DNA from: Bacteroidia bacterium
GTDB taxonomy: Bacteria > Bacteroidota > Bacteroidia > UKL13-3
Direction of reading: 5' to 3'
Assembly: GCA_021740845.1 (NCBI GenBank)
Contig: JAIOYZ010000016.1
Span: 1 to 64,000 of the forward strand
DNA length: 64,000 bases
Every line of letters starts with the position of its first letter. Positions within the stretch are counted from its first letter, which is position 1. Below, piece by piece: positions 1 through 64,000 of this stretch. The notes under the pieces were generated by a model. It ran no database searches and was not told the origin of the DNA. It worked only from the letters and a program-made list of their open reading frames with translations. The position numbers and the translations under genes were made by a program.

Positions 1-53
1 TGAGAACCTAAAAGGCGCCTTCGCAGAATATTGCTAAAAAAAAATTACTAAAA

Positions 54-95
54 GCGCAAAAGCTAGGCTGCCAAAGCCATCCTTAGCTTTTGCGC
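54..95. repeat. Inverted repeat / hairpin (12-bp arms GCGCAAAAGCTA / TAGCTTTTGCGC)
   Basis: Arms read directly at 54-65 and 84-95; intergenic, 3' of the minus-strand gene ending at 303. Confidence 0.8.
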
Positions 96-120
96 CTCCA
101 CAATCTCCCCCAAAGCAGCC

Positions 121-262
121 CCCATCCATCCCTGCACTATCTCCCCCAGAGCAGCAGTATGGACAGGTCTAGACCTGTCCCCCCCCATCCCCCAAAGCAT
201 TGCCCATCCATCCCAGGACTATCTCCCCCACAGCAGCAGTAAGGACAGGTCTAGACCTGTCC
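121..262. repeat. Tandem repeat, period 82 bp, about 1.7 units plus a partial upstream match; each unit carries the 20-bp palindrome GGACAGGTCTAGACCTGTCC
   Basis: cccatccatccc starts at 121 and 203; palindrome copies at 161-180 and 243-262; a partial ctcccccaaagcagcc match near 105-120. Confidence 0.85.
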
Positions 263-302
263 CAACAAGGCTGATAGGGAAAATCTGCTTCCTATCATAA
301 AA

Positions 303-1661
303 TCAATCCATAGAAATTTCTTCATCTCCCTTTCTCCAAGGAACGTAGGTAATTATCAATTGAAACATTTCATCAGTTGTTTTCATGCTTCCATTTCTTT
401 CAGCAATCTCGCGTGGAGGATCAAATGGATTGTTAGGATTACTTGCCGTATTATCATAAACACCCTCCACAAAAATGGTTGTCCCTCTTGGCAATTTTAA
501 AAGGTGAGGTGGTTGGTAGAAATATTGCCACCTAAAATCCCAACGAGGTATTTTTATCAAACGAATGGAATCTCCACTTGGCTTGATTGCATAAGCCCAA
601 AAACTTTTTCCAATCAAGTGCATATGTGGAACAAGAGTTATAATAGAGATATCTTGGGATACTGTAAATTGAATATGAAAGGTTTTTTCTTCATTTGCCG
701 GAACAATTAGTTTGGGTTCAACCGGAGCTAAACCTAAAGTGCCAATTTGAAATTCCGATACAGGTCTTTTTGGGGCCTTTTCGGCATAATAAATTTTAAA
801 ATAAGAAGAATCTTTTTCTGCAATTGGGCTTGGACCAAAATGAATATCATTTAAATAAAACGCATTCTTCTTTCCAATTTTATATCCACCAACTTCACTA
901 GGGTAAAAACTAAATTGAGCCCCTGGCAAATAATTGCAAACACTAGGTGTCATGGTTGGATAGCTGCCATCATCGTGCAAAATTCCTAATTGTTTGTGTA
1001 TCTCCTGACTCTTACTCTGGTCTTGGTTTACGAGCCATTCGCCCTCATTTATATTTGTTTTTTTATTAGGTTCAAACTGAACTATATGAGCGTTCATGTG
1101 ATGCACTAAGCGCTTATTGCCAGGTACAAATTCAATGGCTTTAATAAAGGTGTCTTGTGGCAATTCAAATGGAATTTTAGCAACCAAAAATAAATCAGAA
1201 TTGTTTCCTGGTACCTTAATAGGTTCAGGCATCCTAACTATTAAATCGGGCTTGCCGTGGTCCCATTTTTTTGTTAAAAGTTCGGGCTGAACCAAAGAGG
1301 CCGTATCTCCTGGCAAGCAATTTCCATCCACCCAGCGCTGTATTAAATTTATTTGTTCATCTGTTAAATAGGTTTCGTTAGCAAAATGCGTATAGCTTGG
1401 ATCTGCGGGCCATGGCGGCATTATTCTATTTTGAGTAACATATGCAATTAGTTTCCCTTTAGAAGCTAAATCTTTATAAGTAATTAATTCAAAAGGTGCA
1501 GGTCCATCTACGTGATGACATTTAACGCAATTCTCATAAATGATAGGAGCAATATGTTCAGCAAATAAAATATCCTCGCCATCTTTTGGCGTTTTGGTAT
1601 TAGGTGAACAAGCCGCTATTACCAATAAAATTAGAAAGAATTTACTTAATTGATGAAACAT
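303..1661 (-). CDS. c-type cytochrome / copper type II ascorbate-dependent monooxygenase-like protein
   Basis: Lipoprotein-like N-terminus (VIAACS), heme motif CVKCH, later HMH (VPHMHLIGKSFWAY) typical of the monooxygenase fold. Confidence 0.75.
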   Translation of the reverse strand: MFHQLSKFFLILLVIAACSPNTKTPKDGEDILFAEHIAPIIYENCVKCHHVDGPAPFELITYKDLASKGKLIAYVTQNRIMPPWPADPSYTHFANETYLTDEQINLIQRWVDGNCLPGDTASLVQPELLTKKWDHGKPDLIVRMPEPIKVPGNNSDLFLVAKIPFELPQDTFIKAIEFVPGNKRLVHHMNAHIVQFEPNKKTNINEGEWLVNQDQSKSQEIHKQLGILHDDGSYPTMTPSVCNYLPGAQFSFYPSEVGGYKIGKKNAFYLNDIHFGPSPIAEKDSSYFKIYYAEKAPKRPVSEFQIGTLGLAPVEPKLIVPANEEKTFHIQFTVSQDISIITLVPHMHLIGKSFWAYAIKPSGDSIRLIKIPRWDFRWQYFYQPPHLLKLPRGTTIFVEGVYDNTASNPNNPFDPPREIAERNGSMKTTDEMFQLIITYVPWRKGDEEISMD

Positions 1662-2200
1662 CCAACAGCTTTGGTTTGATAGGGTTTAACAAGTTTATTT
1701 TGATCCAATTTATTTAGCACATCCAACAAATCGTGTTGAGTGATAACACTTCTTTTTCTTGCCAATTCATACGCCCAATTGTCTATTCTTCCTAAGTATA
1801 CCTTTTCACCTTTTGGTGTATAAACAGCCACTTCAGGGGTAATACTTGCTTTGGCAAATTTTACCCAATCCAATTTAGGGTCAAAGTAAAATGGGATATT
1901 TTTTAAGCCATATTTATTTCTAAATTCAATCACATCTTCCTTTGTAAAATCGGTGCCGGGAATGATGGCATAAAAATTAAATCCCTTACTTTTATATTCC
2001 TTTTCAATCTGTTGAATAGTTAAAGAATAGCTTTGGCAAAGCGGACATTCTGGAGAGAGAAACAATACCACATTTCCCTTCTTTGCATTGCTAAGGTTAA
2101 TAGTAATATTTTTCCCAGAAAGGTCTTTTAATTGGATTGGTTCAAACCGAAACCCAAACGATAAAAGGAAAATACTACCAATAATTGCGAGCCATTTCAT
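1646..2200 (-). CDS. Redoxin / AhpC-TSA-type thioredoxin-fold protein
   Basis: SPECPLCQSYS active-site-like motif; ORF opens at 2218 but MKWLAIIGS signal peptide starts at 2200; overlaps the next gene by 16 bp. Confidence 0.75.
   Translation of the reverse strand: MKWLAIIGSIFLLSFGFRFEPIQLKDLSGKNITINLSNAKKGNVVLFLSPECPLCQSYSLTIQQIEKEYKSKGFNFYAIIPGTDFTKEDVIEFRNKYGLKNIPFYFDPKLDWVKFAKASITPEVAVYTPKGEKVYLGRIDNWAYELARKRSVITQHDLLDVLNKLDQNKLVKPYQTKAVGCFIN
2139..2148 (-). repeat. GGTTTGAACC motif, exact
   Basis: Read as GGTTCAAACC on +; inside the redoxin gene. Confidence 0.95.
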
Positions 2201-2250
2201 ATAGACGAAAATAAGCATGTAAAACTTAAGTTTGTAAATAAGATTTTCTC

Positions 2251-3660
2251 ATGGCTATTAAATTTAAGTTTCTTTTTTTCGTTTTGATCCAAACGAGTTT
2301 GGTGCAATCGCAGGTTACAATTACAATTATTGATTTGCCTAGCAATACGCCTAGTAAAGAAGATCTATACTTAGCAGGTTCTTTTAATAATTGGAATCCT
2401 GGAGATTCATTGTTTATGTTTAAAAAGATTGGTTCAAACCATAGGATAACCTTAAGCAAGGAGATTAAAAATGCCGAATATAAAGTAACAAGAGGTTCTT
2501 GGGATAAGGTAGAAACAGATAGTTTAGGCGGCTCAATAGCAAATAGAATATTTAGTAGTTCTTTCGGTTTGAACCAAAAAATTAAGGTTGCAGGTTGGTC
2601 CGATTTTGAAGGGAAAACTGCCGAAACCAAATCTACTGCTTTGGAAAATGTGAAGCTTGTTTCGGCTAATTTTTATATGCCTCAATTGAAGCGTAACAGA
2701 AAAATATGGATTTACCTACCTAGCGATTATGAGGATGCAATTGCAAAGAGATACTCTGTATTGTACATGCACGATGGGCAAAATTTATTTGATAATAAAA
2801 CTTCTTATTCTGGCGAGTGGGGAATAGATGAAACTTTAGCCAAACTAGAAAAGACTGGCGATATGGGTTGCATTGTTGTAGGCATTGAAAATGGTGGAGC
2901 AAACAGAATTAATGAATATAGTCCCTATGTAAACAATGAATATGGGGGAGGAGAAGGGAAAGCATATATGCAATTTATTGTTGAAACACTTAAGCCATAT
3001 TTAGATTCAGCTTATAGAACTCATACAGACCAAATGCATACAGGCATAGCAGGCAGTTCTATGGGTGGTTTAATTTCCTTGTATGGAGCTTTGGCTTACC
3101 CAAATGTGTTTGGTAAAGTAGGCGTGTTTTCTCCTGCTTTATGGTTTAGTGATTCTTTGTTTGAGTTTGCTAAAAATAGCTATTTAGATCCTCGTGTCAA
3201 TGTTTATTATGTGGCAGGAAGCAATGAAAGCGAACACATGAGTTCGGATATTATACGAATGGATTCCATCCTAAAAAAGAAAGGTGCATTGTTTTATAAT
3301 TCAAGTGTCAATTTAAAGGCAGATGGCGAGCACAAAGAGTGGTTTTGGAAACGTGAATTTCCACCTTTTTATCAAACAAGTTTTTTTGATGTGAGTGATG
3401 AATATTTTAAAGGATTTCAAGGCAGGCTCGGGAGAAGTATTAAGTTAGTTCCCAATCCAGCAAGCGATTATGCAGAAATTAACACCCTTCCTTTTAATAA
3501 AATTCAAGTTTTAACAGATAAGGGCGACCTTATTTTTGAGGCTAAGGGAAACGGACCTAACTATAAATTGGATGTAAGGAATTTTGAAAACGGCACCTAT
3601 TATGTAGTTTTGGATTTTGGTAATGCGAAAGTTTCCAAAACATTAGAAGTTAAACATTAG
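2251..3660 (+). CDS. Alpha/beta-hydrolase esterase (esterase D-like) with N-terminal glycan-binding-like domain and C-terminal T9SS sorting domain
   Basis: YSVLYMHDGQNLFD, GSSMGGLISLYGA nucleophile motif; C-terminal KLVPNPASDYAEI...YVVLDFGNAKVSKTLEV. Confidence 0.8.
   Translation: MAIKFKFLFFVLIQTSLVQSQVTITIIDLPSNTPSKEDLYLAGSFNNWNPGDSLFMFKKIGSNHRITLSKEIKNAEYKVTRGSWDKVETDSLGGSIANRIFSSSFGLNQKIKVAGWSDFEGKTAETKSTALENVKLVSANFYMPQLKRNRKIWIYLPSDYEDAIAKRYSVLYMHDGQNLFDNKTSYSGEWGIDETLAKLEKTGDMGCIVVGIENGGANRINEYSPYVNNEYGGGEGKAYMQFIVETLKPYLDSAYRTHTDQMHTGIAGSSMGGLISLYGALAYPNVFGKVGVFSPALWFSDSLFEFAKNSYLDPRVNVYYVAGSNESEHMSSDIIRMDSILKKKGALFYNSSVNLKADGEHKEWFWKREFPPFYQTSFFDVSDEYFKGFQGRLGRSIKLVPNPASDYAEINTLPFNKIQVLTDKGDLIFEAKGNGPNYKLDVRNFENGTYYVVLDFGNAKVSKTLEVKH
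2431..2440 (-). repeat. GGTTTGAACC motif, exact
   Basis: GGTTCAAACC on +; inside esterase gene. Confidence 0.95.
2567..2576 (+). repeat. GGTTTGAACC motif, exact
   Basis: ttcGGTTTGAACCaa; inside esterase gene. Confidence 0.95.
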
Positions 3661-3674
3661 AATGGGGTGTAAAA

Positions 3675-3710
3675 AAAAGAGTCGCTACTTTTGCAAGCCG
3701 CGACTCTTTT
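3675..3710. terminator. Intrinsic terminator (probably bidirectional) between convergent genes
   Basis: AAAAGAGTCG ... CGACTCTTTT inverted repeat. Confidence 0.85.
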
Positions 3711-3731
3711 AAATAATATTATTAAAATAAA

Positions 3732-5078
3732 TTATTCGTTTATATCAAACGTATTCATAAATGCAGTAGTGAAGTTTCCTTTTTTGAAATCTTCGTTTTG
3801 CATCAATTTTATTTGTAATGGTATTGTGGTCTTTAATCCTGGCCCTTCAATAATAAATTCACTTAGGGCTCTTTCCATTTTTATAATTGCTTCCTCACGT
3901 GTTTGCGCGGTGACAATCATTTTGGCAATCATACTATCGTAATTACTTGGTATAGTATAGCCAGCATAAATATGAGTATCAACCCTAACACCATGACCAC
4001 CTGGTTTGTGTAAAATATCTATTCTGCCTGGTGTTGGTCTAAAATTATTAAATGGATCTTCTGCATTAATACGAACCTCAATTGCATGACGAGTTGGATA
4101 GTAATTTCTACCACTAATAGGAACGCCGGCAGCAATTAGGATTTGTTCTTTTACCAAATCAAAATTAATAACTTCTTCTGTAACTGGATGCTCCACTTGA
4201 ATACGAGTATTCATTTCCATGAAATAGAAATTACGATGTTTATCAACCAAAAATTCAATGGTTCCTAAACCTTCGTAACCAATAGCAGTTGCACCGGCAA
4301 TAGCAGCTGCACCCATTTTCTCACGCAATTCTTCTGTAATAAATGGAGATGGACTTTCTTCAACCAATTTCTGGTGGCGGCGTTGAATAGAGCAATCGCG
4401 TTCAGAAAGGTGACAAACTTTTCCATATTGATCTCCTGCCAATTGAATTTCAATATGACGAGGTTCTTCAACATATTTCTCCATATAGATACCGTCGTTT
4501 CCAAAAGCTGAAGCCGCTTCTTGACGAGCACTATCCCAATTCTTTTCAAATTCTTCTTCGGCCCAAATAATTCGCATTCCTCGTCCACCACCACCAGCAG
4601 TTGCTTTGATGATAACTGGATAACCAACGGTTTTCGCTAATTCAATACCTTCTTGAGCATCTTTTAATAAGCCTTCAGAACCTGGAATTACAGGTACTCC
4701 AGCTTTTTTCATAGTATCTTTCGCATTGGCTTTATCGCCCATGGAATTAATCATTTCTGGACTTGCCCCAATAAACTTAATACCATGGTCGCGGCAAACT
4801 TGAGAGAATTTTGCATTCTCAGAAAGAAAACCATAACCTGGATGTATGGCATCGGCATTGGTAATTTCTGCAGCGGCAATTATACTAGGTATGCTCAAAT
4901 AAGATTGTGCAGAAGGTGGAGGGCCTATACATACAGCTTCGTCTGCAAAGCGTACATGAAGACTGTCTCTATCAGCTGTTGAATAAACCGCAACTGTTTT
5001 GATGCCCATTTCACGCGCAGTGCGTATAATTCTTAGAGCAATTTCACCTCTATTGGCAATTAGTATTTTTTTAAACAT
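3732..5078 (-). CDS. accC: Acetyl-CoA carboxylase biotin carboxylase subunit
   Basis: [49 protein letters not shown]. Confidence 0.97.
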
Positions 5079-5137
5079 GTGAAACCTGACTTTTAATAGA
5101 TTTGAAAATGAAAATACAACTTGTTGTTAACAACAAA

Positions 5138-5626
5138 TTAGTTAGGTTCAACCAAGAATAATGGTTGATCGTACTCAATTGGAGATGCATTTTCTACCAA
5201 AATCTTTACGATTCTACCTGATACTTCAGATTCAATTTCATTAAAAAGCTTCATAGCTTCAACAATACAAAGTACTTTTCCTGGGGTTATTTCATCACCT
5301 ACTTGCAAGAATGCAGGTTTGTCTGGAGATGGCGACTTATAATAAGTGCCAATCATTGGAGATTTAATAGTGATATAGTTGCTACCTGCGGCTTCTGCTT
5401 TTGGTGCACTTGCTTCAACTCTTTCTACAACTGGAGCTGGTGCAGAAACTGGAGCTGCAGCGTGAACCATTGGTTGAGTATATACTTGAGGCGTTTGATG
5501 AACTACCATTGTTTTTTCATCAGTTTTTTTGATGGCAATCTTAAAATCACCACGCTCAACTTCTACTTCAGAAACACCTGCTTCTGAAACCAATTTAATT
5601 AATTCTTTTATTTCTTTTAATTCCAT
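5138..5626 (-). CDS. accB: Acetyl-CoA carboxylase biotin carboxyl carrier protein
   Basis: C-terminal VEAMKLFNEIE biotinylation motif; adjacent to accC. Confidence 0.96.
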   Translation of the reverse strand: MELKEIKELIKLVSEAGVSEVEVERGDFKIAIKKTDEKTMVVHQTPQVYTQPMVHAAAPVSAPAPVVERVEASAPKAEAAGSNYITIKSPMIGTYYKSPSPDKPAFLQVGDEITPGKVLCIVEAMKLFNEIESEVSGRIVKILVENASPIEYDQPLFLVEPN

Positions 5627-5703
5627 GTGTATTCTTATTTAACAAAATCAAATTTATTCAAAAAATTGAATTGGCAAATGCTTTTAGTAAAATTCGCTAA
5701 AAC

Positions 5704-6708
5704 TTACTCGGCTTTTGTATCGTAGGCCCATTTAATATAAATGGCACCCCATGTAAAGCCACCGCCAAAGGCAGCCAAAACAATATTGTCGCCTTTTTTT
5801 AATTTGCTTTCCCATTCCCATAAGCAAAGTGGAAGGGTACCATTGGTGGTATTGCCAAAACGCTCAATATTAATCATAACTTTTTCACGACTAATACCCA
5901 TTCTTTCGGCAGTTGCGTCTATAATGCGCAAATTAGCTTGGTGTGGAACCAACCAAGAAATATCATCAGATTTTAAATTATTGCGGTCCATAATTTGAGC
6001 AGAAACATCCGCCATATTAGTAACTGCAAATTTAAAAACGGTTTTACCATCTTGGTAAACATAATGCTCTTTGGCGTCAACCGTTTCATGTGTAGGTGGT
6101 TTTAAAGAACCTCCAGCTTTTTGGTGTAAAAAATGTCTTCCTGATCCATCCGATTTAAGAACTGCGTCAATTATTCCCAATCCTTCCTCATTCGGTTCAA
6201 GCAAAACTGCCCCAGCACCATCGCCAAAAATAATGCAGGTATTTCTATCAGTATAATCAATAATAGACGACATTTTATCTGCGCCTATAACCAATACTTT
6301 TTTATATTTTCCAGATTCAATAAAACTAGCTCCTGTTTGCAATGAAAATAGAAACCCAGAACAGGCAGCCATCAAATCATAAGCAAATGCATTAGTTGCC
6401 CCTATCTTATCGGCCAAAATACAGGCAGATGAAGGGAAAACCATATCTGGAGTAACCGTTGCAAAAATAATTAGGTCTATTTCTTTTGCAGAAATTCCCC
6501 TCTTTTTTAATAACCCATTTACCGCTTCCACTGCCATATCCGAAGTTGCCAAACCTGGTTCCTTCAAAATATGTCTTTCTTTAATACCTGTACGTGTGGT
6601 AATCCACTCATCAGAGGTATCAACTAATAATTCAAGGTCTTTATTTGTTAAAAGGCCAGGTGGCACATATCCATGAATGGCGGTGATTGCTGCGGTTATT
6701 TTTGTCAT
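5704..6708 (-). CDS. fabH: 3-oxoacyl-ACP synthase III
   Basis: TSDEWITTRTGIKERH, ACSGFLFSLQTG, VPHQANLRII. Confidence 0.97.
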   Translation of the reverse strand: MTKITAAITAIHGYVPPGLLTNKDLELLVDTSDEWITTRTGIKERHILKEPGLATSDMAVEAVNGLLKKRGISAKEIDLIIFATVTPDMVFPSSACILADKIGATNAFAYDLMAACSGFLFSLQTGASFIESGKYKKVLVIGADKMSSIIDYTDRNTCIIFGDGAGAVLLEPNEEGLGIIDAVLKSDGSGRHFLHQKAGGSLKPPTHETVDAKEHYVYQDGKTVFKFAVTNMADVSAQIMDRNNLKSDDISWLVPHQANLRIIDATAERMGISREKVMINIERFGNTTNGTLPLCLWEWESKLKKGDNIVLAAFGGGFTWGAIYIKWAYDTKAE

Positions 6709-7667
6709 TATTGAGAGGGTGGAACGATGTTTTGAAATTCATCGTGTATGATTTTCACCAAATTGGATTTAACTACATCATGGGCAGATAAAATCATGTT
6801 TTTAAAGGCTTTTGCATTAGAAACCCCATGGCCTATGATAACTGGAGCATTAACTCCCAAAATTGGTGTACCACCAAAGTTTTCGTAGTTAAAACTTTCT
6901 AGATATTCGTCGTGAATTCCTCTTTTTCTAAGGGCAAAATACATCGATTCTAGTGCTTTTAGTACTACATTACCAGTGAAACCATCACAAACAATAACAT
7001 CCACTTTATCCGAGATAATGTCTCTGCCTTCTACATTTCCAATAAAATTAAATTGAGTAGTTTGTTCCATTAAATTGTGTGCAGAAATAGTTACTAAGTT
7101 GCCTTTCTCTTTTTCTTCACCAATACTTAATAAACCAACTTTAGGATCTGGATTATTATATACATGTTTTAATAGCAAAGATCCCAAAACACCAAATTGA
7201 TATAAAACATCTGGTTTGCAATCAGCATTTGCACCAACATCCAATATTAAACCCACACCACCTTTGGCCTTTGGAACCATAGCTGTTACACAAGGTCTAA
7301 TAACTCCTTCAATTGGTTTAACCGAAAACATAGACCCAACAAGCATAGCACCAGTATTTCCTGCACTCACAAAAGAATTAATCTTTTTGTGAGCTAACAA
7401 GCCAAAACCAACGGCAATGCTGGAATCCTTTTTTTGAGAAATCGCCTTGGTAGGATGTTCGCTCATACCAATTATTTCTGTGGTATGTACAAAATCAAAA
7501 TCATCCGCATTTGCACCCTCATTGGCAAGGTGATGCAATGCTTGCTCCTTGTCGCCAATGAGCACAATTCTACCTTTGGAACCTAGTTCTCGTTGAGCAA
7601 CTACTGCTCCCTGAATAGCTTCTTTGGGGGCGAAATCGCCACCCATAATATCGAACCCTATTTTCAT
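6708..7667 (-). CDS. plsX: Phosphate acyltransferase PlsX
   Basis: MKIGFDIMGGDFAP, SAGNTGAMLVGS, VCDGFTGNVVLK. Confidence 0.96.
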   Translation of the reverse strand: MKIGFDIMGGDFAPKEAIQGAVVAQRELGSKGRIVLIGDKEQALHHLANEGANADDFDFVHTTEIIGMSEHPTKAISQKKDSSIAVGFGLLAHKKINSFVSAGNTGAMLVGSMFSVKPIEGVIRPCVTAMVPKAKGGVGLILDVGANADCKPDVLYQFGVLGSLLLKHVYNNPDPKVGLLSIGEEKEKGNLVTISAHNLMEQTTQFNFIGNVEGRDIISDKVDVIVCDGFTGNVVLKALESMYFALRKRGIHDEYLESFNYENFGGTPILGVNAPVIIGHGVSNAKAFKNMILSAHDVVKSNLVKIIHDEFQNIVPPSQ

Positions 7668-7698
7668 TTAAATACAGATGCTTGTAAAAAGCAATGTT

Positions 7699-7884
7699 TT
7701 AAATGTCTTTTTGCATATCCGGGAAAGCCAATTTTCCTTTATAGTAACCAGTAGCAGTTACACGGTGGCGCAAATGTGTTTCACCTGATGTAGGATCAAC
7801 AGAAACTGTAGGATTTACTCCTTTGTAATGCGTTCTGCGCTTATCGCGTCTTGCATTTGAGATTTTACGTTTTGGATTAGGCAT
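7699..7884 (-). CDS. rpmF: 50S ribosomal protein L32
   Basis: [22 protein letters not shown]; conserved position next to plsX/yceD. Confidence 0.95.
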
Positions 7885-7904
7885 TTTATATGTCTCCTTT
7901 TTAT

Positions 7905-8483
7905 TTAGTTTAGTAAGTCTTTTAATTTATTCCAACGGGGATCGTCTTCTCCTTCATCATCTCTATCTCCGTCGTCGTCCAGTTCTTCATCTTCTTCTTC
8001 AATGTACTCTACTTTTGTTAACCTTTTCAAAACCTGCTCATTACATGGTTTTGGTTCAGGAAAACCGTCACAACTTTTCCTTTGTGGAATTGCTAATAAC
8101 AAGCTTTCATACAAATATTGTGTTAAGTCATACGATATTTCTGTGCGTGCGAGGTACATAATTTCAATATCATCAAAATTATTTTCCTCACTCAGTTTCA
8201 TCATCATCCCAAATTTTTGTTTAATTGGGAGGTCCAAATCTTCTGCGCAGGTATCGCATGGCAATTTCACTGTTCCTTTAAAATCAAATTTCAAATCATA
8301 CATGTTCTCTGATTTGATTAATTTTAAATCAACTTCTATAAATCCTTGGTTAACAGGCGAAAATTCAAATTCTGAAAGAAATTGATCGTTCAAAATGAAA
8401 TTAAATTCGTTTAAACCCATAACAAGTTTATTGAATTCAATTAGGTATGCTTTCGACCTAGTTCCCATGATTATAGCCCACAA
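7905..8483 (-). CDS. YceD/DUF177 family protein (start uncertain, possibly 8468)
   Basis: [14 protein letters not shown] and position upstream of rpmF. Confidence 0.85.
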
Positions 8484-8592
8484 AGATATAGTTTGGTAAA
8501 ATATTTCTAAATTTTTTTTGAAAATGTATTGATTTTCAGCTCTCTAAATTGAGTTATTCACTTCTAAGCACCCGTAGGCTATTAAAATAGAT

Positions 8593-9660
8593 TTAAAAGT
8601 CAATTCTGAAACGCTCCCTTTTTCCTGGATTTAAAGGAAGTGGGTTTTCATTTATTGAGTCGAAATTTTTCCTCTGGTTCCAAATATCAATCGCCATAAA
8701 AAGAGCATTTCTCATAGATTGTTCACTTGCTTCATTTTTGCCTGCCAAGCTATATGCTGTTCCATGGTCAGGAGATGTTCTCACAAATGGCAATCCAGCG
8801 GTATAATTTACTCCAGAATCAAATGATGAATATTTAAATGGAACTAAACCTTGATCGTGGTACATTGCCAATATGCCGTCAAATTTTTGGTATTGGTTTG
8901 AACCAAAAAAACCATCAGCAGGGTAGGGGCCTAAAATTGTTAACTGCCCTTCATTTCGCATTTTTTCAATGGCAGGAATAATTATATCAGTTTCTTCAGA
9001 CCCCAATAAGCCATTTTCTCCTGCATGTGGATTTAAAGCCAAAACAGCAATTCTTGGTTTCACTATGCCAAAATCCTTTTTTAAACTTTCACTTAAAAGC
9101 TTCACCTTTTTTTGAATCAATTCCTCACTCAATGCAGCAGAAACATCTTTAACAGGCACATGTCCTGTGGCAAGAGCAATTTTTAAATCTTCAGAACACA
9201 AAACCATCAAATGCGCACTATTAGATTGAATAGCTAAATATTCTGTATGCCCTTTAAAATTTGGCGAATGAACACTAACTGTATGCTTGTTCAATGGCGC
9301 TGTAACAATCCCTTGTATTTTACCATCAACTGCATCCCTTGTAGCCATTTCAAGGGATTTAAATGCATATTTCCCAGCAATTTCAGTTGCCTCACCTGGT
9401 TTTATTTCGGTTTCTTCCTCCCAGCATACCAAAATATTGGCTCTTTTATGGTTTATTTGGTCTAAACTCTTAATGATGTTTAATTGGAAATCGTGCATTC
9501 CAATAGTTTTTTTCCAATAGGAAATTACTTTTGGAGAGCCATAAACTACTGGAACACAATAATCCGATATTCTGTTATCTGCCAAAGTTTTAATAATTAC
9601 TTCTGTTGCGATACTATTAATATCGCCCATGGTAATCCCAATTATAGGTAATTTACTCAT
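8593..9660 (-). CDS. pdxA: 4-hydroxythreonine-4-phosphate dehydrogenase
   Basis: PIIGITMGD, LNPHAGENGLLG, MYHDQGLVPFK, RTSPDHGTA. Confidence 0.95.
   Translation of the reverse strand: MSKLPIIGITMGDINSIATEVIIKTLADNRISDYCVPVVYGSPKVISYWKKTIGMHDFQLNIIKSLDQINHKRANILVCWEEETEIKPGEATEIAGKYAFKSLEMATRDAVDGKIQGIVTAPLNKHTVSVHSPNFKGHTEYLAIQSNSAHLMVLCSEDLKIALATGHVPVKDVSAALSEELIQKKVKLLSESLKKDFGIVKPRIAVLALNPHAGENGLLGSEETDIIIPAIEKMRNEGQLTILGPYPADGFFGSNQYQKFDGILAMYHDQGLVPFKYSSFDSGVNYTAGLPFVRTSPDHGTAYSLAGKNEASEQSMRNALFMAIDIWNQRKNFDSINENPLPLNPGKRERFRIDF
8895..8904 (+). repeat. GGTTTGAACC motif, exact
   Basis: attGGTTTGAACCaa; inside pdxA. Confidence 0.95.
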
Positions 9661-9687
9661 TTTTTTCTTTTCGTTAAATGGCCAGAA

Positions 9688-11130
9688 TTAGGCCTTACAT
9701 AATTCTTGGACAAACTCTACAATTAATCTAACTCCTACACCCGTTCCATGTTTGCCTCTATATTTATCTGGAGAATTTAAATATGCAGGTCCTGCAATAT
9801 CAAAATGCATCCAAGGGTAATTGGTATATTTTTCTAAGAATTTTCCTGCTGTAATTGCTCCTCCAACCGGTCCACCAATATTTTTCATATCGGCCAAATC
9901 ACTCTTAATCAAGGCTGCATAATCATCCCAAAATGGAAACTCAACCAATCTTTCATGAACCAAATTACCTGCAATTTTTAATTGATTTTTTGTTGCCTCA
10001 TCTGCAGTACCCATGCAAACCGTTCCAAAAGAACCAATTGCCGAAGCTGCCGCTCCTGTTAGGGTTGCAAAATCCAAAACCAAAGAAGGTTCGTATTTTT
10101 TTGCATATGCCAAGGCATCTGCTAATAACATTCTTCCTTCAGCATCTGTATTTAATACTTCAACGGTTTGTCCATCAAACATTTTAATTACATCGCCAGG
10201 TGTATAGGCATTTTCACCAGGTCTATTGTCTGTGGCAGGCACCAATGCAATTACATAATACGGAAGGTTCATTTTTGCGATGGCGCAAATAGCACTTGCT
10301 ACAGCTGCACCTCCAGCCATGTCACATTTCATAGTATCCATAGAATTGGCCGTTGGTTTTAGGCTCAAGCCACCAGTATCATAAACTACGCCTTTACCAA
10401 CAAGTACTAATGGTTTCTTATTCTTAGCGTTTTTGGGTTTGTACTCCAAAATACTAAAAGTAGGAGCTGTTTTACTTCCTAAATTAACTGCTAATAATCC
10501 GCCCATTTTTAGAGCTTCAATTTGTTTCTTAGTTAAGGTTTCGCACTTAACACCAGAGCTTATTGCCAAAGATTTTATTTCCTTTGCAAAGGAAACTGCA
10601 TCTAAATAAGATTGTGGCTCATTTACCCAAGTTCTAGCTTTGTAAACGGCATCTACCAAAATCTGTAATTCCGCTAATTCCTTGTTTAAATTAGTTTCAG
10701 TTTCAACACAAATTTGGTTCAAACTATTACTTAATTTAACATCCGATTTGTACTTTAAAAATTGGTAATTGCTAAGTGCCATTCCTTCAGCAATGGCAAG
10801 TGTTTCTGTTAAATGATTGCCATGGTTTATGAAAATACTATCGTATTTATGTGTATTTAATGCCACACAAATTTTATGGCCTAAACCCCTACAGGTTTCA
10901 AGTTGTTCTGCAACTGATTTATTGGCCCATTCTTCTGTAAATTGAACAAAAATTAATTGAGTAAATCTATTCAAGAGAATGTATTTATCTCCTTCTTTTT
11001 GCCTTTTTTGAAGATAATTAATTTCCGTTTTGCTGAACCCAAAATTGGTTAGCTTTTCTTTCTTTCCAATTAAATATAATTCGGATTGATTGGCTTTCGG
11101 TTTTGCTTGAGAAAGTAATTGTGTGCTCAT
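9688..11130 (-). CDS. pepA: Leucyl aminopeptidase (M17)
   Basis: LVGKGVVYDTGGLSLKP, DMAGGAAV, NTDAEGRMLLADALAYA. Confidence 0.95.
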   Translation of the reverse strand: MSTQLLSQAKPKANQSELYLIGKKEKLTNFGFSKTEINYLQKRQKEGDKYILLNRFTQLIFVQFTEEWANKSVAEQLETCRGLGHKICVALNTHKYDSIFINHGNHLTETLAIAEGMALSNYQFLKYKSDVKLSNSLNQICVETETNLNKELAELQILVDAVYKARTWVNEPQSYLDAVSFAKEIKSLAISSGVKCETLTKKQIEALKMGGLLAVNLGSKTAPTFSILEYKPKNAKNKKPLVLVGKGVVYDTGGLSLKPTANSMDTMKCDMAGGAAVASAICAIAKMNLPYYVIALVPATDNRPGENAYTPGDVIKMFDGQTVEVLNTDAEGRMLLADALAYAKKYEPSLVLDFATLTGAAASAIGSFGTVCMGTADEATKNQLKIAGNLVHERLVEFPFWDDYAALIKSDLADMKNIGGPVGGAITAGKFLEKYTNYPWMHFDIAGPAYLNSPDKYRGKHGTGVGVRLIVEFVQELCKA

Positions 11131-11214
11131 GAACTTTATTTATCTAATTAGAATTCGAAATGAATTCTTTTAGGTGGCAATAATAGCATAATATTTGCCA
11201 AATTCCATTCAAAC

Positions 11215-11243
11215 AAAAGGCCTGTCTTCTAGACAGGCCTTTT
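11215..11243. terminator. Intrinsic terminator hairpin downstream of the minus-strand gene 11255-11515
   Basis: AAAAGGCCTGTCT-tct-AGACAGGCCTTTT, 13-bp perfect stem. Confidence 0.9.
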
Positions 11244-11254
11244 AAGAATAAGTT

Positions 11255-11515
11255 TTATTTTTTACCCTTCGATTTGCTTGTTTTCTTTTCTTCTGGTTTA
11301 ATGGCATCAGCCTTGCAGTTTTTGCAAGGTTGGTATCCTTTTTTCTTGGCATCACTTAATTGCATTCCAGATTTGCCTGTTTTTGCCAAGGTGCAATTTT
11401 TTGCATGGTACTTTTTACCTGTTTCTGATACATAAACCGTTTGAGCCATAGATTTAGCCAATCCAGCAATAAATAAAAAGCTGAGCAACAATGTAATTCT
11501 TAATAAACGTTTCAT
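11255..11515 (-). CDS. Small secreted protein with Cys-rich Ada-like motif, Lys-rich tail
   Basis: Signal peptide, KYHAKNCTLAKTG...GYQPCKNCK. Confidence 0.65.
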   Translation of the reverse strand: MKRLLRITLLLSFLFIAGLAKSMAQTVYVSETGKKYHAKNCTLAKTGKSGMQLSDAKKKGYQPCKNCKADAIKPEEKKTSKSKGKK

Positions 11516-11620
11516 TTTTTTTATGTTTTATGGTTGCCAAATTAAATATTTCGGATTAAAAAAAACGCATAAAAGAGGTTTTACTTCAAATTCTCGGTCA
11601 AATGTTTTCTATTTGCAAGA

Positions 11621-12397
11621 ATGACACAACAAGTAAGAGCCAAAAAACATTTGGGTCAACATTTTTTAAAAGACTTAGGTATAGCCCAAAATATTGTGCA
11701 GGCCTTGGTAGATGTTTATCCAAAAGGTGAGGTGTTAGAGGTAGGTCCTGGAATGGGAGTTTTAACTCAATATTTGTTAGAAAATAAATCTTTAGTTACC
11801 TGGGCTGCTGAGATTGATGAGGAGTCTGTAAGTTACCTTTTGGCTACGTTTCCAATTTTAAGTGAGCGTTTAATTAGTGAGAGTTTTTTAAGTATCGATT
11901 TATCAAGCAAATTTCCAAATCAGGTTTCGGTTATTGGTAATTTCCCTTATAATATTTCATCTCAAATTGTATTTCAAATTCTAGAACACCGTGAAAAAGT
12001 TCCCTTTATGGTGGGCATGTTTCAAAAGGAAGTGGCAGAAAGAATCGGAGCCAAAAATGGTGGAAAGGAATATGGAATTTTATCTGTTATTACTCAAGCC
12101 TATTATGAAGTAGATTACCTCTTTACTGTAGATGAACATGTATTTAACCCGCCACCTAAAGTAAAATCGGGTGTAATTGTTATGCGTAGAAGGGAAAAAC
12201 CTTTGGTTCAAGACGAAGCTAAATTTAAAATGGTGGTGAAAACTGCGTTTAACCAAAGAAGGAAAAAGCTAAGAAATGCTCTTTCAACTTTTGGGTTAAG
12301 CGATGAATTATTGGGAGTTTTTGCCAATAAAAGAGCCGAAGAATTATCGGTTCAAGATTTTGAAGTACTTACCAATTTGATTGTTTCTAATCGATAA
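11621..12397 (+). CDS. rsmA: 16S rRNA (adenine1518/1519-N6) dimethyltransferase
   Basis: KKHLGQHFLKD, EVGPGMGVLT, GNFPYNISSQI, FNQRRKKLRNAL. Confidence 0.97.
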   Translation: MTQQVRAKKHLGQHFLKDLGIAQNIVQALVDVYPKGEVLEVGPGMGVLTQYLLENKSLVTWAAEIDEESVSYLLATFPILSERLISESFLSIDLSSKFPNQVSVIGNFPYNISSQIVFQILEHREKVPFMVGMFQKEVAERIGAKNGGKEYGILSVITQAYYEVDYLFTVDEHVFNPPPKVKSGVIVMRRREKPLVQDEAKFKMVVKTAFNQRRKKLRNALSTFGLSDELLGVFANKRAEELSVQDFEVLTNLIVSNR

Positions 12398-13758
12398 TGG
12401 AAAATTTACAAGTTGACAATGCTCTTATTAAACTATTTCGAGTTTGGTTCAGCCAGAACGATACTGAATTAATACGCGAGCAGCTAAAAGACATGTACCC
12501 GCAAGATATTGCAGCTGTAATCGACCGACTTGAAAACGAAGAGGCGAGACAGGTTATGAATGCCCTCGAAAAAGAGGTTGTAGTTAAGGTTTTGGTAGAA
12601 ATGGATGAATTGGCTAGAGAGGCGTTTTTATCTGCTTATTCTCCATTTGAAATTGCCAACCAGTTTTTGGATAATATGGATAGTGATGATGCCGCTTATG
12701 TGCTCAATCATTTTCCAAATTCTGTAAAGGAGGAGGTGATTTCTCAGTTACAAGACATAGAATATGCAAGTAGCCTTCTTGACTTAATTAGTTACGAAGA
12801 TGAAACTGCTGGAAGTTTAATGGCTTTTGAGTTGGTGAAAGCCAATAAGAATTGGACGGTCTCGCAGTGTATTGAAGAGATTAGGAAGCAAGCAGAAAAT
12901 GTAGATTCTATTTATGCAGTGTATGTGGTAGATGATTTAGAAAGGTTGGTTGGCTTGTTATCTTTAAAGAGTTTAATCTTAAATCCTTTAGATACCAAAA
13001 TTGCTTCCATTATTAATGAAGAAGTTATTTCTGTGCCCGCTTCGGCTAAAATTGACCAAGTTGCAAAAATTACAAAGAAATATGATTTGGTTGCCTTGCC
13101 AGTAGTAGATGCCTTAGGTAGATTGGTGGGCAGAATTACCGTAGATGATGTAGTTGATGTAATCAAAGAGGAGGCGGATGAAGATTACCAATTAATGAGT
13201 GGTATTACCGAGGACGTAGACCCAACGGATAAAGTTTGGGTTTTGTCTCGCGCTCGTTTGCCTTGGTTGCTTATTGGATTATTGGGTGGAATTGCCAGCT
13301 CTCGTATTTTGGGGATTTATGAAAATCAAATTATGATTCACCCCGAAATGGCTTTCTTTATTCCTCTTATTGCTGCCATGGGAGGAAATGTTGGAGTTCA
13401 ATCCTCCGCTATTGTGGTGCAAGGTTTAGCAAATGATACACTTGGTACCAATAATATTGTTCAGAAGATTTTAAAAGAATTAAGAGTGGCTTTGGTTAAT
13501 GGTATTATATGTTCTGGTTTGATCCTAGCCTATAATTTAGTTTTTCATCAAGGATTTGAATTGGCTATAACTGTGAGTATTGCCTTATTAACTGTTATAA
13601 TTTTTGCTTCAATTTTTGGAACTTTTATCCCTATGTTCCTAAATAAATTAAAAATTGACCCGGCAATTGCCACAGGGCCTTTTATTACCACCAGCAACGA
13701 TTTGTTTGGAATAGTAATTTATTTCACCATTGGTAGATTGCTCTACCATTCTTTATAA
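12397..13758 (+). CDS. mgtE: Magnesium transporter MgtE
   Basis: CBS domain region (GRITVDDVVDVI), membrane segment AAMGGNVGVQSSAIVVQGLA. Confidence 0.95.
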   Translation: MENLQVDNALIKLFRVWFSQNDTELIREQLKDMYPQDIAAVIDRLENEEARQVMNALEKEVVVKVLVEMDELAREAFLSAYSPFEIANQFLDNMDSDDAAYVLNHFPNSVKEEVISQLQDIEYASSLLDLISYEDETAGSLMAFELVKANKNWTVSQCIEEIRKQAENVDSIYAVYVVDDLERLVGLLSLKSLILNPLDTKIASIINEEVISVPASAKIDQVAKITKKYDLVALPVVDALGRLVGRITVDDVVDVIKEEADEDYQLMSGITEDVDPTDKVWVLSRARLPWLLIGLLGGIASSRILGIYENQIMIHPEMAFFIPLIAAMGGNVGVQSSAIVVQGLANDTLGTNNIVQKILKELRVALVNGIICSGLILAYNLVFHQGFELAITVSIALLTVIIFASIFGTFIPMFLNKLKIDPAIATGPFITTSNDLFGIVIYFTIGRLLYHSL

Positions 13759-13797
13759 TAGGATGCAACCTTCTGTAAAATTTTAGTTACTAATAGA

Positions 13798-14790
13798 ATG
13801 AATAATGACCATAAAAGCACAATTGGGGACTTGAACATTTTAATTATTGATGATGTTCATGAGTTGTTGCCAAAGGGTTTAAGTGAAGTTGGAGCAAACG
13901 TTCTTTATTTACCAAATGCAAATCGAGAAGAAGTTTTGAAAGCCCTTCCAGGTAAACAAGTTTTGGTGGTTCGAACCAAAATAAATGTTGACAGTGAGGT
14001 TTTTGAAATTGGTTCAGACCTAAAATACATAGCACGTGCAGGAGCAGGTTTGGATAATATTGATTTGCAAGAAGCCGAAAGGAAAGGGATAATCTGTTTT
14101 AATGCTGGTGAAGCCAATTCGGATGCCGTTGGAGAACAAACCTTGGGAATGCTGCTTATGCTATTTAATAACCTAAGTAGAGCAAACCAAGAGGTTAAAC
14201 AAGGAATCTGGAGAAGGGAAGCCAACAGAGGAATAGAGCTCGCTGGTAAAACGGTGGCCATAATTGGATATGGAAATACAGGTGCTGCATTCGCTAAGAA
14301 ATTGAGCGGAATGGGAGTACAAGTATTAGCATACGATAAATACAAGACTGGTTTTGGAACCAATCAAGTAATAGAATCCAATTGGGAAGAGATTTACCAA
14401 AATGCTGATATTATTTCTTTCCATGTGCCCTTAACCGAAGAAACTAAGTATTACTTCGATAAAGAAAAAGTAGAAAGGTTTAAGAAGGAATTCTACATAT
14501 TAAATTTAAGTCGGGGTAAGGTTGTGAAAACGGAAGATTTGGTTGAAGCCTTAAAAAATGGAAAAGTTAAGGGGGCGGCTCTCGATGTTTTGGAAAATGA
14601 AGATTTGAAATCCTTAAATAAGGAGCAAAAAAGTCTCTTTGATTACTTGTGTAAAAGTGAAAAAGTGATTCTTTCGCCTCATATTGGGGGGTGGACTAGG
14701 GAAAGTTACTATAAAATATCCAAAGTGATTTTGGATAAGTTGCTCACCTTTAGGCCTAAATTGGGATTAAATTCTGCGGTGATTAAATAG
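13798..14790 (+). CDS. D-isomer-specific 2-hydroxyacid dehydrogenase (phosphoglycerate dehydrogenase-like)
   Basis: ARAGAGLDNID, GKTVAIIGYGNTGAAFA, LNLSRGKVV, LSPHIGGWT. Confidence 0.9.
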   Translation: MNNDHKSTIGDLNILIIDDVHELLPKGLSEVGANVLYLPNANREEVLKALPGKQVLVVRTKINVDSEVFEIGSDLKYIARAGAGLDNIDLQEAERKGIICFNAGEANSDAVGEQTLGMLLMLFNNLSRANQEVKQGIWRREANRGIELAGKTVAIIGYGNTGAAFAKKLSGMGVQVLAYDKYKTGFGTNQVIESNWEEIYQNADIISFHVPLTEETKYYFDKEKVERFKKEFYILNLSRGKVVKTEDLVEALKNGKVKGAALDVLENEDLKSLNKEQKSLFDYLCKSEKVILSPHIGGWTRESYYKISKVILDKLLTFRPKLGLNSAVIK

Positions 14791-14865
14791 TTTTGTTATT
14801 TTCGATAGAACTAATTTATTTTACCGCTCTTAAAAAATTGTTTTGAAATCGTAAATTCTACGTCA

Positions 14866-17800
14866 ATGAAGAAAATATACATTTTACTCGCAGTTCTATT
14901 TGGACTTCAATTTGCTGCTCAAGCCCAATCGGGAATGGGTACTATTAGAGGTACTGTTAAGGACAAGAACTCAAAGAAAGCCCTTGATTATGTGAGTATC
15001 ACAATCAAGTTAAATGGAGTTGTGAAAGCTACAGCCTTGTCAGACGACGATGGTATGTTCGTTATCAAAACCCTCCAACCAGGTGAATACGATTTGTATG
15101 CATCCTTTGTTGGTTACAAAAATGCAGTTATTACTAATATTAACGTGGCTGCGGAAGAGGACAGATTTGTTAATTTTAGCATGGAACCATCAGAAGGAAC
15201 AACTTTAGAAGAAGTTAAAGTTACCTTTAAAAGACAACTAGTTGATCCAGGTGGGGTGAAAGGGGATACCAAAACTAGCAAGGAGATTATGGCTTTGGGT
15301 ACACGTAGTGTAGATAAAATTGCTGGAACCACTTTAGGTGTTGAATCCAGAAATGGTGGTACACCTAACTTTCGTGGTGCACGTGCAGATGGTACAGCTT
15401 ATTATATTGATGGGGTTCGCGTAACTGGTGGAGCAATTAATATTCCAACCAATGCTATAGATCAAATTCAAGTAATTACAGGTGGTACACCAGCACAATA
15501 TGGCGACTTTATTGGTGGTGCAATTAGTATGACAACCAAAGCACCAACCAAAACATTTATAAGAGGTATTGAATATTCTACTTCTATGCCTTTTACAGGT
15601 TATTTAGATAATAGTATGTACAATAACTTACAAGGATTTATATCTGGTCCTGTAAAAACCATTAATAAAGGTAGAGGAAAAGAAGAGCGAGTAGTTGTTG
15701 GATTTTTGTTTTCAGGTTCTATTATTTATGCAAAAAGTTTAGCAGCTGTTGATTTATATAAAGTAAAGGATGCCAAATTAAAAGAGTTACAAGCTACCCC
15801 TTTACTTCCTGGAGCTCAACAAACCTTATTCCCTGCTGCTGAATTCATTACTAAAAATGATTTAGAAAAAGTTAATACTCGTCAAAATGTTAATGGATTA
15901 AACATTGACGTTAATGGTAATTTCAACTTTCAACCTACTACCAATATCAATGTGCGTTTGGGATATTATGGTAGTTATAGCGAAGGCAATAATTGGAGTT
16001 CTTTCCATTCTTTATTGAATTCTGCAAATAATGCCTACCAAAGAAACTATACTGTAAGAACCTATTTGCAATTTACACAGTCATTTAAAACAGAAAACAA
16101 GGATGCCAAAGAAGAAACAGTTAAGAAGAAATCGAATGTTAGCAATGCCTATTATAGTGTAAGATTTTCGTACGAAAGAAGTTTTGGGGAGGCAATGGAT
16201 GCTACTCACCGTGATAACTTATTTGATTATGGATATATTGGTAAATTTACTACTTACCAAGCTCCTAATTATACCCGTGTAATAAAAGGCTTAAATGATA
16301 AAGCTGATACCTTTAACACTTCAAATGGTACCTTATACCTTACAGATTATTACCGCCATACAGGTTATAGAGATACTTTATATACCTATGAGCAAGATGC
16401 AAATTACAATGAAGTAAGAGGAAATTATACTAGAGCTGTTTACGATTATTTCGGTGCCGATAACATGAATACTTTGGGTACTGTTCGTCAGGTTGGTGGA
16501 TTAATTAATGGGGATAATCCAAATGGAATTTATTCCAATATGTTTGCCAATGTAGGAGCTCAGCAAAGTGGTTATAGTAAGAGTATGGGAGAGGCCTATA
16601 ATCTTTATATTCAAAGTGAATTTACCGTCACCTCCAGAAATAACCCTAAAGCCAAACATGAGTTTCAAGTTGGTTTGAACCTAGAACAAAGATTCAATAG
16701 AAGCTATGGATTAAGTGCTGCTTCTTTGTGGAGTATGATGCGTTTGTATAGCAATACACAATTCTCTGGATTGGATTCTGGCTTGTACTCTTTACAATTT
16801 GATGAAAATGGAGTATTTAATGATACTGTAAATTTCCAACGTAAAATTAATGCTCAAGATCAAAGTAATTTTGATAAGAATTTTAGAAGTAAATTAATTG
16901 CTAGTGGAGCTGTTGATGCTTATGGTAAACCTATCGATGAGTATTCATTTATTGATGTGAACTCTTACAAGCCATCAGACTATTCTTTGGATATGTTTAA
17001 CGCTAGCGAATTGCTTAATAATGGTAATTCAATTGTAAGTTATTCTGGTTATGACCATTTAGGTAAATTAGTTAGAAAACGTCCAAGTATTGATGATTTC
17101 TTGAATGACCCAACCAAAAGATTATTACCAGCCTACCAGCCAACCTATTTCGCGGCTTGGTTACAAGACAAATTTGTATTCAAAGATTTAATTGTGCGTG
17201 TGGGTGTTCGTTTGGAGCGTTTTGATGCCAATCAATCTGTTTTGAAAGATCCATTCTCAATGGTGCCAATTTATACTGTGGGTGAAATTAGAGGAACTGC
17301 CTTAGGCCAAGGAAATGAAATTCCTACCACCATTGGTGATGATTTTATACCTTATATCGACAAGGATGCAGATCAACAAACTGCAACTGATGTGTTTAGT
17401 AAAGCGAAAATTATTGGATACCGCAATGGAAATTTATGGTACGATCAAAATGGAAACCCTATTTCAGATCCTCAACAAATTGCTCGTACAGCTAAAACAA
17501 ATAGAAATGTACCAGTTTTAAAGGATCCAGAAAATCCTCAATTACCAACAGCAGCATCCTTTACAGATTACAAACCTGATTTGAAATTATTGCCACGTAT
17601 TTGGTTCTCATTCCCTATTTCAACTACTTCACAGTTCTTTGGTACTTATGATATCTTGGCACAAAGACCTGGTAATAATGTTGGTCAAATTGATGACTAC
17701 TACTATTTGCAAAATCGTTTGAGTAATGGTGCAATTAGTAATCCGGATTTAAAAATGACACAAGTTACCGATTATGAAATTGGTTTCCGCCAGCAAATAG

Positions 17801-18651
17801 GACTAGATGCGGCATTGGGAATCACTGCATCTTACCGTGAATTTAGAAACTTGATTCAATTGTATCGTTATGCTCAAGCTTGGCCTAATGATTATACAAC
17901 TTATGGTAACTTAGACTTCTCAACTGTAAAAAGTATTGGTTTAGAATACACCATTAGAGATATTGGAAATATTACTATCACAGCCAACTACCAATTACAG
18001 TTTGCAGATGGAACAGGTTCAAATGCACAATCTGCAAATGCCTTAATCCAAGTTGGTTTACCATCTTTACGTACATTAACTCCAATGGATTTTGATACTC
18101 GTCATACCTTTAAAGCTATTTTTGATTATCATTATAAAGAAGGAAAAGATTATAATGGCCCAATTGTTAGTGGCAAGAAAATATTTGAAAACGCAGGATT
18201 TAACCTAATCTTCACTTCATATTCTGGTCGTCCTTATACACAAGAAATGAATCCAACTCCAGGTGGTGTTCAATCTGGTGTTGTTGTGAGAAGTCCTATT
18301 AAAGGAACAATTAATGGAGCCAACTTACCTCCACAATTCAATTTGGATTTGAACGTAGACAAAAATTTCATTGTTAAGAAAAAGAAAATTGATGGTAGCA
18401 TGACAGCTTATCGTTTCAGAGTTTTCTTAATGGTTCAAAACTTATTAAATACTGCCAACGTAACTTCGGTTTATCGTTATACTGGTTCTGCATACAACGA
18501 CGGTTTCTTAGCTTCCCCAGCTTCACAGGAACAAAAAGAAGGTGCAACCAATCAACAATCCTATATTGACTTATACAATATCAGAATGGTTAACCCCGAC
18601 CGTTTTGCGTTGCCAAGAACTACCCGTTTAGGCGTTGCCTTGTATTTCTAA
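14866..18651 (+). CDS. TonB-dependent outer-membrane receptor with carboxypeptidase-like regulatory domain
   Basis: Signal peptide; GTIRGTVKDKNSKKALDYVSI; plug PNFRGARADGTAYYIDGVRV; beta-rich C-terminus. Confidence 0.9.
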   Translation: MKKIYILLAVLFGLQFAAQAQSGMGTIRGTVKDKNSKKALDYVSITIKLNGVVKATALSDDDGMFVIKTLQPGEYDLYASFVGYKNAVITNINVAAEEDRFVNFSMEPSEGTTLEEVKVTFKRQLVDPGGVKGDTKTSKEIMALGTRSVDKIAGTTLGVESRNGGTPNFRGARADGTAYYIDGVRVTGGAINIPTNAIDQIQVITGGTPAQYGDFIGGAISMTTKAPTKTFIRGIEYSTSMPFTGYLDNSMYNNLQGFISGPVKTINKGRGKEERVVVGFLFSGSIIYAKSLAAVDLYKVKDAKLKELQATPLLPGAQQTLFPAAEFITKNDLEKVNTRQNVNGLNIDVNGNFNFQPTTNINVRLGYYGSYSEGNNWSSFHSLLNSANNAYQRNYTVRTYLQFTQSFKTENKDAKEETVKKKSNVSNAYYSVRFSYERSFGEAMDATHRDNLFDYGYIGKFTTYQAPNYTRVIKGLNDKADTFNTSNGTLYLTDYYRHTGYRDTLYTYEQDANYNEVRGNYTRAVYDYFGADNMNTLGTVRQVGGLINGDNPNGIYSNMFANVGAQQSGYSKSMGEAYNLYIQSEFTVTSRNNPKAKHEFQVGLNLEQRFNRSYGLSAASLWSMMRLYSNTQFSGLDSGLYSLQFDENGVFNDTVNFQRKINAQDQSNFDKNFRSKLIASGAVDAYGKPIDEYSFIDVNSYKPSDYSLDMFNASELLNNGNSIVSYSGYDHLGKLVRKRPSIDDFLNDPTKRLLPAYQPTYFAAWLQDKFVFKDLIVRVGVRLERFDANQSVLKDPFSMVPIYTVGEIRGTALGQGNEIPTTIGDDFIPYIDKDADQQTATDVFSKAKIIGYRNGNLWYDQNGNPISDPQQIARTAKTNRNVPVLKDPENPQLPTAASFTDYKPDLKLLPRIWFSFPISTTSQFFGTYDILAQRPGNNVGQIDDYYYLQNRLSNGAISNPDLKMTQVTDYEIGFRQQIGLDAALGITASYREFRNLIQLYRYAQAWPNDYTTYGNLDFSTVKSIGLEYTIRDIGNITITANYQLQFADGTGSNAQSANALIQVGLPSLRTLTPMDFDTRHTFKAIFDYHYKEGKDYNGPIVSGKKIFENAGFNLIFTSYSGRPYTQEMNPTPGGVQSGVVVRSPIKGTINGANLPPQFNLDLNVDKNFIVKKKKIDGSMTAYRFRVFLMVQNLLNTANVTSVYRYTGSAYNDGFLASPASQEQKEGATNQQSYIDLYNIRMVNPDRFALPRTTRLGVALYF
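16672..16681 (+). repeat. GGTTTGAACC motif, exact
   Basis: gttGGTTTGAACCta; inside TonB receptor gene. Confidence 0.95.
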
Positions 18652-18685
18652 GTCGTATTGTTTAACAAGTCTAAAAAAAATTACA

Positions 18686-21600
18686 ATGAATAAAAGTAGC
18701 CATTTATTAAGAAAAACCTTCCTAGCTCTGGTGGTGCTTTCAATAGCATATACTGGCTTTGCCAAGGAGAATATTGGTTTGCAAAAGAAGAGCACATCTC
18801 CATCCCTTTTAAAAATGGGAGCAGGATGTGCAGCTGCAACTCAACAAAAGGATTTGGATTTGAACAATGTTCGAACCACTATCCTAAATGGAGGAGATAT
18901 GTGGTGGAATTTACAAAATGCCCGTTATGAAATTCCTAAAGTAGAATCTGGAACTACATCAAAACATTCTCTGTTTTCTGGTGCTCTCTGGATTGGCGGT
19001 ATAACTCAAGGAAATTTGAGAATTGCTGCTCAAACTTATCGCCAAAGTGGTAATGATTATTATCCTGGAGCATTGGCGGTAGATGGTTCTGCCTCTATTT
19101 CCGCAACTCGTTGTAAATACTACGACAAAATCTGGAAAATCACTCTTGAGGAAATTGAACAGTTTTCTGCGGATCAACTAAAATGGAATGAGCCAATTGA
19201 AGCAATTTCTACATGGCCAGGTAATGGAGATAATGCATCTCTTGAAGCTGAAATGTTAGCTCCTTTCTTTGATAATAACAATAATGGAAAATACGAATAC
19301 TCTGATGGTGATTATCCTTCTTTCGATTATAATGTTTCAAGCAATATACCAGATATGATGTTGTTTACCATTTATAATGATAAAGGTAATATTCACTCAG
19401 AAACTGAAGGTATTCCAATTGGTTTAGAATTGCATACTCAAAGTTTTGCATACTCTACTAGTGATGAAATAAACAACATGACCTTTTATAGAACAACTAT
19501 TTTCAATCGTAGTTCTGAAACTATTGATAGCTGTATTTTTGGTCAATGGGTAGATGCCGATTTAGGAAATTACGCAGATGATTATGTAGAGTGTGATGTA
19601 AAACGTAACTTGGGTATTTGCTATAATGGAGATGATAACGATGAAGGTATTTTGGGTTATGGTTTGAACCCACCAAGCGTTGGTGTAAACTTCTTTGAAG
19701 GTCCAAGAAGAATTATTGGAACAGATACAACAGAAATTGGATTGTCTAAATTTGTATATTATAATAATGACTTTTCAGTAACTGGTAATCCTTCCCGCCC
19801 TGAACATTATTGGAACTACTTAAATGGCCGTTGGAAAGATGGATTAAGTATTACCTATGGTGGTAATGGCCGTGGTGGAACAGATACAGCTTCGTATATG
19901 TTTGCAGGAAAAACAGATCCTGCAGGAAGAGCAGATTGGACAGAGAGAATTGCAGGAAATAACCCTGGCGACCGTAGGTTCTTACAAACTGCTGGTACAT
20001 TTAGCTTGTTGCCAGGTGCGGTTAATAGAGTTACTGTTGCTGTTGTTTGGGCTAGAGCTACTACTGGTGGTGCAACAGGATCTTTTAACTTATTAAAAGA
20101 TGCATCAGATAAAGCGTATGTTTTATACAAAAATAACTTCAATATTGTTGATGGTCCTCGCGTTCCTAATCTTGATATCGTTGAATTAGACAGAGAGATT
20201 ATTCTTAATATAACCAATTATAAAGTTACTGAAGCCTACTCTGATTCTTCAGCAGGTTTATGTGCTGATAAGACTAAATATAAATTCCAAGGCTACCAAA
20301 TTTTCCAATTAAAGAAAAATGCAACTCCTAGTGATTTGTATAATACAGAGGAGGCTCGTTTAGTTGCACAATGCGATATACAAGATGGAAGTGCATTAAT
20401 AGTAAACACTGTTAGTGATGCAGATTTAGGACAGGTTAAGAAAATAATGGTAAATGGAGAAGATAAAGGTGTAAGCCATAGTTTTAGAATTACTAAGGAT
20501 GCCTTTTCTACTTTAGCAGATCCAACCATTGTAAACTTCCAAAGTTATTATTACTTATTAGTAGCTTATTCAAGTGCAACTAATTGTGTTACTGATGCAA
20601 CTCAATATTTAGCTGGTAGAAAAATGGTGGACGGTTCAGGTTTAAAAGTTTGGACAGGTATTCCTCACAAACCAACACCACACACCCAAGGCACTGAATT
20701 AAATGCCGTTTATGGAGATGGTCCAATTATTTCTAAAATTGAAGGTATCGGTAATGGAGGAAATGCATTAATTTTAACTCAGGAAACTATTGATAAAGCT
20801 TTATTATCTCCTTATTTCGTTCCAGCTCCTTCATATGACAAGAATTTTGGTCCAGTTATGGTTAAAGTTATCAATCCATTTAAATTACCAAAAGGGAACT
20901 TCCAATTGAGTATAATTGATCCAACAAATTCAACTCTAAAGGCTGATAGTTTAAATAGCGATTCTTCATTCTGGATTTTGAAAAATTTAGAAACTGAAGA
21001 GATTTATTTAGGCGAAACAACTATTGGTAACCATAACGAACAAGTTTTTGCAGATTTAGGTTTAAGTATCACTGTTTCTCAAGTTGGTGCTCCTGGAAAC
21101 CCAGATGATCCAAATGATGACACTAATGGATTTTTATCTGCTACCATTGAATTTGGAAATCCTACGAACCAGTGGTTGGTTGGTGTAGCAGATGAGATGA
21201 TTCCATTGGTTCCTTTCAATTGGATTAGAGCTGGAAATACTGGTACACCTGGTTTTGGTGATCCATATCAACATGATTTCGCAGATGGACCTTCTGGTGG
21301 TAAGCGTCCGATTGACCCAAGAAGACAATACAATAAAATTTTAAATGGTACTTGGGCTCCTTATTCTTTAGCTGCAAGAGCAATTTCTCCACAACCAACT
21401 TTTGGTCCAGCTTGGGCAGCAACTGGAGGGTATTCTTCAGATAACCCGCTTTCAGATTTGAAGAGTGTAGTGGTAGTAATTACTTCAGATAAAACCAAAT
21501 GGAGTAGATGTGTTGTAATTGAATCTGGTGAAAATCCTGCAACTACAATTGGAGGTGCTGCTAAAATGAATCGCAGAAAGTCGCCATCAGTAGGTAAGGA

Positions 21601-22522
21601 TGGTAAGCCAGATGGTACTGGTTCGGGTATGAGTTGGTTCCCTGGTTATGCAATTAACAAGGAAACTGGCGAGAGATTAAACATCATGTTTGCTGAAGAT
21701 TCTTCTCTACCTTTAGAAAATGGAACAGATATGATTTGGAATCCAACCTCAAGTTATTTTAAAAATACAGCTGGTGGTCAGGATATAACATTTGGCGGTA
21801 AACACCATATTTATATAATGGGTTCTAAAAACTTTAGGACTACTTCAACTGGCCCAGTTTTATACAAAGGACCTAGATATGATGAAGGAGCTAGTTACAA
21901 TAACTTATTTACCCAAATTGAGAATGGTACAAATGCCATATTAAACAAACGGTATATCTATTCACAAGCCTTATGGGTAACAATACCAGTAGTTAGCCCT
22001 AAAACTAACTTAGGAGATTTAACTACCACTGGTGCTATTCCATGTGAAGTGAAGATTAATATCAACGTAAAACGTCCTTATGCTTCATTGCATACCTCTG
22101 CTGTTGATACACCTCAAAATGATTTCACTCCAGTTTACCAGTTTTCAACTGATGGAATTGCTCCAACTACTTCAACCAAAGAATTAGGTAAAACGGCTTT
22201 AGATATGGTTTCAGTAACACCTAATCCGTATTATGCCTATTCTGGTTATGAGGATCCAGGAAATCAATTAGATGCTAAAGTTAAAATTATAAACTTACCT
22301 ACTAAATGTGTAGTTTCAATTTATACTCAAGGTGGTTTCTTGGTAAGAAGAATCAAGAAAGATGATAATTCCAAAACCTATATTGATTGGAATTTGAAGA
22401 ACGACGCTTCTGTGCCTATTTCAAGTGGTGTTTATTTGATTCATATTTATGCCGATGGTATTGGTGAAAGAGTTATTAAATGGTTTGGCGTTATTCGTCC
22501 AGCGGATTTTGACACTTTCTAA
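18686..22522 (+). CDS. Large secreted protein, probable T9SS cargo (ORF opens at 18635; likely start 18686)
   Basis: Signal peptide MNKSSHLLRKTFLALVVLSIAYTGFA; C-terminal VTPNPYYAYSGYE...SGVYLIHIYADG. Confidence 0.75.
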   Translation: MNKSSHLLRKTFLALVVLSIAYTGFAKENIGLQKKSTSPSLLKMGAGCAAATQQKDLDLNNVRTTILNGGDMWWNLQNARYEIPKVESGTTSKHSLFSGALWIGGITQGNLRIAAQTYRQSGNDYYPGALAVDGSASISATRCKYYDKIWKITLEEIEQFSADQLKWNEPIEAISTWPGNGDNASLEAEMLAPFFDNNNNGKYEYSDGDYPSFDYNVSSNIPDMMLFTIYNDKGNIHSETEGIPIGLELHTQSFAYSTSDEINNMTFYRTTIFNRSSETIDSCIFGQWVDADLGNYADDYVECDVKRNLGICYNGDDNDEGILGYGLNPPSVGVNFFEGPRRIIGTDTTEIGLSKFVYYNNDFSVTGNPSRPEHYWNYLNGRWKDGLSITYGGNGRGGTDTASYMFAGKTDPAGRADWTERIAGNNPGDRRFLQTAGTFSLLPGAVNRVTVAVVWARATTGGATGSFNLLKDASDKAYVLYKNNFNIVDGPRVPNLDIVELDREIILNITNYKVTEAYSDSSAGLCADKTKYKFQGYQIFQLKKNATPSDLYNTEEARLVAQCDIQDGSALIVNTVSDADLGQVKKIMVNGEDKGVSHSFRITKDAFSTLADPTIVNFQSYYYLLVAYSSATNCVTDATQYLAGRKMVDGSGLKVWTGIPHKPTPHTQGTELNAVYGDGPIISKIEGIGNGGNALILTQETIDKALLSPYFVPAPSYDKNFGPVMVKVINPFKLPKGNFQLSIIDPTNSTLKADSLNSDSSFWILKNLETEEIYLGETTIGNHNEQVFADLGLSITVSQVGAPGNPDDPNDDTNGFLSATIEFGNPTNQWLVGVADEMIPLVPFNWIRAGNTGTPGFGDPYQHDFADGPSGGKRPIDPRRQYNKILNGTWAPYSLAARAISPQPTFGPAWAATGGYSSDNPLSDLKSVVVVITSDKTKWSRCVVIESGENPATTIGGAAKMNRRKSPSVGKDGKPDGTGSGMSWFPGYAINKETGERLNIMFAEDSSLPLENGTDMIWNPTSSYFKNTAGGQDITFGGKHHIYIMGSKNFRTTSTGPVLYKGPRYDEGASYNNLFTQIENGTNAILNKRYIYSQALWVTIPVVSPKTNLGDLTTTGAIPCEVKININVKRPYASLHTSAVDTPQNDFTPVYQFSTDGIAPTTSTKELGKTALDMVSVTPNPYYAYSGYEDPGNQLDAKVKIINLPTKCVVSIYTQGGFLVRRIKKDDNSKTYIDWNLKNDASVPISSGVYLIHIYADGIGERVIKWFGVIRPADFDTF
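19661..19670 (+). repeat. GGTTTGAACC motif, exact
   Basis: tatGGTTTGAACCca; inside secreted protein gene. Confidence 0.95.
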
Positions 22523-22561
22523 TTCGAAATCAAGATTTCTAAATTGCTAATAAATTGTAAA

Positions 22562-23692
22562 ATGAAGAGATATATTATAAAATTCGGGGTTTTAGGTTTG
22601 TTGCTTAGCAGCAGCACTGTTTTTGCAGGTAACCCTGATCGTTCGGGTGGTGCGGGTGCAACTCAACTCACCGTTAATCCATATGCTAGGAGTTCTGGCT
22701 ATGGAGGAACAAATACTGCATCTGTTAGAGGTATAGAATCCTTCAACCTAAATATTGCAGGTTTAGCTTATACAGAAAAAACTGAAGTTGTTTTTTCTAG
22801 AATGAGCTACCTTCAAGGTGCGGGTGTTAATATTAATAATTTTGGTATTGCTCAAGCTTTGGGCGAAAATGGTGACGGTGGTGTTTTGGGTTTAGGCTTT
22901 GCCTCTTGGGATTTTGGCACTATTCCTATTACAACTTATGATAATCCAGACGGTACCTTGCCAACTTTTAGTCCGCAAGTGCTTAATATTGGCGCTTCTT
23001 ACTCTAAAAAGTTTTCCAATAGTATTACAGGTGGATTCTTACTTAGATTAATTTCTGAAGGTATTCAAGATGTTAAAGCTACTGGTGTTGCCTTTGATTT
23101 TGGTGTTCAATACCAAACAGCCTTGAATCCAAAGAAGGCTGGTCATAAAATTAAAAATGAGGATTTTAGATTGGGTATCTCTATGAGAAATATCGGTGCC
23201 GATTTAAAATACACTGGTGATGGACTTTCTTTCCGCTCTATCAATTCTCAAACAGGTGCAGATAGAAAGGCATATTTTGCTGCTGATAAGTTCAATTTGC
23301 CAACATTAGTTAATATTGGTTTAGCTTACGATTTAAGATTGGATAAAAATGAAAATACATATTTCCATCGCTTAACTCCAACATTCAATTTTAATTACAA
23401 CGCTTTCCAATCTAATGTTTATGGATTTGGTGCTGAGTATGCTTATAAAGAAACAGCAATGTTAAGAGTTGCTTACAACTATATTGGCGACGAACAACCT
23501 TTCCAAAAAGATCAAATAAATCCTTTGTATCAAAGCCCTATCTATGGTTTTTGGGCAGGAGCTACATTTCAAGTGCCAATTTCTAAAAGTGGTACCGCAA
23601 TGGCAATCGATTATTCTTATGCACCAACTAGAATCTTCAATGGTATTCATACACTTGGTCTAAGACTTACAATCGGAGGAAAAAAGGGATAA
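22562..23692 (+). CDS. PorV/PorQ-like outer-membrane beta-barrel protein
   Basis: Signal peptide, NPYARSSGYGGTNTASVRGIESFNLNIAGLA, barrel-like repeats. Confidence 0.65.
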   Translation: MKRYIIKFGVLGLLLSSSTVFAGNPDRSGGAGATQLTVNPYARSSGYGGTNTASVRGIESFNLNIAGLAYTEKTEVVFSRMSYLQGAGVNINNFGIAQALGENGDGGVLGLGFASWDFGTIPITTYDNPDGTLPTFSPQVLNIGASYSKKFSNSITGGFLLRLISEGIQDVKATGVAFDFGVQYQTALNPKKAGHKIKNEDFRLGISMRNIGADLKYTGDGLSFRSINSQTGADRKAYFAADKFNLPTLVNIGLAYDLRLDKNENTYFHRLTPTFNFNYNAFQSNVYGFGAEYAYKETAMLRVAYNYIGDEQPFQKDQINPLYQSPIYGFWAGATFQVPISKSGTAMAIDYSYAPTRIFNGIHTLGLRLTIGGKKG

Positions 23693-23718
23693 TAATTTTA
23701 CTATATTCGCATTGAACC

Positions 23719-23754
23719 AAAGAAACGTTCCACCTAAGTGTGGAACGTTTCTTT
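23719..23754. terminator. Intrinsic terminator
   Basis: AAAGAAACGTTCCAC-ctaagt-GTGGAACGTTTCTTT, 15-bp stem. Confidence 0.9.
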
Positions 23755-23783
23755 TATTTTAAACCATTAAAGAAAGTTGATTT

Positions 23784-24257
23784 ATGGCCGAAATAAATTA
23801 TTTAACTCAAGAAGGATTGGAGAAAATGAAGGCTGAATTGTATGACCTAAAATACGTTCAAAGACCTTTTCTAAGTAAGCAAATTGCAGACGCACGTGAT
23901 AAGGGCGATTTAAGTGAGAATGCAGAATACCATGCAGCTAAAGAAGACCAAGGATTGCTAGAAGCAAAGATTTCTAAAATGGAGAATTTACTTTCTATTT
24001 CTAGAATCATTGACGAAAGTAAATTATCTACAGATAAGGTTATGATGCTAACTAAGGTTAGAGTATTAAACCACAACTCTAAAAAAGAGATTTGGTATAC
24101 TTTGGTTAATGAAAAGGAAGCTGATTTGAAAACAGGAAAAATTTCATTTAAATCACCAATTGGTATTGGTTTAATGAATAAAAAAATTGGGGATATTAGT
24201 GAAGTAGTTGTTCCTGCAGGAACCATTAAATTAGAGATTTTAGAAATTACTTTATAA
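23784..24257 (+). CDS. greA: Transcription elongation factor GreA
   Basis: YLTQEGLEKMKAEL, ARDKGDLSENAEYHAAKEDQ. Confidence 0.96.
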   Translation: MAEINYLTQEGLEKMKAELYDLKYVQRPFLSKQIADARDKGDLSENAEYHAAKEDQGLLEAKISKMENLLSISRIIDESKLSTDKVMMLTKVRVLNHNSKKEIWYTLVNEKEADLKTGKISFKSPIGIGLMNKKIGDISEVVVPAGTIKLEILEITL

Positions 24258-24259
24258 TA

Positions 24260-24661
24260 ATGGCAAGCATATTTACAAAAATAGTAAATGGCGAAATCCC
24301 TTGTTATAAGGTTGCCGAAACGAATGATTTCTTAGCTTTTTTGGATATTCGCCCTTTAACAAAAGGTCATACATTAGTTATTCCTAAAAAAGAAGTCGAC
24401 AATATCTTTGATTTGGATCAAACCGAATTTGCAGGATTGCATTTGTTTTCTCAATTGGTGGCAAAGGCAATACAAAGAAAAATAAATTGTGTTCGCGTGG
24501 GTGTGGTGGTAATGGGTTTAGAGGTGCCTCATGCGCACATACACCTCATTCCTTTTAATCAAATGGAGGAAATGAATTTTTTCAATCCCAAACTAAATCT
24601 CACTTCTGAAGAAATGGCCAGTATTGCTACCTTAATTCAAGAAGGATTAACCGAATTATAA
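24260..24661 (+). CDS. HIT family hydrolase
   Basis: FTKIVNGEIPCYKV; GLEVPHAHIHLIPF histidine triad. Confidence 0.95.
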   Translation: MASIFTKIVNGEIPCYKVAETNDFLAFLDIRPLTKGHTLVIPKKEVDNIFDLDQTEFAGLHLFSQLVAKAIQRKINCVRVGVVVMGLEVPHAHIHLIPFNQMEEMNFFNPKLNLTSEEMASIATLIQEGLTEL

Positions 24662-25264
24662 CTTTTTAAGCTTGCTCGGATTTTGAGCAACAAAAGCCTC
24701 CCAAGTGGAGGCTTTTTTCTTGGCCGGGATTTTACTTTTTGTTGTGCTTGCTGGTATGCTTGCCAAAAGTGTGTTTTGCATAAAATGACAATAGGCAGCA
24801 GCCAATCCATCCGTTGCATCAAAATACTGATTGTCGTACTCAAATTTGAGTTGCTTTTGCAATAGAGACGCAACTTGCTCTTTGCTGGCATTTCCGTTGC
24901 CTGTAATCGATTGTTTTATCTTTTTGGGCGCATATTCTACAACACTCAATTCTCTGCTCATTGCTGCAGCAATTGCAACACCTTGCGCTCTGCCCAATTT
25001 GAGCATACTTTGCACATTCTTTCCAAAAAAAGGAGCCTCAATTGCTAATTCATCTGGATGGTATTCATCAATAAGGCCAACGGTACGCTCAAAAATCTTT
25101 TTTAATTTCATTGCGTAGTCATCGTACTTGTCTAATTTTAAAACGCCTAGGGTCAACACAACTGCCTTTTTACCTGTGGTATGCAAAACGCCATAACCCA
25201 TAACTGTTGTTCCTGGGTCAATGCCTAAAATTACTCTTTCCTTAATTACTATGCCTTTGCTCAA
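24656..25264 (-). CDS. ruvC: Holliday junction resolvase RuvC
   Basis: VILGIDPGTTVMGYGVL, LAIEAPFFGKN; 6-bp convergent overlap with HIT gene. Confidence 0.95.
   Translation of the reverse strand: MSKGIVIKERVILGIDPGTTVMGYGVLHTTGKKAVVLTLGVLKLDKYDDYAMKLKKIFERTVGLIDEYHPDELAIEAPFFGKNVQSMLKLGRAQGVAIAAAMSRELSVVEYAPKKIKQSITGNGNASKEQVASLLQKQLKFEYDNQYFDATDGLAAAYCHFMQNTLLASIPASTTKSKIPAKKKASTWEAFVAQNPSKLKKL
24692..24718 (+). terminator. Intrinsic terminator for the HIT gene embedded in the 3' coding region of ruvC
   Basis: AAAAGCCTCC-caagt-GGAGGCTTTTTT. Confidence 0.8.
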
Positions 25265-25326
25265 AATCTGATTTGGTTTAGGGAGTTTGTATGCCTTATT
25301 TTGTCAAACTTAGTTAATACCAACAA

Positions 25327-26271
25327 TTGTTTCAAAAAAACACATACCAAAAGCTTATTCAATTTACAAAAATTGCTTTAATACTGATTCTTACCACCTT
25401 TGTTTTCTACAAATTAGTGTATGCATATCATTATGATAATTTATTTGCACAATTTGAATTAAGAGAGCATTTGGGTTCACCCTTTTTAATAATTGCAACC
25501 CTATTGTTAGTGGTTTTTAATTGGGGTATAGAATCTATAAAGTGGAGAATTCTAATAAATCGGTTTGAACCAATCTCGCTGAATACTGCAATTAAAGCGG
25601 TTTTGAGTGGAGTTACCTTGAGCATAATTACTCCTAATCAACTTGGTGATTTTGCAGGACGGGTAATTCACCTAGAAGTGCTAAATAAAATTAAAGGGAC
25701 TTTGGTTACAGTTATTGGTCATACCGCTCAAGTTTTGGTAACTCTTTTCTTTGGTTTTTTTGCCTTGGCTTATTTTAGTAGCCATTTTTACCATGAAGAT
25801 TTTTGGATTCCTTTTGCGGCAGTTTTATTGCCCATTTTGGTTTTTTTGTATATCAATCTTACAGGTTTATATAATTGGATGAACCGATTTTCGTGGGTTC
25901 GTAAATTTGAAAAATATATTGAGGTTTTTGGCGCTTATTCTAAAATGGAATTGGCCAAAATATTAGCCTTATCTATTTTGAGATACTTGGTATTCTTGTT
26001 TCAATACTATCTTTTGTTGAAATACTTTCAGGTTCAAATTAGCATACTACCGGCTTTGGCTTGCATAGTGGCTACGTTTTGTGTTCAATCTATGGTGCCT
26101 TCCTTTTTGTTATTAGAAATTGGTTTAAGAGGGGCAAGTGCCTTGGCATTTTTTACCTTATTCTCGGTTCAACCCGAAAATATTTTATTGGCCGCTTATA
26201 GCCTTTGGATTATTAATATGTTAATACCAGCACTTTTTGGTATGTACTTTATTTACCGTGTAAAATCATGA
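25327..26271 (+). CDS. Integral membrane flippase-like protein (UPF0104 / LPG synthase TM family)
   Basis: Multiple TM segments, LNTAIKAVLSGVTLSIITPNQLGDFAGR. Confidence 0.75.
   Translation: MFQKNTYQKLIQFTKIALILILTTFVFYKLVYAYHYDNLFAQFELREHLGSPFLIIATLLLVVFNWGIESIKWRILINRFEPISLNTAIKAVLSGVTLSIITPNQLGDFAGRVIHLEVLNKIKGTLVTVIGHTAQVLVTLFFGFFALAYFSSHFYHEDFWIPFAAVLLPILVFLYINLTGLYNWMNRFSWVRKFEKYIEVFGAYSKMELAKILALSILRYLVFLFQYYLLLKYFQVQISILPALACIVATFCVQSMVPSFLLLEIGLRGASALAFFTLFSVQPENILLAAYSLWIINMLIPALFGMYFIYRVKS
25562..25571 (+). repeat. GGTTTGAACC motif, exact
   Basis: atcGGTTTGAACCaa; inside flippase-like gene. Confidence 0.95.
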
Positions 26272-27401
26272 TAAGCTGGGAATATATTTGCCTCTTTTTA
26301 GCTATTGGATATGCCTTGCTTATTCTAATTTATTTTGTTGGCTGGTTACTAATTCGTGAGCGCAAGAAATTGGTTCAAACCGAACCCAAAAACAAGTTTA
26401 CAATTTTGATACCTGCCAGAAATGAGGCGGAACAAATTGGAGCCTGTTTAAACGATATCCTCAAGCAAAATTACCCTCCAAATTTATTTGAAATAGTTGT
26501 AATTAACGACCATTCAACGGATACCACTGAGGCTATAATTAGGGAGTGGATGGGTAAAGAAAATGGTGCAGGAATAAGATTGATTAACTCTAGCGAAATG
26601 CAGGTTAATGGTAAGAAAGAAAGCATTTCTATGGCAATTGAATTGGCCAATAATCCATATATTATTTTAACGGACGCCGACTGCACTAGAGGGAAAAATT
26701 GGTTGCAAAGTATTGACTCTTACTTGCAGGAAAAATCTGTAAAAATGCTCTATGCTCCAGTTTGTTTTGGTGCTAATAATGTATTTGAAAAAATTCAATC
26801 ATTGGAGTTTGCTGGCTTGGTTGGAATAGGAGGGGCAGCCATTCGATTGAAAAATCCCAATATGTGTAGCGCTGCCAATTTAATTTTTACTAAAGAGGCG
26901 TTTTTGTCTGTAAATGGGTATCAAGATAATGCACATATTGCTAGTGGCGACGATGAGTTTTTGCTGCATAAAATATTTAAGAAATTTCCCAATGAGGTCT
27001 TCTTTTTAAAAGACAAAGAAGCTATTGTTTATACTTCGCCTAATGCCTCTGTAGAGCAATTGTCACAACAACGCAGGCGCTGGGTTTCTAAGAGTACAAA
27101 ATACGAGGAACGCTATATTACTGCTATTTTAGTGGGTGCTTATTTTTATAATTTAAGCATGTTGCTCAATTTTGTTTTAGGGTTCTTTATGCCAGGCCTT
27201 TTCTTTATTCTAGGCATTCAATTAGGAATTAAAATTCTAGTAGAAGGAATGTTTTTATTTTCCGTTCTGAGTTTCTTTGAACAAAGAAAATTAATATTTT
27301 TAATCTTGTTGGCAGAACCTTTTCACATATTATATGTCATAATAATTGGCATTTGGGCCAATACACAAACTTATACTTGGAAGGAGAGAGAATTGAAATG
27401 A
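26268..27401 (+). CDS. Glycosyltransferase family 2, membrane-anchored
   Basis: TILIPARNEAEQI, VINDHSTDTT, LTDADC, QQRRRWVSK. Confidence 0.92.
   Translation: MISWEYICLFLAIGYALLILIYFVGWLLIRERKKLVQTEPKNKFTILIPARNEAEQIGACLNDILKQNYPPNLFEIVVINDHSTDTTEAIIREWMGKENGAGIRLINSSEMQVNGKKESISMAIELANNPYIILTDADCTRGKNWLQSIDSYLQEKSVKMLYAPVCFGANNVFEKIQSLEFAGLVGIGGAAIRLKNPNMCSAANLIFTKEAFLSVNGYQDNAHIASGDDEFLLHKIFKKFPNEVFFLKDKEAIVYTSPNASVEQLSQQRRRWVSKSTKYEERYITAILVGAYFYNLSMLLNFVLGFFMPGLFFILGIQLGIKILVEGMFLFSVLSFFEQRKLIFLILLAEPFHILYVIIIGIWANTQTYTWKERELK
26372..26381 (-). repeat. GGTTTGAACC motif, exact
   Basis: ttGGTTCAAACCgaa on +; inside glycosyltransferase gene. Confidence 0.95.
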
Positions 27402-27673
27402 TACCTGAATTAGACGATATAGAATTTGAAATATTAAACTGCTTGTATTTTGTAGAGCCCTTTGAAAAAATACTTGAAGAAGTTGATTTTCCAGCCAATG
27501 TAGTTGCCGATGTTTTAAAGACATTAATTCATAAGAAAATGGTGGTGGCCATGTTTTGGGACGAGAAAATACAAGACTACAAACGCAGTTTTATTTACGA
27601 TTCGGACAATATGAATTCTTATAGCTATTTGGCTACTAAGGAAGGTTTGTTGGCGCACAATTCTAGAGGATAA
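27398..27673 (+). CDS. Small conserved hypothetical protein (likely start 27398)
   Basis: MIPELDDIEFEILNCLYF; ATGA-type overlap with upstream gene. Confidence 0.7.
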   Translation: MIPELDDIEFEILNCLYFVEPFEKILEEVDFPANVVADVLKTLIHKKMVVAMFWDEKIQDYKRSFIYDSDNMNSYSYLATKEGLLAHNSRG

Positions 27674-27675
27674 GC

Positions 27676-28404
27676 ATGCTAAAAAAATGCAGAGGAATTG
27701 TTTTAAGTACTGTTAACTATTCAGAAAACAGTGTGGTCTTAAAATGCTATACCGATGCCTTTGGATTGCAAACCTATATGATAAATGGAGTTAAAGGGAA
27801 AAAGGGAGGAATAAGACCTTCTCAATTAATGCCTTTAAGTATTTTGGAGTTGGAGGTTTACCATCAACAAAATAAAAATCTCCAGCGTATCAAAGAATTA
27901 AAGTGTGTTCCACAATTGCATAACCTACATTTTGTAATGGCAAAAAGTAGTGTGGCTCTTTTTATGGCCGAATTGCTCAACCGTAGCTTGCGAGAAGAAT
28001 CAGAGTTAGATGAAAACCTATTTGAATTTCTTTTTCACTCTATTCAAATAGTGGATTTAACTGAGGAAAATTTGAGTCATTTCCCCGTGTTTTTTATGTT
28101 GCAATTGAGCAAATACCTTGGCTTTTATCCTAAAGATAATTACAGTGAAACTTTAACAGATTTTAGTTTAATGGAAGGCTTGTTTATGGCCAATTCTCCA
28201 AATACTCCAGATTATTGCAAAGGCGCTTATGGTTTCGGTTTGAACCAATTTATTCATACAGATTTTGATAATTTTCATACCTTAAAGATTCCTGCCGACG
28301 TTAGGAAAGTATTGTTGGATAAAATGGTTCGCTATTTTCAATTGCATTTGATGTTATTTGGTGAATTAAAATCGCCAAGAGTTTTACATGAAGTGTTAAG
28401 TTAA
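27676..28404 (+). CDS. recO: DNA repair protein RecO
   Basis: KCRGIVLSTVNYSENSVVLKCYTDAFGLQTYMINGVKG. Confidence 0.92.
   Translation: MLKKCRGIVLSTVNYSENSVVLKCYTDAFGLQTYMINGVKGKKGGIRPSQLMPLSILELEVYHQQNKNLQRIKELKCVPQLHNLHFVMAKSSVALFMAELLNRSLREESELDENLFEFLFHSIQIVDLTEENLSHFPVFFMLQLSKYLGFYPKDNYSETLTDFSLMEGLFMANSPNTPDYCKGAYGFGLNQFIHTDFDNFHTLKIPADVRKVLLDKMVRYFQLHLMLFGELKSPRVLHEVLS
28237..28246 (+). repeat. GGTTTGAACC motif, exact
   Basis: ttcGGTTTGAACCaa; inside recO. Confidence 0.95.
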
Positions 28405-28452
28405 TGCCTTAATTTTAGCCTATTTTTACCAGCGTATTTTATTGATTTTATC

Positions 28453-29367
28453 ATGAAAAAGATCCTCATATTGTTACTTACTGTATTTTACTTTTTGAAC
28501 CCAATTTTGGCTCAAAAAGAAATAACGGATGCCAATCTTGTTGGTAAATTGGTAAGGTTCGAGAATTTTCCAAGTAGATATGTGGATTGCAGAAATGTTG
28601 ATGTTTGGTTTCCTCCCAATTTTGATGCTAGCGGTATTACCAAATATTCCGTTTTGTATATGCACGATGGGCAGAATTTGTTTCTTCCAGGGTTTTCATT
28701 TGGAGGACAAGAATGGGGGATAGATGAAACCATGGATAGTTTAATGCGTTTAGGTTTGATCCGAAAAACCATTGTTGTTGGTATTTGGAATACCTCAAAT
28801 CGATTTATAGAATACAATCCGGAGGATGCATTTAAACAATTGGATAGTTTAAATAAGGCTAAACTTGCCGTTGAAAGAAGTGGAACCACACTTGCCAATA
28901 ATTACCTTAAATTTATTTTTGAAGAAATAAAACCCTTTATAGATTCAACTTATCCTACCAAACCAGAACCAAGAAATACTTATATGATGGGATCGAGCAT
29001 GGGTGGTTTAATTTCTCTTTATGCTTTGTGTAAGAACTCTGATCTTTTACGCGGTGTAGCTTGCCTATCTACTCATTGGCCATTAAGTTTAAAGGAAAAT
29101 AATGGAGCAATTGCCAACTCCTATATCAGTTATTTTTCTAACCATTTGCCAAATCCCAAGCAACATAAACTCTATTTCGATCACGGTACAACAACTCTTG
29201 ATGCTTGGTATGGAATCCATCAATTGGAAATGGATTCTATGTGCAAAGAAAATGGATATGTTAGTCAGAAGGAATTTATGAGTTTGGTATTTGAAGATGC
29301 ACCTCATAATGAAATAGCTTGGCGGGCTCGCGTTGCAATTCCTCTAAAGTTTTTACTTCAACCTTAA
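28453..29367 (+). CDS. Alpha/beta-hydrolase esterase (paralogue of 2251-3660 without T9SS tail)
   Basis: YSVLYMHDGQNLFL, GSSMGGLISLYAL, signal peptide. Confidence 0.8.
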   Translation: MKKILILLLTVFYFLNPILAQKEITDANLVGKLVRFENFPSRYVDCRNVDVWFPPNFDASGITKYSVLYMHDGQNLFLPGFSFGGQEWGIDETMDSLMRLGLIRKTIVVGIWNTSNRFIEYNPEDAFKQLDSLNKAKLAVERSGTTLANNYLKFIFEEIKPFIDSTYPTKPEPRNTYMMGSSMGGLISLYALCKNSDLLRGVACLSTHWPLSLKENNGAIANSYISYFSNHLPNPKQHKLYFDHGTTTLDAWYGIHQLEMDSMCKENGYVSQKEFMSLVFEDAPHNEIAWRARVAIPLKFLLQP

Positions 29368-29370
29368 TGA

Positions 29371-29805
29371 ATGAAACCAATAGTAGGAATAGTGCTCATT
29401 TGTGGATTGTTCTCTTGTAAACATCCTCCATTTAGTCTCAATTACCGCGATAAGAAAGATCAATTACAGGGTAGATGGAAGGTTTATTATCCAGATACCA
29501 AACAAGTTTATTATAAGGGAAGGTATAAAAATAATATCCCCAAAAAGATTACCTATTTCTACAGGGAGGGTTCGGTTTATCGAAAGGAATATTTTAGTGG
29601 AAAAGGAAATATTCATACAATTTTCTATCACCCTAATGGAAAAATAGAGTTGGAGGGAGATGCCAGTTTGGTTCAAAACAAAGATACTTCTCTCTACCAA
29701 TGGCAAGGGCCTTGGCAAAAATACGATAGCACAGGCAAGCATATAGAAGAACAAACTTATATTCGCGGTCAACTTATTTGGGTCAGAAAAATAACCCCAA
29801 ATTGA
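29371..29805 (+). CDS. Lipoprotein with MORN-like repeats
   Basis: GLFSC lipobox; QGRWKVYYPDTKQVYYKGRYKNNIPKKITYFYREG. Confidence 0.6.
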   Translation: MKPIVGIVLICGLFSCKHPPFSLNYRDKKDQLQGRWKVYYPDTKQVYYKGRYKNNIPKKITYFYREGSVYRKEYFSGKGNIHTIFYHPNGKIELEGDASLVQNKDTSLYQWQGPWQKYDSTGKHIEEQTYIRGQLIWVRKITPN

Positions 29806-29844
29806 TGCACCAATTTAGGTTAATGCACCAGAATTAAGCAATAA

Positions 29845-29881
29845 AAAAAGCCCAACACAATTTGCATGTGTTGGGCTTTTT
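29845..29881. terminator. Bidirectional intrinsic terminator between convergent genes
   Basis: AAAAAGCCCAACACA ... TGTGTTGGGCTTTTT. Confidence 0.92.
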
Positions 29882-29896
29882 AATGAATTATTGAAT

Positions 29897-31489
29897 CTAG
29901 TATTTTGTTAAACCTTCTCTCATTTTTCTGGCATTCTTAGATGAATAACCAAAATAGATAAGTAAGCCAAAAGCCAACCAACCCAAGGCACTCAAAAGCG
30001 TTGGTATTGGCAAGCTAATAATCATAGCTAAACAAATTACCATACCTAATATTGGAACAATAGGAACCAATGGTGTTCTAAATGGTCGTTCCATATCTGG
30101 TTCTTTTTTACGCATAATAATAATGCCTAAACAAACCAAAACGAATGCGAATAAAGTTCCGAAGCTGGTTAAATCTCCAGCAATACTTCCAGGAATAAAA
30201 GCTGCAAAGGCTCCTACAAATATTAGCAGGATCCAATTAGCTTTGTAAGGAGTTTTAAATTTTGGATGCAGTTCACTAAATGCTTTAGGTAATAAGCCAT
30301 CCTTACTCATGCTAAAGAATACCCTGCTTTGACCCATTAACATTACCAAAATTACAGAAGAGAATCCTGCTAAAATAGCAACTGTAACGCTAGTACCCAA
30401 CCATTCGTATCCTTTCATATAAGTTTGAATAGCATAGGTAACTGAAGCCTCTTTACCCGCAGTTTTAAATTCTTCCCAATTGGCAACGCCTGTTAAAACA
30501 TGTCCAAATAAAACATATAAAATAGTGCAAATTACCAATGAACCTAAGATACCAATAGGCATATCTCGTTTTGGATTTTTGGCTTCTTGTGCTGCAGTAC
30601 TTACTGCATCAAAACCAATAAAAGCAAAGAAAACAATAGCAGCTCCACCTAAAACACCACCCCAACCGTGTTTAAAGAATCCTTCATGCCCAATAGTTCC
30701 ATCTGGAATCATATAAGGAACATGGTTTTCTGGTTTTATAAACTGCCAACCTAAGCCAATAAAAAGCAAAACAATAGCAACCTTAATAAAAACAATAATT
30801 GAATTAACCATGGCAGATTCTTGAGTTCCTTTAATTAATAGCAGGGTTAGGGCAAACAAAATTATTAAAGCTGGTGCATTAATAAAGCCATGAGAAACAC
30901 TAATTAGGCCTTTCATGCCTTCGTTCATATGGTCGTAAATTTCACCACTTATTAGCAATTGGCCATTCTTAACTTGGCTGCCCAGATTTGGAAATGCAGC
31001 CACTATTTGATCAATTGTAGATTGGTCTGTTACCTTCTTAAGACTTTCAAAGGGCGAATGACACCATTGATAAGGTATGACCCCTCCGAGGAGATTGTTT
31101 AAATATTCACTCCAGGCAATGGCTACAGTTGCGGCTCCTAAAGCATATTCCATTATTAAAGCCCAGCCTATAATCCAGGCAACTAATTCGCCCATGGTTA
31201 CATAAGAATAGGCATAAGCGCTTCCTGCAATAGGAATCATAGCGGCAAATTCTGCATAGCAAATACCTGCAAAAGCACATCCAACTGCTGCAATAATAAA
31301 ACTCATGCTCACAGCTGCTCCTGCTGCTTCTGCAGATGCTGCGGCTGTTCTAACAAATAGTCCAGCACCAATAATAGCTCCAACACCTAATGCCACCAAA
31401 TTGGTTGCAGTTAAGGTTCGTTTCAATTGCGACCCATCGTGGTGCCTCAGCAGGTCTTGCAATGATTTCGTGTAAAAGAAATTCGACAT
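29897..31489 (-). CDS. APC-family amino acid permease
   Basis: LVALGVGAIIGAGLFVRTAAA, 12-14 TM segments, FAFIGFDAVSTAAQEAKNPKRDMP. Confidence 0.93.
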   Translation of the reverse strand: MSNFFYTKSLQDLLRHHDGSQLKRTLTATNLVALGVGAIIGAGLFVRTAAASAEAAGAAVSMSFIIAAVGCAFAGICYAEFAAMIPIAGSAYAYSYVTMGELVAWIIGWALIMEYALGAATVAIAWSEYLNNLLGGVIPYQWCHSPFESLKKVTDQSTIDQIVAAFPNLGSQVKNGQLLISGEIYDHMNEGMKGLISVSHGFINAPALIILFALTLLLIKGTQESAMVNSIIVFIKVAIVLLFIGLGWQFIKPENHVPYMIPDGTIGHEGFFKHGWGGVLGGAAIVFFAFIGFDAVSTAAQEAKNPKRDMPIGILGSLVICTILYVLFGHVLTGVANWEEFKTAGKEASVTYAIQTYMKGYEWLGTSVTVAILAGFSSVILVMLMGQSRVFFSMSKDGLLPKAFSELHPKFKTPYKANWILLIFVGAFAAFIPGSIAGDLTSFGTLFAFVLVCLGIIIMRKKEPDMERPFRTPLVPIVPILGMVICLAMIISLPIPTLLSALGWLAFGLLIYFGYSSKNARKMREGLTKY

Positions 31490-31592
31490 ATAGAAATAGG
31501 TTTATTCGAGCAATATAAGGAAATTCATAAAAAATGCTTCCTTGTTTTATTAGAGAGAAAAAATCAGCAGAAAAATATTTGTAAAAAGCTAA

Positions 31593-32399
31593 TTATTCGG
31601 CTTTCTTGGCCTTGATAGAATAAATCATTGGCAGTTTATTTTGCCAATGTTTGAACCTAAATTTTTGAGGCTCATCTTCTACCATGTTTTTAAAACAACT
31701 ATAGGGAGAATAATCAAATTCTTTGAAGCTTTGTAAACTCAAGCCTTTATCTAATAAATTGGATAGTATTTCATCTAAACTATGGTTCCAAGAAATCTCC
31801 TCAGCAATTATCTCAGAATCTTTATTGGCGTAGGTGCCATTGCTGGTTTCTATTATAGCTTCGCTCTTGAAGTATCGATATTGAATCTTTTCAAAAGCAT
31901 TGTCGAACATCCATATTACTGGATGAAAATCTGCCATGATAAATAAGCCTCCTGGTTTTAAAAAGTGTGTTACAACTGCACTCCATTTTTCTAGATCTGG
32001 AAGCCAGCCTATGGTGCCATAACTTGTAAAAACGATATCAAATTGGCCGCTTAAATTCTTAGGCAAATCATAAATATCATAGCAAATAAATTGAGCATCT
32101 AAACTCATTTCTTGAGCTAATTTTCCGGCAGCTTCAATTGCTGTTTCCGAAAAATCAACACCTGTAACTTGGGCTCCCATTCTAGCAAGAGAAAGAGTGT
32201 CCTGCCCAAAATGACATTGCAAATGAAGTATAGATTTTCCTTTTACATCTCCTAATAAATCTAATTCAATGGAGTTTAAAGAACTCTGTCCTGCTACAAA
32301 TTTTGGAACATCATAAAAGTCACTGCTTATGTGAATTTCTGTTCTTTTGTTCCATAAATTCTTATTAACCTCAATATAATTTTCTTCTGGATTTGCCAT
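31593..32399 (-). CDS. Class I SAM-dependent methyltransferase
   Basis: GKSILHLQCHFGQDTLSLARMGAQVTGVDFSETAI. Confidence 0.88.
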   Translation of the reverse strand: MANPEENYIEVNKNLWNKRTEIHISSDFYDVPKFVAGQSSLNSIELDLLGDVKGKSILHLQCHFGQDTLSLARMGAQVTGVDFSETAIEAAGKLAQEMSLDAQFICYDIYDLPKNLSGQFDIVFTSYGTIGWLPDLEKWSAVVTHFLKPGGLFIMADFHPVIWMFDNAFEKIQYRYFKSEAIIETSNGTYANKDSEIIAEEISWNHSLDEILSNLLDKGLSLQSFKEFDYSPYSCFKNMVEDEPQKFRFKHWQNKLPMIYSIKAKKAE

Positions 32400-32444
32400 T
32401 TTATTTAAGTATCCAAATGGCAAGTGCCAATAAGGAAGGTTTGG

Positions 32445-34313
32445 TTATTTTATTATTTTTTTAATGAATGTTTGAGAACCTGTTTGCACTTGAATTAAAT
32501 ATACACCTTGGCTTAAGTTGCTTACGTCTAATTTAAGTTCGTTTTGTCCAGCAGTAATTAATGTGTTTTCAGATACCAATTGTTGTCCGCTTAAGTTGAA
32601 CAAGGTTATGGTGCAAGATTGATTTTCTTTGGATTGAAGTTTTATGTTTAACTCTTCATTCATTGGGTTTGGATAAACCGAAAGAACGGATAATGATTTT
32701 TCAACCAAGCCTGTTGCACTAGTTACAGAAATAGAATCACAACTCATATTTGAGCAAGAATCTGTTCCACTAATTACGCTTAAACAAACATAATAGTTTC
32801 CATTAGTGGTGAAGGTGTGTGATACAACTGCATCACTACTATAGGTTCCATCACCAAAATTCCAATTATTACTAAAGTTATCACTTGCTAATGAACTAAA
32901 CATAAAAGTATTTGGAGTATTGGTATCATTTGATTTTTCAAAGTCGGCACCGCAGGTAGATTGAGTAACCAAGCCTGTTGTGATAATGCTAACGCAATAA
33001 GTATTAGAACAAGTGGTGTCAACTGAATTACGAACTGTTAAACAAATAGTATGAACTCCAGGTGAGTTAAAATTATGTTCTGCATTTGTATTGTGTGTTG
33101 CTCCCGCTCCATCAAAAAGCCAAGTATAAACCAAAGGAGTTCCACTAGAATGATTAATGAATCTGTAATTATTAGTTGTGCCAATACGCTCGTAACTAAA
33201 ATTGGCTAAGCAAGCTGCACTGCTAGAACTGCCATTACTAAATGTTTTGCAAATTGTGCTGCGGCAAAGTGTATCGCTACCTTGAATATTGTATTTTGTT
33301 AAACAAACAGTATGCGAGCCTAAAGTTGTAAAGTTATGAATAGGATTGCAATTATCTGAGGTTGTTCCATCGCCAAAATTATAAACGCAGCGCGTTGTTG
33401 TTCCAGAACTTGTATTTGCAAATCTTACATAGTGTGGGTTTGAACCAATGCTATCGCTTTTAAAAATAGAGAAATTAGCAGAACAAGGATTAGGTGTTTC
33501 TATATTGATACTATCACATTTGGTTTGAGTGCAAGAGCTATCTTTTTTTACAACAGTTAAACAAACTAAGTATTTACCTCCATGCAAATAGGTATGGTTT
33601 GGTGTTCTATTATCAGAACCACTGCCATCTCCAAACGACCAAAAATAACGATATGCTGTATCATTCATGGTTGCTGTAAAAAACTTTTTAAAAGCGTTAT
33701 CGCTGCTATTAGTTTTTGTCCAATTGGCATTGCAAGTTGTTGGTATTTCTACATTGATACTATCACATTTGGTTTGAGTACAAGAGCTATCTTTTTTTAC
33801 AACTGTTAAACATACCAGGTATTTGCCACCATGTAAATATATATGGTTTGGCGTCCTATTATCAGAACCACTGCCATCCCCAAACGACCAAAAATAACGA
33901 TATGCTGTGTCGTTCAAGGTTGCTGTAAAAAACTTTTTAAGAGCGTTATCGCTGCTATTAGTTTTTGTCCAATTGGCATTGCAAGTTGTTGGTATTTCTA
34001 CATTGATACTATCACATTTTGTTTGGGTGCAAGAGCTATCTTTTTTTACTACAGTTAAACAAACAAGGTATTTGCCACCATGCAAATAGGTATGGTTTGG
34101 TGTTCTATTATCAGAACCACTTCCATCCCCAAACGACCAAAAATACTTATAAGCTGTATCGTTTAAATTAGCAGAAAAGAACTTTTTATATGCATTATCA
34201 GTGCTATTAGTTTTTGTCCAATTTGCATTGCATGGATCTTGAGCTTTGGAGGTAAAACCAAGTGATAAAATAAATAAAGCTAAAAAAGTAGTCTTGAGTA
34301 AACTTGTTTTCAT
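32445..34313 (-). CDS. PKD-repeat secreted protein with C-terminal T9SS sorting domain
   Basis: Signal peptide; FWSFGDGSGSDNRTPNHTYLHGGKYLVCLTV repeats; SVYPNPMNEELNI...GVYLIQVQTGSQTFIKKIIK. Confidence 0.88.
   Translation of the reverse strand: MKTSLLKTTFLALFILSLGFTSKAQDPCNANWTKTNSTDNAYKKFFSANLNDTAYKYFWSFGDGSGSDNRTPNHTYLHGGKYLVCLTVVKKDSSCTQTKCDSINVEIPTTCNANWTKTNSSDNALKKFFTATLNDTAYRYFWSFGDGSGSDNRTPNHIYLHGGKYLVCLTVVKKDSSCTQTKCDSINVEIPTTCNANWTKTNSSDNAFKKFFTATMNDTAYRYFWSFGDGSGSDNRTPNHTYLHGGKYLVCLTVVKKDSSCTQTKCDSINIETPNPCSANFSIFKSDSIGSNPHYVRFANTSSGTTTRCVYNFGDGTTSDNCNPIHNFTTLGSHTVCLTKYNIQGSDTLCRSTICKTFSNGSSSSAACLANFSYERIGTTNNYRFINHSSGTPLVYTWLFDGAGATHNTNAEHNFNSPGVHTICLTVRNSVDTTCSNTYCVSIITTGLVTQSTCGADFEKSNDTNTPNTFMFSSLASDNFSNNWNFGDGTYSSDAVVSHTFTTNGNYYVCLSVISGTDSCSNMSCDSISVTSATGLVEKSLSVLSVYPNPMNEELNIKLQSKENQSCTITLFNLSGQQLVSENTLITAGQNELKLDVSNLSQGVYLIQVQTGSQTFIKKIIK
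33437..33446 (+). repeat. GGTTTGAACC motif, exact
   Basis: gtgGGTTTGAACCaa; inside PKD gene. Confidence 0.95.
33480..34235 (-). repeat. Three near-identical tandem units of about 249 bp (83 aa) inside the PKD protein gene; outer boundaries approximate
   Basis: gttggtatttctacattgatactatcacat recurs at a 249-bp interval (about 33738 and 33987); translated CNANWTKTNSSDNA...DSINVEIPTT three times. Confidence 0.88.
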
Positions 34314-34621
34314 TTGAGTTAATTATTTTCTATTCCTATGTTAGAAATAGCAGGGCCAAGGTAATGGGTATTTACTTGATTTACAAGTGTCCTAACAATT
34401 TTCTCTTTAAGAGAATTTTAATGTTTTTGTCCTCCTCTCTAATAGGAACCTAATTAGTTTGGTTCAACCCGAAAATTGATTTGCATTAAAGAAATTGTAA
34501 TAACCACCTTCCTTGCAATTCTGGGTTTTTGCAAGGCCGCTTATTTTAATCCATTATAGCAAATATGCAATCCAAAATAAAATCACATAATTTTAGCTTC
34601 CCCAAATTAGTAAAAAAAATA

Positions 34622-34631
34622 GGTTCAAACC
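34622..34631 (-). repeat. GGTTTGAACC motif, exact (left arm of terminator)
   Basis: GGTTCAAACC on +; intergenic. Confidence 0.95.
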
Positions 34632-34641
34632 GCCTTGTTTT

Positions 34642-34651
34642 GGTTTGAACC
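34642..34651 (+). repeat. GGTTTGAACC motif, exact (right arm of terminator)
   Basis: GGTTTGAACC; intergenic. Confidence 0.95.
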
Positions 34652-34662
34652 TATTTTTTTTA

Positions 34663-36870
34663 TTATTCTACAAAATCTTCTTTATCTGGCAAAGAATTGG
34701 AGAATTTATCACAATCCATTTCAATACTCAAAGGTGATTGTGGCGGAGTCCATTCGTTTACAATTTGCAATAAGTTGGGAACTGTGGTAACTTTTTGCAT
34801 ATAGTTTGCCCAAATTGGCATTGCCATAGCAGAACCAGAACCTAAATTTAAGCTTCTAAAATGTATGGCTCTATCTTCCCAACCAACCCAACATCCAGAA
34901 ACAAGAGTTGGGGTAATTCCAATAAACCAACCATCGCTATAGTTTTGTGTGGTACCTGTTTTACCGCCGCAAGCACCCGGAATTTTGTATTGATATTTTA
35001 TTTTTGCAGCTGTTCCAGTTGTGGTAACTTGTTCTAACATTTTACACATTACATAAGCAGTTTGCTCGCTTAATGCCTCTTGTGTTATGGGTAGATTTTC
35101 AAAAATTACATTGCCATTTTTATCTACTATTCTAGTTAAATAATTCGGTTTGATCCAAACGCCTTTGTTAGCAAATGTTGAAAAAGCACCAACCATTTCG
35201 TAAACGGATATGTCTGCTGTTCCCAATGCAGAAGACGGATAAGGTTCAATTTTACTGGTAACACCCATCTTTTTTGCAAGGTCGATTACGTTTTTAATAC
35301 CATCATCGCCTAGCATTTTTAAAACATTTAGGCAGATTAAATTTATAGAAAGTTTAAGTCCTCTAAACATGGTCATTTCAGGCAAATCATATTTGGTATC
35401 TGCATTACCCGGATTATAATCTGGGTAGCCATCAAAGCTAACAGGCTTATCAGGAACCATAGTACAAGGAGAGAATCCATTATCTACAGCTACTGAATAT
35501 ACAAAAGGTTTAAAGGTTGAACCCACCTGTCTTTTTGCGGTAATGTTTACGTGGTCGTATTTAAAGTATTTGTAATTTGTACCACCCACCCAAGCTTTAA
35601 TTTTTCCTGTTTGAGGATCCATACTCATAAAACCACATTGCATAAAATGCTTATAATATTTAATGCTATCCATGGGAGTCATGGTAGTATCAATTTCTCC
35701 CTTGGTATAACTAAAAACACGCATCTTAACAGGAGTATTAAATTCCTTCATAATCTCTGCTTCAGTCTTTTTCATTTCACGAGCAATTCTGTATCTATCG
35801 CTACGTTTCATTCCACTAATCAAAACCTCTTTAAATTCTCCCCAAGGATCTCTTCCTTTCCAATGAGCAAAGAAGAGTTTCTGCTGATCGCGCAATTGTG
35901 ATTCAACTGTTTCTTCTGCAATTTTTTGCATGGTTGGGTTAATGGTGGTATAGATTTTTAAACCATCCTTATATAAATTATAACCATTTTCTTCGCACCA
36001 ATCCAATAATTCCATACGAAGGGTTTCTCTAAAATAGGTGGCCAAACCTTCGTTATGACTTTCCTCTGCAAAGTTCAATTCTATGGCTTCTGATTTAAAA
36101 AGTTCACAAGTATCGGAGGTTAAATATCCAGCCTTTTCCATTTGGTTCAAAACGGTATTTCTTCTTCTTAAAGCATTGGCAGGGTTACGCACAGGACTGT
36201 ATAAAGTTGGAGCTTTTAACATACCCACTAACATGGCTGCTTCTTTTGCATTTAGGTCTTTTGGTGATTTGCCAAAGAAGGTTTTGGATGCACTACGTAT
36301 ACCAAATGAATTGCTGCCAAATTCTACGGTATTAAAATACATAGTAAGAATTTCGTCTTTGGTATAACGTTGTTCAATAAGCACGGCTGTAATCCATTCT
36401 TGAATTTTGGTGCGGGCTTTTTCAACTACACTTCTAAACTTTTTTCTTGGGAATAAATTTTTTGCCAATTGTTGCGAAATGGTACTACCACCTTGACGCC
36501 TGCCAATTAAATTATAGATTACCATGGTAAATAAGCGGCTATTATCTATTCCGCTATGCTGGTAAAAACGGATGTCTTCTGTAGCAATTAAGGCATTTAT
36601 CAATTGCGGACTAAGTTCCTCATAACTCGCGTTGCTTCTATTTTGCAAATAATATTTTCCAAGTTGAGAACCATCATCGGCATAAATTTCACTTGCCAAT
36701 TGTGTGGTTGGGTTTTCCAATTCTTCAATAGGAGGTAATTGACCAAACCAACCCATGGCAATGGTGCCAACCAATGTAGAGAGTAATAAAACTCCTAAAA
36801 AGGCTCCAATCCAAAGCCATTTAATCCATTTCCAATAAGGGCTTTTCGTAAAATATTGATTCAATTTCAT
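34663..36870 (-). CDS. mrcA: Penicillin-binding protein 1A-type transglycosylase/transpeptidase
   Basis: ATEDIRFYQHSGID, GGSTISQQLAKNLF, VGSTFKPFVYSVA, GKTGTTQNYSDGWFIG. Confidence 0.92.
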   Translation of the reverse strand: MKLNQYFTKSPYWKWIKWLWIGAFLGVLLLSTLVGTIAMGWFGQLPPIEELENPTTQLASEIYADDGSQLGKYYLQNRSNASYEELSPQLINALIATEDIRFYQHSGIDNSRLFTMVIYNLIGRRQGGSTISQQLAKNLFPRKKFRSVVEKARTKIQEWITAVLIEQRYTKDEILTMYFNTVEFGSNSFGIRSASKTFFGKSPKDLNAKEAAMLVGMLKAPTLYSPVRNPANALRRRNTVLNQMEKAGYLTSDTCELFKSEAIELNFAEESHNEGLATYFRETLRMELLDWCEENGYNLYKDGLKIYTTINPTMQKIAEETVESQLRDQQKLFFAHWKGRDPWGEFKEVLISGMKRSDRYRIAREMKKTEAEIMKEFNTPVKMRVFSYTKGEIDTTMTPMDSIKYYKHFMQCGFMSMDPQTGKIKAWVGGTNYKYFKYDHVNITAKRQVGSTFKPFVYSVAVDNGFSPCTMVPDKPVSFDGYPDYNPGNADTKYDLPEMTMFRGLKLSINLICLNVLKMLGDDGIKNVIDLAKKMGVTSKIEPYPSSALGTADISVYEMVGAFSTFANKGVWIKPNYLTRIVDKNGNVIFENLPITQEALSEQTAYVMCKMLEQVTTTGTAAKIKYQYKIPGACGGKTGTTQNYSDGWFIGITPTLVSGCWVGWEDRAIHFRSLNLGSGSAMAMPIWANYMQKVTTVPNLLQIVNEWTPPQSPLSIEMDCDKFSNSLPDKEDFVE

Positions 36871-36872
36871 TT

Positions 36873-39533
36873 TTATTGTTTGAGCGATTCTTCTTGTTTT
36901 TTATAAAATTCTGCAAACTTTTCTACCTTTTTATCCTTGAGTACTATTCTGAAGTTTTTAGTTGAAATTATATACTCAGGAGAAGGCTCATTATAGCTTA
37001 GTTTTTTTGCTTTTAAATCGGTTGCTTGTAATGTTTTAAAGTATTCTTCTGCATCTTTTCTATTGGCAAATTCGCGAACTACTAAAAGTTGATAGCCTTC
37101 ATTGCTCATCATTAAATTAACCCTCAGGCTTTTCTCAGATGCATAGGTTTCATTAAAGTTGGTATACACACTAACAAACTCGTTAAAGTCTACTTTTTGG
37201 TTTTTAATAGCCAAAACATAATAGTAAGGAGTCTCCGTTTCTAAGTCAAATCCTGGCTCTGCATTACCATTATTTTTAGCAGCAAATGCCGATTTTTTTT
37301 CTGCACGGTTCAATACTTCTAAATAGTCATCTGCAGTTTGCGCAACATCCAATCCCTTGTGTTTGGTACTAACTTCGGTTAAGGCTTTCTTAAAGGCCTC
37401 TTTGTCCTTTGTTTTGCCAATAATAAAAGCGTTTAATAAATCTAGTTTTGGGTTAAAAACATTGCCAGGAAATTCTTTACCTATGTTTTCTTTTAATTGC
37501 AATGCTTCTGCGTAGTTGCCTGATAAATAAGCTGCGTATGCTTTTTCATAAGCAGCAATTAATTCTTTATTGTTTGAGCTTTCAGAAGACTGAATGGTTT
37601 TGTTTTGAACCAATAAACTATAAGGGTGTTCTGGATAATTAGTTATTAAATTTTGTTTATTCTCCTCAGCAATTTTCTTGTTATTTAACTCATCGTTTGA
37701 TTTATATAAATAATAAAATGCAGCAGGTTCATACTCGCTAATTGGAAACCTTTTTTGCAATATGTCGAAGTACTTTCTGCTTTCGGAAGGATTCTTTAGT
37801 CGGGTATAATAAATTAATCCCAAGTTGTTTAAAGATTCAATCATTCTATCATTAGAACGTTGCTTTTGGGAGGAACTAAAAGGAACATTTTTTATCCAAT
37901 TATCACGTTCAGCATCTCCGGTTAAATTTGATACTTTTGGTTCGGCCGCTATTTCTTTACCGTCTATTATTTCTTTCTTTTGGTTTGAACCAAGAGTAGA
38001 AGAATCTTGAGGGCTTTCATCTGCTTCAACACTTGTTTTTTCCTTAGCAGCAATCATCCAAAAGTCTTCATTTTTTCTTTGGCCCCATTTCTTATTACTA
38101 AAGAATTCGGCCCTTCCAGCAGCCATTAGTGTAGGGTTATAGAAATACCAAGAATTGTCTCCAGCGCCAGGAATACCAGCAGGAATGGACGGATTTAAAT
38201 TGGCATTATTTGCAATACTAGCAGCATGTTTTGCATTTTTCTTTGCCTCTTTTGCCGCTATTTCTTCTTGCCTTTTTACCTCTGCTATCCACGAATCAAT
38301 TTTTCTTTCAATTTCATCCTTGCTCAATACGGATAGTTTTTGTAAAGAGTCTTCTGCTTCATATACCTTTAAATTATTTATCAAATCTGATAAAACAATT
38401 TTGGTATCGTTAATTTGTTCGAATTGTTTGTGGGTTTTATCCAAATTCAAAACAGTGCTATCATAATAAGCTTGCGAAATCTTAAAATCTTTTTGCTCGA
38501 AAAATAATTTTGCCAATTCATAATAGCTTAAGCCTTTTTGGTTTTTATTCTTTGTACTTGATGCAACAGATTTCTTAAAGTCTTTTGTTGCTTCGTTGGT
38601 GTTTTTTTGAATTAAATCCAATTTGCCTAATTCAAAATACAGTTGATCCAAATAATCCTTATTCTTATCATCTGTGGTCATTTTCCTTAGGTTTTTCTTA
38701 ACCTTAGCAATAGATCTAGGATCATTTAAATCGTAAATTCTAGTAAGGTTAATATTGGCATTAAATGCAAAATCGTAAGAAGGGATATAGGATATTACCT
38801 TATTAAAAAAGTAAGTAGCCTCAGGTTTTCTATCTGTTAATAAGCAAAGCTGACCAAGAATATAATGGTAGCGTATTTTTTGATTTTTGGTGAGTTTACC
38901 CTTCAATGCCATTTTTAATTGATCAATGGCTGGACCTAATTTTTCTTGTTTAATACTAATATCAGCAGCAGTTGCATAGATTACAGCATAATCTTCTTTT
39001 TTTATTTGTTTGTTGGCAAGAAGCAAACCCATTAATGCTTCTGCTTCACCCATTTTTTTCATACCCATATAATTACGAGCAATCCAGCAGGTGCTTAAAT
39101 CTTTAAATTCACCATCCTTGTATTTTCCAATGATGTATTGAAAAGTCTCAATAGAGGCAAAATAATCTTGTTTATAAAAGCGGCACTTGGCCATAGCAAA
39201 ATAAGAATCATCGGTAAAAGAACCGATGGTATGCATTTGAATGGTTTTAGAAAACTTTTTAATAGCCTCATCTAAAACATTTCCTGCAGTTTTAGCAGAC
39301 TCCTCTGTTCCCATTGGGAATACTTCTAATACCTTGTCGAAATTATCTACATGGGTTGCTTCAATTTGATTTATGGCATCTAAGAGTTTTTGTTCCCCAT
39401 TAAAATACACATTAAAATGACCTGTTAGGGTATGGAAATTTCGGTTCAACCATTTGTCTTTGGTTGGATTACATGCCGCAAAACCAATTAGGCTAAGGAG
39501 CAATAAATAGAATATGTTCTTATGTTGATACAA
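36873..39533 (-). CDS. TPR lipoprotein similar to SprE/PorW (gliding motility / T9SS)
   Basis: GFAACNPTKDKWLNRNFHTLTGHFNVYFNGEQKL N-terminus; TPR-like body. Confidence 0.75.
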   Translation of the reverse strand: MYQHKNIFYLLLLSLIGFAACNPTKDKWLNRNFHTLTGHFNVYFNGEQKLLDAINQIEATHVDNFDKVLEVFPMGTEESAKTAGNVLDEAIKKFSKTIQMHTIGSFTDDSYFAMAKCRFYKQDYFASIETFQYIIGKYKDGEFKDLSTCWIARNYMGMKKMGEAEALMGLLLANKQIKKEDYAVIYATAADISIKQEKLGPAIDQLKMALKGKLTKNQKIRYHYILGQLCLLTDRKPEATYFFNKVISYIPSYDFAFNANINLTRIYDLNDPRSIAKVKKNLRKMTTDDKNKDYLDQLYFELGKLDLIQKNTNEATKDFKKSVASSTKNKNQKGLSYYELAKLFFEQKDFKISQAYYDSTVLNLDKTHKQFEQINDTKIVLSDLINNLKVYEAEDSLQKLSVLSKDEIERKIDSWIAEVKRQEEIAAKEAKKNAKHAASIANNANLNPSIPAGIPGAGDNSWYFYNPTLMAAGRAEFFSNKKWGQRKNEDFWMIAAKEKTSVEADESPQDSSTLGSNQKKEIIDGKEIAAEPKVSNLTGDAERDNWIKNVPFSSSQKQRSNDRMIESLNNLGLIYYTRLKNPSESRKYFDILQKRFPISEYEPAAFYYLYKSNDELNNKKIAEENKQNLITNYPEHPYSLLVQNKTIQSSESSNNKELIAAYEKAYAAYLSGNYAEALQLKENIGKEFPGNVFNPKLDLLNAFIIGKTKDKEAFKKALTEVSTKHKGLDVAQTADDYLEVLNRAEKKSAFAAKNNGNAEPGFDLETETPYYYVLAIKNQKVDFNEFVSVYTNFNETYASEKSLRVNLMMSNEGYQLLVVREFANRKDAEEYFKTLQATDLKAKKLSYNEPSPEYIISTKNFRIVLKDKKVEKFAEFYKKQEESLKQ
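37982..37991 (+). repeat. GGTTTGAACC motif, exact
   Basis: tttGGTTTGAACCaa; inside SprE/PorW-like gene. Confidence 0.95.
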
Positions 39534-39610
39534 TGCAGACTTTGTTTTTGCCTATCTTTGAATTTAAAACGCACAATTTTAACCAAAACTTTTTTAATTC
39601 AGGTACTGTA

Positions 39611-39976
39611 ATGGAACAGCCAAAGAAAAAATTAATTCACAAGCTAAGGTACAAGTATAGGTTGGTATTGATAAATGACGAATCTTTTGAGGAAAAATTA
39701 TCCTTCAAACTCACGCCAATGAATGTGTTTGTGGGCTTTAGCTCTGCTATTGTTTTATTTACTATTCTCATTACAACCTTAATTTTTTATACTTCCCTGC
39801 GTGAATATGTTCCAGGGTATACCGATTCTAAATCCAAACGAAACCTTCAAGAATTATTGTATAAAACCGATTCTTTGGAAGAAACGCTTCGTCTAAAAGA
39901 GCTATATTACCAGAATATTGCCAATATTATGAAGGGTGGAGAAGGTATAAAAGATTCTTTGGGTTCAAAAAAATAA
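39611..39976 (+). CDS. Short protein resembling only the N-terminal membrane-anchor part of M23/LytM peptidases
   Basis: KLRYKYRLVLINDESFEEKLSFKLTPMNVFVGF...TSLREYVPGYTDSKSKRNLQELLYKTDSLEE; no catalytic domain before the stop. Confidence 0.55.
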   Translation: MEQPKKKLIHKLRYKYRLVLINDESFEEKLSFKLTPMNVFVGFSSAIVLFTILITTLIFYTSLREYVPGYTDSKSKRNLQELLYKTDSLEETLRLKELYYQNIANIMKGGEGIKDSLGSKK

Positions 39977-40095
39977 ATCCTATTTTTAATATTTTTACTT
40001 TTTATGTCTGGAAAAGAAATATGACAATTAGTTATTTTCTTCAATCATGTTTCTTTAAAAATGTAAGCATTGCCCACATTTTTTATTTATTTTTC

Positions 40096-40105
40096 GGTTT
40101 GAACC
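40096..40105 (+). repeat. GGTTTGAACC motif, exact
   Basis: ttcGGTTTGAACCaa; intergenic upstream of bactofilin. Confidence 0.95.
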
Positions 40106-40164
40106 AAAACCAAAATAAGAGTTTCTAAATTAGAAAGCTATTCTATTTATTTTGAAAAATTTGA

Positions 40165-40172
40165 TACATTTG
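40165..40172 (+). promoter_or_regulatory. Candidate Bacteroidota -7 element (TAnnTTTG) upstream of bactofilin/atp cluster
   Basis: TACATTTG at 40165; no clean -33 TTTG at the expected spacing. Confidence 0.35.
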
Positions 40173-40295
40173 TCGAACTAGGTATTATAAATCATCAAAA
40201 AAGGTAACTGTAATCTCAATTAATTTTTTTGTTGGCCAATAATAGGAGGAAGGTTTTCTCCACCTAGGTTTAAAAATAAATTTAATTAGTGTAAC

Positions 40296-40757
40296 ATGGC
40301 TATTTTTAACCAATCAAAGAATACTACATTTAACCCTCAGGAAATTAATATTCTGAATGCTGGGACCAAAATAAATGGGGATCTAATTTCCGAAGGCGAT
40401 TTACGGGTGGATGGATCTTTAAAAGGAAATATAGAGGTGAAAGCCAAATTAGTTTTGGGTGTTTCCGCACAAGTTGAAGGAAATGTTAGGGCTATCAATT
40501 GTGATATTTCTGGCGTTGTAAAAGGAAATATTTCTGTTTCAGACCTGCTTACCATTAAAAGTACTGCCAAAATCAATGGCGACATATCCTGTTCAAAATT
40601 AATTATCGAAGTTGGAGCAGAATTTAATGGCCGAAGCACAATGGCTAACAATCTTTCAAATGTTTTTAGTGATATAAATACTGGTAAAAATTCCAAGCCA
40701 TTAGACACCAAAGCTCCTGTTATCAGTGAAAAACACGGAGAAAAAGCCGCAGTTTAA
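40296..40757 (+). CDS. Bactofilin (polymer-forming cytoskeletal protein)
   Basis: TKINGDLISEGDLRVDGSLKGNIEVKAKLVLG. Confidence 0.92.
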   Translation: MAIFNQSKNTTFNPQEINILNAGTKINGDLISEGDLRVDGSLKGNIEVKAKLVLGVSAQVEGNVRAINCDISGVVKGNISVSDLLTIKSTAKINGDISCSKLIIEVGAEFNGRSTMANNLSNVFSDINTGKNSKPLDTKAPVISEKHGEKAAV

Positions 40758-40941
40758 CCAAGTACTTAAATACACTAACCAAGCCATTCAAATGATTTTG
40801 GTTATGGTAGCAGGTACACTTGGGGGAAAATACGCCGATAAATATTTCGGATTTTCTTTTCCAATCCTTACGCTACTGGGAGTTTTGTTCTCTGTATTTG
40901 CTGCATTATACCTTTCTCTTAAAGATTTTCTTAAAAAATAG
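40726..40941 (+). CDS. AtpZ/AtpI-family protein
   Basis: Two TM segments, MVAGTLGGKYADKYFG, 32-bp overlap with bactofilin gene. Confidence 0.8.
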   Translation: MKNTEKKPQFNQVLKYTNQAIQMILVMVAGTLGGKYADKYFGFSFPILTLLGVLFSVFAALYLSLKDFLKK

Positions 40942-41062
40942 TTTCTACATGGGTATTTAATTCAATAGGAAATCCTACTTTTGCGGCAACGAAAAACGGC
41001 TTATTCATTAAAATTGATGTTCTTTTTTATTGATAGTCAGTTTTTTAATAGAGTAAAACCCT

Positions 41063-41449
41063 ATGACAAAAAACAATTTTATGCCTGCCTTACTTGCGCT
41101 TTCTGCGGCAATGGCAGCTGGTATTTTTGTTTTTCAACTGGTTTTTCCTTCCATACCATTAACTAATTTGGTTTGGGCAGCCCTTATTTATTTTATTTTA
41201 CTAACCTTAGTTACCTTTAAAATTACCAATTCGGGTTTGCCTAAAGATAACAAAACATTCTTTGTTAGGGTTTATAGTGCTATCGGTATTCGTTTCGTAT
41301 TTTCTATTTTTCCATTGTTTATATATTTAATTTTCTCACCTGAGCGCCAGTTATCATTCGCAATTGTGTATCTTTTATTGTATTTCTTTTACACAGCTTT
41401 TGAAATTTATTTCCTTGTGGTTAACTTGCGCCCCGATTTAAAGAAATAA
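41063..41449 (+). CDS. Hypothetical membrane protein in the atp cluster
   Basis: Four predicted hydrophobic segments; positioned between atpZ-like gene and atpB. Confidence 0.7.
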   Translation: MTKNNFMPALLALSAAMAAGIFVFQLVFPSIPLTNLVWAALIYFILLTLVTFKITNSGLPKDNKTFFVRVYSAIGIRFVFSIFPLFIYLIFSPERQLSFAIVYLLLYFFYTAFEIYFLVVNLRPDLKK

Positions 41450-41457
41450 CATAGTAC

Positions 41458-42633
41458 ATGCAATCCAATAACAAAAAGATTTTCAGATATTTAATTCCAG
41501 TTTTTTTGGTTCTATTGTACGTAGGCTACAACAGTGCAAGTCTGTTTGCCGACGAATCGCATACTGTAGATAGTTTAACCGAAACTGCAACAGTAGCCAG
41601 CCACGATGCTGAACACCATGAAACCATAGGTGAAATGGAACATGAATCAGCAGTTGAAGCAGAACACAAGGTGGATGCAGGTAAATTAATCATGGAACAT
41701 ATTGGGGATGCGCATGATTGGCATATTGCAACTATTGGCAAAAGCCATATTTCTATTCCCTTGCCTATTATCATTAAAGACAATCAAGGTTTCAAGATTT
41801 TTTCTTCTTCTCGTTTCCACCATGGACATGAGGCTTATGAAGGATATAAATTAGAGGAAAATAAAATAGTTGCCGTTAACGAAGCAGGTGAAATTAACCA
41901 TGAAGCTAGTTTCTTAGATTTAAGCATTACAAAAAATGTAATGTCTATGTTTATTTCAGTTTTATTCCTTTGTTGGTTGATGTTATCTGTAGCGAGACAC
42001 TATACTAAAAACGCAGGTAAAGCTCCAAAAGGTATTGCCAATTTAATCGAAACCTTAATCATGTTTATACGTGATGAGGTGGCTAAACCTTCAATTGGCC
42101 CAAAGTATGCTAAGTTTTTACCTTACTTACTAACTATCTTCTTTTTTATCTTTATAAATAACTTATTCGGTTTGATCCCATTTTTCCCAGGAGGAGCAAA
42201 CGTTACTGGAAATATAGCTGTTACTATGGTTTTGGCAGTTTTCACCTTTGTGATTACTTCATTTAATGGAAACAAAAGCTATTGGGGACATATTTTTATG
42301 CCTCCTGGTGTTCCAAAAGCATTGTGGATTTTGTTAGTGCCAATTGAAATCATTGGTATGTTGAATAAACCAATAGTATTGATGATTCGTTTATTTGCAA
42401 ACATCACTGCTGGTCACATTATCATGTTAGGTTTCTTTAGCTTAATCTTCATTTTTGGAGCAATGAGTGAAACCTTAGGTTTAGGAGTATCTGTATTGTC
42501 AGTTGCCTTTACTGTTTTCATGAATTTCCTTGAATTGCTTGTTGCATTTTTACAAGCGTATGTATTTACCTTGCTTTCTGCTTTATACTTTGGTATGGCA
42601 GTAGAAGAGCATGCTCACGAAGAACATCATTAA
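41458..42633 (+). CDS. atpB: ATP synthase F0 subunit a with His-rich N-terminal extension
   Basis: RLFANITAGHIIMLGF; N-terminal HDAEHHETIGEMEHESAVEAEHK. Confidence 0.95.
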   Translation: MQSNNKKIFRYLIPVFLVLLYVGYNSASLFADESHTVDSLTETATVASHDAEHHETIGEMEHESAVEAEHKVDAGKLIMEHIGDAHDWHIATIGKSHISIPLPIIIKDNQGFKIFSSSRFHHGHEAYEGYKLEENKIVAVNEAGEINHEASFLDLSITKNVMSMFISVLFLCWLMLSVARHYTKNAGKAPKGIANLIETLIMFIRDEVAKPSIGPKYAKFLPYLLTIFFFIFINNLFGLIPFFPGGANVTGNIAVTMVLAVFTFVITSFNGNKSYWGHIFMPPGVPKALWILLVPIEIIGMLNKPIVLMIRLFANITAGHIIMLGFFSLIFIFGAMSETLGLGVSVLSVAFTVFMNFLELLVAFLQAYVFTLLSALYFGMAVEEHAHEEHH

Positions 42634-42924
<291 letters not shown>

Positions 42925-42937
42925 TCGGTATACCAAT

Positions 42938-42969
42938 CAGAACACAGCAGCTTTGGCCGCTGTGTTCTG
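42938..42969 (+). terminator. Hairpin between atpE and atpF (attenuator / mRNA stability element)
   Basis: CAGAACACAGC ... GCTGTGTTCTG followed by TTTT. Confidence 0.8.
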
Positions 42970-43014
42970 TTTTAGGATAAACCAATTACCATTATTCATT
43001 AAAAAAAACACAGC

Positions 43015-43509
43015 ATGGAATTAGTAAAACCGGGTTTAGGTTTAATTTTCTGGATGACAATTACATTTAGTATTGTATTGTTCATTCTTTCAAAATTTGC
43101 CTGGAAACCTATCTTAAATTCGATTAGGGAGCGCGAAGATTCAATCAATAACGCTTTGAATGCAGCTGAAGAAGCACGCAAACAAATGAGTGCGTTAAAG
43201 ACTGATAACGAAAAACTTCTTAATCAAGCACGTGCTGAGCGCGATCAAATGTTGAAAGATGCCAATGATATGAAAGATAATATCATAGCACAGGCAAAAA
43301 AATCAGCAGAAGATGAAGGTCGTAAAATCATTGAAAAAGCAAGCGCCTCTATTGAAGCAGCTAAAGTAAATGCTATGAATGAGTTGAAAACTCAAGTAGC
43401 AGTTCTTACTGTTGATTTAGCAGAAAAAGTGCTTCGTAAGAAAATGGAAGACCGCGCACAGCAAGAATCTTTTGTAAACGAAAATTTAAAATCAATCACC
43501 TTAAACTAA
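43015..43509 (+). CDS. atpF: ATP synthase F0 subunit b
   Basis: PGLGLIFWMTITFSIVLFILSKFAWKPIL, coiled coil. Confidence 0.95.
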   Translation: MELVKPGLGLIFWMTITFSIVLFILSKFAWKPILNSIREREDSINNALNAAEEARKQMSALKTDNEKLLNQARAERDQMLKDANDMKDNIIAQAKKSAEDEGRKIIEKASASIEAAKVNAMNELKTQVAVLTVDLAEKVLRKKMEDRAQQESFVNENLKSITLN

Positions 43510-43510
43510 C

Positions 43511-44062
43511 ATGTCTGAACACAGAGTATCCGGCAGGTACGCCAAATCCTTGATAGACCTTGCAATTGCAAACAATTGCTTGGAAGCTATTAAAGCTGAT
43601 ATTTTGGCGTTCAAAAAAGCGATTGAAGAAAATTCGTCTCTTGCAAAAATGTTTAAAAGCCCAATTGTAAAGGGTGATAAAAAACAAGCGATTGTTCATC
43701 AAATATTTGGTAGTTCGTTTAACAAACTTACCTTAGACTTTATGGATATCGTTATTCGCAAGAACCGTGAATATTATTTACCTGATATGGCCGTCGCTTT
43801 CATTGGTCAATATAACGAGATTAATAAAATTACTACCGCTTCTGTTAAAACGGCTGTTGCTATCAGCGATGCTGTTGTTAATGAAGTGAGAGAGTTTATT
43901 GAAAAACAAACAGGAAAAAAAGTAATCTTAGAAACACAAGTAGATGCAGATATTATTGGAGGTTTGGTTATCCAAATGGAAGATAAATTGTATGATGCCA
44001 GCATTTCTGGAAAGCTTAAGAAAGCAAAACAGGATTTATTAAATACTTACATTTCAAAATAA
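43511..44062 (+). CDS. atpH: ATP synthase F1 subunit delta
   Basis: RVSGRYAKSLIDLA, IIGGLVIQMEDKLYDASISGKLKKAK. Confidence 0.95.
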   Translation: MSEHRVSGRYAKSLIDLAIANNCLEAIKADILAFKKAIEENSSLAKMFKSPIVKGDKKQAIVHQIFGSSFNKLTLDFMDIVIRKNREYYLPDMAVAFIGQYNEINKITTASVKTAVAISDAVVNEVREFIEKQTGKKVILETQVDADIIGGLVIQMEDKLYDASISGKLKKAKQDLLNTYISK

Positions 44063-44071
44063 CATTTCATT

Positions 44072-45652
44072 ATGGTAGAAATAAGACCAGATGAGGTATC
44101 AGCCATCATAAGAGAGCAATTAAGCAATTTTAAGTCTGAGACCGAACTTGAAGAAGTGGGTACCGTACTCCAAGTGGGTGATGGTATCGCACGTATCTAC
44201 GGATTAACCAAAGTTCAGTCGGGTGAGCTGATTGAATTTTCTAATGGCGTAGAAGGAATTGTACTTAACCTAGAAGAAGACAACGTTGGTGCGGTATTAT
44301 TGGGTTCATCCGATCAAATTATTGAAGGTGACACTGTAAAACGTACTGGTAGAATTGCTTCCATTAAAGTGGGTGAAGGTATGTTAGGCCGCGTTATCAA
44401 TACATTGGGTCAACCAATCGATGGTAAAGGTCCAATTACAGGCGATTTATACGAAATGCCTTTAGAGCGTAAAGCTCCTGGTGTTATCTATCGCGAGCCA
44501 GTTAAAGAACCATTACAAACTGGTATCAAGGCTATCGATGCCATGATTCCTATTGGTCGTGGACAACGTGAGTTGGTTATCGGTGACCGCCAAACAGGTA
44601 AAACTGCGGTGTGTTTAGATACCATCATCAACCAAAAAGAATTTTATGATGCTGGTAATCCAGTATTTTGTATCTATGTAGCTTGTGGTCAAAAAGCTTC
44701 TACAGTTGCTCAAGTTGTTAAAACTTTAGAAGAACGTGGTGCAATGGCTTATACTGTTATTGTAACAGCTACCTCTTCAGATCCAGCTCCAATGCAATTC
44801 TTTGCTCCAATGGCAGGTGCTGCAATTGGTGAATTTATTCGCGATACTGGCCGTCCAGCTTTGATTATCTATGATGATTTGTCAAAACAAGCTGTGGCTT
44901 ACCGCGAGGTTTCTTTGTTACTTCGTCGCCCGCCAGGACGTGAAGCATACCCTGGAGACGTATTCTATTTGCATAGTCGTTTACTAGAAAGAGCTGCAAA
45001 AATTAACAGTACAGATTCAATTGCTCAGCAAATGAACGACCTTCCAGCTTCTATCAAGCATTTGGTAAAGGGTGGTGGCTCATTAACTGCTTTGCCAATT
45101 ATTGAAACTCAAGCTGGTGACGTTTCTGCTTATATTCCTACCAACGTAATTTCTATTACCGATGGTCAGATATTCTTAGAAGCTAACTTGTTTAACTCTG
45201 GTATTCGTCCAGCTATTAACGTAGGTATCTCGGTATCACGTGTGGGTGGTAATGCTCAGATTAAATCAATGAAAAAAGTAGCTGGTACTTTGAAATTGGA
45301 TCAAGCACAATATCGTGAATTAGAAGCTTTCTCTAAATTTGGTTCAGACCTAGATGCTGCTACCAAAGCGGTTTTAGCTAAAGGTTCTCGTAACGTAGAA
45401 ATCCTAAAACAAGGACAATTCTCTCCTTTGAGAGTTGAACAACAAGTTGCTATTATTTACCTAGGTACTAAAGGTTTATTATCAAGTGTACCGGTTGATA
45501 AAATTCGTGAGTTTGAAGCGGATTATCTAAACTTCCTTGAAAACAAACACATCGACGTTTTAGAGAAAATCAAAAAAGGCGGAATTGGTGATGATGTAAC
45601 TAGCGTTTTAGAAGCTGTTGCAAAAGATCTTTCGGCAAAATATAGTGCTTAA
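44072..45652 (+). CDS. atpA: ATP synthase F1 subunit alpha
   Basis: [45 protein letters not shown]. Confidence 0.98.
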
Positions 45653-45677
45653 TTTTTAGGAACTGGCAAAATAAAAA

Positions 45678-46547
45678 ATGGCTAATTTAAAAGAAGTTCG
45701 TATTAGAATCACCTCGGTTAACTCAACCCAGCAAATCACCAAAGCAATGAAGTTGGTGAGTGCTACTAAGTTGAGAAGAGCCCAGAATGCAATTGTTCAA
45801 ATGAGACCTTATGCTCAAAAATTGAACGGTATTTTGGCTAACCTTTCTGATTCAATGGATGTAGATTCCTTAAAGGTATATTTTAATCAACGCCCTATTA
45901 ATAAGGTCTTGTTGGTTGTAATCACTTCCGATAGAGGATTGTGTGGTGGCTTTAATGCCAACGTTATTAAGTTGGCCACACGATTAATGAAAGAAGATTT
46001 CGCTGGAAAAGAGGTAACTATTTTACCTGTTGGAAAGAAAGCCTTCGAATTCTTTACTCGTGCTAATGCATCCATTATCCCTGATTTTAAAGACACTTTC
46101 CAACAACTAAATGCGGAAAATGGCTTTAGTATTGGAGAGTACGTTTTGAACCAATTTAAAGCAGGTAAATTTGATAAGGTAGAATTGGTTTACAATCAAT
46201 TCAAAAATGCCGCTACTCAAATTTTGGTAAACGAGCCTTTTCTTCCAATTGCTAAACAAAACATGGATGCCAACGCTTCAAAAAATGATTATATTTTTGA
46301 ACCAGGCAAAGCAGAAATCTTGGAAACTTTGATTCCAAGAATTTTGAAAACCCAAGTTTATAAAGGTTTATTGGATTCATTTGCTTCTGAACATGGTGCT
46401 CGTATGATTGCTATGGATAAAGCAACTGATAATGCTGGTGAATTAATTAAAGCCTTGAAATTAGAATATAACCGCGCTCGTCAGAGTGCCATTACAACTG
46501 AGATTTCAGAAATTGTAGGTGGTGCAGCAGCTTTGAGCGGTTCATAA
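45678..46547 (+). CDS. atpG: ATP synthase F1 subunit gamma
   Basis: RITSVNSTQQITKAMKLVSATKLRRAQ, SDRGLCGGFNANV. Confidence 0.97.
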   Translation: MANLKEVRIRITSVNSTQQITKAMKLVSATKLRRAQNAIVQMRPYAQKLNGILANLSDSMDVDSLKVYFNQRPINKVLLVVITSDRGLCGGFNANVIKLATRLMKEDFAGKEVTILPVGKKAFEFFTRANASIIPDFKDTFQQLNAENGFSIGEYVLNQFKAGKFDKVELVYNQFKNAATQILVNEPFLPIAKQNMDANASKNDYIFEPGKAEILETLIPRILKTQVYKGLLDSFASEHGARMIAMDKATDNAGELIKALKLEYNRARQSAITTEISEIVGGAAALSGS

Positions 46548-46564
46548 TTAATAGTTTTATAATG

Positions 46565-46598
46565 AAAGCCGAGTAACCAAAAGTTGCTCGGCTTTTTT
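46565..46598 (+). terminator. Intrinsic terminator after atpG
   Basis: AAAGCCGAGtAAC ... GTTgCTCGGCTTTTTT. Confidence 0.9.
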
Positions 46599-46620
46599 GT
46601 AGAATTTTTTTTGTGGATTC

Positions 46621-47148
46621 TCAATTAAAGCAATATCCAAATCCAATCCCTGGCCAAATTAGAGTTCTCGGCTCCTTGTAAATAAATGCTTCGTAGGAAT
46701 CAACAGAAAGGGCAAGGGGGAGTTTAATGCTAATACCAGCCCTTAAAAATATTCCTTTTTTAGGTTGAATTCGTAATCCAATGCCTAATTGGGGTCTAAA
46801 TTTAAAGAGATTTCGATTTTCTTTATGAAAAGTTATTGTTTGTAAGCTTCCTCCCGAAATTTCTCCTTTAAGCCATTTTTTACCCACTAAAAAATGATAC
46901 ATAATAGGTACATACAAAAAGCTTCTATCGTTTAAGCCATTTAATTGCCAGGTTCCTGGAATAAATGAAAGTCCAGCAATAAGGGTTCTATTATCGGTTA
47001 AACCATAATCAAAATTAAGACTATAAATGTCTGAAGCACCTAATAATTCTGCGAATACAATTTTTGTATGTTTCTTTTCTTGACCAAAAGAAAATGCAAA
47101 TGAAATACACCAAAGGACGGCAGTAAAAATTACTTTCTTTAATATCAT
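46621..47148 (-). CDS. Hypothetical outer-membrane-type protein
   Basis: Signal peptide, beta-rich sequence. Confidence 0.55.
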   Translation of the reverse strand: MILKKVIFTAVLWCISFAFSFGQEKKHTKIVFAELLGASDIYSLNFDYGLTDNRTLIAGLSFIPGTWQLNGLNDRSFLYVPIMYHFLVGKKWLKGEISGGSLQTITFHKENRNLFKFRPQLGIGLRIQPKKGIFLRAGISIKLPLALSVDSYEAFIYKEPRTLIWPGIGFGYCFN

Positions 47149-47942
47149 TAATTAGCTCCTACTTCTTTAGCAGTATAAAATTTAAGACCTAATTCTTTTG
47201 CCTTTTGAATAATTTTAATAAAATCTTCTTGGGCAATATGGGAATCTGAACCTTCAAGAGGTTTTCCATCCTTACTTAAAAAGTGCGTATACAAACTTAT
47301 TGTTTGCCTGGAGTTTTTTGCTTTCTCTAGAGCCTTAAAAATATCTTCTAATTCTAAATGATAGCGTGTATCAATTCCTGCCCCAAAAAATACTTTCACA
47401 TTGCCTTGTCTCAAATAAATTTGGTCTAGATCACATAGTTTTTTATTTAAATATGGAGCAATAATTTTCCTAATATTAACAAAATGTTTTAGCAAGGCTT
47501 GGTCAACTTCTGAGGTGCAATCCCCATGAGGATAGGCAAAAGTAACTGGATTAAATCCATCCTTTTTCATAGCCTCTGTTACGTTTAATATTTCATCCTG
47601 AAGATAGGCGTCAACGCCATATTTTTCTGCATACTCATCGGCATGTGCATGGGTTAATGAGTGATGTGCAATTTCGTGTCCATCCTTCATAAATGATTTC
47701 ATCATTTCTTTGGTTGAGTCGGTTATTGTATTATAATTCTCAATATAGAAGGTTAATTTAACATCGTTTTCTTTAAGAAAAGTTTGAAGATGTTGCCATG
47801 TATCTGGAGGTTTATCTACGGTTATGAGGATACCGGCGCCAAGAGGTTTAGAATTATCCTTTTTGCAATTTGAAAAAGTAAAACCAATAAGGATTGCAAA
47901 TAAAAATATTTTGTAAGAATTCGCTTTTCGGTTTAAATACAT
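47148..47942 (-). CDS. Polysaccharide deacetylase (NodB)-family lipoprotein
   Basis: HEIAHHSLTHAHADEY, VTFAYPHGDC, lipobox FSNC. Confidence 0.85.
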   Translation of the reverse strand: MYLNRKANSYKIFLFAILIGFTFSNCKKDNSKPLGAGILITVDKPPDTWQHLQTFLKENDVKLTFYIENYNTITDSTKEMMKSFMKDGHEIAHHSLTHAHADEYAEKYGVDAYLQDEILNVTEAMKKDGFNPVTFAYPHGDCTSEVDQALLKHFVNIRKIIAPYLNKKLCDLDQIYLRQGNVKVFFGAGIDTRYHLELEDIFKALEKAKNSRQTISLYTHFLSKDGKPLEGSDSHIAQEDFIKIIQKAKELGLKFYTAKEVGAN

Positions 47943-48130
47943 CTATCAAATATACAAAATCAAAATTATAGCTTTTGATTTAAAATGAAATCCGTAGGCT
48001 ATTGTCTTAAGATTTGGCAATAGGTTATGATTTGATAAAAAATAACTTTCCAGTTTTACCAGAATTGAATATTTTTTTTAGGCATTTGATTTTCGAGATT
48101 ATGGCTATTTTCGCCGTTTAATCTATAATT

Positions 48131-48568
48131 ATGGCAAAAGCAGAAATCCACACCCAGAAAGGTGTTATGAAAATTGAGTTTTTTGATAAAGATGCTCCAA
48201 ATACGGTTGCAAATTTTTTAAAACTGGCTAAAAGTGGCTATTATGATGGTGTAAGTTTCCATCGCGTTATTCCTGATTTTGTTATCCAAGGTGGCGACCC
48301 AACAGGAACTGGCGCAGGTGGTCCTGGTTATAAAATAGATTGCGAATTAACTGGTGAAAATCAATACCATGATAGAGGGGTTTTATCTATGGCACATGCA
48401 GGCAGAAATACTGGGGGCTCTCAATTCTTTGTATGCCATAGCAGAAATAATACCGCACATTTAGATAGAAACCATACTTGTTTTGGTAAGGTTTACGAAG
48501 GCTTAGAAGTTATCGATGCTATTCGTCAAGGCGATGTGATGACGAAAGTTATTGTAACAGAAGGATAG
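48131..48568 (+). CDS. Peptidyl-prolyl cis-trans isomerase (cyclophilin)
   Basis: [38 protein letters not shown]. Confidence 0.96.
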
Positions 48569-48575
48569 TTTGTTT

Positions 48576-48604
48576 TTGGCCATTGGCTTTTAGCCTTTGG
48601 CCAA
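48576..48604. repeat. Imperfect inverted repeat TTGGCCATTGGCTTTTAGCCTTTGGCCAA
   Basis: 7-bp outer arms TTGGCCA/TGGCCAA plus GGCT/AGCC inner stem; related string near 55935-55960. Confidence 0.75.
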
Positions 48605-48614
48605 TTACCTTTTC

Positions 48615-50138
48615 ATGCTAAAAATTACCTATATAACCCATTCTTCTATTTTAATTGAAACAGAAGATGCAAAGTTGATTTCTGACCCATGGTTTTTTGG
48701 TTCAGCCTATTTAAACCACTGGCATGTTTTCCCCAAACCTATTGATACAAATTATGCAAAAGATATTACCCATGTAATTATTACGCATGGCCACGAAGAT
48801 CATTGTCATTTCCCTACCCTAGGGCAGCTTAATAAAAAAGCAGCTGTATTTCTGCCTTATACTTGGTTGCAAGATACAAAGGATGCCATTTTGAGTATTG
48901 GTTTTAAATCTGTTTACGAATTAGATAGCTATAAAACGGTATCTATTGGCATGCATCTTAAATTAACCTTTGTGGTAAATGGACTTGATTCCATATTTAT
49001 TCTCGAATATAAAGGAAAGGTTTATCTAAATTTAAATGATGCATTTAATGCCACACACCTTAAGTTTTTAAAATTAATAGCCCAAAAAGTAAATGCCCAT
49101 TGGCCGAAAATAGATTATTTAATGTCGGGGGTAGGAGGTGCTGGATATTTTCCCAATGCTATTCATAGTCCCTTCAAAAATGATCTTGAGATAGGTGTTT
49201 TAAGGGAGCAGTTTTTAATGAAACTATTTTGTGAATTTGTAGTTGCATTCAAACCAAAGGTTGCAATTCCGTTTTTACCTGGTTTTGTTTTGATCCAAAA
49301 AGATAAGTTATGGATTAATCATATAAGACAGGCAAGAAACTTAATTGATAAGTATTATTCTGAATTAAAAACAGATCATCAAGTTGCTTTTTGGCATTTG
49401 TATCCAGGCGATTACATTTCGGAAGATGTTTGGGAAAAGACCTCTCCTTATTATAATTTGGTTCAAAACGATGAATGGGGAAGCTTTGGGGAAACACAAT
49501 ATGCCACAGAGATTTCTACTGAAACTGATGCGAAGCTAGAACCAAATACCACAACTATTGAAGAACTTTGCACCCAACTAAATACTTTGTTTCCCAAAAG
49601 TTGTAAAGGCATAAAAATAAAAGTGCTTTCTAAGTTAAATTTCTCCATAAAGCTAAAAGAATTGCCAGATGAAATAATTCATGTTTGTTTTGCTAATGGG
49701 AAACTAATCGCATATTCAAAGCTACAAGCTAATAGTAGTCCTAATTTAATTATTAGAACCAATTGCCGCAATCTATTGTATTCTATTAATGAATTATGGG
49801 GAGGGGATGTGTTCTTTATTGGATATGGTGCCGATTTAGATATTTTAAATAATGATTGTATAAAGGATAATTTAGATATTCTTAGCCTTCGTGTACTTTC
49901 TATTTTTCCTACAGCCCTTCAAAATTTAAGAAGGCAACCTTGGAGAGCGTGGAGATATTTTTACCATAATAAAATGCATGCTTCCTTGGCCTTAAAACAA
50001 AAGCTATTTTCAAAAGAGAAGATTAATGCCTTACCCTTTAATGAAAGAAGTCATTGGATTCATACCTCTAAATGTGAAACATGTTTAGTTTGTGATTTGC
50101 CATTGCTTAACAATTCCTTGGCAGAAAGATTGAAATAG
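48615..50138 (+). CDS. MBL-fold metallohydrolase with long C-terminal region and CxxCxxC
   Basis: VIITHGHEDHCHFPTL; C-terminal SKCETCLVCDLPL; likely start 48615. Confidence 0.8.
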   Translation: MLKITYITHSSILIETEDAKLISDPWFFGSAYLNHWHVFPKPIDTNYAKDITHVIITHGHEDHCHFPTLGQLNKKAAVFLPYTWLQDTKDAILSIGFKSVYELDSYKTVSIGMHLKLTFVVNGLDSIFILEYKGKVYLNLNDAFNATHLKFLKLIAQKVNAHWPKIDYLMSGVGGAGYFPNAIHSPFKNDLEIGVLREQFLMKLFCEFVVAFKPKVAIPFLPGFVLIQKDKLWINHIRQARNLIDKYYSELKTDHQVAFWHLYPGDYISEDVWEKTSPYYNLVQNDEWGSFGETQYATEISTETDAKLEPNTTTIEELCTQLNTLFPKSCKGIKIKVLSKLNFSIKLKELPDEIIHVCFANGKLIAYSKLQANSSPNLIIRTNCRNLLYSINELWGGDVFFIGYGADLDILNNDCIKDNLDILSLRVLSIFPTALQNLRRQPWRAWRYFYHNKMHASLALKQKLFSKEKINALPFNERSHWIHTSKCETCLVCDLPLLNNSLAERLK

Positions 50139-50163
50139 ACTTTTTGTAAATTGGGTTTGAGGC

Positions 50164-50205
50164 AAAAAAAAGAGTCGTAATAATTATTATTACGACTCTT
50201 TTTTT
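50164..50205. terminator. Bidirectional intrinsic terminator between convergent genes
   Basis: AAAAAAAGAGTCGTAATAATTATTATTACGACTCTTTTTTT. Confidence 0.92.
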
Positions 50206-50215
50206 AGGAAGAAGA

Positions 50216-53200
50216 TTAATTTATCTGGAGTTTTCTTGAGTATACTTGATCCCCAGATTGAACTCTTATTATATAGAATCCTTTTGGTTGATGAGTTAAA
50301 TCCAATTCTTGAACCTGTAAATTGTTTCCTTTTATGGTTTGTTGAACAATTATTTTACCCAACATATCGTAAACGGAAACCTGCACATCTTGCGTTTGAA
50401 TATCTGCTAAGCGCAAATTGATTGAGCCATTACTTGGATTAGGATAAACACTCATTATTTTATCAATGTTCATTACTTCATTAACACCAGTTGGGGTTGG
50501 TTCTTTCAAAACATTTATTACTCTTTTGGCTACAGGTGATTGATTGCCAGAAAGATCCTTAACTACATAGGTAACACTATACAAACCAGGAGCATCTCCA
50601 AAATGCTTGCCTTCCGCATTTATAGGCAAGGAATTAGTAACTACAAGTGATGGTCTCATTTCAGCATCTGTATTATAATTATCAATTAATGAAACTGGTG
50701 CATCTTCGTAAACTGCCCATCTTGGTAAGTTAACTGTAATGATATTTAATAAATCTACTTGTGGACTAGTTAAATCTTTTATTTTCACAACTCTAGAAAC
50801 AGAATCTTTATTTCCAGATGGATCTGTTGCAATATACCAGATGGTATATTCGCCTATTACATTACTAAGAACGTTACCTTTTTTAGTAACCACTATGGTA
50901 TTTGCTGGCCAATAATTGTCAGATACATTTACACCTGGATCTAAAAATGTGGTATTAACATCCCACTCCATAGGGGTAACTCCTTTTAATGTTATTGTAG
51001 GCCCCTTGGTATCTTTTACAATTACTTCCACTAAAACTTCATCTCCAATATTTCCGCTATTATCTCTGGCTACATAACGAATAAAGTAGCTTCCAACACT
51101 GTTTACATCTACTGTTCCTTGAATGGTTAAATCAACAAATGAATTTGACCAATAATTATCAGTTACTGTCACCACTTTGGTTAAATCAATAGCAGTTCCT
51201 ACTTGTTGAATGTATGGATTAGATTTAGGTGTTACCTCTGGACGAGTACTATCGCCAATAGTAATTGCTCTTTGCGCATTGTCACTCATTCCAAAAGCGT
51301 CTACTACTATATAATCCATGCTGTATAGGCCAATCTTAGAGGTATCCAAATCGGTGGTAATTACCACAGAACTATAAATATCAAAACCTTGATTGTCTTT
51401 AGCTATATAGCCGGGTTCAGTATAATCATTATACACCTCTACATAGACATTTTCTGGACCCATCAATGTTAAGGTTGGACCCGTTTGGTTCAATACTACA
51501 AATACGGTTCTATACAAGGTATCACTTACGTTTCCGTATAAATCTGTTGTTATGTATTTCAAGTAATTTGGTCCAACAGCAGTAGTATCAACCGTTCCTA
51601 TGGTTTGGTATTTATGGCTTATGTCACCTTCGATATTATCCATTGAAAGTACTCCTGGATCTACAAAAGTTTTGTTGATTTCTGTATAATAAGTTGAATT
51701 TCCAATCATGGAAATACTAGGTTTAACTGTATCCATTGGGAAGTTTACGGTATAATCTCTAAACACACCTAAGAAAGTTACACTTGGATTTAGGGTAGTT
51801 CCAGCATAGGTTACTCCCACTCTCATTCTAGTGGTTCCTATTCTTTGTGTTTCACTTACTTTAACTGTATCTATCTTAGTCAAGTTTTGAGCATTTATTT
51901 CATCCATTACCAATTCGTCATTGGTAAACAATCCATCCATATTAAAATCTATCCAGGCCTTGCGGTCCATTGGGCTAGTGGTGGATGGACGAACAACAGT
52001 TAACAATCCCTTGCTTCCTCTGTACATCGATGCGGCTTGATTGCCTTCTACTATTTGGAAACATGGGGTATAAGCATTGGTGCTAGTATCTAATCCACTT
52101 TCTAAGACTACACGACTAATACCCACACTACCATCTGCCAAATTGATATCTGTAATACATGCAGGTTGGTCGTAAGCTCCAATATTTACATAATCTACTT
52201 TTATCAAAGAGTCGTTTCCGTACTGATTAGTTGTTACCAATTTCACAGTATACTTTGTTCTCTGTGTAAAGCGAATCATTGGATTTTGACTTGTATTGCT
52301 TGTTCCCATGATAAACTGAGCAGTTCCTGGTGTGAAGGTCCATTTCCAAGTACTTGGACCAAACAAACTCTTATCTGTAAAGCGGAAAGTATCGGTATTG
52401 AAACCTTGTACCTTGTCTGCTTCAAAACGTGTTACTGGTTTTTGAGTAGTTGGTAAGAACAAAACATTTTTGCATGTGGTATCGCTGCCCACACAATTGT
52501 AGGTTACCAAGCATATCTTTTTGTAATTTGGTGTTGTTACCAAGAAGCTTTTATTAGCAGTTGCACCTGTAGAATCATAAACACCATTTCCATCGGTATC
52601 CCATGAGTATTGCATCAAGGTTCCAACAGACGCACTGATAAACTGTACAGGTTGCAAACTAAAGATGGAATCTGGCACCACCATAATAGATGTTGGTTTT
52701 GGATAACTAGCATCTATAACTTCCCATCTGATTGAAAAACCAGCCGAATCGTATGGCAAGGTAGGATTACCAGTACCCAATTTAAACTTTAGGAACAACC
52801 TATTTCCACCTTTTATACCATTCTGCAAAATACTTACAGGCAATTGGTTCACATTAGAACCACCAATTGTTTTTAGAATTGGAGCGGATGCACTAGTTCC
52901 ATTGTGAATTACTATGGAATCGTTGGGCAACATCTTCATTCTATCTACCCAAAGAATAATGCTATCGGCACAAGGCTCTAATAACAAACCTTGGCAACCG
53001 TTAAGTTGAGAACGTGTATAGCTTAAGCCAGGACCAGAAGCGGCAAAAATAAATCCTTCTTGCTCGGAGCTCTTATCGCTTCCACTACCGCTACACATAT
53101 TTATGCTATTCAATACCTCTATATAATTTGGTTTACAAATGGTATCCCAGCCTCTATCATTCCATGCTTGCAAGCAAATGGTAAACTTACCTGGATCTCC

Positions 53201-54382
53201 GCCAAAGAACAATGGATTTTGATCAGTTGGTCCTGCAAAGAAATTATTGAAATAAGGAGGTGTAGTACATAAATTACAAGCTGGACTATAAGTCCAATAC
53301 CATTGGAAAGGACCATTAGAAGTGATATCAACTAAAGAAGCATAATCACCAATACCAATCTTTCTGCGTGCGGCAAAGAAATTTGGTTTAGGAGTTGTAT
53401 TTGGGGTATCTACCCATATATATTTTAAGATACTATCGCGTAAGCTATCACGCTTGAAATCATTTATTGCAAGTAACCTAACAGGTACAAAACCTCTATT
53501 AGGGAAAGTATATTTAAAACGCGAATTGTATTTAGCTGTATCAATATATTGTTGTGAAGTCCATGCTACATTTTGGCGGCTATAACCAAATGGCAGAGGG
53601 TTTACACTTGGTAAGTCCCAATAGTTGCGGGTAGCATTGGTGCTTGTAGCAACTAAATCATAAGGACTATTAATCCAAACGGTATCATTAGGAATGGTAT
53701 TTACGGTTGCTTGACTAGGAAAGTAATTGGCAATTGGGGGTAAAATTGGTCCGCCACCACCAGCACCACCAGGCGTTCCTGCTCTAAATTCATCAACTAC
53801 TGCTCCTCCAAATCCACGTAATGAAAGCCCGCCAGGAGTAAGTCCACCAATGGTATAACTAACAATAGAGTTAACTAAAGTTATTCCATCTGCAGCATAT
53901 AAATAACAAGATATATTAGTAGTTGTATTAAATACTACTTCTGCTCTATACCATTGGTTGTATGTATAAGATTGCGGTGATGATATTAAATCTGCGTAAC
54001 CCCACGATGCATTTTGCTGAATCAAAAAAGTGGTAGTGTTTGGAGCAAGCAACAAGGAATAACCCCCACCGGATGAAGCGCCAAAACCAAGGTAAGCTCT
54101 TCCAGCAGCGGAGAAATTAACCCACCAACTTATTTTTTGCCCAGCGGTTCCAACTGTAATATCAGTTCTATAAGCCCAATCACCACCACATGATAATGCT
54201 TTGGAACCTGATTTCACTGGAGAAGTTACAATGGTAGAAGTACCTGCAGCTGCATTAGTCCAGGGCGATGATGGCCAACTAGGTAAAGTTTCAAAACCTT
54301 CAACAATTGCTGGTAATGATTGTGCGCTTAGAGTGCTAATCATTAAAATAAATTGGAAAAACAGGATGTAAATTTTTTTCAT
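50216..54382 (-). CDS. Giant secreted multidomain T9SS cargo (PKD, GEVED-like, DUF5011-like Ig repeats)
   Basis: Signal peptide at MKKIYILFFQFILMISTLSAQ; repeated ITLKG...DPGVNVSDNYWP...GEYTIWYIATDPSGN; C-terminal SVYPNPSNGSINLRL...GFYIIRVQSGDQVYSRKLQIN. Confidence 0.88.
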   Translation of the reverse strand: MKKIYILFFQFILMISTLSAQSLPAIVEGFETLPSWPSSPWTNAAAGTSTIVTSPVKSGSKALSCGGDWAYRTDITVGTAGQKISWWVNFSAAGRAYLGFGASSGGGYSLLLAPNTTTFLIQQNASWGYADLISSPQSYTYNQWYRAEVVFNTTTNISCYLYAADGITLVNSIVSYTIGGLTPGGLSLRGFGGAVVDEFRAGTPGGAGGGGPILPPIANYFPSQATVNTIPNDTVWINSPYDLVATSTNATRNYWDLPSVNPLPFGYSRQNVAWTSQQYIDTAKYNSRFKYTFPNRGFVPVRLLAINDFKRDSLRDSILKYIWVDTPNTTPKPNFFAARRKIGIGDYASLVDITSNGPFQWYWTYSPACNLCTTPPYFNNFFAGPTDQNPLFFGGDPGKFTICLQAWNDRGWDTICKPNYIEVLNSINMCSGSGSDKSSEQEGFIFAASGPGLSYTRSQLNGCQGLLLEPCADSIILWVDRMKMLPNDSIVIHNGTSASAPILKTIGGSNVNQLPVSILQNGIKGGNRLFLKFKLGTGNPTLPYDSAGFSIRWEVIDASYPKPTSIMVVPDSIFSLQPVQFISASVGTLMQYSWDTDGNGVYDSTGATANKSFLVTTPNYKKICLVTYNCVGSDTTCKNVLFLPTTQKPVTRFEADKVQGFNTDTFRFTDKSLFGPSTWKWTFTPGTAQFIMGTSNTSQNPMIRFTQRTKYTVKLVTTNQYGNDSLIKVDYVNIGAYDQPACITDINLADGSVGISRVVLESGLDTSTNAYTPCFQIVEGNQAASMYRGSKGLLTVVRPSTTSPMDRKAWIDFNMDGLFTNDELVMDEINAQNLTKIDTVKVSETQRIGTTRMRVGVTYAGTTLNPSVTFLGVFRDYTVNFPMDTVKPSISMIGNSTYYTEINKTFVDPGVLSMDNIEGDISHKYQTIGTVDTTAVGPNYLKYITTDLYGNVSDTLYRTVFVVLNQTGPTLTLMGPENVYVEVYNDYTEPGYIAKDNQGFDIYSSVVITTDLDTSKIGLYSMDYIVVDAFGMSDNAQRAITIGDSTRPEVTPKSNPYIQQVGTAIDLTKVVTVTDNYWSNSFVDLTIQGTVDVNSVGSYFIRYVARDNSGNIGDEVLVEVIVKDTKGPTITLKGVTPMEWDVNTTFLDPGVNVSDNYWPANTIVVTKKGNVLSNVIGEYTIWYIATDPSGNKDSVSRVVKIKDLTSPQVDLLNIITVNLPRWAVYEDAPVSLIDNYNTDAEMRPSLVVTNSLPINAEGKHFGDAPGLYSVTYVVKDLSGNQSPVAKRVINVLKEPTPTGVNEVMNIDKIMSVYPNPSNGSINLRLADIQTQDVQVSVYDMLGKIIVQQTIKGNNLQVQELDLTHQPKGFYIIRVQSGDQVYSRKLQIN

Positions 54383-54651
54383 AACGATTTGACTTGAAAT
54401 CAAATGTAATAAACTTGCTCTTAAAATAAAGTTAAAAAAAGAAGATTTATTTAATCTTGTTCCTTCTTTATTTAGTGTATTTCATTTTAATGATTTTTAT
54501 GAAATTGCACCTAAGAAAGACTTTGGTGGTTCTATTTTTCTTAAATGGGGTTTGCAAATGGATTGATTTTCAAGTGAATTTTTTTTATGGAATCAATGTT
54601 TACATAATTGCTTTGAAATTATTGATATTTGCGCCTTAAAGTATAGAGTAC

Positions 54652-55923
54652 ATGTTAGCATTAAACTATTTGCGTGAGCAAACCCAAGACGCAAAAGACA
54701 GATTAAGTAAAAGAAACCCAAAATATGTTGAAACCATAGATACGGTTCTAGCTATAGACGAAGAGAATAGAAAAGCAAAAGCTGAAATGGAGAAAAATCA
54801 ATCGGAGGCGAATGGTTTGGCCAAGAGAATTGGTGAACTCATGAAATCTGGCGATAAAGCAGGAGCTGAAGAATTGAAAGCTCAAACCGCAAAATTAAAA
54901 GAAGCTGGAAAAGGATTGGAAGAGCGTTCTAAGCAATTAGAACAAGAATTATTTGATGTATTGGTAAGCTTGCCAAATACTCCTCATGAATCGGTTCCTT
55001 TGGGTCAGACCGCAGAAGAAAATATTACCGTTTACCAAAATGGTGATATCCCAACACTTGCAGAAGATGCCTTGCCTCATTGGGACTTAATTAAAAAATA
55101 CGATTTAATAGATTTTGAATTAGGTGCAAAAATATCTGGTGCTGGTTTTCCGGTTTACAAAGGAAAAGGAGCTCGTTTGCAAAGAGCCATGATTAATTTC
55201 TTTTTGGATCAAGCCATTGCTGCAGGATTTACAGAAATACAACCTCCCTTATTGGTGAATGCTGAAAGTGGATTTGGAACCGGACAATTACCAGATAAAG
55301 AAGGTCAGATGTACCATGCAACAGTTGACGATTTGTATTTGATACCTACTGCCGAAGTTCCAATTACCAATATTTATAGGGATGTAATTTTAAAGGAAGA
55401 AGACTTGCCAATTAAGAATGTGGGTTATACACCTTGCTTTAGAAGAGAAGCTGGAGCTTGGGGTGCACATGTTCGCGGTTTGAACCGATTGCATCAATTT
55501 GACAAAGTAGAAATTGTACAAATTGCACATCCAGATCAATCGTATGCTTTGTTGGATGAAATGGTAATTCACGTAAAAGGTTTGTTAGAGAAATTAGAAT
55601 TGCCTTATAGAATTCTTCATTTATGTGGTGGGGATATGAGCTTTACTTCTGCTTTAACTTACGATTTTGAAACCTATAGCGCAGCTCAAGGAAGGTGGTT
55701 GGAGGTTAGCTCTACTTCAAATTTCGAAAGCTTCCAGGCGAATCGTTTAAAATGTAGGTTCAAAAATAAAGAAGGTAAGAACCAATTGGCGCATACCTTA
55801 AATGGCAGTGCTTTGGCTTTGCCAAGAATCTTAGCAACACTTTTAGAAAACAACCAAACACCAGAAGGAATTCGGATCCCAGCTGCATTAGTTCCTTATT
55901 GCGGTTTTGATATGATTTCTTAA
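54652..55923 (+). CDS. serS: Seryl-tRNA synthetase
   Basis: Coiled-coil arm; TAEVPITNIYRDVIL, FRREAGAWGAHVRGLNRLHQFDKVE. Confidence 0.97.
   Translation: MLALNYLREQTQDAKDRLSKRNPKYVETIDTVLAIDEENRKAKAEMEKNQSEANGLAKRIGELMKSGDKAGAEELKAQTAKLKEAGKGLEERSKQLEQELFDVLVSLPNTPHESVPLGQTAEENITVYQNGDIPTLAEDALPHWDLIKKYDLIDFELGAKISGAGFPVYKGKGARLQRAMINFFLDQAIAAGFTEIQPPLLVNAESGFGTGQLPDKEGQMYHATVDDLYLIPTAEVPITNIYRDVILKEEDLPIKNVGYTPCFRREAGAWGAHVRGLNRLHQFDKVEIVQIAHPDQSYALLDEMVIHVKGLLEKLELPYRILHLCGGDMSFTSALTYDFETYSAAQGRWLEVSSTSNFESFQANRLKCRFKNKEGKNQLAHTLNGSALALPRILATLLENNQTPEGIRIPAALVPYCGFDMIS
55477..55486 (+). repeat. GGTTTGAACC motif, exact
   Basis: cgcGGTTTGAACCga; inside serS. Confidence 0.95.
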
Positions 55924-55997
55924 TAGAGTTCATTGCTTTTGGCTTTTAGCCATTGGCCGTTAGCTTTTTATAAGTTTAGTCTGTGCATTTGTGCATG

Positions 55998-56300
55998 TTT
56001 TTTGCAGCTGGCAGCTTGCCTCTGGCTTCTGGCTGTGGAGTGGTCTCTGGTCCTTAGTCTTTGGTCTTTGGGGGGAGTTTAATTTGTGCGTCTGATGTTG
56101 TTTTTTGCAGCTGGCAGCTTGCCTCTGGCTTCTGGCTGTGGAGTGGTCTCTGGTCCTTAGTCTTTGGTCTTTGGGGGGAGTTTAATTTGTGTGTCTGATG
56201 TTGTTTTTTGCAGCTGGCAGCTTGCTTCTGGCTTCTGGCAGTGGAGGGGCTTTTGACATTAGTCTTTGGTCTTTGGGGGGAGTGGTTAAATCTGTGTATT
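55998..56300. repeat. Tandem repeat, period 103 bp, about 2.9 copies, G/T-rich on + strand
   Basis: ttttttgcagctggcagcttgc starts at 55998, 56101 and 56204. Confidence 0.93.
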
Positions 56301-56339
56301 AGTGGCTATTTAAATGAACGTACTTATCACGATGTGTTT

Positions 56340-57521
56340 TTAGAACAACTCAGCTGGGTTCAATTTAATTAATTCTTGCCAAGTAATTCCTTCGGGTGAA
56401 ATGAGATAGGTTCTATGAGGAGAAAATTTTGAAGTAAATTTATTTAGTCCTTTGGTTTGTGGTTTATTGGTCTTGATTTCCAATGCAATAAATTTTCCTT
56501 TGTAGGTTAGGATATAATCTACCTCATCTGCACCTTCCCTATAATATAAAATTTCAATACCCTCTTCTCTATAGGTTAAGAAATGGCATCCAACTGCAGA
56601 TTCAACAACCCTACCCCAAACTTCTGGATTGGCTTTTGCTTCTTGAAAATTTTGGTGCCGGTAGCAATTCATAAGTGCATTATTGAATACCTGAAATCTC
56701 GGACTAGAACTCTTGGTTCGAGCTTTATCTATGGCAAATTTTGGTAATCCAGTAAGCAATCCTGCTCCATCCAATAACCGCAGATAGTGGGCTAAAGTGG
56801 TGGTGTTTCCAGCATCCTGCAATTGACCCATGAGTTTGGTAAAAGACAAAATTTGTCCCGAATAACTTGAACCCAATTCAAAAAGATTCCTTAGCAATGC
56901 AGGTTTATCAACTCTTGTGAGCATGAGTAAATCTTTGGATATGGCTGTTTCAATTAAAGACTCACGAATATATTGCTTCCATCTATCCTCATCTTTAATG
57001 AGGTATGCGGCACCAGGATAGGCGCCAAACCAGGCATATTCTTCTTCACTAAATCCAAAGGCCTTATTCATTTCAGAAAATCTCCAATGTGGAATATGAA
57101 TCAATTCAAATCTTCCTGCTAAAGATTCGGTTAAACCTTGTTGCAGGAGCAATCGTGACGACCCTAGCAAGATTACATGTAAATTAAGGTTATTGGCTCT
57201 ATCTTCATCCCACAATTGTTTTACCTTTTCGCTCCATTGAAAAACTTTTTGTATTTCGTCAATTGCTAGGATAAAAGTTGTACCCCTTGTTTTTTGAGCA
57301 ATTCTTGCTTCATTCCAAACTACATTCAACCAACCTTGGTCGCCGACTGCAACAACATCTGCGCTAATGTATTTGTTTGGCATTTTGCTCACTTCCAATA
57401 CCTGCCTCACTAAGGTAGTTTTTCCTACCTGTCTTGGTCCGGCAAGCACCTGAATTTGCCTAACAGGCTCAAATAATCTACTTTTAATTGTCTCTAAATA
57501 AGACCTTTGTATTGTATTCAT
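56340..57521 (-). CDS. AAA ATPase with DUF4143-type C-terminal domain (ATG start 57521 preferred over the TTG at 57545)
   Basis: QVLAGPRQVGKTTLVRQVL Walker A, FILAIDEIQK Walker B, VDYILTYKGKFIALEIKTNK. Confidence 0.9.
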   Translation of the reverse strand: MNTIQRSYLETIKSRLFEPVRQIQVLAGPRQVGKTTLVRQVLEVSKMPNKYISADVVAVGDQGWLNVVWNEARIAQKTRGTTFILAIDEIQKVFQWSEKVKQLWDEDRANNLNLHVILLGSSRLLLQQGLTESLAGRFELIHIPHWRFSEMNKAFGFSEEEYAWFGAYPGAAYLIKDEDRWKQYIRESLIETAISKDLLMLTRVDKPALLRNLFELGSSYSGQILSFTKLMGQLQDAGNTTTLAHYLRLLDGAGLLTGLPKFAIDKARTKSSSPRFQVFNNALMNCYRHQNFQEAKANPEVWGRVVESAVGCHFLTYREEGIEILYYREGADEVDYILTYKGKFIALEIKTNKPQTKGLNKFTSKFSPHRTYLISPEGITWQELIKLNPAELF

Positions 57522-57524
57522 GAT

Positions 57525-57568
57525 TTTACTCAATGTATTGAGCAAATTTACTCAATATATTGAGTAAA
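57525..57568. promoter_or_regulatory. Two abutting 22-bp palindromes just upstream of the ATPase start codon
   Basis: TTTACTCAATGTATTGAGCAAA (525-546) and TTTACTCAATATATTGAGTAAA (547-568, perfect palindrome). Confidence 0.85.
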
Positions 57569-57670
57569 ACAATTTTTGTGAAAAATGAGCTGATTTTCTC
57601 CTAACCATTCCACAAAAAGCAAGGGTAATTATGGGAGTTAATTTGCAATAAAGTAGTTCTTCAGATTTAC

Positions 57671-58036
57671 CTAAAGTTTAAGAATTCTTTTGGTTATGCT
57701 GGTTGAATCCTGACCTAATTTTAGGAAATACAAGCCTGGTTGAAGACCTTGAAGATTGATGGCATTTGGTAATTGAAATGCGGTTTTAGGCCAAATTATT
57801 CTGCCTTGCATATCTATAATTTGCAAATCAGTGGCTTCTAAGTTTTTGGATTCCCAATCTATATTCAGGGTTTCAGTAAATGGATTGGGGTAAACAGAAA
57901 TTTCATTTAAGTTTGGTTCAAACCGATTAATGGAACTAACCAATTGAGATAATGGTCTGAACCAAATGCCCTTGCTGCCACCGATAAACAGAGTGTCTTT
58001 ATTAATGCAAAATTTATTAATATTCATACTAGGCAA
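57671..58036 (-). pseudogene. 3' remnant of a T9SS cargo gene (propeller end plus sorting domain, no signal peptide)
   Basis: GGSKGIWFRPLSQLVSSINRFEP...EISVYPNPFTETLNIDWES...GLYFLKLGQDSTSITKRILKL; upstream lacks an open frame. Confidence 0.7.
57915..57924 (-). repeat. GGTTTGAACC motif, exact
   Basis: ttGGTTCAAACCga on +; inside T9SS remnant. Confidence 0.95.
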
Positions 58037-58256
58037 ATCATCAGAGATAGGGTGGAAATCAGTTTAATCCATTTTAAAAATCAGTTAAGGGAATTAATAA
58101 AAAATTAAGATAATGGACCTGCCTAATTTGATAAAAAATTTTAAACAGAATAATTGCAAAACCCAAAATGTTAGCAAGGTTTTATTCTATCAGAATTGAT
58201 TTTAAATTGCAAAAGTTACCCGACGACTTTAGTAAGTCGTTTTAGTTTTAAGGCAT

Positions 58257-58296
58257 AAAAAAAGTCCAGAATTGATTTTATTCTCTGGACTTTTTT
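58257..58296 (-). terminator. Intrinsic terminator downstream of lspA
   Basis: AAAAAAGTCCAGA ... TCTGGACTTTTTT. Confidence 0.9.
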
Positions 58297-58317
58297 ATTC
58301 AAAAAATATAGTGACAA

Positions 58318-58935
58318 TCACCCTTCAGTTTCCACTTCTGGCGCGATAGTGCTTTCGCTTTCAGCTTTATTTTCTTCTTCAGTTACTGCTTTTTGAAACA
58401 AGAGTATCATTACAAAACCCAAGCTAATGGCGGCATCTGCTATATTGAAAACCGGTCTGAAAAATTCAAAATCTTCACCTGCCCAGAAGGGCCAGTTTTC
58501 TGGAATGGTAGTTTGAATTAGTGGGAAATACAACATATCAACTACTCTTCCATGAAACCATGAATCGTAGCCAAAATAAACACCGTAAAAAACGCTATCA
58601 ATAATGTTTCCTAAGGCTCCCGCAACTATAAATACCCAACCATATACATAAATAGGTTTGGTGTTTTTATCTATTAAGGTCTTAATATAATAGCCTATTA
58701 CTCCCACAAAAATAATACGGAACAAGGTTAAAATTATCTTCCCTGTTTTACCGCCAAACTCAAGGCCAAATGCCATTCCATAGTTTTCTGTAAAATGTAG
58801 TTTGAACCAATCGCCTATTACAGAAATTTCTTCACCAAGATAAAAGTGATTTTTGATGTAGAATTTAAAGACTTGGTCCAAAACCAAAATACTACTTAGG
58901 ATAACAAACGGAATGAAAAATTTCTTAATGTTCAT
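58318..58935 (-). CDS. lspA: Lipoprotein signal peptidase
   Basis: VLDQVFKFYIK, GALGNIIDSVFYG, FNIADAAISLGF. Confidence 0.95.
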   Translation of the reverse strand: MNIKKFFIPFVILSSILVLDQVFKFYIKNHFYLGEEISVIGDWFKLHFTENYGMAFGLEFGGKTGKIILTLFRIIFVGVIGYYIKTLIDKNTKPIYVYGWVFIVAGALGNIIDSVFYGVYFGYDSWFHGRVVDMLYFPLIQTTIPENWPFWAGEDFEFFRPVFNIADAAISLGFVMILLFQKAVTEEENKAESESTIAPEVETEG

Positions 58936-59028
58936 GAATGCAGTTTTCTTAAAGGCAAATGTAAAAAATACTTAAAGGATGCCAAATGTATTTGCTTAAA
59001 TGTAGGAGTTGTTGGATAGGCGGTAAAA

Positions 59029-59060
59029 AGAAAAGCCCCGAGATGGCTCGAGGCTTTTCT
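59029..59060 (-). terminator. Intrinsic terminator downstream of the dksA-like gene
   Basis: AGAAAAGCC-cCGAGatggCTCGa-GGCTTTTCT. Confidence 0.85.
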
Positions 59061-59075
59061 AATAGTAATATTTAA

Positions 59076-60269
59076 TTATTTGTACTGTTGCAATTTAGCT
59101 TCCATACTCAAAGTGGTATGTGGCACTGCACGTAATCTTTCTTTTGAAATTAATTTACCTGTTACTTTACAAATACCGTAAGTTTTGTTTTCAATACGGA
59201 TCAATGCATTTTCCAAGTTTTCAATAAACTTACGTTGGCGAGCAGCTAACTGACTCAAATATTCTTTTTCTGAAGTAGAAGCGCCGTCGTCTAATTTATT
59301 GTAAGCATTATCTGTATCCGCACCACCGTTGATTCCTGGGTTTTGCATTTGGTTCAACAAATTGTTTAACTCTTCTTTAGCAACAACTAACTTCTTGTTA
59401 ATTATATCCTTGAATTCTAATAATTCAGCATCGCTGTATCTTTTAGTATCCATTGGGAGGTTTGGCATTTCCTCTGGTTTTTCTTCAAAAATTGGAACTT
59501 GACTTACAACTGGTTTTAATGCTTTTGGCTTTTTAGGCGCCACAACAATTGCTTTTGGTTCAACCACAATTGGTTTTTTTGCAGGTGCTTTGCTTTTAGA
59601 TACTGGCTTTGCAGCAGGTTTTACCACTTCAACAACAACTGGTTTTACAATTGCTTTTTTAGCAGCTTTCTTTACTACAACTGGTTTAGCTATAACTTTA
59701 TTTACCTTTTTAGGAGCAACTTTCTTTACTGCAGATTTAGTTGCAGCCTTTTTAGCAACTGGTGCAACTGCCTTTTTAGGTGCAGATTTTACAGCAGGTT
59801 TAGTTGCTTTTTGAATTGGCTTAACTACATTTTTGATTGCTTTAATAGCAGCTTTTTTAGCAACTGGTTTTGCAATAACTTTCTTAGTAGCTGCTTTTTT
59901 AGGTGCTACTTTGGTTGCTTTTTTAGCAATTGGTTTAGCAACAACTTTTTTGCTTATTGCCTTAACTACTTTTTTTGGCGAAACTTTTTTTGTAGCTGCT
60001 TTCTTAACTACAACTTTTTTGGTGGCTACCTTTTTAACTGCTACTTTTTTAGGAGCCACTTTTTTGGTTGCTGTCTTCTTAATTGCAGTTTTCTTTACTA
60101 CAGGCTTAGTTGCTTTCTTAGGAGCTACTTTTTTGGTTGCTGTTTTCTTAACAACTGGCTTGGTAACTTTTTTAGGGGCTGGTTTGCTAACCTTTTTTAC
60201 CACTGCTTTTTTAGGAGCTGTTTTGGTTGCTGCTTTTTTTGCAGTCTTTTTGATAATTTTCTTAGCCAT
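59076..60269 (-). CDS. DksA/TraR-family protein with long Lys/Ala-rich histone-H1-like N-terminal extension
   Basis: About 240 aa of KKAATKKVAPKK-type repeats followed by YSDAELLEFKDIINKKL...RIENKTYGICKVTGKLISKERLRAVPHTTLSMEAK. Confidence 0.9.
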   Translation of the reverse strand: MAKKIIKKTAKKAATKTAPKKAVVKKVSKPAPKKVTKPVVKKTATKKVAPKKATKPVVKKTAIKKTATKKVAPKKVAVKKVATKKVVVKKAATKKVSPKKVVKAISKKVVAKPIAKKATKVAPKKAATKKVIAKPVAKKAAIKAIKNVVKPIQKATKPAVKSAPKKAVAPVAKKAATKSAVKKVAPKKVNKVIAKPVVVKKAAKKAIVKPVVVEVVKPAAKPVSKSKAPAKKPIVVEPKAIVVAPKKPKALKPVVSQVPIFEEKPEEMPNLPMDTKRYSDAELLEFKDIINKKLVVAKEELNNLLNQMQNPGINGGADTDNAYNKLDDGASTSEKEYLSQLAARQRKFIENLENALIRIENKTYGICKVTGKLISKERLRAVPHTTLSMEAKLQQYK

Positions 60270-60275
60270 GTCTTC

Positions 60276-63200
60276 TTAGTTCAATTTTTCAATTTTAACC
60301 TTTATAGTAATTTCATCCACCAAAATTGCTGTTTCTGCATCCAGAGTGCTCACCAGTTCAATATCGGTTGCCAAAATTTCGCTGCAAATATAGGTTTTGA
60401 ATTGATTTATAGCACGTTTTATATAAGAATCGTCAACAATTTTTACACTTATTTTGTCGATAACGTCTAGGTTTTGCTCTTTTCTTAAGTTTTGAAGCTT
60501 ACTTACCAATTCTCGGGCAATTCCTTCTTCCTTAAGTTCTTCGCTTAAGTTAACATCCAAAGCCACCGTTATCTTGCCTTCGTGAGCTACCTTGTATCCT
60601 GGAATTTCTTTAGAAAGTATTTCCACATCCTCCAATAAAATAGAGATTTCTTGTCCTTCTATTGTAAAAGAAAAGCTTCCGTTTTGTTCTAAAAGACTGA
60701 TTTCATTTTGGTTCAAACCGCTAATTGCTTCTGCAACCAACTTCATTTTACTACCCACTTTTTTGCCCAAAGTCTTGAAATTGGCTTTGATACTTTTATC
60801 TATAGCGTCAATAAACTCTAGTTCTTTTACATTAACCTCAGCCAAGATTAACTCCTTCACGTGGGTGATTTCGTCTTTTATTCTTTGGTCGATTACCGGA
60901 ATCAAAATCTTTTGAAGCGGTTGACGAACCTTTAAGTTTTCCTTTTTGCGAAGCGATAAAACCAAAGAAGAGATTAATTGAGCATATTCCATTTGCTCTT
61001 CCAATTCTTTGTTGATCCAATTTGTTTTAACTTTTGGATAATAGGTTAAATGCACCGATTGGCTGCTTTGTCTTTTACTTACCTCGTTTAAATCGCGGTA
61101 CAATTGCTCCGAGAAAAAGGGAGCGAAAGGACTCATTAATTGAGAAACAGTTTCTAAACAGGTATATAAAGTTTGGTATGCAGAGATTTTATCTTGCGAG
61201 TATTCGCCTTTCCAGAATCTTCTTCTACACAAGCGAACATACCAGTTGCTCAAGTTTTCTCCTACAAAATCTTGTATAGCTCTAGCTGCTGGAGTTGGGT
61301 CGTAATCGTCCATGTGCTTGGCTACTTTTTGAACCAAGGTATTCAATAAACTCAAAACCCAACGGTCTATTTCTGGGCGTTCTTCCAAGGCTATTTCTGG
61401 TTCAGAGTATGAGAACCCATCAATATTGGCGTAAAGCGCAAAGAAATTATAGGTATTATAAAGAGTTCCAAAAAACTTTCTTTGGCATTCCGCAACACCG
61501 TCGATATCAAATTTAAGATTATCCCAAGGATCGCTATTGCTCAATAAATACCAGCGGGTGGCATCTGCACCAAATTGATCAATGGTTTTAAAAGGATCAA
61601 CTACATTGCCCAAACGCTTGCTCATTTTGTTGCCGTTTTTATCTAGCACCAAACCATTTGCAATTACATTTTTGTAGCTAATGCTATCAAACAATAAAAC
61701 AGAAAGTGCGTGTAAGGTAAAGAACCAACCACGGGTTTGATCTACACCTTCGGCAATAAAATCTGCAGGGAAATTGTTTCTAAAAACTTCTTCGTTTTCA
61801 AAAGGCCAATGCCATTGAGCATAAGGCATTGCACCACTATCAAACCAAACGTCTATCAAATCTGGTTCGCGCAACATTTTTTCTCCTGTTGAAGAAACCA
61901 AAATAATATGGTCTACAAAAGGTTTGTGTAAATCTTTTATTTCGAAGCTAGATTCCATAAAACCTGCAGCAACAGATTTAGCAATCTCTTCATTTAATTC
62001 TTGGATCGAACCAATACATTTTTCTTCATCTCCCAATTCTGTTCTCCAAATTGGCAATGGTGTTCCCCAATAGCGAGAGCGAGAAAGGTTCCAATCCACC
62101 AAGTTCTCCAGCCAATTTCCAAATCTTCCTGTTCCAGTATGAGATGGTTTCCAGTTGATGGTTTGGTTTAACTCTACCAACCTGTCTTTTACGGCAGTGG
62201 TTTTTATGAACCAACTTTCTAATGGGTAATAAAGGATTGGTTTATCTGTTCTCCAGCAATGCGGATAAGTATGGTCGTATTTTTCAATCTTAAAAGCCTT
62301 GTTTTCTATTTTAAGTTTCAAGGCAATTAATTCATCTGCGCTTAAATATTTATCCAACTTTGGAATAATTGCCGCCAAGCGTACTTGTTGAATACTTAAT
62401 TCAATGGCTTTTTCTTCTTCTGTTAAATAAGCTTCTTTCACAAAGCGGCCGTCTAATGGAAAAATTGGGTCAAGAACGGTATCTAAGAATTTTCCTCTTT
62501 TATCAACCAGAGTTAAGGAACCCATTCCATTTTGTTTGCCCACTCTAAAATCGTCGGCACCAAAGCTAGGAGCAATGTGCACAATTCCGGTACCGTCAGA
62601 AGTGGTAACAAAATCGCCAGCAATTACCTTAAATGCATCGCCATTATCTGGTTGTACGTAAGGCAATAATTGGTGGTAACGAATTCCTAATAGGTCTTTA
62701 CCTTTAAATTCCTTTAGCACTTGGAAAGGGATTTTCTTATCACCTTCTTTATACTCTTCTAGGTTCAAACCGGAATTGCTTTCTGGAAAATATTTGTTTT
62801 GAAGGTCTTTGGCCAACACCACATTTATAGGCAAATTGGTGTATGGGTTAAAAGTTTTTACCAATACATAATCAATTTTTTCTCCAACTGCAAGTGCTGT
62901 ATTAGAAGGCAAAGTCCAAGGCGTGGTGGTCCAAGCTAAGAAGTGAACTTTTTCATCTGTACCAAAAATGCTTTGGTCGCCACTTACTTCAAATTGGGCA
63001 ACAATGGTATTGTCTTTAACATCTTTATAAGTGCCGGGTTGGTTCAACTCGTGACTACTTAAGCCGGTACCTGCAGCAGGAGAGTAAGGTTGTATGGTAT
63101 GACCTTTATATAAATAACCTTTTTTATAAAGCTCTTTTAATAGGTACCAAAGACTTTCAATATAATTGTTTTCGTAGGTGATATAAGGGTCGCTCAAATC

Positions 63201-63629
63201 TACCCAATAGCCCATTCGGCTGGTTAGTTTGTCCCAGATATCGGTGTATTTCATTACATCCTTGCGGCAAGCTTCGTTGTATTCTGCAACGGTAATTTTC
63301 TTGCCAATATCTTCTTTTGTGATGCCTAAAGTTTTTTCAACTTGCAGTTCTACTGGCAATCCGTGGGTATCCCAACCTGCTTTTCTTTTTACCTGAAAAC
63401 CTTTAAGGGTATTGTATCTGCAAAATATATCTTTTACTGCTCTACCAACCACATGGTGAATACCTGGCATTCCGTTGGCGCTGGGTGGACCTTCATAAAA
63501 CACAAAGGAAGGGGCACCTTCGCGGCTGCTTATGCTGGCTTCAAAAACTTTCTCATTTTCCCAAAAGGTTAAAACTTCCTGTTCAAAAGCTGGGAAGTCT
63601 AACTTTTTATATTCTTTGTACTTACTCAT
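60276..63629 (-). CDS. ileS: Isoleucyl-tRNA synthetase
   Basis: FYEGPPSANGMPGIHHVVGRAVKD, KMSKRLGN. Confidence 0.98.
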   Translation of the reverse strand: MSKYKEYKKLDFPAFEQEVLTFWENEKVFEASISSREGAPSFVFYEGPPSANGMPGIHHVVGRAVKDIFCRYNTLKGFQVKRKAGWDTHGLPVELQVEKTLGITKEDIGKKITVAEYNEACRKDVMKYTDIWDKLTSRMGYWVDLSDPYITYENNYIESLWYLLKELYKKGYLYKGHTIQPYSPAAGTGLSSHELNQPGTYKDVKDNTIVAQFEVSGDQSIFGTDEKVHFLAWTTTPWTLPSNTALAVGEKIDYVLVKTFNPYTNLPINVVLAKDLQNKYFPESNSGLNLEEYKEGDKKIPFQVLKEFKGKDLLGIRYHQLLPYVQPDNGDAFKVIAGDFVTTSDGTGIVHIAPSFGADDFRVGKQNGMGSLTLVDKRGKFLDTVLDPIFPLDGRFVKEAYLTEEEKAIELSIQQVRLAAIIPKLDKYLSADELIALKLKIENKAFKIEKYDHTYPHCWRTDKPILYYPLESWFIKTTAVKDRLVELNQTINWKPSHTGTGRFGNWLENLVDWNLSRSRYWGTPLPIWRTELGDEEKCIGSIQELNEEIAKSVAAGFMESSFEIKDLHKPFVDHIILVSSTGEKMLREPDLIDVWFDSGAMPYAQWHWPFENEEVFRNNFPADFIAEGVDQTRGWFFTLHALSVLLFDSISYKNVIANGLVLDKNGNKMSKRLGNVVDPFKTIDQFGADATRWYLLSNSDPWDNLKFDIDGVAECQRKFFGTLYNTYNFFALYANIDGFSYSEPEIALEERPEIDRWVLSLLNTLVQKVAKHMDDYDPTPAARAIQDFVGENLSNWYVRLCRRRFWKGEYSQDKISAYQTLYTCLETVSQLMSPFAPFFSEQLYRDLNEVSKRQSSQSVHLTYYPKVKTNWINKELEEQMEYAQLISSLVLSLRKKENLKVRQPLQKILIPVIDQRIKDEITHVKELILAEVNVKELEFIDAIDKSIKANFKTLGKKVGSKMKLVAEAISGLNQNEISLLEQNGSFSFTIEGQEISILLEDVEILSKEIPGYKVAHEGKITVALDVNLSEELKEEGIARELVSKLQNLRKEQNLDVIDKISVKIVDDSYIKRAINQFKTYICSEILATDIELVSTLDAETAILVDEITIKVKIEKLN
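60710..60719 (-). repeat. GGTTTGAACC motif, exact
   Basis: ttGGTTCAAACCgc on +; inside ileS. Confidence 0.95.
62762..62771 (-). repeat. GGTTTGAACC motif, exact
   Basis: taGGTTCAAACCgg on +; inside ileS. Confidence 0.95.
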
Positions 63630-63653
63630 TTCTATGTTTGCTTTTAAAGGTTC

Positions 63654-63663
63654 GGTTTGAACC
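63654..63663 (+). repeat. GGTTTGAACC motif, exact
   Basis: ttcGGTTTGAACCga; intergenic upstream of ileS. Confidence 0.95.
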
Positions 63664-63737
63664 GATTTAAAAAGTGGGCAAAAATAGGAAAAGGCAAGCA
63701 GAATTGAAAGCCTTGAAAATTAGTGGAAGAAGAGAAT

Positions 63738-64000
63738 TTATTCCTCTATATCATCGGGTTCAATTTCAACAAAAGTAGTTCCAAGTTCTTGTTTGGCATT
63801 GATGCTTTTTTCTAGGGATAACAGCATGGAAGGAAGTAAAAGAAGGTTCATAAACATGCCAAAAAACAAGGAAATAGAAGTTAAAATTCCTAAAGCAACG
63901 GTGCCACCAAAATTGGATGCTGAGAAAATGCTAAATCCAGCAAGAAGCGCAATTGCCGTATAAATTATGCTTGGTCCGGCTTCCATTAAACTTTCTGGAA
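63738..64000 (-). CDS. RND/MMPL-type transporter C-terminus (runs off the window)
   Basis: EAGPSIIYTAIALLAGFSIFSASNFGGTVALGILTSISLFFGMFMNLLLLPSML; frame stays open to the window edge. Confidence 0.75.
   Translation of the reverse strand, partial: PESLMEAGPSIIYTAIALLAGFSIFSASNFGGTVALGILTSISLFFGMFMNLLLLPSMLLSLEKSINAKQELGTTFVEIEPDDIEE

Follow-up and report, generated by a model that had tools for sequence, protein, structure and literature searches.

The window (the whole 64,000-nt stretch of DNA analysed here) carries on its minus strand a gene for a PBP1A-like protein at 34663..36870, assigned from the ORF call and from a domain search that identified Transgly (PF00912) and Transpeptidase (PF00905) domains. 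The next gene downstream on the same strand (32445..34313) encodes, by domain search, a PKD-repeat protein with a T9SS Por_Secre_tail sorting domain, and therefore a terminator between the two would part two transcription units. The intervening DNA at 34613-34660 reads AAAAAAATA-GGTTCAAACC-gccttgtttt-GGTTTGAACC-TATTTTTTT. Two copies of one motif face each other here, the first on the plus strand (34622..34631, GGTTCAAACC) and the second on the minus strand (34642..34651, plus-strand text GGTTTGAACC), on either side of a 10-nt loop that was assigned to no strand (34632..34641, gccttgtttt). The motif search also recovered a copy with one mismatch, GGTTCAACCC, lying unpaired in the same intergenic stretch (34461..34470, plus strand), and comparison with relatives drew attention to a coding copy inside the PKD-repeat gene (33437..33446, minus strand), where GGT TCA AAC CCA is read as G-S-N-P. 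The preliminary description had the coordinates and anatomy of the hairpin exactly right, and its placement directly after the PBP1A stop codon was confirmed, as the structure lies 2 nt 3' of that codon (34663-34665, minus strand).

A predicted terminator after the PBP1A-like gene

With its flanks, the stem of the hairpin is 19 bp long and perfect by sequence, and RNAfold pairs 21 positions around the 10-nt loop. Folding of the minus-strand RNA yielded -25.4 kcal/mol, compared to a mean of -5.7 for shuffled sequences (z = -9.9), and 0 of 200 shuffles matched this energy. An A-tract 5' and a T-tract 3' of the stem, symmetric at 7-8 nt and situated right beyond the stop codon, give the element the form of an intrinsic terminator on both strands; the terminator scan reported an 8-nt T-run directly after the stem in either direction. 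The element is very probably a bidirectional intrinsic terminator at which the transcript of the PBP1A-like gene would end, a prediction drawn from its position, stem, tracts and folding energy. A point against this assignment is the 10-nt loop, which exceeds that of most strong terminators. Conservation lends no support either, because the same site at the PBP1A 3' end of relatives is without a motif hairpin, often with a different gene downstream, and we therefore rejected conservation of the hairpin as an argument. The other strong terminator within the 24-44 kb part of the window, at 29845-29881, is an ordinary intrinsic terminator that shares the A-tract, stem, T-tract and bidirectionality of 34613-34660. 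However, it contains no motif copy, whereas the hairpin after the PBP1A-like gene is built from two.

An iterated near-palindrome

The motif, a near-palindrome of 14-15 bp (TTGGTTCRAACCRAA), is indeed iterated, as the preliminary description had proposed. There are 41 matches with at most one mismatch in the window versus 4.6 expected, and GGTTCAAACC occurs exactly 1318 times in the whole 4.09-Mb genome compared to 33 occurrences of a reversed-word control. Details of sequence and layout come from a directly read sample of 1.33 Mb, about one third of the genome (66 contigs), in which ORFs were called crudely and pairs were counted from exact motif matches. The extended consensus in this sample is T-T-GGTTCAAACC-G-A-A, with T at position -2 in 97% of copies. 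Relative to expectation, the commonest one-base variant is GGTTCGAACC (68 strand-wise matches at 34 places, 1 expected); it is a perfect palindrome with symmetric T/A flanks, and the motif overall has near-perfect dyad symmetry.

By the crude ORF calls, 59% of exact GGTTCAAACC copies fall inside ORFs, and the intergenic density is approximately 5.5 times that in ORFs. Densities per kb are similar in convergent (1.22), tandem (1.27) and divergent (1.14) gaps, and a promoter-site role was rejected since divergent gaps are not enriched. Copies are spread nearly evenly (variance/mean of 1.2 in 20-kb bins). The two orientations are about equally common, whatever the sign of the GC skew on a contig; a polar signal of the Chi or KOPS type was rejected, as these contigs show no orientation bias. 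A longer transposed repeat was also rejected, because conservation stops about 4-5 nt outside the motif core.

Several further observations concern the surroundings of the motif. Around copies in the sample, A/T is weakly favoured near -19, -10 and +17 to +22, at a spacing of approximately one helical turn, which recalls the AT-rich flanks of the Haemophilus USS. The window includes 15.4 kb free of exact copies (40096-55476), in which the genes for ATP synthase and for a large surface protein lie. The longest motif-free stretch of the sample occupies positions 1-23402 of contig C9 (L149-L150; GC 0.32) and encodes two ResIII/DEAD helicases, a class-V aminotransferase, a RecN/AAA-like protein and a PAPS-reductase-domain protein; this content resembles a defence island of the phosphorothioation type (Dnd/Ssp), which may have been acquired. 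Other words are over-represented as well, namely TGACCCAA (152 vs. 31 expected) and AACCCAAAACCC (49 vs. 0.6 expected) in the sample and TGCAGCTG in the whole window (13 strand-wise matches vs. 1.9 expected).

Distribution among relatives

All 18 congeners searched are enriched for GGTTCAAACC, with 46-840 copies that in each case exceed the genome's own control and differ about 20-fold between congeners. Counts stay close to background in the 49 family members from other genera and the 81 genomes from other families that were compared; one genome of the same family but another genus (G046) has 53 copies versus 22 for its control. The variant GGTTCGAACC is likewise enriched in most congeners, reaching 311 places in one, so that two dialect-like forms of the motif, with a CA or a CG centre, are found among close relatives. 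At position 33437, GGTTCAAACC in this genome corresponds to GGTTCGAACC in four relatives (L018, L019, L022 and L034), a synonymous change in a region of 67-71% local identity.

Among the genomes located through their PBP1A, which are MAGs labelled Bacteroidetes, Bacteroidia, Sphingobacteriales or, doubtfully, Chitinophaga pinensis, the motif is present in the tested relatives whose PBP1A is at least 77% identical and absent from those at 74% or less. The names of the relatives' isolates and their pond and lake MAGs suggest a freshwater organism. Congener G008 shares the flank consensus, and 98% of its copies have T at -2. Of 29 motif copies in the 148 kb aligned to G008 (72% identity), 8 are retained, versus 7% of random 10-mers. 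Motif sites therefore turn over fast yet are kept above expectation. Another congener, G149, repeats another word, CAGGTCGCGACCTGTCC, with about 10 strand-wise occurrences in the 400 kb at C9:1-400000 (L196-L215).

Close inverted pairs and their possible use as terminators

The pair after the PBP1A-like gene is far from being the only one in the genome, which contains 32 close inverted exact pairs: 12 arranged as GGTTCAAACC-N(2-32)-GGTTTGAACC, the orientation of 34613-34660, and 20 arranged as GGTTTGAACC-N(2-32)-GGTTCAAACC. Three of the 12 are copies of a single repeat, GGTTCAAACC-atattgcttttaatatt-GGTTTGAACC, located within 5 kb of one another (C49:91374, 92863 and 96211; L008-L010). The 1.33-Mb sample has 14 inverted versus 0 direct pairs with gaps below 20 bp and 18 versus 2 below 40 bp (p = 4e-4). 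Of 31 pairs examined, 26 are intergenic, compared to 142 of 388 single copies. Inverted pairing is non-random in this genome. The earlier likening of these pairs to those of Neisseria thus holds for the enrichment seen here, but it does not extend to the congeners. Close inverted pairs are reported to be frequent in every DUS-bearing genome (PMC3630211), whereas each congener has just 0-4 (including three with 656-840 motif copies) compared to the 32 found here, and pairing is therefore close to species-specific.

We also examined whether pairs in general resemble terminators. Seven or more consecutive T occur no further than 15 nt from the stem in 4 of 31 pairs versus 6 of 388 single copies (p = 0.004), although the difference becomes borderline (about p = 0.06) when the reference is restricted to intergenic single copies (6/143). 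In addition to 34613-34660, the T-tailed pairs are those at C49:240230, C17:12037 (L157) and C21:23511 (L158), all three with T9 tails and at gene ends. Because the natural flanks put T before the motif, the GGTTCAAACC-N-GGTTTGAACC orientation usually ends in AAA, not TTT; among the 12 pairs so oriented 34613-34660 is the exception, keeping T at -2 with A7 beyond. The motif is present in 5 of 112 terminator-like intergenic loci of the 1.33-Mb sample, which does not differ significantly from the 2.5 expected (random maximum 10), and a role as the standard terminator stem was rejected on this basis. Pairs showed no significant preference for stop-proximal sites (11/26 vs. 40/142 single copies). 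An enrichment at convergent gene ends was dropped as well; its p of 0.003 came from mixing two ORF callers, and a single caller gave p = 0.10-0.14.

Reading the pairs as terminators is therefore sound for 34613-34660 and, for three or more further pairs, plausible, but most pairs give it no support. The terminator proposed in the preliminary description is well supported by anatomy at this one site, but weak as a hallmark of the genome as a whole. On the features of the sequence, terminator use of the motif is real in this genome, but it is secondary and nearly species-specific, given the few T-runs (4/31), the 5 of 112 loci and the 0-4 pairs per congener. This predicted use illustrates how such an iterated motif can be co-opted.

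Competence and uptake machinery

Uptake sequences are well studied in Neisseriaceae and Pasteurellaceae, and in both families they are tied to type IV pili. We searched this genome and the 18 congeners for the corresponding machinery. ComEC and DprA were found in 19 of 19 genomes, a non-specific result because the controls, many other bacteria, have them too. No convincing match to a PilB/PilT-type type IV pilus ATPase was obtained in the 19 genomes with PF00437, which returned short, partial and weak matches in 10 of them, one above the cut-off. A receptor route like that of Neisseria or Haemophilus is therefore unlikely. However, Riemerella anatipestifer transformation requires ComEC, DprA, ComF and RecA plus four proteins unlike known machinery (PMC8459023); competence proteins of Riemerella include RA0C_RS04915, RS04920, RS02645 and RS09020. 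With this precedent and no pilus ATPase found, an uptake role is possible, but a new receptor would be needed. A literature search found the motif nowhere described as a genomic element (the matches listed look by title like primers or constructs) and did not find an uptake-sequence paper for Bacteroidetes.

Possible roles of the motif

The best explanation overall, to which we assign a probability of about 0.75, is that 34613-34660 would be a bidirectional terminator of the PBP1A-like gene built from a genus-restricted, iterated near-palindrome that is abundant for other reasons. The hairpin would terminate that gene and insulate the downstream gene for a PKD-repeat, T9SS-cargo protein. It is assembled from two inverted copies of TTGGTTCRAACCRAA, and termination is presumably not the main cause of the motif's abundance. 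Copies are spread evenly and in both orientations through genes and intergenic DNA; in the latter, low constraint would leave some of them close enough, and inverted, to form hairpins, a few of which may have been recruited as terminators. The likeliest primary role would be self-DNA recognition, for example as an uptake-sequence-like signal served by machinery without type IV pili, although we rate this somewhat short of an even chance; next would come a site bound throughout the genome by a dimeric chromosome protein, a role that we consider rather unlikely.

That the motif could be a DNA uptake sequence, with inverted pairs that terminate transcription as in Neisseria and Haemophilus and with pilus-independent uptake of the Riemerella type, is a tentative proposal. 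The abundance of the motif, its confinement to one genus, its two forms and the one site that switches between them, even spread, equal orientation, intergenic preference and the excess of inverted pairs are all consistent with it, as are the universal ComEC and DprA together with the Riemerella precedent (PMC8459023) and the fact that the sample's longest stretch without the motif is an island carrying helicases and a PAPS reductase. Much of this favours the uptake-sequence interpretation of the preliminary description, but the pilus ATPases that its parallel would call for were not found, ComEC and DprA are widespread in other bacteria, and the motif is near-palindromic whereas the classical DUS core is not. 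Dyad symmetry is accounted for equally well by a dimeric nucleoid-associated or organising protein with a chromosome-wide role, the symmetry of the site mirroring that of the dimer. The perfect palindrome GGTTCGAACC with its symmetric T/A flanks, the even spread and the equal orientation would suit such a protein; however, the 20-fold variation of GGTTCAAACC among congeners would not, promoter-side enrichment is lacking (1.14/kb in divergent vs. 1.27/kb in tandem gaps), and the protein itself is hypothetical, which leaves this role doubtful.

An iterated palindrome like cyanobacterial HIP1, with a link to a DNA methyltransferase or a repair pathway, would explain why a near-palindrome recurs within and between genes. 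It seems improbable, given that a motif of 10-14 bp whose centre varies is longer than one would expect of a methyltransferase site and that enrichment in this genome is intergenic, not coding. As for the pair at 34613-34660 itself, some close pairs are expected because the genome has 1318 copies, about 9.6 of any orientation with gaps below 40 bp in 1.33 Mb, and the pair might be a chance meeting with an incidental T-tract. Yet the preponderance of inverted over direct pairs at both gap limits and the symmetric A/T tracts directly after the stop codon make coincidence a poor explanation. Returning to self-DNA recognition, the fuller proposal that TTGGTTCRAACCRAA is the uptake sequence of a pilus-independent Bacteroidota genus, with CA and CG dialects, and that this species has begun to reuse inverted pairs as terminators is less likely than not. 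If the motif is an uptake signal, such sequences would have arisen independently once more and with a different receptor, and it would become possible to test what causes uptake sequences to spread; if it is not, the motif would be an undescribed genome-wide recognition site.

Comparison with known systems

The USS of Haemophilus and other Pasteurellaceae has asymmetric T/A flanks around a core and occurs in hundreds of copies in both orientations. The motif described here resembles it in the T/A flanks, the copy number and the use of both orientations, but differs in its core, in the weakness of its outer AT signal and in the lack of type IV pilus machinery. Cyanobacterial HIP1 is a palindromic word repeated very many times across the genome (PMC4390886), and the likeness lies in these properties, whereas length, sequence and the variable centre set our motif apart. 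Studies of Neisseriaceae report many inverted DUS pairs in each genome that bears the DUS and connect such pairs with terminators (PMC3630211, PMC2397512). Compared to the DUS, the present motif is near-palindromic, unlike the classical DUS core, and its host belongs to the Bacteroidota; its pairs are rare in congeners, a strong T-tract follows 4 of 31 of them, and a pilus ATPase was not found. Nevertheless, both are iterated, lineage-specific motifs with related dialects and intergenic enrichment, and both form close inverted pairs, some of them terminator-like.
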